This document shows positions 1-36,802 of a DNA stretch of 36,802 nucleotides, in pieces (position 1 is the stretch's first letter; each line of letters starts with the position of its first letter). The stretch comes from a virus. The DNA lies in IMG/VR virus record IMGVR_UViG_3300045919_000452, positions 1 through 36,802 of that record; one strand, given 5' to 3'. The translations under genes and the position numbers were made by a program. The notes under the pieces were generated by a model. That model was not told the origin of the DNA. It searched no databases and was given only the letters and a program-made list of their open reading frames with translations.

Positions 1-127
1 CAATACCAGAAAATAGGTCTAGGTGATTCATATATTCTCCTTAGCGTATAACTCCATGCTCTTCCTCGCGCTCACGCAGTCGCCCAAAAACTTCAAAATG
101 TCCATCGTCGTGCGCTTGGTCTCAAAG
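1..127. repeat. Terminal direct repeat, copy 1 (circular join)
   Basis: Bases 1-127 are identical to 36676-36802. An exact 127-base overlap at both contig ends is the usual mark of an assembler closing a circle with a 127-mer, so it need not be a physical terminal repeat. It falls inside the 3' end of the nuclease gene and the start of the methyltransferase gene, which are continuous across the join. Confidence 0.95.
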
Positions 128-717
128 ACGCGCACATCATCCTCTAGCACAGCGAGATCCATACTGGTGCCGTGTTCGTCGACGGTGAGCACTTCAGTTG
201 TGGGTATAGAGAACAGTCGCACAGTTACATCCTCTGGCTTAATCTTCTCGGCGACATAGAGCATGGCGAGGTAGCAATCCAGCTGGCGATGCTTGTCCAC
301 CTGCCTCTGTGTCCAGTGCACACCTGCGGTCTTAAACTCATGCACTGTCAAAGGCGCGTAGTTATCGATGTGCGCGATGAGGGGCACGCGGTTGAACGTT
401 GTCTCGATGGTGTACTCAAAGTGCGGTAAACGCGGGATTTGGGGCAAATAGGCAGGGTTACGCGCTATCTCGTCACCGACCCAGTTACCGAATGTCATGT
501 ACTTGGTTGAGTGTCCTTTTTTGCCAAGAACGTAGCGCTCAAACCACTGGCGGTGGGACTGCTCCCAGCAGGAGAGTTGCGACCATGACAGTGGCTTGGA
601 GTGCCAGCGTTCGTATGGGTCTTTGGTGATGCCCTCAAAGGCAGCGTAGAATGTCTCGGGTGTTGGGATGGTCATATTCCTAGTTTTTGGCGCACTTGTT
701 GCAGGTTTTTTCGCCAT
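28..717 (-). CDS. PD-(D/E)XK superfamily nuclease (Cas4/RecB-like)
   Basis: A 229-aa protein. Near the N terminus LSWSQLSCWEQ (residues 43-53) matches the family's 'S-x-S-x-L-x-x-x-x-x-C' entry motif. The nuclease core follows: IAHID with Asp118, then EFK with Glu127 and Lys129, and a downstream QLDCYLAMLY helix with Gln145. This order (D, ExK, Q) is that of RecB/Cas4-type PD-(D/E)XK nucleases. The family cuts or resects DNA; in phages it sits with recombination and replication genes, as here next to the ATPase gene. I see no iron-sulfur cysteine cluster. The start is preceded by AGAGGAAAT. Its stop overlaps the start of the methyltransferase gene (ATGA) on the circular map, implying translational coupling. 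Nuclease fold is fairly sure; the precise role is inferred. Confidence 0.82.
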   Translation of the reverse strand: MAKKPATSAPKTRNMTIPTPETFYAAFEGITKDPYERWHSKPLSWSQLSCWEQSHRQWFERYVLGKKGHSTKYMTFGNWVGDEIARNPAYLPQIPRLPHFEYTIETTFNRVPLIAHIDNYAPLTVHEFKTAGVHWTQRQVDKHRQLDCYLAMLYVAEKIKPEDVTVRLFSIPTTEVLTVDEHGTSMDLAVLEDDVRVFETKRTTMDILKFLGDCVSARKSMELYAKENI

Positions 718-771
718 AGTATTTCCTCTTTTGTTATTGTCTTATAGTAAACTTTTGTGTAATCTTTCTTT

Positions 772-966
772 TTAGCTTTTGCAGTCATAGCATGTTTTGT
801 ATTCACGCTTTTTATAATTTCCACATGGGCAAATAATGTCTTCGCCCCACGCACAGTCCTGGCACATAAATTCTCCCTCATGAGCGTACATGTCTTCCCC
901 TTCAGAAACCCTCCCTGCACATGAAGTACACTTTGAATTAAATTGTGTTTGAAATGGATTTGCCAT
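772..966 (-). CDS. Small zinc-ribbon-like protein (64 aa)
   Basis: A 64-aa protein with four closely spaced cysteine groups (CTSC, CQDC, CPC, CYDC), enough for two zinc sites; it begins MANPFQTQF. The chosen ATG lies one base after the stop of the ATPase gene (TAA-T-ATG), a spacing repeated elsewhere in this genome, and AAGGAG lies inside the end of the ATPase gene. An in-frame upstream extension would overlap the ATPase gene by about 90 bases and is unlikely. Small zinc-ribbon proteins of early phage operons can bind DNA or host RNA polymerase, but nothing here proves either. Confidence 0.72.
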   Translation of the reverse strand: MANPFQTQFNSKCTSCAGRVSEGEDMYAHEGEFMCQDCAWGEDIICPCGNYKKREYKTCYDCKS

Positions 967-967
967 A

Positions 968-2275
968 TTAAAATATATCTCCTTGCTCTGGTAATTCTTC
1001 GACCTGCGACCATTTGTAGTACATTGTGTTTGATGCACCGGCAAATTTTTCCTCTCCATATTTCTTGTCTAACTGGGTGCGCGTCAATTTATCCGCAAGC
1101 CCAACGTTTACTAATGATGTGAGCGCAGTGCGTGCATAGCGCTCTTGTGCAACGCCCATTTCGACAATATTTTTCACTGACAGCCAGCGATTCTCTTTCT
1201 TTAGTCGTTCGAACACGTCATCTTTTGCTTTCTCGGCGAGGATTGGTGCACCCTGAAACTCTCCTGTGTAGTTGAAGTTAAGTTTGTTTTCGTCAATCTG
1301 TATCTCGATCTCGAATGGTTCGAGCTTTTGCGTTGACTTGGACTTAAGGTGGCGAACAATGATGCGCTTCGTTCCATCGTCTTTATGTACTTCTTCAAGC
1401 GATATATGCCCAAAGACTGCGGCGTTGATTGCGGACGACCCACGAGATGCTTCAGAGTCGGTTCCTTTGTCAAAGGCACTTTTTTTCTTATGGTGGTGTG
1501 TAAACACAACAGTAATTCCCTCACGAGTAAGCATCTTCAGGTTGTCCATTATGGGTTGCATCTCTGTTGAGCTATTTTCCTCTGCGTTATGCAATGAGCG
1601 CAATGAGTCAAAGAATATGACGTGTATATTGTTCTCCTTGCACTCCTCTAGTAGCGTTTTACAGAAAGGTAAGTCGATTTTAGAACCTTGTGCGGTGCGG
1701 AAATATATTGGTAGATCTATTTTTGGTATTGAAAGAGCGTCAAAACGACTAGCAATGAGTCTTTCTGTGTCTTCTTCGTTCACAATGAGTACGCCGGATG
1801 GAAATGACTCGAACCGCCCAAGAAACTTCGTGCCAGTTGAAAGACAAAAGGCCATTAGAAACACTAGCCACGATTTGTACGTGTTTGGAGGTGCGGAAAT
1901 CATATTGACTGTCCCACGCTCGAAAAACGGGTCAATGGCGAATACCACATCGGGATACTCCGCAGTTCGAAGCGACATGTGGGCGCGCAGTGGGCGTTCT
2001 TTCAAGGCTAGAAGGCGCTCAGACGTTACTTTATCGACAACTTGGGAAAACACTAGCTTCAGCTCTTCTTCATCAATAGGACGCGAAAACTCGCGATTCA
2101 TGCTAACGGCTATCACCCATGCGTCGACATCCCACGTCCACAGCTTCTCCGAGTGGTCACGCCGTTTTGTTTGCTCGTCTTCCTTGCTCCAAGGGGTTGC
2201 GACAAGAAACTGTGTCACAGCGACAGTTATTTGCTCGATTAGAGCGGTTTTATTCATTTCTTCTATGACATCCAT
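968..2275 (-). CDS. RecA/RepA-like replicative ATPase (AAA_25 type) with C-terminal winged-helix region
   Basis: From Met at 2275 the protein has 435 aa. The ATPase core runs from about residue 110: APPNTYKS (128-135) at the Walker A position, NEED (166-169), hydrophobic strand ending FFD (217-223) as Walker B, THHHKK (259-264) and RGSSAI (278-283). This series is typical of the AAA_25/RepA family of hexameric helicase-like ATPases used by phages and plasmids for replication. The first 110 residues are a helical domain and the last about 90 look like a winged helix. Walker A is degenerate: the Gly before Lys-Ser is Tyr. An upstream in-frame ATG at 2407 lies before the predicted transcription start (about 2376) and is rejected; Met at 2257 is another possible start. 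It heads an operon with the zinc protein, nuclease and methyltransferase. Confidence 0.85.
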   Translation of the reverse strand: MDVIEEMNKTALIEQITVAVTQFLVATPWSKEDEQTKRRDHSEKLWTWDVDAWVIAVSMNREFSRPIDEEELKLVFSQVVDKVTSERLLALKERPLRAHMSLRTAEYPDVVFAIDPFFERGTVNMISAPPNTYKSWLVFLMAFCLSTGTKFLGRFESFPSGVLIVNEEDTERLIASRFDALSIPKIDLPIYFRTAQGSKIDLPFCKTLLEECKENNIHVIFFDSLRSLHNAEENSSTEMQPIMDNLKMLTREGITVVFTHHHKKKSAFDKGTDSEASRGSSAINAAVFGHISLEEVHKDDGTKRIIVRHLKSKSTQKLEPFEIEIQIDENKLNFNYTGEFQGAPILAEKAKDDVFERLKKENRWLSVKNIVEMGVAQERYARTALTSLVNVGLADKLTRTQLDKKYGEEKFAGASNTMYYKWSQVEELPEQGDIF

Positions 2276-2289
2276 ACTCGTGTACAAGA

Positions 2290-2375
2290 AACGACAGCCG
2301 TTTGCACAAGTACCTTTGACGGAACTATACGGCTGTCGTTGTTTATAAGCGAAAATAGATGAATGTACTTGTGCA
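2290..2375 (-). promoter_or_regulatory. Structured mRNA leader with interlocked inverted repeats (A-B-A'-B')
   Basis: Read on the minus strand: arm A (2375-2365) pairs perfectly over 11 bp with A' (2313-2303); arm B (2340-2329) pairs over 12 bp with B' (2301-2290). The arms interleave, so the RNA either forms a pseudoknot (loops 24, 15 and 1 nt) or two mutually exclusive hairpins. Arm A begins at the predicted 5' end of the transcript, and B' ends 14 nt before the ATPase start codon. This is seen directly; the regulatory role is inferred. Confidence 0.6.
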
Positions 2376-2382
2376 TGGGTAC

Positions 2383-2429
2383 AGTATGCGCTTTGTGTGA
2401 AGTTCACGCAAGGTTCACGTTGGGGATAA
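2383..2429 (-). promoter_or_regulatory. Early promoter of the ATPase operon with DnaA-box-like element
   Basis: On the minus strand: TTATCCCCA (2429-2421), 9 nt, -35 TTGCGT (2411-2406), 17 nt, -10 CATACT (2388-2383); predicted start near 2376. The TTATCCMCA box and its 9-nt distance to the -35 recur at the two promoters near 34.1 and 35.4 kb. Confidence 0.6.
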
Positions 2430-2512
2430 GTGGGAGTATCCCAAATAATGAAACAACTATGATGGGATTGTCAAATGAGCTTTTCACAATTAGCACTGCT
2501 TATTACATAAGC

Positions 2513-2645
2513 GTTTGTATATTGTAAAAAGCTTCAAGAAGCTCTAGCTTCCCCCTCTTTGAGGTGGGGGGAAGCAGGCAAGTTTCTTCTAGGGGAAAGC
2601 ACTTTACAGTTCGCATTTTCTCGATGTTTGTATATTGTAAAAAGC
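2513..2645. repeat. Pair of 20-bp direct repeats flanking a GC-rich hairpin
   Basis: GTTTGTATATTGTAAAAAGC occurs at 2513-2532 and again at 2626-2645. Between them lie two inverted repeats: GCTTC/GAAGC at 2531-2542, and GCTTCCCCC (2547-2555) with GGGGGAAGC (2567-2575). Confidence 0.7.
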
Positions 2646-2772
2646 AAAACAGACACTCGAAAGACAACAAAAAACACCCCTTGCGAGATGTCCTTGGTCC
2701 CAAACTGTCGGTGCGATTTGCCCCATTGTGCCGATTTCTCAGCTAAAAGCGCGTCGCTGTCGAGTAGCCCAG
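2526..2772 (-). ncRNA. Candidate small non-coding RNA (structured, about 245 nt)
   Basis: No convincing gene fills 2408-2787. On the minus strand an extended -10 promoter (2787-2779) predicts a start near 2772. The transcript would contain a strong GC hairpin (2575-2547) followed by GCTTC-TT-GAAGC and a run of five T (2542-2526), which looks like an intrinsic terminator with a very tight loop. Short peptides are possible but none has a good start context. The RNA is an inference. Confidence 0.3.
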
Positions 2773-2778
2773 AATATT

Positions 2779-2787
2779 ATTATAGCA
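2779..2787 (-). promoter_or_regulatory. Extended -10 promoter (TGCTATAAT)
   Basis: The minus strand reads TG-C-TATAAT directly after the stop of the small cysteine protein gene. No clear -35. It would transcribe the gene-free stretch 2772-2430. Confidence 0.45.
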
Positions 2788-3066
2788 CTACTTGTCGCTT
2801 TGTGGGTCGTCCCAGCCGGCGGAGTCGAGATCACGCTGTGTGCATTCTGTGATGCGACACTCGCACATTTGCACGCGCGTGTCGTGTGAGCCGTACCAGC
2901 CTAGGTCGGTATCGACTTCGATGAACCCGGTGTCGAGGCAGGTATCGCACTGTATGTTCATAAGTTCGCGCATTTCTGCAACGGCGTCTTTTATTGAGAT
3001 GAATTCTTTGTACATAGTGGGGTTGTGGTTGATAGAGTCGATGACGTAGTTTTGTGTTTTTGACAT
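2788..3066 (-). CDS. Small early protein with CxxC motifs, unknown function
   Basis: A 92-aa protein starting MSKTQNYVID. A helical first half is followed by CDTC and, about 28 residues later, CEC-x4-C, a likely single zinc site, then an acidic tail. The ATG at 3066 follows the upstream stop as TAA-T-ATG; an in-frame ATG at 3075 (MANMSK) would overlap the upstream gene by 8 bases and is the alternative. It is the second gene of the short minus-strand operon starting at the 3220 promoter. I do not recognise the family. Confidence 0.65.
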   Translation of the reverse strand: MSKTQNYVIDSINHNPTMYKEFISIKDAVAEMRELMNIQCDTCLDTGFIEVDTDLGWYGSHDTRVQMCECRITECTQRDLDSAGWDDPQSDK

Positions 3067-3067
3067 A

Positions 3068-3190
3068 TTAGCCATTGATTATTATGTAAGCGAAATCGAG
3101 TAGGAGGCCTATGGCGAGGGTCGCAATGTATGGAGTTACTTTGCGAACGTAACGGCGAACGGTGAAATGTGTGTATAATTTACTGTGCAT
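3068..3190 (-). CDS. Small single-span membrane protein (40 aa)
   Basis: MHSKLYTHFTVRRYVRKVTP is followed by a hydrophobic stretch of about 18 residues (ATLAIGLLLDFAYIII). The basic N-terminal part and C-terminal hydrophobic helix suggest an inner-membrane peptide with its N terminus in the cytoplasm. The ATG lies 23 nt downstream of the predicted start of the 3220 promoter, making it the first gene of that operon. Such early membrane peptides can act on the host envelope or in superinfection exclusion; this is not shown here. Confidence 0.5.
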   Translation of the reverse strand: MHSKLYTHFTVRRYVRKVTPYIATLAIGLLLDFAYIIING

Positions 3191-3219
3191 GATAAATTAC
3201 TATTAACTTGTATGGGTAC

Positions 3220-3274
3220 AGTTTACTCTCGTTTATAGCTTGCGCAAGCGGTAAAGTGGACAATGTGTGGATAA
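3220..3274 (-). promoter_or_regulatory. Early minus-strand promoter with consensus DnaA box
   Basis: On the minus strand: TTATCCACA (3274-3266, exact DnaA-box consensus), 18 nt, -35 TTGCGC (3247-3242) within the perfect palindrome GCTTGCGCAAGC (3238-3249), 16 nt, -10 TAAACT (3225-3220). Predicted start near 3213. Downstream of the -10 it shares CTGTACCCAT with the 2383 promoter. Confidence 0.55.
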
Positions 3275-3290
3275 CTGAACTTGTGCGACA

Positions 3291-3365
3291 TTGTGTATTT
3301 TTCGTCAAGTGATATACTTCATGAAGCTCGTCAACACGCGACACTGCCATGCTTCGAGCTTTTTC
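3291..3365 (+). promoter_or_regulatory. Plus-strand promoter directly followed by a terminator-like hairpin
   Basis: TTGTGT (3291-3296), 16 nt, TGA-TATACT (-10 at 3313-3318). The predicted start is about 3325. AAGCTCG (3324-3330) pairs with CGAGCTT (3355-3361), followed by more T. The transcript would begin inside the hairpin and could end about 40 nt later; this looks like an attenuator or a tiny RNA. No convincing gene lies between here and 3500. Confidence 0.35.
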
Positions 3366-3443
3366 AATACTTTTTAGGTGATGTCGCCCGATGCCATATA
3401 CTGACCACGGTTGACTTGTTAGGGAGTGCGCGAGTGGGATTAC

Positions 3444-3473
3444 TTGCGCACTTTTCGCCCGACGTGATATAAT
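3444..3473 (+). promoter_or_regulatory. Late promoter upstream of the packaging genes
   Basis: TTGCGC (3444-3449), 18 nt, TGA-TATAAT (-10 at 3468-3473). Predicted start near 3480, 20 nt before the 17-residue peptide and the terminase genes. Best-looking plus-strand promoter in the divergent control region. Confidence 0.65.
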
Positions 3474-3499
3474 CTAAGTAATTAGTAATAAAAAACTAT

Positions 3500-3553
3500 A
3501 TGGCAAAAGCACACAAGAAAGGATGCAAGGGTGGCAAGGGCTGCAAGTGTTAG
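3500..3553 (+). CDS. 17-residue Lys/Cys-rich micropeptide
   Basis: ATG to TAG encodes MAKAHKKGCKGGKGCKC: six Lys, three Cys, four Gly. It is the first reading frame after the late promoter and begins with the same ATATGGC context as confirmed genes of this genome. No Shine-Dalgarno. It could be a real metal- or nucleic-acid-binding peptide, or a leader peptide for the terminase transcript. The amino-acid composition is far from random, but a frame this short cannot be proved by inspection. Confidence 0.4.
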   Translation: MAKAHKKGCKGGKGCKC

Positions 3554-3571
3554 TTGATATTTTGATATTTT

Positions 3572-3874
3572 ATGGCACAAGGTGGAAAACGAGCAGGAGC
3601 AGGTAAACCAAAAGGATATAAAGCCCCTCACACACTTGAGGCATCTGTTGCTAAGGCTCGCATGGTTGAGCGCATATCTGCTCGCACTGATGAGCTAATA
3701 GATAAACTGTTCGAGAAAGCACTAAGCGAGAATGGCGATACTGTTGCCATTAAAGAGTTGTTAGACAGAGGGTACGGCAAGCCACAGCAGTCCACCGACG
3801 TAACCTCTCTTGGTAAAGCAATCGAGGGCAACGCCATATTTTTAGCTGATTTTCATGCAGCAAATAGTAAATAA
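3572..3874 (+). CDS. Terminase small subunit-like DNA-binding protein
   Basis: A 100-aa basic protein whose N terminus GGKRAGAGKPKG (residues 4-15) matches the 'GGxRxGAGRPKG' DNA-binding arm common in phage small terminases and their homologues. A helical middle follows, then AIKELLDRGYGKPQQ, also usual in this family. Small terminases recognise the packaging site on phage DNA and load the large subunit. It overlaps the large terminase by 20 bases, the classic order. No clear SD precedes the ATG. Confidence 0.75.
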   Translation: MAQGGKRAGAGKPKGYKAPHTLEASVAKARMVERISARTDELIDKLFEKALSENGDTVAIKELLDRGYGKPQQSTDVTSLGKAIEGNAIFLADFHAANSK

Positions 3875-5132
3875 GGCATACGCGGGTATTTTTACAACAA
3901 ATAAGCGCTACACCATCCTTGGTGGTGGCCGTGGTGCAGGTCGCTCAACCGTAGCCTCTCAATACATTTTAGCTAAACTCATAGCACCTGAGTATTTTCG
4001 TTGCGCAATTATGCGCTTTATTTTGTCTGACATCCGCAACAGCTCATTTAGAGAAATTTGTGATCGCGCCGAGGAGCAAGGCATCCTAGGTACACTCGAC
4101 GTCAATGAAGGACAAATGACTATTTCATACGGCGCAAACTCTATCAACGCGCACGCGTTTCGTAAGTCTAGCGGCGACCAGAAAGCAAAACTAAAGTCTC
4201 TAGCAAACTATAATCAAGTGTGGGTTGAGGAGGCCGATGAGGTGCCCGAGGCAGATTTTATGCAACTCGATGACTCTTTACGCACAGTGAAGTCGAAAAT
4301 AAATATCATGCTCACATTTAACCCGCCACCAAAGACTCACTGGATAAACAAGCGGTGGTTTAATCTTTTGCCGTCGGGTGTGCAAAATTTCTATCTTCCT
4401 GAGTGCAAGGATGATGATGTGTTGTTTATACGTACAGACTGGCGCGACAACGACAAGAACATAGACGAGGGCACAAAGAAACGCTATGAGCAGTATCGAC
4501 AGACCAAACCTGAGCACTACTGGAACATGATACGCGGGTTTGTCCCGGAAACAATCAAGGGTAAAATATATTCAGATTGGCAAGAAATTGAAGAGCTGCC
4601 GCATGAAGCAAAATTGCTCGGGCACGCGCTAGACTTCGGCTTTGACCCCGACCCATCGGCAGGACTTTCCATATATTACTACAACGGTGGGTATATTCTT
4701 GATGAGGTTGTGTATCAGACACAGCTTGATAATGAGCAACTGGCGAACGTGTTCAAGAATAGGAAGAAAGCGCCCATCGTCGCCGACAGCGCAGAGCCGA
4801 AAAGCATTGCAGAAATGAATAAGTTCGGCGTTGAGGTGTACCCATGTGTAAAGGGTGCCGACTCGGTGCGCTTTGGCATTAAGCACGTGCAGTCGCTTCG
4901 TGTTTCGTACACTAGGCGCTCAGTTAATATTAAGGCCGAATACGATAACTACGCGTGGAAGATAAGTAAGGACGGAGAGGATGTGGGCATTGAAGACCCA
5001 AAGTGCATGAACCACTTAATGAGTGCCGCGCGCTATGGCCTGTCATACTTTGTCCACGAGGTTGATGAAGATGCCGAGCGCGCCGATCGTCTCTTGTCTC
5101 GTTTGCGCTTATCAAAAGAGCAGACAGTGTGA
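3855..5132 (+). CDS. Terminase large subunit (DNA-packaging ATPase/nuclease)
   Basis: A 425-aa protein of normal length. N-terminal ATPase: Walker A GGGRGAGRST (23-32; Arg in place of Lys), Walker B QVWVEEADEV (121-130) with catalytic Glu, and coupling motif IMLTFNPP (151-158). C-terminal RNase H-like nuclease: LDFGFDPD (Asp260, Asp264) and VADSAEP (Asp311). In the third acidic motif the expected Asp of 'NHxxDAxRY' is Ser390 (NHLMSAARY), an unusual change. It pumps DNA into the prohead through the portal and cuts the concatemer. Order small terminase - large terminase - portal is standard. Confidence 0.95.
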   Translation: MQQIVNKAYAGIFTTNKRYTILGGGRGAGRSTVASQYILAKLIAPEYFRCAIMRFILSDIRNSSFREICDRAEEQGILGTLDVNEGQMTISYGANSINAHAFRKSSGDQKAKLKSLANYNQVWVEEADEVPEADFMQLDDSLRTVKSKINIMLTFNPPPKTHWINKRWFNLLPSGVQNFYLPECKDDDVLFIRTDWRDNDKNIDEGTKKRYEQYRQTKPEHYWNMIRGFVPETIKGKIYSDWQEIEELPHEAKLLGHALDFGFDPDPSAGLSIYYYNGGYILDEVVYQTQLDNEQLANVFKNRKKAPIVADSAEPKSIAEMNKFGVEVYPCVKGADSVRFGIKHVQSLRVSYTRRSVNIKAEYDNYAWKISKDGEDVGIEDPKCMNHLMSAARYGLSYFVHEVDEDAERADRLLSRLRLSKEQTV

Positions 5133-5156
5133 TATTTATGAAAAAAAACATACACA

Positions 5157-5165
5157 TGGTATAAT
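5157..5165 (+). promoter_or_regulatory. Extended -10 promoter, probably leaderless
   Basis: TGG-TATAAT with -10 at 5160-5165 and no -35. The predicted start (about 5172) is one base before the ATG at 5173. Confidence 0.5.
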
Positions 5166-5172
5166 ATGAGAA

Positions 5173-5310
5173 ATGCCAAAGTATACCGACCCAAGGGAGT
5201 TTGCACTGATTCGGTCAATGTATTTTGACGCACCGGAAGAAGACCAACAAGAAGATGCTGATGAGCGTTATTTAGCAAGAGTGCGAAACAATAAAGACCA
5301 ATCACGATGA
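5173..5310 (+). CDS. Small acidic protein between terminase and portal (45 aa)
   Basis: MPKYTDPREFALIRSMYFDA followed by a very acidic stretch and a basic C terminus. Its TGA overlaps the portal ATG (ATGA), so the two are probably translationally coupled. Its own ATG lies at the predicted start of the 5160 promoter. I do not recognise it; position suggests a portal-assembly or head-associated role, but this is a guess. Confidence 0.6.
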   Translation: MPKYTDPREFALIRSMYFDAPEEDQQEDADERYLARVRNNKDQSR

Positions 5311-7166
5311 CCTATAAGATTTGCGAGGATGTTCAACTTCTTAAGAAGAACTATGACGAGCCTGTTGATATTCTCGATGGGTTGCCACATAAGCAGTCCG
5401 ATATTATTCGGATGGTTGAGTTTTATAGCAATTCAAGGTATCTCAATGGGCAAAAAGACGAGCGCAACCACAGAAAGTCCTACTATCAGATGATAAATGG
5501 ACAGTGCGACGTGGAGAACGCCGCCGTGGACATTGATACAAAAGACATGCGCGTAACGAGTGATGACAAAGACGACCAGACGCTCTCAATGTTGATGACG
5601 AAAGATATTTATCAGTGGATGAAGGACTCTAACTATGCTCTTTCACTGAATAAACAAAAGAAAACCCGCACAAAATACGGGTCACTGCTCGTTAAGAAAG
5701 TTATTGAGAAGAACGAGGACGGCGAGCGCATGTTGACCATTGAGGTGCCGGAATGGAAAAACCTCATCACCGACCAAGTCGATATCATAAACAATCCCAC
5801 TGTTGAGGTGCACTACATGACACCACTGCAGCTTATGAAAAAAGCGAATGTTTGGGACGGTGAAATGATAAAAGACGTTGTAGACAAGGCACGCAAAGCA
5901 GGCCCAGGGAAACGCATCGCTGTCTATGAAGTGCGCGGAGAGTTTCCACTCGATTACTATCTCGACGCAACCGGGGAAGAAAAAACAGAGAACGAAGATA
6001 AAGAAAACGAGTTTTCATACCAACTCTACTATCTCGTCGGAGGAGTTGAATCAAAGAAGGAGCAAAAGATGGAAGACCTAAAAGTGTTGTACGCCGAGAA
6101 CAACACTGAGCGCGTATATAAATATCTAGACAGAAAAGCGCGATCAGGCCGTGGCTTTGGTGTTGGCGTTTTTGAGGAGGGTGAAGAGGCGCAAGTTATG
6201 GTCAATGACGCCATTTTGAAGCAAAACCGCGCAATGGCCTATACGTCAAAAGTCATTGGACAGTCTGCGTCTAAGAAGCTCAAGGGGCGCAATATGATGG
6301 ACGAAGTTGATGACGGCACAATTTTGGAGCACGAGGAAAACAAGCCCATCAGCACACTAAGCCTTCTTCCAGCTGGAGGACTTGGTCAATATGAGTCCCT
6401 CGTCTCACAGTGGGTATCGCAGTTTGAGCGAGTAACGTCAGGATATGCTGCACAACGTGGGGAAACACCACCATCAGGCACTCCTTTTCGACTGCAGGCA
6501 ATGGTTGTTCAACAGTCGTCGTCAGTCTTCATTGACCTACAGGAGGAGTTTGGTATTTTTCAGACGGAGATCTTCAATGACTGGGTGATGCCGTTTTTGG
6601 CGTCACGATTAAATAAAGCACATATTCTTGCTTGGGAATTTACACCACAAGAAATGATGATGATGGACAGAAACTACGCCATACGTGAGCGCAACCGCAA
6701 GGCTAACGACATGATTCTTGATAGTCTAATAATCCCGACAGAAGAACAACTGCAAAAGTTCTATGATGAGGCAGACGCGCACATTAAATCGACCGGAGGC
6801 ATGCGCTTTGTTGAGATAATGAAAAACGAATATAAGAAAGCAAAGAAAAAAGTCACAGTTAATCCTACCGGCGAACAGCGCAACAAAGCAGCGGCCCTTG
6901 AGACTCTCAACAATATTCTCATCACATATTCAAAAATCCCCAACCTTGCTAGCGACCCAGTACTGTCAATGCTACTTATGGAAATTATTGAGGTATCCGG
7001 TTCAAGTATTTCCTCGTCGGACATTATGAGCGCAATTGAGGAGCAGAAAAAGGCGCAGAAAGAGCAACCGCTAACACCAGCAGACGCAACAGCCACTCCA
7101 GGCACACCATCGCCAATGACACTAGCCGCTAACCCAACGCCAGATGCTACAGGAGTTCCATCGTAA
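5307..7166 (+). CDS. Portal protein
   Basis: A 619-aa protein directly after the terminase, the expected place and size for a podovirus-type portal. It has an alpha/beta N-terminal half (residues about 1-250), a glutamate/lysine-rich middle, and a long helical region containing AGGLGQYESLVSQW and a serine/glutamine stretch (TPPSGTPFRLQAMVVQQSS) that is typical of portal families. The C terminus is a low-complexity Thr/Pro/Ala tail. The dodecameric portal forms the DNA entry ring at one vertex and binds terminase, then the tail adaptor. Assignment rests on size, order and general character rather than a single diagnostic motif. Confidence 0.82.
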   Translation: MTYKICEDVQLLKKNYDEPVDILDGLPHKQSDIIRMVEFYSNSRYLNGQKDERNHRKSYYQMINGQCDVENAAVDIDTKDMRVTSDDKDDQTLSMLMTKDIYQWMKDSNYALSLNKQKKTRTKYGSLLVKKVIEKNEDGERMLTIEVPEWKNLITDQVDIINNPTVEVHYMTPLQLMKKANVWDGEMIKDVVDKARKAGPGKRIAVYEVRGEFPLDYYLDATGEEKTENEDKENEFSYQLYYLVGGVESKKEQKMEDLKVLYAENNTERVYKYLDRKARSGRGFGVGVFEEGEEAQVMVNDAILKQNRAMAYTSKVIGQSASKKLKGRNMMDEVDDGTILEHEENKPISTLSLLPAGGLGQYESLVSQWVSQFERVTSGYAAQRGETPPSGTPFRLQAMVVQQSSSVFIDLQEEFGIFQTEIFNDWVMPFLASRLNKAHILAWEFTPQEMMMMDRNYAIRERNRKANDMILDSLIIPTEEQLQKFYDEADAHIKSTGGMRFVEIMKNEYKKAKKKVTVNPTGEQRNKAAALETLNNILITYSKIPNLASDPVLSMLLMEIIEVSGSSISSSDIMSAIEEQKKAQKEQPLTPADATATPGTPSPMTLAANPTPDATGVPS

Positions 7167-7359
7167 TACAGAGCTCGAAAAAGTTGTGCATGAGTATCTT
7201 GTCTCGTTCCTGTCTCGTCGCGCTGTTGAAAAGGTTTTCGCGCGCGAGGATGTAAGCGCGGTCGCTGAGGCAAAACAAATGGTCGATGAGGCGTTCAATA
7301 ACCTTGGTGTTCTATTCGATAGAGTAAAAATAAAGGACCACGTAGACGAAGCGCGCTAG
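7144..7359 (+). CDS. Small head-module protein, unknown function (71 aa)
   Basis: Overlaps the 3' end of the portal gene by 23 bases. Predicted almost entirely helical with alternating charge (LEKVVHEYLVSFLSRRAVEK). No recognised family. Lying between portal and scaffold it may assist prohead assembly. Confidence 0.6.
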   Translation: MLQEFHRNTELEKVVHEYLVSFLSRRAVEKVFAREDVSAVAEAKQMVDEAFNNLGVLFDRVKIKDHVDEAR

Positions 7360-7370
7360 GCTTCATCTTG

Positions 7371-7399
7371 GTGTCTCTGTTGTGGTATAATGGAGACAC
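7371..7399 (+). promoter_or_regulatory. Extended -10 promoter of scaffold/capsid unit, flanked by inverted repeat
   Basis: TGG-TATAAT has its -10 at 7386-7391. GTGTCTC (7371-7377) and GAGACAC (7393-7399) form a perfect 7-bp inverted repeat around it, a possible operator. The predicted leader (7398-7459) holds two hairpins: GATGTA/TACATC and CTGTG/CACAG. Confidence 0.5.
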
Positions 7400-7459
7400 A
7401 GAGATGTAGCTTATACATCACTAACAAGGGACTGTGACCTTTCACCACAGAATTAAACC

Positions 7460-7975
7460 ATGTCTGACCTAGACACAACTGAGGACATCACCTCTCAAAA
7501 TGATGCGGAGACAACCGAAAACAATTTAGACACAGAGGAGCAATCCGATGACGTCGAAGCATTGAGAGCATCAAACAAGAAATTGTTTGAGCGCACAAAG
7601 GCAGCAGAAGATAAGTTACGAGCACTTAAAAAGGAGCGCTACGATGCTCAAGTTAATGCTCAAGACAAAAATAAATTAGAAACTAACGCCGACGTTTCTG
7701 ACCGAGAGGAGCTGAAAGCAATCGCGCGAGGAATGTCTGACGAAGAGATAGATGAAGCAAAGTCTATTGCAAAAGGAAAGGACATAACGCTCACGGAAGC
7801 ATTTAAAACTAAGTCATTTCTTGCGTTTCAACGCGAATTAAAAGAGGAGACAAAGAAGGAGGATGCTAAACTTGGCGCAACTCGTGGTTCTACCCAGTCA
7901 AAGAAAGATTCTTTCAGAGCTGGTATGACAAGCGATGAGCACAAAGCACTTTGGAAAGAAAAATACGGCAACTAG
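7460..7975 (+). CDS. Scaffolding-like protein
   Basis: A 171-aa, strongly charged protein immediately before the capsid gene. The first 35 residues are acidic with many Asp, Glu and Thr. Residues about 36-75 form a likely coiled coil (VEALRASNKKLFERTKAAED). The basic C-terminal end (FRAGMTSDEHKALWKEKYGN) resembles the capsid-binding tail of scaffold proteins. Scaffolds direct prohead assembly and leave or are degraded before packaging. No protease domain is visible. The 60-nt leader has hairpins but no clear SD. Confidence 0.7.
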   Translation: MSDLDTTEDITSQNDAETTENNLDTEEQSDDVEALRASNKKLFERTKAAEDKLRALKKERYDAQVNAQDKNKLETNADVSDREELKAIARGMSDEEIDEAKSIAKGKDITLTEAFKTKSFLAFQRELKEETKKEDAKLGATRGSTQSKKDSFRAGMTSDEHKALWKEKYGN

Positions 7976-8009
7976 CACTAGAGAAAAAATAATCTAGCGC
8001 CAAAATAAT

Positions 8010-8909
8010 ATGGCATTTCCTACAGGCACATATACTGAATCTGACGCAACAGTATTCGCACCAAATGTATGGGGTTCTGTCGTCAATGATTTTCTCAAGA
8101 AGAAACTCGTGATGGCTAACTTTTTCGTTAATCGTTCAGACGAGTTATCAGGTGGAGGAAAGACTTTGGAGACACCAAATCTTACCGAAATGGCTGCAAA
8201 CGCAAAGACGAATGCAACAGCAGTCGCGCTCAACAGCCCAACAGAGACGAAAGTTACACTTACTGTCGATCAGTGGTACGAGGTATCGTTTGCTATTGAA
8301 GACCAGCAAGCAGCACAATTTAAGAAATCGTACTACTTGCAGGAGAAACTCGCAAAGAATGCAGCATACACAATCGCAGCAAAGCTCGATGTGGCGCTCG
8401 CAACTCTTTTCACCGGGTTCTCACAAATCACAGGTCTTTCAACAATTGGCCCCGTTGATTCAGATATTCGCAAGGCTATCGGTCTCTATGAGGCAGGCAA
8501 CAACGATCCAGAAGACGGAGCATTCTTCTTTGACAAGAAAGTCATTTGGAATGGTCTCATGGGAATCGACAAATTCACACTTGCAATTAATTCTCCAACG
8601 ATGGACCCAATTAATAACGGCGCAATGGGCAAGCTCTACGGATACCCTGTGTATGGCTCAAACAATGTGCAGTTCATTAGTGGTGCAGCGGGACGTGCAA
8701 ACGCACTCGCATCAAAGGACGCCCTTCACTGGGCAACCTCTCCTCTTGGTGTAATGTCAGAGGGTGGAATGTCAGGAGAAATGGGCGTTCGCGTACAATC
8801 GAACTACATCCCTGATTACCTTTCAACGATTACAACTGCAGATATTCTCTACGGTGTCATCGAGAATCGTGATCTCGCTGGTGTGTACATGAAAACAAAG
8901 GCGTACTAG
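8010..8909 (+). CDS. Major capsid protein (HK97-fold expected)
   Basis: A 299-aa protein after the scaffold gene and followed by a strong terminator, as expected for the most abundant virion protein. N-terminal ATVFAPNVWGSVVNDFLKKK and the region with VTLTVDQWYEVSFAIEDQQA are characteristic of a phage capsid family; the C terminus has the usual series of short beta segments (SKDALHWATSPLG, VRVQSNYIPDYLST). No N-terminal delta domain or protease site is evident, in line with a separate scaffold. The ATG is preceded by AATAAT without SD. Confidence 0.88.
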   Translation: MAFPTGTYTESDATVFAPNVWGSVVNDFLKKKLVMANFFVNRSDELSGGGKTLETPNLTEMAANAKTNATAVALNSPTETKVTLTVDQWYEVSFAIEDQQAAQFKKSYYLQEKLAKNAAYTIAAKLDVALATLFTGFSQITGLSTIGPVDSDIRKAIGLYEAGNNDPEDGAFFFDKKVIWNGLMGIDKFTLAINSPTMDPINNGAMGKLYGYPVYGSNNVQFISGAAGRANALASKDALHWATSPLGVMSEGGMSGEMGVRVQSNYIPDYLSTITTADILYGVIENRDLAGVYMKTKAY

Positions 8910-8933
8910 CCTTTAGTAGTGTCAAACATAATT

Positions 8934-8951
8934 CCCCCGCAAGGGGGTTTT
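8934..8951 (+). terminator. Intrinsic terminator after the capsid gene
   Basis: CCCCC-GCAA-GGGGG followed by TTTT, 24 nt after the capsid stop codon. Confidence 0.8.
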
Positions 8952-8952
8952 G

Positions 8953-8961
8953 TGTTATACT
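8953..8961 (+). promoter_or_regulatory. Extended -10 promoter of the glycosyltransferase cassette
   Basis: TGT-TATACT with -10 at 8956-8961, immediately after the capsid terminator; predicted start near 8968, 5 nt before the structured leader. Confidence 0.5.
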
Positions 8962-8972
8962 GAATATTATTA

Positions 8973-9022
8973 GCTTTTACGCCTTCTACTCACTCCATAC
9001 TCGTAAAAGCGTGGGGTGAGTA
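8973..9022 (+). promoter_or_regulatory. Structured mRNA leader with interlocked inverted repeats (A-B-A'-B')
   Basis: A, GCTTTTACG (8973-8981), pairs perfectly with A', CGTAAAAGC (9002-9010). B, TACTCACTCCA (8987-8997), pairs with B', TGGGGTGAGTA (9012-9022), one G-T wobble. A' and B' are separated by a single base, exactly as in the ATPase leader. Loops of 5, 4 and 1 nt are too short for a full pseudoknot, so alternative hairpins are more likely here. The SD (AAAGGGGG) follows B' at once. Confidence 0.6.
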
Positions 9023-9038
9023 AAGGGGGCATCTATAT

Positions 9039-9218
9039 ATGAATCAAGCAAATTGGGGAAGCGTTGTTGTCGCCAGTAGCCCAAAAAAGACAACAGCATC
9101 GTTCAAGGTTGATAGCCAGGGGAACATGGTGCAATTTGAGGAGCATGGCGACAATAGTGCGGAGGAGAAACTTAAAAGATTACAGCGGGCGCGCGCGAAA
9201 AAACTAGGCATAGCATGA
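9039..9218 (+). CDS. Small basic protein at head of glycosyltransferase cassette (59 aa)
   Basis: Starts MNQANWGSVVVASSPKKTTA and ends in a basic helix. SD AAAGGGGG is about 10 nt upstream. The stop overlaps the next ATG as ATGA, so it is coupled to the glycosyltransferase. It has no recognised domain. Its place between the structured leader and the enzyme suggests a decoration or acceptor protein, which is speculative. Confidence 0.6.
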   Translation: MNQANWGSVVVASSPKKTTASFKVDSQGNMVQFEEHGDNSAEEKLKRLQRARAKKLGIA

Positions 9219-10279
9219 AGACATATTTTATCTCAGGAGGACAAGATGGCTCGTCATATGTGCGCGCGCTGATGCCAATGATACATAATGGGTGGTGGGG
9301 CCAGAAAACCTCTCTACGGGGCAAATTGGACTCTAAGGAGCGTATGCTGGAGGGCGCTCTACAGGCAGATATTGTTGTATTTCAGCGCCCAATGCAGGGT
9401 CAGATGTTACAGGCGGCCAAACTACTAAAAGAAGCGGGAAAGAAAATAGTTATTGACCTAGACGACACGTACTCACCAGAAATGGGACTGCCCAGGCTTT
9501 TGAAGGAAATGATTGAGCGGCAAATAGATAATAAAATAGATGAGGTACATAATATGCTCAAAGAGTTCGCGCGTGAGGCAGATCTTATGACCGTGACAAC
9601 GCAATTTCTTGCAGACGAGTATAAAGATTTCAACAAAAACATTGTTGTGATACCCAACATGGTTGACCCAAGTGACTGGAATGAGCCGAAGAGAAATGAT
9701 GGGGAAAAAGTGCGTATTGGAATTGTCGGGTCTTCGGCGATGAACAAGGACAGCCTACTCGTCACACCACTACTACGGAATCTAGGGCGTCGGGACGATG
9801 TGCAACTTGTGGTATTTGGCATGCCGGCAGAAAAAGAAGTTGATGCGCGCAAGTTCTACGGCCACGAAATCGCATATTGGAATACAATGAATATTGAGTG
9901 GCACCATGCGGTACCCCTTGCAGACTACATGGACAAGCTTAATGACCTACGACTAGACATCATGCTTATACCTCGCGAGGATAACTATTTTAATCGCTGT
10001 AAGAGTAACGTAAAATTTCTTGAAGCGTCAATGTGCGAGGTGCCAGTTATTGCCCAGGGTTTTCCTGATGGGAATAGTCCGTACCAAGGAGTCGACGAGA
10101 AACAGCTTGTTATATGTAACACGATAGACGAATGGTCTGTTGCAGTAAATGCGCTTATACTTGATAAAAGCAGGCGCACTGAAATGGGTAAGTCTGCAAA
10201 AAAATATGTCTTAGAAAATTATAATATTAATAATAATGCAGAATTATGGCGAAAAGAGTACGTGAAGTTGCTAGTATAG
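9215..10279 (+). CDS. Glycosyltransferase, GT-B fold (GT4-like)
   Basis: A 354-aa protein. The N-terminal domain contains ADIVVFQRP and KIVIDLDDTY (residues 77-86), a signature seen in phage and surface-polysaccharide transferases. A linker VVIPNMVDPSDW leads to the C-terminal Rossmann domain with IGIVGSSA and, near residue 270, KFLEASMCEVPVIA, equivalent to the nucleotide-sugar-binding 'E-x7-E' region of GT4 enzymes. It transfers a sugar from an activated donor; donor and acceptor are unknown. First of three transferases lying between the capsid gene and the tail adaptor, where capsid or DNA glycosylation is conceivable. Confidence 0.82.
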   Translation: MKTYFISGGQDGSSYVRALMPMIHNGWWGQKTSLRGKLDSKERMLEGALQADIVVFQRPMQGQMLQAAKLLKEAGKKIVIDLDDTYSPEMGLPRLLKEMIERQIDNKIDEVHNMLKEFAREADLMTVTTQFLADEYKDFNKNIVVIPNMVDPSDWNEPKRNDGEKVRIGIVGSSAMNKDSLLVTPLLRNLGRRDDVQLVVFGMPAEKEVDARKFYGHEIAYWNTMNIEWHHAVPLADYMDKLNDLRLDIMLIPREDNYFNRCKSNVKFLEASMCEVPVIAQGFPDGNSPYQGVDEKQLVICNTIDEWSVAVNALILDKSRRTEMGKSAKKYVLENYNINNNAELWRKEYVKLLV

Positions 10280-10449
10280 ATGAAGTTGGGGGAATCATTG
10301 AAGTAAAGGACACTCCCGTTAAGACTGTGCGTAAGTTTTCTTTTGAAGAGGGATATCTTAGCTATGGAAACAGTGTATCTTTGTTTAAGATGAAAGATGG
10401 TTTGGAGCGCGCAACGCTTTTGGAAGAGCTTAATAAGTTAATAAAATAA
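10246..10449 (+). CDS. Small protein of glycosyltransferase cassette (67 aa)
   Basis: Overlaps the end of the upstream transferase gene by 34 bases. Mixed alpha/beta, with a basic start (MAKRVREVASIDEVGGIIEV) and an amphipathic C-terminal helix (ERATLLEELNKLIK). No known family. Tight packing in the operon supports expression. Confidence 0.6.
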   Translation: MAKRVREVASIDEVGGIIEVKDTPVKTVRKFSFEEGYLSYGNSVSLFKMKDGLERATLLEELNKLIK

Positions 10450-10450
10450 T

Positions 10451-10771
10451 ATGAATATACGAGTAACAGATAAGGATTTATCAAAGTGGTTATCAGAAAA
10501 AGATGTACTTGTGACCGAGGGGCGTGAACTGTCAAAGAAAATTGATGCGCTAGAGGAAGAGCGCAACAAGTGTGGCATGCAGATCCAAAAAATCAAGGAC
10601 AAGATTATCCCATTAGCAGAAAGCCTTGCAAAGCCTCACTTTGTGGAGTTTGATATGCTCACGACAATCAATCTTGATGGAGAGGAGGTTGTCCTTGAGT
10701 ATGTCAACCAGGTGGCCGAGTTTGAGAAGGCACTACGTGAAAAAATAAAAAATGAAAATACTGCTCAGTAA
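10451..10771 (+). CDS. Coiled-coil protein of glycosyltransferase cassette (106 aa)
   Basis: Residues about 15-60 form a coiled coil (SKKIDALEEERNKCGMQIQK), followed by a short beta segment and a charged C-terminal helix. One base separates it from the preceding stop codon and it overlaps the next transferase gene by 20 bases. Function unknown; it may be a virion or chaperone-like partner. Confidence 0.62.
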   Translation: MNIRVTDKDLSKWLSEKDVLVTEGRELSKKIDALEEERNKCGMQIQKIKDKIIPLAESLAKPHFVEFDMLTTINLDGEEVVLEYVNQVAEFEKALREKIKNENTAQ

Positions 10772-11579
10772 CTACTCACTTGGGTGGCTTGGTGGTACTC
10801 AGACATGGACAAAGACAATGGCGACAGAGTTGTCTCGACCTGGGCATGAGGTGCACGTATTTGCCGGGGATGGGAAGTATGACCTTTTGTCAGATTATCC
10901 ACGTGTAGATGACGACTATGATCTCGCGTTGGTCAATCATAATACGTGCCTATCTGCACTAGAGGGCGTCAATATAAAGAAGCGCGTATTTACTTCTCAC
11001 GGGATAATTCCTGAGCTTGAACGTCCCATTCCCGGGTCCGACGTGTATATTGCCGTGTCCGAGGAGGTGCAGGAACACTTAAAAAAGCAGGGTTTTGAAT
11101 CAGATGTTATCCGCAATCCGATAGATAAAGATATTTTCATTGGTTCACCAATAAACGAGAAATTGCAGAACGTGCTCTTCTTATCGAACTACCAGGGAGA
11201 CGCGCTTGATGTGGTAACTAGTGCGTGTGAGGGTCTTAATCTTCGAGTGGTTGGAAAAGAAAACAAGGGAGATGCCCTTGAAAATATCCGTTGGGCAGAT
11301 TTAGTCATTGGTCTGGGTCGCACAGCACTTGAAGCAATGAGTTGCGGACGCAACGTTATTGTCTATGACTATAATGGGTCTGATGGTATCGTAAACACGG
11401 AAAGCATCGTTGAGTTGCGGAAGAATAACTGTTCAGGGCGCAGGTATGGCTTGAAATTATCTGCAAAAGACTTGCGTCGCCTGTTAGATAAGTACGACCC
11501 AAACTTAAATATGAGAAATTATATAATCAAAAACAATAATGTCCGCGATATTGCCCAGCAGTACCTGTCTTATTACTAG
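10752..11579 (+). CDS. Glycosyltransferase, GT-B fold (GT4-like, short)
   Basis: A 275-aa protein, shorter than usual for GT4 (about 350). The N-terminal Rossmann half begins MKILLSNYSLGWLGGTQTW, with the glycine-rich turn that binds the acceptor side, and contains VFTSHG and VYIAVSEEVQEHLKKQGF. The C-terminal half has LGRTALEAMSCGRNVIVYD (188-206), the conserved donor-binding motif with catalytic-region Glu. The length suggests a trimmed C-terminal domain. It overlaps both neighbours, consistent with one polycistronic unit. Confidence 0.82.
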   Translation: MKILLSNYSLGWLGGTQTWTKTMATELSRPGHEVHVFAGDGKYDLLSDYPRVDDDYDLALVNHNTCLSALEGVNIKKRVFTSHGIIPELERPIPGSDVYIAVSEEVQEHLKKQGFESDVIRNPIDKDIFIGSPINEKLQNVLFLSNYQGDALDVVTSACEGLNLRVVGKENKGDALENIRWADLVIGLGRTALEAMSCGRNVIVYDYNGSDGIVNTESIVELRKNNCSGRRYGLKLSAKDLRRLLDKYDPNLNMRNYIIKNNNVRDIAQQYLSYY

Positions 11580-12255
11580 GATAAGAAATGAGGAGAAAAT
11601 CATTGGTGATTTTCTAAAATACTATCAACAGCTAGACATATTTGTATATGACGACTACTCTACCGATCGGACTCTCGAGATAGTTAAGGCGCACAAAAGT
11701 GTAAAGGGAATCATTGAAGGAAAGGAGTGGGACACAGACCGCACACGCGCCGAATACACGACGCGTCAAGCTGTTTTTGAGCTGACAAAAGGATATGAAT
11801 GGGTGATTTACGTTGACGCCGATGAGCGCATTGAGTTTCCTGACATAGACTATGAAGCATATGACGGCGTTTCTATGAAGCTGTTTGATTTCTATATCAC
11901 TAACGACGACAAGTACGAAAATTACAAAAACAGGAAGCGCATGGGGTGTGAATATAGAGAAATATTGATGATGTTTCGCAACCTTCCCGGGCTAAAGTAC
12001 GAACACCGCGACCAGCGTGAGATGAGGCTTCCCGATACTGCGCGTATTGCCCACGCAGGATACGTGAAACACTATGGCAAAGCAATTTCAATTGAAGAAT
12101 GGGAGAGCACATGCGACTACTACATAAACTACTTCCCGGAGCCATACAAAAGCAAGTGGAGAGAGCGCAAAGGAAAAGCGGTGCACACACAAAGTGATTT
12201 TGGCTCTCCGCTTATAACGTGGGAGATGAAAGAAGATTTTGGTTATCCATTATAG
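11539..12255 (+). CDS. Glycosyltransferase family 2-like (GT-A fold)
   Basis: A 238-aa protein. The start of the GT-A domain shows CLITRIRNEEKII, then DDYSTDRT (38-45), the nucleotide-binding loop, and YVDADER (91-97), with the metal-binding DxD. The C-terminal part (HAGYVKHYGKAISIEEWE) is like that of small GT2 enzymes acting on polysaccharides. It ends the glycosyltransferase cassette; the next gene has its own promoter. The first 9 residues may be dispensable because the ATG lies 41 bases inside the upstream gene. Confidence 0.85.
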   Translation: MSAILPSSTCLITRIRNEEKIIGDFLKYYQQLDIFVYDDYSTDRTLEIVKAHKSVKGIIEGKEWDTDRTRAEYTTRQAVFELTKGYEWVIYVDADERIEFPDIDYEAYDGVSMKLFDFYITNDDKYENYKNRKRMGCEYREILMMFRNLPGLKYEHRDQREMRLPDTARIAHAGYVKHYGKAISIEEWESTCDYYINYFPEPYKSKWRERKGKAVHTQSDFGSPLITWEMKEDFGYPL

Positions 12256-12267
12256 AAATGGTATAAT
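12239..12267 (+). promoter_or_regulatory. Promoter of the adaptor/tail operon
   Basis: TTGGTT (12239-12244), 17 nt, TATAAT (12262-12267) with TGG before it. It lies partly inside the upstream gene. Downstream, AGTGG/CCACT can form a small hairpin in the 28-nt leader. Confidence 0.55.
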
Positions 12268-12301
12268 AGTGGTAGCCCTTAGCAAGAGCCACTGAATACC
12301 T

Positions 12302-13024
12302 ATGACAATATCTGACTCGAACGCCGAAACACGAACATTGTGCGATGCAGACTCGACAAGTTACCCCGACGCAACGCTTCTTCGACGCACAAATGCCAAT
12401 TATGAAGAAGTCGTGAGCATCGCGATAAAATCAAATGGAAAGTGGGAGTTCGATGATAGCAATTTTACAACACACCCAATTGGCACTGCGACGCTAGTTG
12501 CGGGGCAACAAGACTACTCATTTGATGTGGCGTTTTTAGACATACTTTCGCTTTCCGTAAAGGACGTTGGTGGTATTTGGAAAGAGCTTAGCCCACTAGA
12601 CAAATCACAGTTCTCCTATGATCCCGATGAATATTTTAAAACAGACGGAATGCCAGTTATCTATGACAAAATGGGAGAGTCTGTTTTTCTATACCCGGCG
12701 CCAGCTGCCGCAAGTGTGACAACAACATACGGCCTTAAAGCCTATTTTCAGCGTACTGCGGACATATTTACGTCAGCACAAGTTACTACTGGGACAAAGG
12801 AGTTTGGTTTTGCCTCTACTTTTCACAAGGTGATACCTTATATGAACGCGATACCATACTGCATGATGTATAAACCGGATAGAGTGGCCCAATACCAATC
12901 AGTTGTAGATAATATCTTGGGGAACGACAGGCTTGGGATCGTGGGTACACTGCAAGAGTTCTACTCTAAACGCGCAAAGGATGAGAAGACGCAAATTATT
13001 CCAATATATCACTCATCAAGATGA
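12302..13024 (+). CDS. Putative head-tail adaptor / tail tubular-like protein
   Basis: A 240-aa protein, first gene after the glycosyltransferases. The N-terminal half is helical (NANYEEVVSIAIKSNGKWEF) and the middle is beta-rich (GTATLVAGQQDYSFDVAFLD), a pattern I associate with podovirus adaptor proteins that dock on the portal. Residues QFSYDPDEYFKTDGMPVIYD and LYPAP recur in such proteins. Its job would be to join the portal to the tail. The ATGA overlap with the next gene indicates coupling. Assignment by position and character, not by a decisive motif. Confidence 0.55.
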   Translation: MTISDSNAETRTLCDADSTSYPDATLLRRTNANYEEVVSIAIKSNGKWEFDDSNFTTHPIGTATLVAGQQDYSFDVAFLDILSLSVKDVGGIWKELSPLDKSQFSYDPDEYFKTDGMPVIYDKMGESVFLYPAPAAASVTTTYGLKAYFQRTADIFTSAQVTTGTKEFGFASTFHKVIPYMNAIPYCMMYKPDRVAQYQSVVDNILGNDRLGIVGTLQEFYSKRAKDEKTQIIPIYHSSR

Positions 13025-13290
13025 CAAACTGGAGACTCAATGAGCGTAGATCAGGAAGAGGGTGGGACTATGACACTATAGGAATTTTGTACGACGTGCT
13101 CGGCGTATTTTATGACTACCTACATCTTCCCGTATCATGGGCACTTACGATGAGGAGCACGACGTCCTTTTCTCTTCAACAAAAAAGCGATACTCAGGCG
13201 TCGTCGTCTCTTGCGATGCCACTATTCGGCATGATTGTGATGAGTGGGGGGTCTTCTATTACTAACTGGTCGCTACAAAGCAAAAACTAA
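13021..13290 (+). CDS. Small unknown protein of tail operon (89 aa)
   Basis: Starts MTNWRLNERRSGRGWDYDTI and has many aromatic and serine residues. ATGA overlap with the adaptor gene and a 2-base gap before the next gene support translation. No family recognised; probably a minor virion protein. Confidence 0.6.
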   Translation: MTNWRLNERRSGRGWDYDTIGILYDVLGVFYDYLHLPVSWALTMRSTTSFSLQQKSDTQASSSLAMPLFGMIVMSGGSSITNWSLQSKN

Positions 13291-13292
13291 AT

Positions 13293-14117
13293 ATGGCAGA
13301 CAATTATACTTTTACGGCGGGCGCGGGCTCAATCGGTGCAGCAGATGATATTGGGGGCGTTCTATATCCACGCGTTAAGATGACGCACGGGGCAGATGGA
13401 TCGTCGACGGATGTGTCTACCGCATCACCAATGCCAGTCTCTCTTGCGAACACATCGGCAAACGCAACGGCGATTAAGACTGATGGTTCTGCCGTAACCC
13501 AACCAGTCAGTGGCACAGTTGCAGTCTCTACAATCAACTCAGTCGCGCCCGCGTTTGGTTCGGGTGTGCGTGGAGCGACGGTGCAGCGCGTCACCATCGC
13601 AACTGACGACACAGTGAAGACGGACGGTTCAGCAACGACTCAGCCAGTCAGTGGCACTATTGCTGTCTCAACCATAAACTCAGTAGCACCCGCGTTTAAT
13701 ACTGGCGTCCGTGGCGCGACAGTACAGCGCGTGACAATTGCGACGGATGATGTGGTTCAGACACAGAGTGTCCCTGTTGCTACTGGTGGCCTTTCGACGT
13801 TTCATTTAGTTTCGGCCGCGACGACTAACGCAACAAACATCAAGGCATCCGCAGGGCAAGTCTACGGATGGTATATCTACAACTCAAACGCCGCGGCGCG
13901 TAAGGTCGCTTTTCATAATACCGCAGGAACACCCACAGCAGGTGCATCTATTTTCTTCTCTCTCATGATCCCCGCAGGAGGAGCCGCGAATGTCGAATTT
14001 TCAAACGGTATCCCATTTTCTACAGGAATCGGAATCTCAACGGTAACAGGACTTGCCGACAACGACAGTGTTGCAGTCGCGGCGAATGACCTCATTATCA
14101 ACATTTTCTACAAATAG
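13293..14117 (+). CDS. Virion protein with duplicated 47-residue beta repeats
   Basis: A 274-aa protein starting MADNYTFTAGAGSIGAADDI, an N terminus I have seen on phage structural proteins that carry the segment VLYPRVKMTHGADG. Two tandem 47-residue units follow (residues 62-108 and 109-155), each with VSGTVAVSTINSVAPAF and RGATVQRVTIATDD. The C-terminal 110 residues form a beta-rich domain ending NDLIINIFYK that resembles a jelly-roll. It is probably a surface decoration or tail-associated protein. The two units are nearly identical in protein but heavily recoded in DNA. Confidence 0.65.
   Translation: MADNYTFTAGAGSIGAADDIGGVLYPRVKMTHGADGSSTDVSTASPMPVSLANTSANATAIKTDGSAVTQPVSGTVAVSTINSVAPAFGSGVRGATVQRVTIATDDTVKTDGSATTQPVSGTIAVSTINSVAPAFNTGVRGATVQRVTIATDDVVQTQSVPVATGGLSTFHLVSAATTNATNIKASAGQVYGWYIYNSNAAARKVAFHNTAGTPTAGASIFFSLMIPAGGAANVEFSNGIPFSTGIGISTVTGLADNDSVAVAANDLIINIFYK
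13476..13757 (+). repeat. Two tandem 141-bp units, recoded
   Basis: Units 13476-13616 and 13617-13757 encode the same 47-residue repeat. Counting codon by codon: 16 identical, 26 synonymous changes, 5 amino-acid changes. Confidence 0.85.
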
Positions 14118-14119
14118 AA

Positions 14120-14545
14120 ATGTCCCACTTTGCCCACGTACAAAATGGCATTGTCACTGAGGTACTGGTCATTGAGCAGGATGTTTTGAATACAGGCGCA
14201 TGGGGTAACCCTAGCGAATTTGTTCAGACATCGTTTAACACACTTTTGGGTGACTATAAATTAGGCTCTGACATAACAACAAAACTTGCGCTTAAAAGCT
14301 CAGGGACAAAGGCAGATAGAGACGCGCGCAATAGAAAAAACTTTGCAGGTGTTGGATATATCTATGATGCAAAACGTGACGCATTTTATGAGCCACAACC
14401 CTATAAGTCATGGGTACTCGATGAACTGACTTGCTTATGGCAGGCACCTATTCCATATCCCGAAGCACCTACAACTTCACCAGAACTATGGCACAGACCA
14501 ACTTACAAGTGGGATGAACAATCTCAAAACTGGGTAAAAGTATAA
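14120..14545 (+). CDS. Conserved phage tail-associated protein
   Basis: A 141-aa protein. MSHFAHVQNGIVTEVLVIEQ, the KNFAGVGYIYDAKRDAF region, PYKSWVLDELTCLWQAPIPYP and the Trp-rich end are the marks of a small protein family common in environmental tailed phages. The family has no proven function; it is encoded among tail and fibre genes as here, so a virion role is likely. Two bases separate it from the upstream stop. Confidence 0.72.
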   Translation: MSHFAHVQNGIVTEVLVIEQDVLNTGAWGNPSEFVQTSFNTLLGDYKLGSDITTKLALKSSGTKADRDARNRKNFAGVGYIYDAKRDAFYEPQPYKSWVLDELTCLWQAPIPYPEAPTTSPELWHRPTYKWDEQSQNWVKV

Positions 14546-14546
14546 T

Positions 14547-15428
14547 ATGGCAAACGCAACACTTCTTGTTATTGGAGGCGGAGGCGGAGGCGGTGGAGCA
14601 GCTGCGGGCGCAGGAGCCACTGGTGGTGGAGGCGCGGGTGGATACCAAGAAATAACTCAATCAATTACCGCGGGCACCTACACAATTACCGTTGGTGGCC
14701 CAGGGAGTGGAGCAAGTGGCGACAACGTCGGAGGAACAGGAATCGCTAGCTCCGTTGTCCAAGGGACAGGGACGACAGCAACAATTACTGCTAACGGTGG
14801 TGGTGGGGGTGGTAGTGGAAATAATAATGAAAACGGAGCAAATGGCGGTTCAGGTGGTGGTGGTGGTAACGGTTTGCCATCTGGTGGTAGTGGCGGAACA
14901 GGAAGCCAAGGAAGCAATGGAGCAACGATTACGGGCACACCAATCAATGGTGGTGGGGGTGGTGGTGGTGCAAGCACGGCGGGTCAATCATCCGCCGCCA
15001 AGCCAGCGGGTACGGGTGGAAACGGTGGTGATGGAACATCAAGTAGCATCACGGGCAGTGCAGTAACGCGCGCAGGTGGAGGAGGAGCAGGTGGTGCTAT
15101 CACTGGCGGTACTGGTGGCGCGGGTGGAGGAGGAAATGGTGGTGGGTCAGGAGCAAATGGGTCAGCGGGGTCAACAAACCTCGGCGGTGGTGGAGGTGGT
15201 GCACCTGGGACTGGCTTTAGTGGTGGAAATGGTGGCTCAGGTGTCGTCATTGTCTCAGTCCTCACAGCCGACTTCACAGGCTCAGGTGCAACCGACGGCT
15301 CATCGACAGGCCACACGAATGGAGCAAATACATACTTCGTCTTTACCTCATCCGGAACACTCACACTGACCGCAGCAGGAGCAGGCGCATCGTCGCACAA
15401 CTTATCAGCTTTAGGAGTAGGAGCATAA
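14547..15428 (+). CDS. Glycine-rich fibre/adhesin-like protein
   Basis: A 293-aa protein, mostly glycine with Ala, Ser, Thr and Asn. LLVIGGGGGGGGAAAGAG and GGGGAGGYQEITQSITAGTY at the start, followed by ITVGGPGSG, are typical of the glycine-rich domain found in phage receptor-binding proteins. A run of GGGGG segments alternates with short polar stretches (residues about 80-225), resembling a polyglycine sandwich. The C-terminal 60 residues (ANTYFVFTSSGTLTLTAAGA) are beta-rich. It is likely exposed on the tail and may contact the host. The simple-sequence DNA opens long false frames on both strands. Confidence 0.7.
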   Translation: MANATLLVIGGGGGGGGAAAGAGATGGGGAGGYQEITQSITAGTYTITVGGPGSGASGDNVGGTGIASSVVQGTGTTATITANGGGGGGSGNNNENGANGGSGGGGGNGLPSGGSGGTGSQGSNGATITGTPINGGGGGGGASTAGQSSAAKPAGTGGNGGDGTSSSITGSAVTRAGGGGAGGAITGGTGGAGGGGNGGGSGANGSAGSTNLGGGGGGAPGTGFSGGNGGSGVVIVSVLTADFTGSGATDGSSTGHTNGANTYFVFTSSGTLTLTAAGAGASSHNLSALGVGA

Positions 15429-15429
15429 T

Positions 15430-16596
15430 ATGGCAACAACATTCCCCACAACAATAGATACGTTTATTAACCCCAACGCGACCGACGACACAAACACAGT
15501 CTCGCACTCGACACAGCACACACACGTCAATGACGCGGTTGCTGCACTTGAGGCGAAAGTAGGCGCAGACTCATCCGCAGTCGCAACGTCACTCGACTAC
15601 AAGCTAAAAAACAGCGCATCAATATCTCCGGGGCATAAGCATACCGTAACGGCGACAGATTTTTCCGATGTGTCGATCACCGCAGTAGCCGACGGAAACG
15701 TCCTCACATACGATGGCGCATCATCAAAATGGAAAAACTCGACAACATCTGCGCCAGATGCGTCGACCTCAGTGAAGGGTGTGACAAAAATGAGCGTAGC
15801 GCCCGTTTCCGCTGTTGCACCTATCGCCGTTGGAGATAATGATGGACGTGTGCCAACACAAGCAGAGAATGACGCGCTAGTGGGGAACAACACGGATGTT
15901 GCCGTTGGTACAGGAAACAAGTTTGTGACGCAAACTGGCGCTCAACATAACGCCGAGAAATATGCAGCTGATGCAGGAGCGTCAGACACATATGTGATTA
16001 CACTATCTCCAGTGCCCACATCATATACAGCAGGAATGGTTGTCTACTTCAAGGCAAATACCGCGAACACGGGAGCAGCAACTCTTAATGTGAACAGTCT
16101 AGGAGCTAAGACAATAGTCAAAGGAATCAGTAGCACCCTCGACGATGGAGATATCGCTGCAGGGCAGTTGTGCATGGTTATTTATGATGGCACCAATTTT
16201 GTCCTGAACTCTCCACTGGCAAAAACGACATACACAAACGGAGTTACAACAAAAGATACAACTAATGCATCGACAACTCAGTCAATCGCCCACGGCCTCG
16301 GAAGAATACCAAAGAAAATTAGTATCTCGGCCAGCGTCGCAATGGGTAGTGGTGCGTATAATATTTGGCGCGCAAAAACAGTCTACAATGGCACGACGCA
16401 GTCATCCATGTCTGATACATGGGCGTCAGCAAATCCATTAAATGGAATATCAACTAGTTTTCAGTTATTTGATAATGCCTCTACTGGAAATCAAGCGGGG
16501 GTCATTACCGTAGATGCAACAAACATTAACATTGCGTGGACAAAAACGGGTAGCCCTACTCAGACATGGACTCTTTTATGGGAAGCAGAAGGATAA
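15430..16596 (+). CDS. Tail fibre protein
   Basis: A 388-aa protein. The N-terminal part (TQHTHVNDAVAALEAKVG) is the helical segment that often follows a virion-attachment peptide in fibres. LTYDGASSKWKNS is a common fibre shaft motif. The middle (YVITLSPVPTSYTAGMVVYF, then TGAATLNVNSLGAKTIVK) is a well-known fibre module, and the C-terminal 110 residues are a beta-rich head, perhaps the receptor-binding tip. It starts in the TAATATG context shared with neighbours. Confidence 0.78.
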   Translation: MATTFPTTIDTFINPNATDDTNTVSHSTQHTHVNDAVAALEAKVGADSSAVATSLDYKLKNSASISPGHKHTVTATDFSDVSITAVADGNVLTYDGASSKWKNSTTSAPDASTSVKGVTKMSVAPVSAVAPIAVGDNDGRVPTQAENDALVGNNTDVAVGTGNKFVTQTGAQHNAEKYAADAGASDTYVITLSPVPTSYTAGMVVYFKANTANTGAATLNVNSLGAKTIVKGISSTLDDGDIAAGQLCMVIYDGTNFVLNSPLAKTTYTNGVTTKDTTNASTTQSIAHGLGRIPKKISISASVAMGSGAYNIWRAKTVYNGTTQSSMSDTWASANPLNGISTSFQLFDNASTGNQAGVITVDATNINIAWTKTGSPTQTWTLLWEAEG

Positions 16597-16600
16597 ACTT

Positions 16601-18037
16601 ATGAAACAATATACGCAAAAACTAACAAACTTCAAGCAAGGAATGATCCCCAATCTGTACGGTAACGGGCTGGCTCGCCTTGAGCATTTCAACACAATAA
16701 CGGAGCAGGCTCAACCGTTCAAAACTCTTTCTGCGAGTACTCATGCATCCGGGTCAATAGTCACGGCTGCACTTAAGGCGTTCACAAGAACAAATGATGT
16801 TATATATGCTATTGGGGTTGATATAAGCACGCCAGCGAATCCTTATGTGCATAAGTGGGTGACATCAGAGTGGCAAGGGCTCGGATCGTTTGGCGCTGGA
16901 GGGTCTGCGTCGCCTGTTATTTGGTCATATCTTGGGAAAATATATGGTCTAAAATCAGGGACACACATTTGGGAAATGACAACTGCGCTGGCGTTTAATG
17001 GAACATTCCATGTTCTTTCATATACAACATTTTGTGACCCAGTAATACACTCAAAAGATGGACTTTGCTACGTTTTTACTGACAATAAAGTTTCCGTGTT
17101 TAATTCAGCTGGAAGCTCAGTCCAGCTTGCTCTTACTCTTCCAACAAATTTTGTTATTTCATCAGGTGATGAGTGGGGTGACTATCTTGTGATTGCAGGT
17201 TTTGACAGTACAACAGGAAAATCAACTGTGTATGTGTGGGATAGAGACATTTCACTAGCGACACTTTCACAAAAATTTGAGATGGGCTCTGAAAAAATAT
17301 TGCATGTTGCGAATCTCAACCGGTCACTATTTATCGTCTCACTTCGCGCCGATGCAGGAAACTCAGATTGGTCAGAGAAGCCATCTTTGGTTATACGATA
17401 CATAAATGGAGAAAGAATTGAGCTCAAAAATGAGTATCGCTTTGAGTCTTTTGCGAACAACGCAAACAAATCAGGAGGTAAGTTTTCGCTAGATAATAGA
17501 TTATATTTTGCAGGATTGGCAAAATTTATTGGTGATACGGCAGCAAAGAACTATATATTTGTCCTTGATGAAGTCGGCAATCTTACTGTTGCACAAAATG
17601 CATCAGTAAACTCTGGCACATCTCTTATAACAGGAATATTCCGCGAAGGAGAGTCATTTTGGCTTGCGGGTGGATCTGACGGAGCATGGAACACCATAAA
17701 TACATTTGCGACGACATCGGTTATTGAAACGACAAGATATCGATCGGGAGATATGACAAAATCTGTAGATTTCTTGGGAGCAGTGGTTGAATTTGAACCA
17801 CTACCCGCAGGTGCCACTGTTGTATTGCAATCTCGCGCCGACGCCTCGACGACGTGGGTGACACTCGCTACTTTTTCAGTAGATGATTCTGTAAAGGGGG
17901 TGATAACAAAACAGGGGTGCTCAACAACGCCTGTAGTTGCCAAAGAGAGACAGTTTAGGATTGAGTCTTTTGGTGGCGCTGTCATAACGGGTTATCAGAT
18001 AGACATGGTAGAAATTAATGATGCGGCTTATGGATGA
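16601..18037 (+). CDS. Large beta-rich tail protein, possible beta-propeller nozzle
   Basis: A 478-aa protein beginning MKQYTQKLTNFKQGMIPNLY; SD AAGGA lies 7-8 nt before this ATG, so in-frame upstream codons within the fibre gene are ignored. It consists of repeated short strands with motifs such as IYGLKSGTHIWEM, LCYVFTDNKVSVF, STVYVWDRD and NYIFVLDEVGNL, which read like blades of a propeller. T7-like podoviruses have a propeller-type nozzle protein (gp12) in the same operon region, so a tail-tip role is plausible. The last 100 residues form a separate beta domain. Function is inferred. Confidence 0.6.
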   Translation: MKQYTQKLTNFKQGMIPNLYGNGLARLEHFNTITEQAQPFKTLSASTHASGSIVTAALKAFTRTNDVIYAIGVDISTPANPYVHKWVTSEWQGLGSFGAGGSASPVIWSYLGKIYGLKSGTHIWEMTTALAFNGTFHVLSYTTFCDPVIHSKDGLCYVFTDNKVSVFNSAGSSVQLALTLPTNFVISSGDEWGDYLVIAGFDSTTGKSTVYVWDRDISLATLSQKFEMGSEKILHVANLNRSLFIVSLRADAGNSDWSEKPSLVIRYINGERIELKNEYRFESFANNANKSGGKFSLDNRLYFAGLAKFIGDTAAKNYIFVLDEVGNLTVAQNASVNSGTSLITGIFREGESFWLAGGSDGAWNTINTFATTSVIETTRYRSGDMTKSVDFLGAVVEFEPLPAGATVVLQSRADASTTWVTLATFSVDDSVKGVITKQGCSTTPVVAKERQFRIESFGGAVITGYQIDMVEINDAAYG

Positions 18038-18332
18038 ACAACGAATGCGGCAAATAGTGCGTGAGGAAATCGCCTATTTTGCAAAGAATGATAAATTTGT
18101 TTTTGAAAAACCTCTCGTCATGGCAGATGGTAGAAACATACAAGTGGGAGCCACTACTGGCACAAGGCTTGGAACAAGCGCAATACAAAAATTGGGTTTC
18201 TTTGGTAAAACTCCAGTAGTGCAAAGATCTACAATCGCGTCTCCTAGTGCAGGAACGACAATAGATGCACAGTCGCGCACGGCAATTGATGCAATCCGCC
18301 AGGCATTAATTGATTTGGGATTAACTGCATAA
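18018..18332 (+). CDS. Small virion protein with 'KLGFFGKTPVVQ' motif
   Basis: A 104-aa protein. ATTGTRLGTSAIQKLGFFG followed by KTPVVQRS, and an alanine-rich C-terminal helix ending LIDLGLTA, form a module widespread at the C termini of phage fibres and in small virion proteins. Three in-frame ATGs (18018, 18021, 18030) all overlap the previous gene; the choice is uncertain. Probably part of the tail or fibre complex. Confidence 0.65.
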   Translation: MMRLMDEQRMRQIVREEIAYFAKNDKFVFEKPLVMADGRNIQVGATTGTRLGTSAIQKLGFFGKTPVVQRSTIASPSAGTTIDAQSRTAIDAIRQALIDLGLTA

Positions 18333-18335
18333 ATA

Positions 18336-18344
18336 TGGTAAAAT
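18336..18344 (+). promoter_or_regulatory. Extended -10 promoter, nearly leaderless
   Basis: TGG-TAAAAT (-10 at 18339-18344). Predicted start about 18351, 3 nt before the ATG at 18354. No -35 seen. Confidence 0.4.
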
Positions 18345-18353
18345 TATAACAGT

Positions 18354-19871
18354 ATGCCATTCACTACAACATCATACGACCCACTAACAGGCAGAACGAC
18401 CGCGCAGCAAACGGATAGCGCGGGAGGAAACGTTACTCAAACACAACAAGTTGCGCAGACTCCTGTTGCTACTCCTCTTTTAGCGCAACCAACGATGCCG
18501 GTCACTGCGTCCTCAATTTCTCCGGCTACGCCTACGAACATAACGCAACCCAACAATGTCCCAGTACCGGATGTCTCTTCTTTGCAGTCGCAAATTGATA
18601 CTATAAATGCGCAACAAGCGACACCGGAGGAACAAAACATTTCTGCAACACAGAAGCGCATTAACGATCTTTCAGGATTTACTGCGCAAGAGGAAGCAAG
18701 AAAGGCTGCGCTGCTGGCCGACCCGGCGCTACAGGCAAAGAGACAGTCTGTACAAGATTTAACGACACAGCTGAACTCACTTATTGCAGAGTCTAAGGCA
18801 ATTCCTGTGCGCATTCAACAAGATGCTCTTGGTAGGGGCGTTACGGCAGGAGGGATGGCACCAATACAGGCAGCTCAGTTGCGCAACAATGCTATTCAGT
18901 CACTGTCTGTTGGATCACTATTGTCTGCATCACAGGGGAATCTCACGTTGGCGCTTGACCAAGTTGACCGCTCAATACAAGCTGAATTTGGGCCCAAAAA
19001 AGCCGAGCTTGCCGCTCTTCAAGCGAATCTCGACAATATGCTCAAAGACCCCAATCTTTCCTTAGGCCAGAAAAAGCGCGCAGAAATTGCACAAGCAAGA
19101 CTTGATGCAGAAAAAACAAAGGTTGCACAACAGGAGCAGGACAAACAAGCGACAAAGGATGCCGTCATAAGCGCAGTATCAAAAAATACTGGGAATCCAA
19201 AACTGACATCTATTGCAATGGGCGCACTTAACAAGGCAACGTCTGCTGCGGAGGTAGCGCAAATTGTGCAACAACTAGGACTGTCTACGATGACAGAGGA
19301 GCAAAGATTGTCACAGAGTAATGCGGATAGGGCATTTAATCAGAGCGCGTATCAGTTTGGAGTCCAACAGGATGCAAAGAACGCTGCCAGCGCTACAAGT
19401 AACGCACCAGTTACACCAGAACAGGCACAAAAAAGTAAAGACCAACTGGATCTTGTCATGAAAACACTTGATAAAGCAGATGCGCTATCAGGGCGTTCGG
19501 GAAGTGACACGATGTGGGAAAAACTAAAACAAAACGTTGGGGGACAAACAGAGTTTACAAATCTAGTTGCCCTGACAAACACCCTACGCACAAACGTACT
19601 TACAATGCAGACTGACCCAGCAATAAAAAAGTTTTTTGGCCCACAAATGTCTAATGCCGATGTGCAACTTATGACCGCAGCCGGAACTACGCTAAACCCA
19701 TCATTACAAAGCCCAGAGGCACTGAAAGAAGAAATTGGTAGAATAAAGGATCTTGTGCAAAGGGCAAAAGATGCAGTTGCCACAGGGGAGAGTGGGTCAA
19801 GTCAGTCCGGGTCACAATTAAGCAGTGACTACAATTCATATTTGCGTGCAATTGGGCAACTACAACCATAA
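18354..19871 (+). CDS. Putative internal virion (ejection) protein, helical
   Basis: A 505-aa protein, first of two large genes after the tail module. A disordered Thr/Gln/Pro-rich first 90 residues leads to long helices rich in Gln, Ala and charged residues (AELAALQANLDNMLKDPNLS; RAEIAQARLDAEKTKVAQQE). The C terminus is Ser/Gly-rich. Long helical, Gln/Ala-rich proteins in this position in podoviruses are ejected with the DNA to form a channel through the envelope. No enzyme motif is visible. Alternative: a structural core protein. Confidence 0.55.
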   Translation: MPFTTTSYDPLTGRTTAQQTDSAGGNVTQTQQVAQTPVATPLLAQPTMPVTASSISPATPTNITQPNNVPVPDVSSLQSQIDTINAQQATPEEQNISATQKRINDLSGFTAQEEARKAALLADPALQAKRQSVQDLTTQLNSLIAESKAIPVRIQQDALGRGVTAGGMAPIQAAQLRNNAIQSLSVGSLLSASQGNLTLALDQVDRSIQAEFGPKKAELAALQANLDNMLKDPNLSLGQKKRAEIAQARLDAEKTKVAQQEQDKQATKDAVISAVSKNTGNPKLTSIAMGALNKATSAAEVAQIVQQLGLSTMTEEQRLSQSNADRAFNQSAYQFGVQQDAKNAASATSNAPVTPEQAQKSKDQLDLVMKTLDKADALSGRSGSDTMWEKLKQNVGGQTEFTNLVALTNTLRTNVLTMQTDPAIKKFFGPQMSNADVQLMTAAGTTLNPSLQSPEALKEEIGRIKDLVQRAKDAVATGESGSSQSGSQLSSDYNSYLRAIGQLQP

Positions 19872-19873
19872 AC

Positions 19874-22381
19874 ATGTCGACATATACAGCACTCACGCCG
19901 CAGCAGTTCAAAAGCGCCAGGGACGCTGGATTTTCTGTTGATAAAATAATTAAACACGAACAAACACGCAAGGCACAAGCAACACCCGCGGGACAATTTG
20001 ATGTACCCTCGAAACAGCAACAGCCACAGGTAGTTGACCACCAGGCACTACTCGCATCACTAAAAGAGAAGGCGCCGAAACTCGCTGAGGACGCCGCAGC
20101 GCGAGCATCGCTATTTGCTTCCGGTCGAGGGCTTATCGATCAAACTGCATATGACATTGGAGACATTGCAACTCAATCTGAACAAGGACTTGGGAAAACA
20201 ATTGGGAATACCTTGGCAGTAAATACTGGTGTCACTGATACGGCAAACCAAATAAGTGAGGATTCAAGAAAAATGGGCGTGGCATTTTTACGACATATTT
20301 CTGAGGACTCTTCTATGGGTAGGGATACAACAAGACTGAAACAGGCGTATAATAAATGGAGACAAACGACACCAGATGTGCAAGGAATACTTCCAGAACT
20401 TCCCACAACAGAACAAGCTGGTGGGCAACTTTTGGGGACTGCACTTGATGTGCTAACCATTGGAACATATGGAAAGGCCGCGCAGGGGATGACAACCGCT
20501 GAGCTTGCGAGCAAGACACCATCTATTGCTACCGGGGTTGAATCTCTTGCAATAAAACCTAAAGGTCTTTTAACAAAAGAAGGTGCAGGTCGCGTTGGGG
20601 CTGGGGGTGCTATCGGGTATGGATATGACGTCTCACAAGGACTCCAGGGCAACCGTGGAGAAGATAGAACTGGCGCTAATGCACTTATGCCGGGCATGGG
20701 TACAGTTATTGGTACGAGCTTGCCAGCCCTTTCAGGCGCTGCACAATCAACAAAGAGTGCAGTGAACCTAGATCGTCATATAAATGAACTTGAGCAAGGA
20801 TATAAAGACCTTGCAAGTGGTACAAAATCAGGAAAAATAAATGTATCAAAAATAGACGCAAAGACAGCCGCAATGAACAAGTCGGGCACAACAGGAAAAA
20901 CACCTGAGCGTGTTTTGGCAGAGGCAAGAATAATCCCCAAACATACTGGGACAAAGCTGGATACAGTTGAGCAGGCCGCTGAATATAAAAACTCGATTAA
21001 GCCACTTTTTGAGGCAAATACTGCAGCATTAAAAGAGGTGGGCATGTCAACGACACCCGTGTCACTTGATACGATTGAACAAGATGCAATTTCACGCGCA
21101 AGAAATGCTGGCAAAGTGGGTACACACCAAGAAACAATGATCGCGAACATTGAGAAAGAATTTGAGGCACTGCGCAAACAAAATCCTAGTGGATCTATGA
21201 GTATTGGAAATATCGATAACACAAAGTCCGCATACTGGGATAGTATTTTTGGAAATAAGAGCACCCTCGAGTCGGACAAGCTGAAAGGAGATAGTGACTA
21301 CTATATTGCCAAGTCTATGCAAAAGACAATTGAGAATGTCGCGCGTGATGCTGGGCATGAGGACGTAGCACAGTTAAACCGTGAAATTGGTGACAGGCTT
21401 GGTGCGGCAAAGTTTCTTGCATCATTGGATGGTACAACAATCAAGGGAGGACGCCTGCTAAAGTATGCCACCTCACTCGTTGGTGCATCTATGGGTAATA
21501 GCATCCCTGCGAAGATACTCGGAGCAATCGGGGGAAATCTTGTTGGAGATATGCTTATTAGTGCAAATGTTTCATCTCCAATAAAGAGACTCATATTGAG
21601 GAATATGCAGATTAAAGATCCTGCCGCGTATCTTGCAACAGTAAAATGGTTGGAAAAACAGAATCTTGATAGGGAAACGCGGCTGCTTCTACCGGCTCCC
21701 GCAGAATTAGGAAGCGCGAAAAACCCAATAATCCCTCCAGCGCCTACAACATATGAGCCACGGACAAAACAGCAGTACAGTCAGCAAATAGAGGACTTTC
21801 TAAATAGCGGAGAAAATGTACCACTACGAGACCACCGTAGTGGGGTTGATGAAAAAACAATCAACGAGTTTTTTCGTACATCATCAGAAGCAAACCCAAA
21901 AACAATCTATGACACCATCTACGAACTTCAACTAGATGCAGAAATACAAAAGGAAGTATTAGACAACAATAGTGCAAAGGAGTTGCTTAAATATACGAAT
22001 AAGAGAACGGGTGAACTTCCACAAGTAACAGGACAGAAGTTTGACTATCGGGGTAAACGAAGAGATCCTCGCGTTGTAAAGAGTCAATACGGAGTAAAGG
22101 GGGATGATCTTATGTCTGAACTAGGATACTCAGATACCGAAGAGGCAGCGCGCGCACTTGAACAATATCAAGCACAGCGCGAACGATATAACAATACACT
22201 AAGTGCAATTCAGCACTACAAAGCAATTGCAAAGGAAAGAGGGATACCCAATCCGTATGCTCAGTTAAAGTCTCCTGCTAAGAAGCAAACGACTGCTGTG
22301 ATGATGATGGTGGCTAACATATCTCCCAACACTACAACATTCTCTCCAGAAGTCCAGCGACTTATCAACATGTCAAAATAA
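19874..22381 (+). CDS. Large putative internal virion (ejection) protein
   Basis: An 835-aa protein, 2 bases after the preceding gene. Residues about 175-200 (AGGQLLGTALDVLTIGTYGK), 235-260 and 275-290 are glycine-rich and hydrophobic and could insert in a membrane; a second hydrophobic stretch is near 540 (LVGASMGNSIPAKILGAIGG). The rest is helical with charged coiled segments. This mix of soluble helices and potential membrane segments fits ejection proteins that form the trans-envelope channel. No lytic transglycosylase motif is seen. Function inferred from size, position and composition. Confidence 0.55.
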   Translation: MSTYTALTPQQFKSARDAGFSVDKIIKHEQTRKAQATPAGQFDVPSKQQQPQVVDHQALLASLKEKAPKLAEDAAARASLFASGRGLIDQTAYDIGDIATQSEQGLGKTIGNTLAVNTGVTDTANQISEDSRKMGVAFLRHISEDSSMGRDTTRLKQAYNKWRQTTPDVQGILPELPTTEQAGGQLLGTALDVLTIGTYGKAAQGMTTAELASKTPSIATGVESLAIKPKGLLTKEGAGRVGAGGAIGYGYDVSQGLQGNRGEDRTGANALMPGMGTVIGTSLPALSGAAQSTKSAVNLDRHINELEQGYKDLASGTKSGKINVSKIDAKTAAMNKSGTTGKTPERVLAEARIIPKHTGTKLDTVEQAAEYKNSIKPLFEANTAALKEVGMSTTPVSLDTIEQDAISRARNAGKVGTHQETMIANIEKEFEALRKQNPSGSMSIGNIDNTKSAYWDSIFGNKSTLESDKLKGDSDYYIAKSMQKTIENVARDAGHEDVAQLNREIGDRLGAAKFLASLDGTTIKGGRLLKYATSLVGASMGNSIPAKILGAIGGNLVGDMLISANVSSPIKRLILRNMQIKDPAAYLATVKWLEKQNLDRETRLLLPAPAELGSAKNPIIPPAPTTYEPRTKQQYSQQIEDFLNSGENVPLRDHRSGVDEKTINEFFRTSSEANPKTIYDTIYELQLDAEIQKEVLDNNSAKELLKYTNKRTGELPQVTGQKFDYRGKRRDPRVVKSQYGVKGDDLMSELGYSDTEEAARALEQYQAQRERYNNTLSAIQHYKAIAKERGIPNPYAQLKSPAKKQTTAVMMMVANISPNTTTFSPEVQRLINMSK

Positions 22382-22382
22382 A

Positions 22383-22817
22383 ATGGATATCAACCTTGCA
22401 CAAGCTAAAAAACTCCTCGCGCTAGAATCTGACCCAAAGTTGGCTATTTTTGATGAGCTTGAGCAAGTAAATGAGTCTCTTAAGGGCGTGATTGATGCCG
22501 TGAAAGCCTCAAAAACAACAGAAATCAACGTTGCGAATAGCGAAGACCTTAGACTAGACTTATCTCCGTTAGAGCGCAATTTTGACGCATTAAAGGCGTC
22601 TGTAGAGTCTGTTACGGAGGCAGTAAAAGCCGAAAAGGAACTTGATCTATCTACTGTTGAAAAACTGCTTTCACAAATAGTAAAGAAAGAAGATAGTCCA
22701 GTAGATACTAGACACCTACAAGAGATATGCGACACACTCGATTCTGTGCTTTATGCCGTGCAGACAATGGCAAGTAAATCAAACGAGAGTATCTCTGTGA
22801 CTCTAAAAATAGTATGA
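22383..22817 (+). CDS. Helical virion-associated protein (144 aa)
   Basis: Alternating heptad-like segments (LEQVNESLKGVIDAVKASKT; LERNFDALKASVESVTEAVK) predict a coiled coil, ending in the short strand SISVTLKIV. One base follows the upstream stop, and it overlaps the next gene as ATGA. Placed just before fibre genes it may be a trimeric connector of the fibre. No known family. Confidence 0.6.
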   Translation: MDINLAQAKKLLALESDPKLAIFDELEQVNESLKGVIDAVKASKTTEINVANSEDLRLDLSPLERNFDALKASVESVTEAVKAEKELDLSTVEKLLSQIVKKEDSPVDTRHLQEICDTLDSVLYAVQTMASKSNESISVTLKIV

Positions 22818-23224
22818 AGAATATTGAGATCAAAATATCTAAAGATGAGTTGCGCAGCAAACTTGGCGTACTTCCACCCATGGAGGCCGATGATATCGCG
22901 ACAAAGCTGGAAACACTCGAAGGAAACGAGCGCCTTAATATTTCTGCAATCAACGGACTTGATGATTATGATGAGGTGCGTAGGCTTGCGAAGACAAAGC
23001 AGGCAGTAGCCGCATATGGAGGGTCTCAGTCCGGAGGTACTGGCGGCTCAGGCGCCACAGCATTCACCGCCCTCACTGACGTGCCCTCATCGTACGCCGG
23101 GCAGTCAGGCAAGCTCGTCAGTGTCAAAGCAACAGAGGACGGCCTAGAATTTACTGCTCCCGGAGCTGGCTCAGGTGATATCACGCGCTTACAAGTCTAT
23201 GGTATAATATCATTACGTATATGA
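22814..23224 (+). CDS. Fibre-base or fibre-attachment protein
   Basis: A 136-aa protein. The N-terminal half is helical; the second half is a Gly-rich linker followed by AFTALTDVPSSYAGQSGKLV and GLEFTAPGAG, a motif very common in phage fibre shafts. It overlaps the giant fibre gene by 4 bases (ATGA), so the two may have arisen by splitting of one fibre chain or may assemble together. The terminal GSGDITRLQVYGII resembles shaft joins. Confidence 0.65.
   Translation: MKNIEIKISKDELRSKLGVLPPMEADDIATKLETLEGNERLNISAINGLDDYDEVRRLAKTKQAVAAYGGSQSGGTGGSGATAFTALTDVPSSYAGQSGKLVSVKATEDGLEFTAPGAGSGDITRLQVYGIISLRI
23200..23208 (+). promoter_or_regulatory. Extended -10 promoter inside the fibre-base gene
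   Basis: TGG-TATAAT (-10 at 23203-23208), within the last codons of the upstream gene; predicted start about 23215, 6 nt before the fibre ATG. Confidence 0.45.
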
Positions 23225-26214
23225 TTATTCTCGACTCAACACTACGAAAACTACAACTTAAGCTGTCAGGTGCGACAACAACAAACGAGCTTCCATTTGT
23301 TGTCTCGTACGTTGATATCACCTCGACGACATTTATCGCTGGATCGTCCAATGGTTTATCGAGTGGTGCGTCTTCTGTTGACGTCCTCAGCGCGCCAGGA
23401 GCAGCAACACAGCGCCAGGTGAAGTTTCTTAGTGTACAGAATAACGACACGGCCTCTGCGACGGTCACGGTAATCTACAATGATAATGGAACACAGCGCA
23501 CAATCTGGAAAGGTCTTCTTGCTGTCGGGGATAATCTCCAATACACAGACGGCGAGGGATTCAGAATAACGAACAGCGACGGCTCGATTAAGACGGCGAG
23601 TGTAGGTGGAGGTTCAGGCATCCTAGGAGTATCCGCAGGGACGGCCTCGATGTCTAGTGGCACACTTTCGTTTGCAAACTCCAATGGCGTGTCTTTCGGG
23701 CTCAACGGAAGTACACTCACAGCCTCTGTTGCGACAAACTACCAATCGCAAGGTGCGTATCTTACAACCGCGATGGCCTCAAGCCGTGGTACTGATTTTC
23801 TTAATGTCTCTGGTGGATTTTCAGGAACAAACATATCGGGCACACTTGCAAGCAATGGTCTGCAACTCTCAGTTGCCGCAGGCGGTGGTGGAGCCGATGG
23901 CTATAACATTTTGGCCGCTGGTTCTCAGACGGCCAATACCACTGGCTCGGTGCTCTTTAATAACGCAAATGGGATTACGTTCGGAATGAGTAACAGTTCA
24001 GTTATTACGGCATCCTACAACTCAACACAATTTCAAACAGCGGGCGCATATCTCACCACTGCACGTGCAAGTAACGATGCTATCGGGACAAACACTGCTC
24101 TCACCGCAAACGGAGTGTCTATGACAGCGAACTCGTCAGGGCTGTCGCTCAATTTCCCCGCCTTTCTCACGACTGCCGACCTCTCACAGAACAGCTCAAA
24201 GTATGCAGGAATAAACGGCGCGATCACTGGAGGAAGCATCACCGTTAATACGTCAGGCGTATCAATCAATCTTCCCGCATATCTCACGACGGCTATGGCC
24301 TCGAATCGAGGGAGTGACTTTCTCAATGTGTCAGGAGGCTTCTCAGGGACAAATATCTCAGGCACCTTGGCGAGCAATGGCCTACAGCTTTCCGTTGCAG
24401 CAGGTGGAGGGGGCGCAGATGGGTACAACATCCTCGCCGCGGGTACTCAAACCGCTAACACGACAGGCTCTGTCCTTTTCAACAATGCGAATGGTATTAC
24501 TTTTGGCATGAGCAACAGCTCTGTCATCACAGCTTCTTATAATTCAACGCAGTTCCAAACAGCAGGTGCCTACCTAACGACAGCGCGCGCGAGCAATGAC
24601 GCTATTGGGCTTAACTCTGCACTCACGGCAAATGGGGTATCTATGACCGCAAACTCCTCGGGACTTTCTTTGAACTTCCCTGCGTTCTTGACCACGGCAG
24701 ACTTGTCGCAGAATAGTTCACGCTATGCTCTGACAGGGTTTACAACAACCACAGCCGCAGGTTCGGTTATCGCAGGCACACATGACACAAACGGGCTCAA
24801 GCTCGGCGTGCCAGCGTTTCTCACAACCGCACAGGCTCCTGGGGCATATCTCACGACCGCACGCGCATCGAATGATGCAGTTGGGCTCAATACAGCACTT
24901 ACGGCAAACGGAGTCTCGTGGACAGTCAACTCATCGGGAATCAGCTTGAATGTCCCTGCATTTTTGACGACGCAATCAGCAGATAGTGTCGGATTTTATG
25001 CGATCAGCAACACGACAGGCCAGTCAAGCAGTAGCACAGTGGATATTCGTAGCCTCAGCTTTGTTGGCGCAGGAATTGCGTCTGTGGGAATGAGCGCAGG
25101 GAGCATGATATTCAGCGTACCGTCAGGTGGTGGTGCGGGCGATGGCGGCAATACCCTTGCTGTCGGAGGTTCAACGGCAGGAAGTAACTCTCTCGTGCTT
25201 TTCAGCAACTCACCCACGGTAACATTTGGTATGGCAGGAAATACCATCACCGCAAGTGCCGCAGGTGGAGGAGGTGGAGGCGTAACATTGGCTGAATGGG
25301 AGCCAGTGCCAGGACTAAGCACGTTTGGTACATCTCTTGCACAAAATTCGATGTATATCAACACTCTTCTTGCGCCCAATAACATTACCGCAAAATATAT
25401 GTTGATGGGTGTTGTTATGACAGGTGGATGGACAACATCAACGCCCGTGACAAATAGTACTGCAACAACGGGAAGCTCGGGCAGTGCTTCTGCGGGCCAG
25501 TCAATGAATTTCTATATGTTCACTGACGGAACGGGTGGGCTGGAATCAAATCTCTATACCATGGCTACCGCGCAATTGACATTCAGCACGAACATTAGCT
25601 GGAGCCAAACAAACAGCAATACGACGACAGGAACGCAGTCTATCGGCTCCACCATGGGCTTTACGTATGGGCTTCCTGTGATTACAAGTGGGACAATGAC
25701 AAGCGTCAATGCTGCCTCAACCGTAACAACATGGGGAAGCTCAACGGGAGCCTTCACTGGCACAAGCACATTTAGCACGAACGGAACATCGACATCTGGA
25801 TGGCCAGGAGGAACAAGTAATGCAACATGGGCTGGTTCGCGTATGTTGTGGGTACCGCTCAATACGAGTTTTAGTGGTGGTGAGTACTGGATGGGAATTC
25901 AGCGCTCTAGTACGACAGCGGGTTTTGCTGTTGCGGGAACATATTCTTTCCTCGCGCAGTCGTTTACAAGCTATGACAGCAATAGCCGTTGGGCACCACT
26001 TGGCTATGCGACATCACAGCTCTCTTTCCTTAGTGCACCATTTGGCCACGTAAATGGCATGTTTTCAACGTCCTACAACGCGACAAGTAACTATGCGGGA
26101 GGATTTGGTTCAGCTGGAGCAATTGCAAAGACTCATGTATTCGGGAGCAGTGTGACCAACACAAGTGGTACAGTAAGCCGTTTCTACAATAGATTTATGG
26201 CAGAAATCTTCTAG
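23221..26214 (+). CDS. Giant tail fibre / receptor-binding protein with internal repeats
   Basis: A 997-aa protein, the largest of the genome. An N-terminal beta domain (residues 1-130, with VDITSTTFIAGSSNGLSSGA) leads to a shaft built of repeats: AYLTTA-x-AS, GVSFGLNGSTLTASV-like units and LNVSGGFSGTNISGT. Two 151-residue units (about 179-329 and 353-503) differ at only 6 residues; a third, partial unit follows from about 540. From residue 680 a non-repeated Ser/Thr/Gly-rich domain with many aromatics (WAGSRMLWVPLNTSFSGGEY) forms the likely receptor-binding tip. The two units are recoded at most synonymous sites. Confidence 0.85.
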   Translation: MIILDSTLRKLQLKLSGATTTNELPFVVSYVDITSTTFIAGSSNGLSSGASSVDVLSAPGAATQRQVKFLSVQNNDTASATVTVIYNDNGTQRTIWKGLLAVGDNLQYTDGEGFRITNSDGSIKTASVGGGSGILGVSAGTASMSSGTLSFANSNGVSFGLNGSTLTASVATNYQSQGAYLTTAMASSRGTDFLNVSGGFSGTNISGTLASNGLQLSVAAGGGGADGYNILAAGSQTANTTGSVLFNNANGITFGMSNSSVITASYNSTQFQTAGAYLTTARASNDAIGTNTALTANGVSMTANSSGLSLNFPAFLTTADLSQNSSKYAGINGAITGGSITVNTSGVSINLPAYLTTAMASNRGSDFLNVSGGFSGTNISGTLASNGLQLSVAAGGGGADGYNILAAGTQTANTTGSVLFNNANGITFGMSNSSVITASYNSTQFQTAGAYLTTARASNDAIGLNSALTANGVSMTANSSGLSLNFPAFLTTADLSQNSSRYALTGFTTTTAAGSVIAGTHDTNGLKLGVPAFLTTAQAPGAYLTTARASNDAVGLNTALTANGVSWTVNSSGISLNVPAFLTTQSADSVGFYAISNTTGQSSSSTVDIRSLSFVGAGIASVGMSAGSMIFSVPSGGGAGDGGNTLAVGGSTAGSNSLVLFSNSPTVTFGMAGNTITASAAGGGGGGVTLAEWEPVPGLSTFGTSLAQNSMYINTLLAPNNITAKYMLMGVVMTGGWTTSTPVTNSTATTGSSGSASAGQSMNFYMFTDGTGGLESNLYTMATAQLTFSTNISWSQTNSNTTTGTQSIGSTMGFTYGLPVITSGTMTSVNAASTVTTWGSSTGAFTGTSTFSTNGTSTSGWPGGTSNATWAGSRMLWVPLNTSFSGGEYWMGIQRSSTTAGFAVAGTYSFLAQSFTSYDSNSRWAPLGYATSQLSFLSAPFGHVNGMFSTSYNATSNYAGGFGSAGAIAKTHVFGSSVTNTSGTVSRFYNRFMAEIF
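23755..24729 (+). repeat. Two 453-bp fibre repeat units with recoded DNA
   Basis: Units 23755-24207 and 24277-24729 align without gaps over 151 codons. Hand count: 37 codons identical, 108 changed synonymously, 6 with an amino-acid change. Confidence 0.88.
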
Positions 26215-26216
26215 CC

Positions 26217-26257
26217 TGTGGATAAAAAGTTTTACTCTGTAAAATTCATGTTATAAT
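26217..26257 (+). promoter_or_regulatory. Leaderless promoter with DnaA box and dyad
   Basis: TGTGGATAA (26217-26225, DnaA consensus on the minus strand), then TTTTAC-TCT-GTAAAA, then TGT-TATAAT (-10 at 26252-26257). Predicted start about 26264, one base before the ATG. Confidence 0.55.
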
Positions 26258-26264
26258 CATAAAC

Positions 26265-26978
26265 ATGGCAGAACTAATAATGATGGACGGTGGTGGTCGT
26301 CATTCGATGGATTTAAAAAAGACCAACGAAAGATTGACCAAAGATGGTTCATGGAAGAAGCAGCGTGTGATAGTTATTTTACCCACCGCCAATATGATTG
26401 CGGCAAAAGTTGCCCTGTCACATTGGAATCTTATTTTCCCTCCCAATAATGGAGTTGTGCGCATTTTAGCCATAGGAGCAGAGGTTGGCGCTGCATACAG
26501 CGAGGCAATCGAGGGCGTGCTTGCACACCCCGAACTTTCACAATGGGAGTACATTCTCACTATTGAAAGTGACAATATGCCACCCGCCGATGGGGTGCTC
26601 AAACTTATTAAAGACATGGATGAATACCCACAATACGACTGTATTGGTGGGCTTTATTTTTGCAAAGGAGACGGAGGATGTGCACATATTTGGGGTGACC
26701 CCAAAGACCCTGTGCTCAATTTTCGGCCACAAATCCCCGTACCCGATACAGTGATGGAGTGCAACGGCGCGTCAATGGGATTCCACTTGTGGAGGATGAA
26801 GATGTTTAAAGACAAAAAACTACGCCGTCCACTATTTAAGACAGTCGCAGGAGTGGAGGGGGTCGGCACGCAAGACCTCTATTTCTGGTCAGATGCAAAA
26901 AAATACGGATATAGAACGGCGGTCGATACGTCAGTTAAGGTCGGGCACTATGATGTTACAAGCGATATTGTGTGGTAA
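26265..26978 (+). CDS. Glycosyltransferase-like protein, GT-A fold
   Basis: A 237-aa protein. RVIVILPTANMIAAKVALSH begins a Rossmann-like domain; YILTIESDNMPPADG (97-110) holds the metal-binding DxD-like ESDN; later NGASMGFHLWRM and the end VDTSVKVGHYD, where His can act in metal binding, match a phage GT-A family that I recognise by pattern. It could glycosylate the fibre just upstream or the virion. Its promoter predicts a leaderless mRNA. Confidence 0.72.
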   Translation: MAELIMMDGGGRHSMDLKKTNERLTKDGSWKKQRVIVILPTANMIAAKVALSHWNLIFPPNNGVVRILAIGAEVGAAYSEAIEGVLAHPELSQWEYILTIESDNMPPADGVLKLIKDMDEYPQYDCIGGLYFCKGDGGCAHIWGDPKDPVLNFRPQIPVPDTVMECNGASMGFHLWRMKMFKDKKLRRPLFKTVAGVEGVGTQDLYFWSDAKKYGYRTAVDTSVKVGHYDVTSDIVW

Positions 26979-26985
26979 TAAAAAC

Positions 26986-27300
26986 ATGAAATACGAAATA
27001 ATAAATAAAGAAAACGTTTATAAAATAAAGTATTCAGATAAAGATAAAGAAGTCATATCGTCTCATTCTTTTAAGAACGAGCAAGATGCTGTTGATTTTA
27101 TTTTTTCAACGGAGCATTTTTCAACAGAAAATAACGGCAATATTTCTATCACCATAAATAATGGGAAAAATAAACATGATGAAACAATAAAATATCCCGT
27201 CCTAGCATATAGGAATTTTTCGCGTAACGATGACGGTGTGTATAAATACAAGGGACACTGGTTTGAGGTTAAGGGGGAAAAAATTAATTTAATTAAATAA
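26986..27300 (+). CDS. AT-rich moron-like protein, unknown (104 aa)
   Basis: Begins MKYEIINKENVYKIKYSDKD. Lys, Asn and Ile make up much of the protein and the DNA is visibly more AT-rich than its neighbours, a sign of recent transfer. The ATG 7 bases after the upstream stop is preferred; a longer in-frame start would overlap the transferase gene. Alpha/beta fold likely; no family recognised. Confidence 0.65.
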   Translation: MKYEIINKENVYKIKYSDKDKEVISSHSFKNEQDAVDFIFSTEHFSTENNGNISITINNGKNKHDETIKYPVLAYRNFSRNDDGVYKYKGHWFEVKGEKINLIK

Positions 27301-27302
27301 AC

Positions 27303-27548
27303 ATGAAAAAAATTTTAATCTGTACGCTTGTAGCCATATCAGCAGTATCTATTGGATATACTTTTAGCGAAGTACCCGTTGGGCACGCCTCTACAGAAGA
27401 AAAACCTACTGCTTCTTGGTCAATATCAGCACCAACCGCAGGTGCACCTTTCCAAGGAAGAATTACCTATATAGAAAACAACGGAGATAGATGCTATTCC
27501 GTTATATCTTTTGATGGTGGGTCTGCTATTGTTTGTAAATTTAAATAA
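27303..27548 (+). CDS. Small secreted protein with signal peptide (81 aa)
   Basis: N-terminal MKKILICTLVAISAVSIGYT is a typical Sec signal (Lys-Lys, hydrophobic core, small residues near 28-30: GHAS). The mature part (about 50 residues) has two Cys (CYSV, VCKF) and ends at the second, perhaps a disulfide. Base composition matches the preceding AT-rich gene. A phage-encoded exported protein outside the lysis module often alters the infected cell surface, for instance to exclude other phages; this is inference. Confidence 0.7.
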   Translation: MKKILICTLVAISAVSIGYTFSEVPVGHASTEEKPTASWSISAPTAGAPFQGRITYIENNGDRCYSVISFDGGSAIVCKFK

Positions 27549-27550
27549 AC

Positions 27551-28117
27551 ATGTCCAAAAAAACAAAAGTAGCTGCATTGCTCAACCTCGACCTAGGCTG
27601 TGGCCCAAACCCAAAACCCGGTTTCGTAGGAGTTGATAAGTACAAAATGAAAGGTGTTGATGTTGTTCTTGATATTGGAAAAGACAAGTGGCCATGGAAA
27701 GACAACTCAGTTGATGAGGTGAACTGCACACACTTTCTTGAGCATATCACAAACTTTAACGGCAAATGGGAGCGTACACACTTCTTCAATGAGCTTTACC
27801 GCGTCATGAAAAAGGGCGCCAAGGCGACTATTGTTATTCCTCATTGGTGCTCAGAGCGCTACTATGGCGACCCCACACACTGCGAGCCATTCAGTGAAAT
27901 GGCGTTCTACTATCTGTCACAGGACTGGAGAGATACACAAGCTCCTCACTCTGATTTTAAGTGGAACAAGAAGGGGTATAACTGTAACTTTGCCTGCACG
28001 TGGGGATATTCTTTGCGCCAAGACCTCATGACACGCAATCAAGAGTATCAAATGAACGCGATTACTAAAGAAAAAGGAGCAGCACAAGACATTATTGCGA
28101 CATGCACCAAGCAGTGA
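27551..28117 (+). CDS. SAM-dependent methyltransferase, class I
   Basis: A 188-aa protein. Motif I LNLDLGCGPNPKPG (residues 11-24), an acidic residue at the end of strand 2 (VGVDKY), then VDEVNCTHFLEHI and ELYRVMKKGAKATIVIPH, the usual sequence of Methyltransf_11-type enzymes. The substrate is unknown; proximity to a glycosyltransferase suggests sugar or virion modification rather than DNA modification. It has no target-recognition domain. Confidence 0.8.
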   Translation: MSKKTKVAALLNLDLGCGPNPKPGFVGVDKYKMKGVDVVLDIGKDKWPWKDNSVDEVNCTHFLEHITNFNGKWERTHFFNELYRVMKKGAKATIVIPHWCSERYYGDPTHCEPFSEMAFYYLSQDWRDTQAPHSDFKWNKKGYNCNFACTWGYSLRQDLMTRNQEYQMNAITKEKGAAQDIIATCTKQ

Positions 28118-28121
28118 AAAA

Positions 28122-28130
28122 TGGTATAAT
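28122..28130 (+). promoter_or_regulatory. Extended -10 promoter of the lysis module
   Basis: TGG-TATAAT (-10 at 28125-28130), no -35; predicted start about 28137, 11 nt before the ATG. Confidence 0.5.
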
Positions 28131-28147
28131 TACTTCATAATAACATC

Positions 28148-28420
28148 ATGGCCGATCGTCGAGAAAATTATGAAGAGGAAGTAAGCAGGCAGGTGCAGTC
28201 TGCAATAACACCATTTGCTTCTATGATAAACGACCTGCGCAAGGAATTGCGCGAGATCAAAGTCGAACTGCAAGAGATGCGCAAGGAGAATCAGGAGTTT
28301 AAGGACTTAATCACCGGGGCCAAATTCCTCGCCTCGACCGGGAAGGCCGTGCTCGTCATTGGCGCGATCATAAGCATGATGTGGGCAGCATTTCTCGTTA
28401 TTTCAAAAAAGGCATTTTAA
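28148..28420 (+). CDS. Coiled-coil membrane protein, holin-like
   Basis: A 90-aa protein. Residues 26-54 form a charged coiled coil (RKELREIKVELQEMRKENQE); residues 64-86 are one hydrophobic span (GKAVLVIGAIISMMWAAFLV) with Lys-Lys after it. Directly upstream of the lysin gene, so it is likely part of the lysis machinery, perhaps a single-span holin, pinholin or spanin-like helper. A topology with the coiled coil in the cytoplasm is expected. Confidence 0.6.
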   Translation: MADRRENYEEEVSRQVQSAITPFASMINDLRKELREIKVELQEMRKENQEFKDLITGAKFLASTGKAVLVIGAIISMMWAAFLVISKKAF

Positions 28421-28424
28421 AGAT

Positions 28425-29144
28425 ATGAACCTATCCTACCCAGTCAAACCGTATGTTGTTAATCAACACTTTGGAAATAAAGACCCAAAGTATACAGGGC
28501 TTGGGCTTGTTGGGCACAATGGCGTAGACCTACGCACGTGGCACGGACAACCTGTGTATGCCGCGCACGACGGCATCGCCGTGCATGAGGTAGACGACAA
28601 AGGAGGATGGGGTGTTGTTGTACGTGACGAGAGAGAGGGGTTTAAGACAATCTACTGGCACTTCTGCAACTCAGTGAAAGAGCCACAATTCAAAAGCCCA
28701 TTAGAGGGGCTGGGTGATGTTGTTGTGAAGAGGGGCGACCTGATTGGACATGCAGACAACACAGGACTCTCAACGGGTGACCATCTGCATTTTGGGAAGA
28801 AGCTCATCGCCCAAGGAGAGCCAGGAGGCGCGTGGTATAACGTTGACCAGCACAATGGATACATGGGCGCAATCGATCCTGAGCCGTACTTCGATGGTAC
28901 CTATGCTGAGGATGTGAATAAAGACTACCTCGAAAAGGACTTAGGATTTGGTAGTTTTGGCAGTGAGGTGTCCAAGCTCCAGGTGTTTCTTATCGCAAAA
29001 AAACTACTCGGAACAGGAGTCTTCGGATTCTTTGGTGTTAAAACTCTTGGCGCAGTACGACAATTCCAATCGCAAAACAAATTACCCGTGACAGGCTTCG
29101 TCGGGCCTACCACACGCAAAGTTATTAACTCTATAATGAAATAA
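28425..29144 (+). CDS. Endolysin: M23 (LytM-type) metallopeptidase with peptidoglycan-binding domain
   Basis: A 239-aa protein. The peptidase has zinc ligands His31 and Asp35 (GHNGVDL), His79 (YWHF) and HLH (120-122), all four M23 motifs intact. After a linker, residues about 170-239 form a PG_binding_1 repeat (SKLQVFLIAKKLLGTGVFG; FQSQNKLPVTGFVGPTTRKV). It cleaves peptide cross-bridges of the wall. No signal peptide, so a holin must release it. The 'GFFGVKT-AV-FQ-GFVGPTTR' style recalls wall-binding proteins of Patescibacteria. Confidence 0.9.
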   Translation: MNLSYPVKPYVVNQHFGNKDPKYTGLGLVGHNGVDLRTWHGQPVYAAHDGIAVHEVDDKGGWGVVVRDEREGFKTIYWHFCNSVKEPQFKSPLEGLGDVVVKRGDLIGHADNTGLSTGDHLHFGKKLIAQGEPGGAWYNVDQHNGYMGAIDPEPYFDGTYAEDVNKDYLEKDLGFGSFGSEVSKLQVFLIAKKLLGTGVFGFFGVKTLGAVRQFQSQNKLPVTGFVGPTTRKVINSIMK

Positions 29145-29145
29145 T

Positions 29146-29325
29146 ATGTATTCTTTAGTAAAAAGTAGAACATTTTGGACAATTGTCCTTTCGTTTGTTG
29201 TCGGTGGGTTGAACCAAGTTCTCCCCATCTTGCCTCCAGGAGTTGCAACACTCGCAACGTTCTTTCTGGGAATCGCGGCAACATACTTCCACGTAAATCC
29301 TTCACAAAACTATACAGACAAGTAG
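29146..29325 (+). CDS. Two-span holin (59 aa)
   Basis: MYSLVKSRTF is followed by two hydrophobic spans, WTIVLSFVVGGLNQVLPILP and GVATLATFFLGIAATYF, and a polar tail. Size, hairpin topology and position one base after the lysin gene are those of class II holins, which form lesions in the inner membrane. The start context is TAATATG. Confidence 0.7.
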   Translation: MYSLVKSRTFWTIVLSFVVGGLNQVLPILPPGVATLATFFLGIAATYFHVNPSQNYTDK

Positions 29326-29386
29326 TTGCAGGAATCATGAAGAGCAGTTATACTGTACTCTCCTAGCTAGCAAGGAAAACAAGGAG

Positions 29387-29417
29387 CCACACTGCCTCAC
29401 GGTCTGTGTGGTTTTTT
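29387..29417 (+). terminator. Terminator after the lysis module
   Basis: CCACAC (29387-29392) pairs with GTGTGG (29406-29411), followed by six T. The span 29326-29386 holds no gene. Confidence 0.7.
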
Positions 29418-29423
29418 GTTACC

Positions 29424-29464
29424 TGTGCATAACTTTTCCACAAGAGAGCTTGCGGTGATATAAT
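29424..29464 (+). promoter_or_regulatory. Promoter of the small-protein cassette with two DnaA-like boxes
   Basis: TGTGCATAA (29424-29432; reverse strand TTATGCACA) and TTTTCCACA (29434-29442) both fit TTWTNCACA; then TGA-TATAAT (-10 at 29459-29464). Predicted start about 29471. Confidence 0.55.
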
Positions 29465-29512
29465 GAAGATGGGATGAGTTCTTTGACATGTAATCCATGA
29501 AAGGAAACCGCC

Positions 29513-29821
29513 ATGACTCGCGAACATAAAGATATGCATCACCGTCTGCCCCGCTCTCAGGGCGGCACAAATGACAAACTCAATCTGAGCCACGTGTCAG
29601 TCACAAAGCACCGAGCGTGGCATACGCTCTTTCGCAACCTGATGCCCAAGGATATTGCGCTCATCATGAACGCGGCCTGGGTACCGCGCGACTGGCGCAT
29701 GGTGGCGTTCAAAACGCCTGACAAAAAAGACGTGAAAAAGCGCGCACGGACGCGTGTCATCTATGAGTGCGCCGAGTTCACCCTTGTCCTCAAGGAGAAA
29801 TCCAATGGCAAAACTACGTAA
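29513..29821 (+). CDS. HNH-like small protein
   Basis: A 102-aa protein with MHHRLPRSQGGTNDKLNLSH and KHRAWHTLF, i.e. HH (9-10), GG (17-18), N24, H33 and H37: an HNH-type pattern without the zinc-holding CxxC pairs. I have seen similar short proteins in Patescibacteria genomes. Homing-type DNA nicking or a binding role is possible. A strong SD (GAAAGGAAA) precedes the ATG, unlike most genes of the late strand. Confidence 0.65.
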   Translation: MTREHKDMHHRLPRSQGGTNDKLNLSHVSVTKHRAWHTLFRNLMPKDIALIMNAAWVPRDWRMVAFKTPDKKDVKKRARTRVIYECAEFTLVLKEKSNGKTT

Positions 29822-30014
29822 TCCAGTGATTCCTGAAGCGGTGGCCAAGGCACTGCTCTACAAGTGCATGGTGTGCAGTAAGCCTGTCGAGGGCTTCTAC
29901 TCGCGCCATGGCGACCAAGGGACGTGCTCTGGTGCCTGTATGAAAGTGCAGGACGCCAAACCTCGTTATCCCGAGCACTCCGAGGAAGAGTTCCTTAAGC
30001 GCTTTAATTTGTAA
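29805..30014 (+). CDS. Zinc-finger-like protein (69 aa)
   Basis: Begins MAKLRNPVIPEAVAKALLYK; the pattern CMVCSKPVEGFYSRH and TCSGACMK gives a C2-type cysteine pair and another close pair, a typical treble-clef or ribbon. SD AAGGAG is 7 nt before the ATG, which supports this start over an earlier in-frame one; it overlaps the previous gene by 17 bases. Function unknown. Confidence 0.65.
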   Translation: MAKLRNPVIPEAVAKALLYKCMVCSKPVEGFYSRHGDQGTCSGACMKVQDAKPRYPEHSEEEFLKRFNL

Positions 30015-30024
30015 GGAGAGCGTC

Positions 30025-30210
30025 ATGTACGTCCGATACAAATTCCAAAACGCGTCCTTGATCTCTGAGTGGCGACTATGCGCGAATTGTTATCGGATGT
30101 TCTGCCTCAATATTCACACATACATTGTGTGCACAAAAGACGACATGACGTTCCACATCCACGTGCGGTGTCCGCCACTCCACGAGTCCATCATCAATGA
30201 AAGGAAATGA
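30025..30210 (+). CDS. Small cysteine-containing protein (61 aa)
   Basis: Starts MYVRYKFQNASLISEWRLCA; CANCYRMFC and a second Cys/His cluster (CTKDDMTFHIHVRC) are consistent with a zinc site. TAAGGAGAG before the ATG is a strong SD. One of four consecutive small genes with similar cysteine patterns. Confidence 0.62.
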   Translation: MYVRYKFQNASLISEWRLCANCYRMFCLNIHTYIVCTKDDMTFHIHVRCPPLHESIINERK

Positions 30211-30211
30211 C

Positions 30212-30436
30212 ATGCTCGGAAACATCCAATGCCACGCTTGTGGCGAGTACATCCCACTTAACGGGTATGTTCTGGTGAACGTCGAGGGCGAGGTTGAGCA
30301 AAACTTCCACGCCGTGTGCTACTCGAAGACGTTCGCTGGCCGACTTGGACTGCCGCCAACGCGCATCTACCAACCACTAGGAGACAGCGATGTTACTATC
30401 TATTCATGCTTTGATAGAGAAAAACAAAATAAGTGA
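30212..30436 (+). CDS. LIM-like half zinc finger protein (74 aa)
   Basis: MLGNIQCHACGEYIPLNGYV and NFHAVCYSK give CxxC ... HxxC, the arrangement of one LIM/treble-clef finger. The ATG is one base after the preceding stop and preceded by GAAAGGAAA. An in-frame ATG five codons earlier exists but would leave the SD inside the gene. Function unknown. Confidence 0.65.
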   Translation: MLGNIQCHACGEYIPLNGYVLVNVEGEVEQNFHAVCYSKTFAGRLGLPPTRIYQPLGDSDVTIYSCFDREKQNK

Positions 30437-30584
30437 CACGCAACTCTTCCGCACGGCCTACGTGTGGTCGTTCGGGAAAGATGCCAACGTGTCGGGTGAT
30501 GTGCTCGCGTTCCGTGTGCAGGGCGCGATCCCGCTCTATGTGCGCCTCTACATGGGCTACATCCACAGCCTTGAATCTCTGTAA
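30390..30584 (+). CDS. Small protein, last gene of the cassette (64 aa)
   Basis: Starts MLLSIHALIEKNKISDTQLF; contains no Cys pair but has a beta-rich C-terminal half. TAGGAGA precedes the ATG. Overlaps its neighbour by 47 bases, and the terminator follows 5 bases after its stop. No family recognised. Confidence 0.6.
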   Translation: MLLSIHALIEKNKISDTQLFRTAYVWSFGKDANVSGDVLAFRVQGAIPLYVRLYMGYIHSLESL

Positions 30585-30589
30585 GAGAA

Positions 30590-30614
30590 AAGCCACCAAT
30601 CGGTGGCTTATTTT
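30590..30614. terminator. Bidirectional terminator between converging operons
   Basis: AAGCCACC-AATC-GGTGGCTT, an 8-bp stem with 4-base loop; ATTTTT follows on the plus strand and TTTTC on the minus strand. It ends both the plus cassette and the minus-strand operon. Confidence 0.85.
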
Positions 30615-30796
30615 TATTCCTCTTCGTGCTCATCCCTGCACTTGCTACAGTTGTATGCACCGACTCCCGACTGATTGTGCTCTCTGCATCCCCATGAGTG
30701 TTGAACCTCTTCGCACCCACATTCAGTGCAGTTATCCTCGGGTCGCTGATAATGATGAAATTTGATGAGTGATGATATGGTCTCGTGGATGTTCAT
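30614..30796 (-). CDS. Small cysteine-rich protein (60 aa)
   Basis: MNIHETISSLIKFHHYQRPE, then CTECGCEEV, CREH and CSKC: at least two cysteine pairs with histidines, likely a zinc finger. Its stop abuts the bidirectional terminator. No good SD. Last gene of the minus-strand operon. Confidence 0.55.
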   Translation of the reverse strand: MNIHETISSLIKFHHYQRPEDNCTECGCEEVQHSWGCREHNQSGVGAYNCSKCRDEHEEE

Positions 30797-30821
30797 GATT
30801 GCTTTATTGATTGATAAACGT

Positions 30822-31214
30822 TCATATCCCTAGTGCGTTATTCTGGCGGGTGATAAGAGCATCGAGTATTGCTATCTGCTCCGTGAGTGCGTTGATGTTT
30901 CCTATGTGCCACTCAAACGGAGCAATATCGTGCATTTCGATAATCTGCGCGTGAATAAGTCCATCTTTTTTCATCCTTTCCCGTATCTCCCTCCGCTCGG
31001 CATCCCGTCCACGCTGTTCTGCGTGAGTTCCCGCAACCTCAATGGCCTCTCTAAATCCACGGGCGTAACCTTCTTGGTCTGCTTTGGAGAGTTTGGAGAG
31101 CCACCAATCGGCAATGGCAATGGCGTTTTTATCGGTATAATAATCGTCGTAACAAATATCTTCGCGCGCCTTCATCCACTCCACTCTCAACTCTTGTACT
31201 GTTTTATTTTCCAT
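30822..31214 (-). CDS. Conserved-looking early protein, unknown (130 aa)
   Basis: From Met at 31214: MENKTVQELRVEWMKAREDI; helical, charged, with a Glu/Arg-rich centre (EQRGRDAERREIRERMKKDG). The start lies 1 base after the YopX-like gene's stop (TAATATG); a longer in-frame frame would overlap that gene and is not favoured. No family recognised. Confidence 0.62.
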   Translation of the reverse strand: MENKTVQELRVEWMKAREDICYDDYYTDKNAIAIADWWLSKLSKADQEGYARGFREAIEVAGTHAEQRGRDAERREIRERMKKDGLIHAQIIEMHDIAPFEWHIGNINALTEQIAILDALITRQNNALGI

Positions 31215-31215
31215 A

Positions 31216-31530
31216 TTAGTCTTTAGTGAGTAATTCGGGGTGCTCGTAAATGTTCCCGATGACTTCAACTCCATGTGCAATGAAAGCGCATAAACCACAC
31301 ACATCTCCGTCTATATTTTTATAGCAAAACATACCATCATCAAAATATACTGGTAGATTTCCAACGTCATAAAAAATAATATCCCCCTCCCATATTTCTT
31401 TCTCGTTCACGTCCGTCATTCCAGTGAATTGCATGAGGATATACTGCCCATTCTCGTCATCAAGTTTCTCCCATTTTGGGTGCATAACTCTTTCATCTTT
31501 TGCCCACGCCCTCAGTTTGATTTCTCTCAT
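31216..31530 (-). CDS. YopX-family protein
   Basis: A 104-aa protein. MREIKLRAWAKDERVMHPKW, QFTGMTDVNEKEIWEGDIIF and HGVEVIGNIYEHPELL are diagnostic of the YopX family (common small phage protein, beta-rich, function unknown). ATGA overlap with the upstream gene. Family assignment is firm; function is not known for any member that I recall. Confidence 0.9.
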   Translation of the reverse strand: MREIKLRAWAKDERVMHPKWEKLDDENGQYILMQFTGMTDVNEKEIWEGDIIFYDVGNLPVYFDDGMFCYKNIDGDVCGLCAFIAHGVEVIGNIYEHPELLTKD

Positions 31531-31706
31531 ACATTCTCATTAACTTCTAACCGATAGGGCAACCACCTGTCCTCTCCGTCCACGCCGAGCTTGTTGAGGG
31601 TTTGGGAGATTTTGACGATTGCGTGCTGTGCTGTTTCTGCTTCGATGCCATCCTCAAGGCCGTTTGTGGTGCGGTGTTGAAAGATGAGGGATATGTTTTT
31701 AATCAT
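31527..31706 (-). CDS. Small early protein (59 aa)
   Basis: MIKNISLIFQHRTTNGLEDG ... VDGEDRWLPYRLEVNENV. Its stop overlaps the YopX start (ATGA) and its start overlaps the previous gene by 8 bases. Alpha/beta, no motif. Tight coupling supports translation. Confidence 0.6.
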   Translation of the reverse strand: MIKNISLIFQHRTTNGLEDGIEAETAQHAIVKISQTLNKLGVDGEDRWLPYRLEVNENV

Positions 31707-31893
31707 TGTCTCTTTTGGATAGGACCACTAATAATGCGAATAGCACAGTAAAGACAAAGACGGTAACCATGGTGGAAGCTAGCCTTAGATAAAAAATATC
31801 ATCTGTCCAAATAAATCCAATGACAGAAACTAAAAACGATAAAAAGAAGATGGTAAACGTACTATCGAGAAATAATTTTAATATTTTGTTCAT
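31699..31893 (-). CDS. Two-span membrane protein (64 aa)
   Basis: MNKILKLFLD, then STFTIFFLSFLVSVIGFIWT and RLASTMVTVFVFTVLFALLV, and the basic tail SKRDND. Two clear membrane spans. First gene after the gene-free region. Could be an inner-membrane effector or holin-like protein in the early operon. Confidence 0.65.
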   Translation of the reverse strand: MNKILKLFLDSTFTIFFLSFLVSVIGFIWTDDIFYLRLASTMVTVFVFTVLFALLVVLSKRDND

Positions 31894-32395
31894 GTTTTAA
31901 TACGATTGGTTTTTATTTTAATTACACAGACTTATTCGGGGGAGGGTAGTTTGCGCTTCTCACTACCAACAACTACTCAGCCTTTATTTTATGTCGCGCC
32001 CAGACTCGACATCTCCCCCAACGTCATCTGTCCACCATCATTCGACATAGTCGTGTCTATCAACCATACGCTGAGAGGATTGCAAGATTGGCGACTATTC
32101 CGATTCGCGGGAACGTATACTTGTCAGCGACCCAAGCGGTATTCTTTGTATTTCCGCTTGTTCCAACGAATATGAGGAGGTGGGAGGGGCTAGCTTCTGT
32201 GTGACTCTTGACTCTAAGTATTGGCTATCACATTGCCTTGCTTTTGAGCTTTGAAACCTCCCCCCTCTCACCTCCCCATTGTGGGGACTACCTACAATCT
32301 TTACATCTCCTCTGCCAATGTATACTAAGTGGCTTGTTTGTTTACATCACTTCTATCAATGTATACTAAGTGGCTTAGTTTTTTCTTTGTCATAT
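31894..32395. other. Gene-free, structure-rich region (possible origin or control region)
   Basis: No convincing gene on either strand over 500 bp. It contains a tandem 41-bp repeat (32300-32381), an inverted repeat of 14 bp with one mismatch (32176-32189 with 32262-32275), CCCC-ATTGT-GGGG at 32274, and GGTAGT/ACTACC and GGGGGAG/CTCCCCC dyads near 31940-32010. The role as replication origin or as a regulatory RNA is inference. Confidence 0.4.
32300..32381. repeat. Tandem 41-bp direct repeat, two copies (iteron-like)
   Basis: Copies 32300-32340 and 32341-32381 share TTTACATC and CAATGTATACTAAGTGGCTT exactly, with a few changes between. Confidence 0.8.
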
Positions 32396-32719
32396 CTAGT
32401 TACTCTTAATCTTTTTGAAGAGGTCGGAGAGGGCTTCGTTATAGTCGTAACAATAATGGCTCTCATCATGTACGGTGCTCATGAATCCACAAATTGAGCA
32501 TTCTCCATTGTCCCAAAAATAGTCCTTCATAATCCCCTCCATCATCTTCACAATCTCCTGCGTCCGTTCCCGTTTTCCTCGCGCGATGAGGTCGTTGGTT
32601 TTCTCTTCGTCCCAGTCGGAGTTTTCTTTGAGATGGGTGTGATGTTCGTCGAGGATTTTATTCAGTTCTTCATTCCAATCAAACATCTTTTTACTTCGCA
32701 ATCTTTCTGATGGCTTCAT
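32396..32719 (-). CDS. Small acidic protein with cysteine pair (107 aa)
   Basis: MKPSERLRSKKMFDWNEELN ... helical, charged; then CSICGFMSTVHDESHYC, a likely zinc site, and a final acidic helix. ATGA overlap with the upstream gene fixes the start at 32719; Met at 32686 is the alternative. Unknown function. Last gene before the gene-free region. Confidence 0.68.
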   Translation of the reverse strand: MKPSERLRSKKMFDWNEELNKILDEHHTHLKENSDWDEEKTNDLIARGKRERTQEIVKMMEGIMKDYFWDNGECSICGFMSTVHDESHYCYDYNEALSDLFKKIKSN

Positions 32720-32892
32720 ACTGCAAAAATCTTAAACGCTTGTAATAGTGACCACTCCTTCGGCTTGCAATTTGCTTTGATAAGTCCTTCAATCGAGCGG
32801 TCAGTGTGGAGTAGAGGTGATGCGTTGCGTCCGTATTTCTTTTTGATGATGTCTGACTCATAGTCGGACATTTTTTTGTTTGTTGTTGTCAT
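32716..32892 (-). CDS. Small basic protein (58 aa)
   Basis: MTTTNKKMSDYESDIIKKKY, then GRNASPLLHTDRSIEGLIKA and a C-terminal Trp-containing helix. Lys-rich. The stop overlaps the next start (ATGA). About 85 bp without a gene lie upstream, in which TTGACG-17-TAAAAG could be a weak promoter. Confidence 0.55.
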   Translation of the reverse strand: MTTTNKKMSDYESDIIKKKYGRNASPLLHTDRSIEGLIKANCKPKEWSLLQAFKIFAV

Positions 32893-32977
32893 TTTGCGTG
32901 ATGTATCCCTTAGCTTTTAAGATTTCGTGCGTTATACGTCAATTTTGAGACAAATGGCTCTGTTAAGCCGTTATTTT

Positions 32978-33232
32978 CTATCTTTTCCAGATTGCGTAGC
33001 CATGATGGTCGCGATCATCTTCGACAACGCGCACATAGCGATGATTAGAGCATTTTCGGCACCGCATGAGCTTTCTGTCGGGGTACTCAACCACGTCATC
33101 GCACGTAAAGCAGTAGTAGACGAACGGCATCAGGTCTTCAGGCATGAACAGTGGGTCTATAAATCTCTCCAAGTATTGAAGATTATTTATCTTGCGCCCA
33201 CTTTCATCTACGACGGTATACTCTGAAACCAT
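32978..33232 (-). CDS. Small zinc-ribbon-like protein (84 aa)
   Basis: MVSEYTVVDESGRKINNLQY; the core CFTCDDVVEYPDRKLMRC-RKC is CxxC-x15-CxxC, a classical zinc ribbon. The last 20 residues are rich in charged and aromatic residues. It lies three bases after the ribbon-helix-helix gene. Could bind DNA or RNA polymerase; unknown. Confidence 0.65.
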   Translation of the reverse strand: MVSEYTVVDESGRKINNLQYLERFIDPLFMPEDLMPFVYYCFTCDDVVEYPDRKLMRCRKCSNHRYVRVVEDDRDHHGYAIWKR

Positions 33233-33235
33233 AGA

Positions 33236-33433
33236 CTAGTATTTTACTTCTGAATGTCGGCCAGTGTGCCCCCAGTTCTTTCCGCATGCGCAATTCTTTG
33301 GCACCTTCAATCCAAGCGCTTTCTCGATTGCCACCCGGCACCATGAGGTTATCTCCATGTGCTGTGCTTCTGCTGTGAGCGCGATGTCGCGTTTCATTGC
33401 GGGCGATACGCGCACGTAGAGCGCCTCGGTCAT
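33236..33433 (-). CDS. Ribbon-helix-helix-like protein with C-terminal cysteine motif
   Basis: From ATG at 33433: MTEALYVRVSPAMKRDIALT is a strand followed by a helix, and SWCRVAIEKALGL a second helix, as in Arc/CopG-type repressors. A C-terminal CACGKNWGHTGRH adds a possible zinc site. A GTG 21 bases upstream (33454) would add seven residues. It could be the operon's transcription regulator; operator sites are not identified. Confidence 0.65.
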   Translation of the reverse strand: MTEALYVRVSPAMKRDIALTAEAQHMEITSWCRVAIEKALGLKVPKNCACGKNWGHTGRHSEVKY

Positions 33434-33466
33434 TAGTTCTTTTCTTGTTGTCACGTTGGTTTTTGT

Positions 33467-34042
33467 CTACCGCAAATTTGCGATAGTTTTTTCTTCGATA
33501 ATAATAGCGCCGGGCACGACTACCCCCGCTTTCAGTGCTTCTTTCACTTTCACCTCATCCACAACGAGATACTCGCGAGGGATTAAGTTGATATCAGTGA
33601 TTGAGAGCTTTTTGACCGTTCTGTACTGCACTGCGCCCATCGCTGTCTGTACACTCGCGCTAGTGTCGGGAAGTGCAGCGAGCTTGTTGACGACTGTCTC
33701 TACCTTCATTGTGCCTTTCTCTGCGCGTGCGAGGAGTTGAGCTTCTTTCTTTGCGCGCTCGGCTTCTTGATGCGCGTTGTAGGTGAGGATTTTCGACTTG
33801 AGCGTTGCGACAATATTTGCACACGCATCTTCGAGTGGCTTCCAGCGTGCGCGCTCAGCCTTGAGCGCTTCATTGAGTGGGGCGGTCACCTTCTCTTTTT
33901 CTTCCTTGGCGCGATCGGCGAGCTTGTTGGCGTTTGAGAGGAGAGTGACTGCCACGCGGAGCGTCTCATCATCGGCGATGACGTGCGCGATGGCGATTGC
34001 TTCGTTATCGGATACTTGGGCTTTGATTAAATCGGTGGACAT
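33467..34042 (-). CDS. Conserved phage coiled-coil protein near recombination genes
   Basis: A 191-aa protein. A long charged coiled coil (KLADRAKEEKEKVTAPLNEA; residues about 35-110) ends in a compact beta/alpha domain with YRTVKKLSITDINLIPREYL and VPGAIIIEEKTIANLR. This two-part design occurs in many phages beside SSB, Erf or exonuclease genes; its role is not settled. First gene of its transcription unit, 20 nt after the predicted start of transcription. Confidence 0.72.
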   Translation of the reverse strand: MSTDLIKAQVSDNEAIAIAHVIADDETLRVAVTLLSNANKLADRAKEEKEKVTAPLNEALKAERARWKPLEDACANIVATLKSKILTYNAHQEAERAKKEAQLLARAEKGTMKVETVVNKLAALPDTSASVQTAMGAVQYRTVKKLSITDINLIPREYLVVDEVKVKEALKAGVVVPGAIIIEEKTIANLR

Positions 34043-34069
34043 AATGTTGTTGTTAATTGCTATGTGTCT

Positions 34070-34116
34070 ATACTACCGCAAGCGCAAGCTGTTAGCAAGC
34101 GGTGGGGTGGGGATAA
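34070..34116 (-). promoter_or_regulatory. Early promoter with DnaA-box-like element, inside rusA-like gene end
   Basis: Minus strand: TTATCCCCA (34116-34108), 9 nt, -35 TTGCTA (34098-34093), 17 nt, -10 TAGTAT (34075-34070). Predicted start near 34063. All elements except part of the -10 lie within the 3' end of the upstream gene. Confidence 0.6.
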
Positions 34117-34525
34117 TTTTTGTATCACTAATATCCCCAGCAAAGCGCACGTCGACTTCCACGCGAGGATTGGCACGATCTATATTTCCCGTGGTGTACG
34201 TCGTCGAAAGAATATACTCGTCGGTATCGTCGGGCCAACAACCATATGACGTTACTGCATCGCAAAAAAACTTCTCATGGACAGCGAGGACGTTCTGCCT
34301 ATCGCCTGAGCGCGAGTCCTTGCGATAAAGTGTGAAGTGCAGCGTCACGGGTGTCGGCAGGCGCAGTCCTTCAAGTTGTGTGCGCATGTGCTCCCGGTAG
34401 CGACGCTTTAGGTCGGCATAGAGAAAGAACGACCAGTTCGGGTAGTTATTAAGATTTAAGATAACGAGCTTGTCAGCTTTGGTCTTTCTCGGGAGCGTCA
34501 CGGTGAGTGGCAAAATAAACTTCAT
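34073..34525 (-). CDS. RusA-like Holliday junction resolvase
   Basis: A 150-aa protein. The central strand-helix region SGDRQNVLAVHEKFFCDAVT with Asp75 and Asp89, and GCWPDDTDEYI with Asp99/Asp100, follow the RusA pattern (acidic residue, N, acidic residue in a helix, then DD). RusA dimers cut four-way junctions made by recombination or replication. A preceding hydrophobic strand pair and the SSB-like gene upstream agree with such a role. The start lies only 2 nt after a tRNA-like helix. The C-terminal 15 residues overlap the next promoter. Confidence 0.65.
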   Translation of the reverse strand: MKFILPLTVTLPRKTKADKLVILNLNNYPNWSFFLYADLKRRYREHMRTQLEGLRLPTPVTLHFTLYRKDSRSGDRQNVLAVHEKFFCDAVTSYGCWPDDTDEYILSTTYTTGNIDRANPRVEVDVRFAGDISDTKIIPTPPLANSLRLR

Positions 34526-34527
34526 GA

Positions 34528-34574
34528 GCCGCTGGGCAGGTATCGAACATGCCTTATCTCCATATGACAGCGGC
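34528..34574 (-). other. tRNA-like acceptor/T-arm minihelix between SSB-like and RusA-like genes
   Basis: Minus strand: GCCGCTG (34574-34568) pairs perfectly with CAGCGGC (34534-34528); GGCATG-TTCGATA-CCTGCC (34553-34535) is a T-arm-like hairpin whose 3' strand joins the 3' strand of the outer helix directly, as in tRNA. D and anticodon arms are absent (14 nt between). It fills nearly all of the 55-bp gap between the two genes. Confidence 0.45.
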
Positions 34575-34580
34575 GACGCA

Positions 34581-35300
34581 CTAGAACGCTACTTCTGGTA
34601 AGCCCTCATCGGTTGGGTACATCTCGTTGAGTGTCTGGTCAACCTTCCAATTCTCATCACGCTCTGCTTTGCGTGAGTCGATTAGGTGGTGCTCGGTGAT
34701 GTACTCAACAAGCCAAACATTACACTGGGCAAAAAAGATTTTCCATTCTGGCTTTGACACCTCCTTGCGCTCTCCTGTTTTCTTATCTACCTTGTGTACG
34801 TACTCAGGATAGCCATTGATAGATTTCTTTTCATGGAAATCATAGAAGAATTTCTGTACCTTTTTATCATCTTGTACCACGGTGATTCCTTTTCGTGGGC
34901 TTTTTGTTTTCTCGTCAACAAAGGCATACGGAGCAAGGGTGACCTTTTTGCTGAGATCAATGGACGGGATTTTCTTCATTAAGTCTTCTGCATAATCGGA
35001 GAGAGTCTTGATGCTGATCGCAAACGCATCCTCGCCATCTACAATGGTGATAATCAGATTCTTTCCGTAATCGCCATCATAAAATTCGATTCCCGTGATC
35101 ATTCCGTCTATCTTTTCGTAGTGTTTCTCCCACTTCGTTCCGCTATTTTTCTTGTCTGGCGATACCCAATCTCTACGTTTTGCGCCTGGTGTATCTTCTG
35201 TGACAACCATGCGAAACGATGCGTTTTTAACACTTCCATCTGCTTCTGTTTCGTTTCCTACATTGAGGTATGTACCTTTTTCTCTTTGTTCATATAACAT
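34581..35300 (-). CDS. Single-stranded DNA-binding protein-like (OB-fold, acidic tail)
   Basis: From ATG at 35300: a 239-aa protein. A beta-rich core (NASFRMVVTEDTPGAKRRDW; GMITGIEFYDGDYGKNLIIT) fits an OB fold, and the C terminus PTDEGLPEVAF is acidic with a terminal aromatic residue, as in T7 gp2.5 and bacterial SSB tails that recruit partner proteins. A longer in-frame frame starting 16 codons earlier would begin upstream of the predicted transcription start (about 35340) and is rejected. Its neighbours (resolvase, ATPase, nuclease) suit a replication/recombination module. No single diagnostic motif, so moderate confidence. Confidence 0.6.
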   Translation of the reverse strand: MLYEQREKGTYLNVGNETEADGSVKNASFRMVVTEDTPGAKRRDWVSPDKKNSGTKWEKHYEKIDGMITGIEFYDGDYGKNLIITIVDGEDAFAISIKTLSDYAEDLMKKIPSIDLSKKVTLAPYAFVDEKTKSPRKGITVVQDDKKVQKFFYDFHEKKSINGYPEYVHKVDKKTGERKEVSKPEWKIFFAQCNVWLVEYITEHHLIDSRKAERDENWKVDQTLNEMYPTDEGLPEVAF

Positions 35301-35346
35301 ATATTTTTTTGTACTTAATTTTTTAGTAGTATATCGACCTTCACAC

Positions 35347-35392
35347 ATTCTACACCATCGGTGTGCTATCGCAAGCGGTAATGTGGGGATAA
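35347..35392 (-). promoter_or_regulatory. Early promoter of SSB-like operon with DnaA-box-like element and spacer dyad
   Basis: Minus strand: TTATCCCCA (35392-35384), 9 nt, -35 TTGCGA (35374-35369), 16 nt, -10 TAGAAT (35352-35347). The spacer contains the dyad ACACC-ATC-GGTGT (plus strand 35352-35364), a possible operator. Predicted start near 35340. The box and -35 overlap the 3' end of the methyltransferase gene. Confidence 0.62.
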
Positions 35393-36706
35393 GTCTACAT
35401 CTTTAATTGCCAGCATTATTTGATAGGCGACTTGCGGGACAATCGCATTGCCGAGAGCTTTCAGTCGAGGGGTTCTGTCTTTGGAGTAGTCTTTTTGGAT
35501 TTCCGCAGTCGCCAATGCAACTTCATGTGACATGAGTGACAGAGCGTCTTTATGTTCTCGGGCGTATTGTTCGTTATATCTATGTCCTTGTGGTGGGCAT
35601 CCAACTTCTTTGTTGCGCCACACATTTCGCACGAAAGCGTCTTGAACTTCTTGGCTTTCGAACGAAAGGCCGACGTGCTCTTTGGGTGCAAAGACGAATT
35701 GCCACAAGACTGTGAACAAGTACTCCTTGTTTTGTACCGTGTTGAATCTTCCAATACTCCATTGAAACGCCTCCGATTGAAAACCTTGCCACAAATGGGG
35801 CAAGTCTTGTCGGGTAATTTTATTGAAGGTCGTGGCATACTTGGAGTATATCCCATCACTCATATCTTTGTCCAATCCTCGGGGAAGCCCATTAAATACT
35901 CCACAAAGCTCGGTTGCAACTTCAAGCCAGTTTTTGTTCCATTGGCTACCACTGCGTGCAACTGTCCTTTTTTCAAAGCCCTCTCGTTCGTGTCGTCGAA
36001 TCCTCCCTGCGTCGGTGTCGGAAGTAGACCCATCATCTTGACTGCGTCGTTCAGTGTCAGTTGTGCATGTTGGCCGCTCGGACGTATGGGCTTCCACTCT
36101 TTGCTCGTCCCCCTGTCCATGTTCGAGTCTGCGGTTGGCAACAATCCAGACCCTATCTCTCCTGTGCGGGGCGTTGACGGATACAGCTGGAATAACAAAC
36201 GCTTGGACTTCGTAACCTTCGTTTTCCAAATCAGCGTAGATTTGTTCGAGTACCATTCCTTCGTTCCAAGTAAGTAGGCCGCCAACATTTTCACCGACGA
36301 CCCAACGTGGGGAAGTTTCTCGAATAACTCGTAGCATCTCTGGCCAGAGGTGGCGATCATCCTCCGTACCTCGTCTTCGTCCGGCTTGGGAAAAAGGCTG
36401 GCAGGGGAATCCGCCCGTGAGGATGTCCACCGTAAATCTTCCACAGCCTGTGGAAGATTTACGGAGTGTTTGCTCCCCGGCTTCTGCTGAGTGCTCTTGA
36501 GATTCCCCGTGAATGTGTCCGCAACCGATGGTGTCGGCAGTAAGTTGTCTGATGTCGCCATGAATTTGTGAGTTAGGCCAATGCTTTTTAATAATTGCTC
36601 GCGAGAATGGTTCGTAGTCACAGAAGACGTGGTTCACTTCTCCGAACGCCCATTCTGTTGCAAGCGCGAATCCTCCAATACCAGAAAATAGGTCTAGGTG
36701 ATTCAT
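35366..36706 (-). CDS. dcm: DNA (cytosine-5) methyltransferase with insertion
   Basis: A 446-aa protein with all C5-methyltransferase landmarks: motif I DLFSGIGGFALATEW (5-19), catalytic loop GGFPCQPFS (98-106, Cys102), ENV (139-141), HRRDRVW (181-187) and, after a long gap, RLKALGNAIVPQ (414-425). It transfers a methyl group from SAM to cytosine, probably to shield phage DNA from restriction. The stretch about 283-408 is foreign to the family: it is the shadow of an HNH gene lying in another frame, yet this frame stays open. A further insertion-like segment (about 57-90, rich in Gly, His, Glu) contains a perfect palindrome. On the circle its start overlaps the nuclease stop (ATGA). Confidence 0.88.
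   Translation of the reverse strand: MNHLDLFSGIGGFALATEWAFGEVNHVFCDYEPFSRAIIKKHWPNSQIHGDIRQLTADTIGCGHIHGESQEHSAEAGEQTLRKSSTGCGRFTVDILTGGFPCQPFSQAGRRRGTEDDRHLWPEMLRVIRETSPRWVVGENVGGLLTWNEGMVLEQIYADLENEGYEVQAFVIPAVSVNAPHRRDRVWIVANRRLEHGQGDEQRVEAHTSERPTCTTDTERRSQDDGSTSDTDAGRIRRHEREGFEKRTVARSGSQWNKNWLEVATELCGVFNGLPRGLDKDMSDGIYSKYATTFNKITRQDLPHLWQGFQSEAFQWSIGRFNTVQNKEYLFTVLWQFVFAPKEHVGLSFESQEVQDAFVRNVWRNKEVGCPPQGHRYNEQYAREHKDALSLMSHEVALATAEIQKDYSKDRTPRLKALGNAIVPQVAYQIMLAIKDVDLSPHYRLR
35461..35838 (-). CDS. HNH homing endonuclease inserted in the dcm gene
   Basis: From Met at 35838: a 125-aa protein. CPICGKVFNRRRFNGVLED (13-31) and CSQSC (41-45) form a first zinc finger; CEMCG (70-74), HHKDID (82-87), NN (90-91), TLCHSCHMKLHW (98-109) are the HNH site with its zinc pair. 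This family (GRFNG-LED, CSQSCGN, HH, CHLKLHW) is frequent as a free-standing homing endonuclease in phages. It is in a different frame from dcm and lies between the conserved GLPRGLD and RLKALGN of the methyltransferase. A start 7 codons earlier (35859) is possible. Confidence 0.78.
   Translation of the reverse strand: MPRPSIKLPDKTCPICGKVFNRRRFNGVLEDSTRYKTRSTCSQSCGNSSLHPKSTSAFRSKAKKFKTLSCEMCGATKKLDAHHKDIDITNNTPENIKTLCHSCHMKLHWRLRKSKKTTPKTEPLD
35860..36621 (-). CDS. Alternative-frame 'LPTP' protein overlapping dcm
   Basis: A 253-aa frame inside dcm, one frame off. It is not random: LLPTP occurs twice (LLPTPSVAD near 28, LLPTPTQGG near 200) with a third degenerate copy LLPTADSN, and TSSRADSPASLFP, SGQRCYELFEKLPHVGSSVK, STLIWKTKVTKSKRLLFQLY and the end FVEYLMGFPEDWT match proteins commonly annotated beside phage dcm genes. 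Its conserved blocks coincide with the catalytic motifs of Dcm in the other frame, so similarity could be a by-product of Dcm conservation. It ends at TGA just before the HNH gene, in the same frame. Whether it is translated is unknown. Confidence 0.35.
   Translation of the reverse strand: MTTNHSREQLLKSIGLTHKFMATSDNLLPTPSVADTFTGNLKSTQQKPGSKHSVNLPQAVEDLRWTSSRADSPASLFPKPDEDEVRRMIATSGQRCYELFEKLPHVGSSVKMLAAYLLGTKEWYSNKSTLIWKTKVTKSKRLLFQLYPSTPRTGEIGSGLLPTADSNMDRGTSKEWKPIRPSGQHAQLTLNDAVKMMGLLPTPTQGGFDDTNERALKKGQLHAVVANGTKTGLKLQPSFVEYLMGFPEDWTKI
36430..36464. repeat. Perfect 17-bp inverted repeat inside dcm
   Basis: CCGTAAATCTTCCACAG (36430-36446), one base, then its exact reverse complement (36448-36464). 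It lies in the non-conserved segment before the catalytic loop of the methyltransferase. Confidence 0.9.
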
Positions 36707-36802
36707 ATATTCTCCTTAGCGTATAACTCCATGCTCTTCCTCGCGCTCACGCAGTCGCCCAAAAACTTCAAAATGTCCATCGTCGTGCGCTTGGTCTCAA
36801 AG
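36676..36802. repeat. Terminal direct repeat, copy 2 (circular join)
   Basis: Identical to bases 1-127. Includes the start codon of the methyltransferase gene and the 3' end of the nuclease gene. Confidence 0.95.

Follow-up and report, generated by a model that had tools for sequence, protein, structure and literature searches.

A phage fibre gene with two shaft units nearly identical in protein and saturated at third codon positions

The fibre gene of a phage contig contains two units of 151 codons that are nearly identical in protein, while their third positions have reached saturation or agree slightly less often than expected by chance. With a probability of roughly 70%, the pair is explained by an old duplication within the gene whose shaft protein was then held in place by very strong purifying selection. 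The fibre repeat most likely reflects an ordinary mechanism, acting within an undescribed vocabulary of hyperconserved fibre words.

The window (the whole stretch of DNA analysed, a phage contig of 36,802 bases) carries the fibre gene after its structural genes. The features considered here are as follows.

23221 to 26214, plus strand: fibre gene, 997 residues, rich in S, T, N, G and A, last in the structural run.
23755 to 24207, plus strand: unit 1 of the repeat comparison, 151 codons.
24045 to 24062, plus strand: LTTA word boundary, one of several (also at 24159, 24276 and 24843), family D4.
24208 to 24276, plus strand: spacer of 23 codons (69 nt), the word GINGAITGGSITVNTSGVSINLP, 90–100% shared with the fibre loci L054, L011, L010 and L006.
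24277 to 24729, plus strand: unit 2 of the repeat comparison, 151 codons, offset from unit 1 by 522 nt.
24841 to 24972, plus strand: third, older partial copy of 44 codons, 86% protein identity, with two serine codon classes switched.
25291 to 26214, plus strand: C-terminal head (start approximate), which is the variable part of the fibre and a putative receptor-binding head.

Elsewhere on the contig Pfam recognises a large terminase, an SU10-type adaptor and an M23 peptidase; the fibre gene itself has no sequence match in Pfam, PHROG or PDB, its sole Pfam row being a sub-threshold chance hit. Gene position and head divergence correspond to a tail-fibre layout, that is, a repeat shaft and a C-terminal head that varies, encoded close to where the structural genes end. 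The head is weakly similar to the heads of L044, L048 and L118 only (26–34%), and a pattern search of viral contigs with the C-terminal part of the fibre returned no relatives. An AlphaFold model of one unit reached a pLDDT of 55, and a fold search with it was dropped because the model was too poor. The surroundings of the gene include three glycosyltransferases recognised by Pfam before it (9215–12255) and, after it (26265–28117), a methyltransferase and a weak PHROG match to a glycosyltransferase.

Units 1 and 2 share 145 of 151 residues (96%), the six differences being S10N, T13S, S57T, T112L, T114S and K149R. A recount reproduced exactly the numbers given in the initial annotation: of the shared residues, 108 are written with different synonymous codons and 37 with the same codon, 3 of these being Met. 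By codon position, the bases agree at 142, 147 and 40 of 151 sites for the first, second and third position, respectively; overall nucleotide identity is 72.6%, and the longest exact run of DNA is 8 nt. The serine residues common to both units keep their codon class, TCN or AGY, at 20 of 20 sites. Hence the units are linked by single-base steps rather than by a codon-by-codon redraw, and the serine classes indicate that they have a common DNA ancestry.

The saturation that had been proposed for the third positions is confirmed, with codon identity at or slightly below chance depending on the expectation used. Without Met, the units use the same codon at 34 of 142 degenerate positions. Drawing codons independently from gene or genome usage predicts 47–50 (P 0.002–0.010 across four usage tables), and a codon shuffle inside each unit predicts 42.4 (P 0.06). 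Single-step codon models that keep the serine class place the neutral saturation floor of codon identity at 0.356; the observed 0.239 lies below it and thereby speaks against pure divergence, at a nominal P of ~0.001 for a pair that was chosen as extreme. At fourfold sites, 17 bases are the same, with 31 transitions and 42 transversions, compared to 22.8, 22.4 and 44.8 expected from composition. When only codons that agree in their first two bases are counted (the same-block statistic, adopted because serine class confounded total codon identity), 33 are identical versus 48.4 expected (z −2.83). The suggested dN/dS comparison of the two units gives dN of ~0.02–0.04 and a dS far above it: not estimable by NG86, 1.6 by YN00, and at the bound in maximum likelihood.

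Eight scans of viral contigs yielded ~140 fibre loci. Relatives comprise IMG/VR metagenome contigs, a single annotated genome from a spring phage and a single contig of a metagenome-assembled genome (MAG); among cultured phages, none carrying these fibre words was found. The pairs analysed, which had to span 30 residues or more with a protein identity of 85% or higher, consist of 107 within-gene repeat pairs from 60 genes and 1264 between-phage word pairs, the latter mutually non-independent. The fibres of the family are mosaics of recurrent words: NSNGVSFG occurs in 40 of ~90 loci and TTARASND in 26. Between phages these words retain a protein identity of 85–100%, whereas their codons agree 1.09 times as often as chance predicts, and serine class agreement is 0.59 versus 0.55 expected. 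The GC3 of genes with these words spans 0.13 to 0.90, and even in the 304 word pairs whose GC3 differs by more than 0.3 mean protein identity is still 90%. Since words in different phages are equally scrambled, saturation is not special to repeats on one molecule. With this pattern recurring in dozens of unrelated phages, the fibre shaft seems to be made of protein words that selection holds near-fixed while the underlying DNA drifts freely.

The terminase of this phage was detected in 2 of 30 word-sharing records, several of which are fragmentary, and its capsid in 0 of 30, in a search run on partly fragmentary records without a positive control. Among the heads of word-sharing fibres, 255 of 707 pairs match at all, with a median identity of 32% among these. 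A first genome scan returned no relative and a second returned one, a MAG contig binned as Melioribacter (L144, JAHEZQ010000039.1; positions 5214–7365). This contig has 31% GC and encodes these fibre words with AT-rich codons (GC3 0.11). It may point to a host among the Ignavibacteria, or be a phage sequence that was binned wrongly.

Repeats within single genes form a decay series. Codon identity of long within-gene pairs is 0.91 in L065, 0.81 in L128, 0.60 in L062 and 0.49 in L007, and at chance in L041, L018 and L082, while protein identity stays at ~0.85–0.99 (mostly 0.90–0.99); units 1 and 2 sit at the far end. Copies of many ages, from L065 to the pair studied here, therefore coexist without homogenisation of their DNA. 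Within-gene duplicates that are not yet saturated have an NG86 dN/dS of ~0.02–0.17, with 0.017/0.78 for the 417-residue duplicate of L062. The fibre ORF of that locus (1–9303) is 3101 residues long or longer and holds many repeats whose synonymous divergence is intermediate, among them the tandem pair of 417 residues (98% protein, 60% codon identity); of all single genes, it is the one best suited to dating how repeats decay. The decay series fits duplications of varied age under strong purifying selection, so that avoidance of recombination is not needed to account for it. Together with the low dN/dS of younger duplicates and the equal saturation of words between phages, it lends good support to the first of the two readings offered in the initial annotation, in which the duplication is very old and its protein extremely constrained.

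We propose that a segment of 522 nt was duplicated in tandem within the fibre gene, probably long ago in this phage lineage, which would have given a longer shaft. Unequal exchange may have produced the duplication, at the motif encoding LTTA, which is found repeatedly where units begin or end. This is the short motif with the highest DNA conservation, and a role as seed for such exchange is possible. Purifying selection would then have purged almost all amino-acid replacements from the shaft while synonymous changes piled up until the third positions kept no memory of the copy; shaft copies would arise and disappear by birth and death, without homogenisation by gene conversion. The near-constancy of shaft words across phages is probably due to the need of each word to fold into a repeating multimeric shaft, and shaft assembly would accordingly be the source of the protein constraint. 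A model of pure divergence for units 1 and 2 requires a dN/dS of at most 0.004, at least fivefold below that of the younger duplicates.

The reading that the initial annotation had preferred is that selection has removed DNA identity to stop recombination. According to it, long identical stretches are deleted by recombination or slippage, the survivors are those that have diverged synonymously, and selection goes on favouring such changes until the copies are no more alike than chance, or less. We consider this unlikely for units 1 and 2, even though the pair lies below the neutral floor, has a same-block deficit, and has a longest identical run that is short (7th percentile). A broader version holds that selection against recombination within the gene pushes adjacent repeats throughout the fibre family to a codon identity lower than chance, which would be nature's equivalent of engineered codon scrambling; it is slightly more doubtful still. 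Selection against identity also draws on the adjacent within-gene pairs (gap of less than 40 codons), 4 of 32 of which have z < −2 compared to 20 of 1264 between-phage pairs (Fisher P 0.002, post hoc, as the cut-offs for gap and z were set after seeing the data). Once young pairs are removed, adjacent pairs are slightly below between-phage pairs (P 0.01–0.03), and they show less third-base identity though their serine class is more often kept. However, the unselected comparison that includes young pairs gives P 0.52, and the distributions of within-gene and between-phage pairs are similar in their lower half. Because the plain expectation from summed squared frequencies is biased upward for within-gene pairs, an unbiased estimator was substituted, which weakened the signal from adjacent repeats.

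Further observations count against both versions. Words in different phages cannot recombine inside one gene, yet they are almost as scrambled. Relatives such as L065 and L128 carry repeats that are near-identical in DNA. Among 107 pairs, ~0.1 would be expected at P 0.001, but units 1 and 2 were picked as extreme; in the same gene, the pairs of either unit with the third copy are not below chance. A family-wide avoidance of long identical runs was considered and rejected, since the longest runs of adjacent pairs lie at a mean percentile of 0.50 (SE 0.06) and are not shortened. Selection for recoding is not established, and what persists of it is a suggestive deficit in units 1 and 2 and in adjacent pairs that hints at selection against DNA identity.

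The contig encodes a second structural protein (gene 13293–14117) with a 45-residue tandem repeat (13476–13750) of 91% protein identity, whose codon identity is at chance (16 of 41 versus 15.1 expected). As a possible replication case it had no matching phage or plasmid record. A control covering 1707 further ORFs from the fibre loci gave only a few minus-strand repeats, with codon identity at or above chance; five rows are the same repeat in different loci.

It is very improbable that units 1 and 2 were obtained separately from different phages by module exchange, such that the duplication is only apparent. Words do move or persist among unrelated phages with saturated codons, but the serine class agreement between this fibre and the words of other phages is 57 of 106 sites, far from the complete agreement between the units. 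The proposition that the units differ in codon composition was rejected (P 0.57), and the 151-residue phrase occurs in this fibre gene only, the longest comparable match in other phages being 56 residues. Composition, serine classes and word order therefore agree on a single origin, and the suspicion that the units had different sources finds no support. Finally, it is scarcely credible that the pattern results from short-read assembly dropping or breaking contigs with identical repeats and leaving diverged ones: the contigs are metagenome assemblies and cultured counterparts were not found, but relatives with identical runs of 134–170 nt do assemble, and ascertainment that removes identical repeats cannot yield codon identity at or below chance.

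Fibres are commonly regarded as among the fastest-changing phage proteins. The near-identity of shaft words across phages with no detectable similarity in terminase or capsid, and with heads that, where comparable, are only ~32% identical, implies that constraint on the shaft can be separated from variation of the head. The family is also a ready data set for testing whether repeat genes evolve away from their own DNA identity.

The nearest annotated record is the Manatee Spring podovirus ctKR88 (MW202524.1), which has related fibre words and, like the present phage, glycosyltransferase and methyltransferase genes around the fibre. It differs in that the words are only 41–47% identical, the protein is annotated as hypothetical and no host is given. 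In synthetic biology, codon scrambling or diversification likewise encodes one protein sequence in different DNA, by a deliberate and arbitrary choice of codons to stop recombination (PMC12365220, PMC10094428). The fibre, in contrast, keeps its serine classes, which points to gradual descent, and an anti-recombination purpose is only putative. Intraprotein paralogous repeats have been compared by dN/dS, as here, in the survey of Persi et al. 2016 (PMC5120217), who describe relaxed or positive selection between copies and a horizontal divergence faster than the vertical one; unlike those fast-diverging repeats, the fibre copies are held nearly identical in protein. A known parallel is polyubiquitin, whose tandem repeats are near-constant in protein with many synonymous differences. 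As reviewed in PMC10457151, its repeats are discussed in terms of birth-and-death (Nei et al. 2000) and concerted evolution (Sharp and Li 1987), and the synonymous variation is attributed to purifying selection combined with birth and death, or homogenisation, at a slow pace. The fibre family corresponds to birth-and-death evolution of this kind, with dS far above dN and copies of mixed age. In comparison with polyubiquitin, it is a phage fibre shaft, its units are much longer, a single gene already shows complete saturation, and its words are common to unrelated phages, in varying order.
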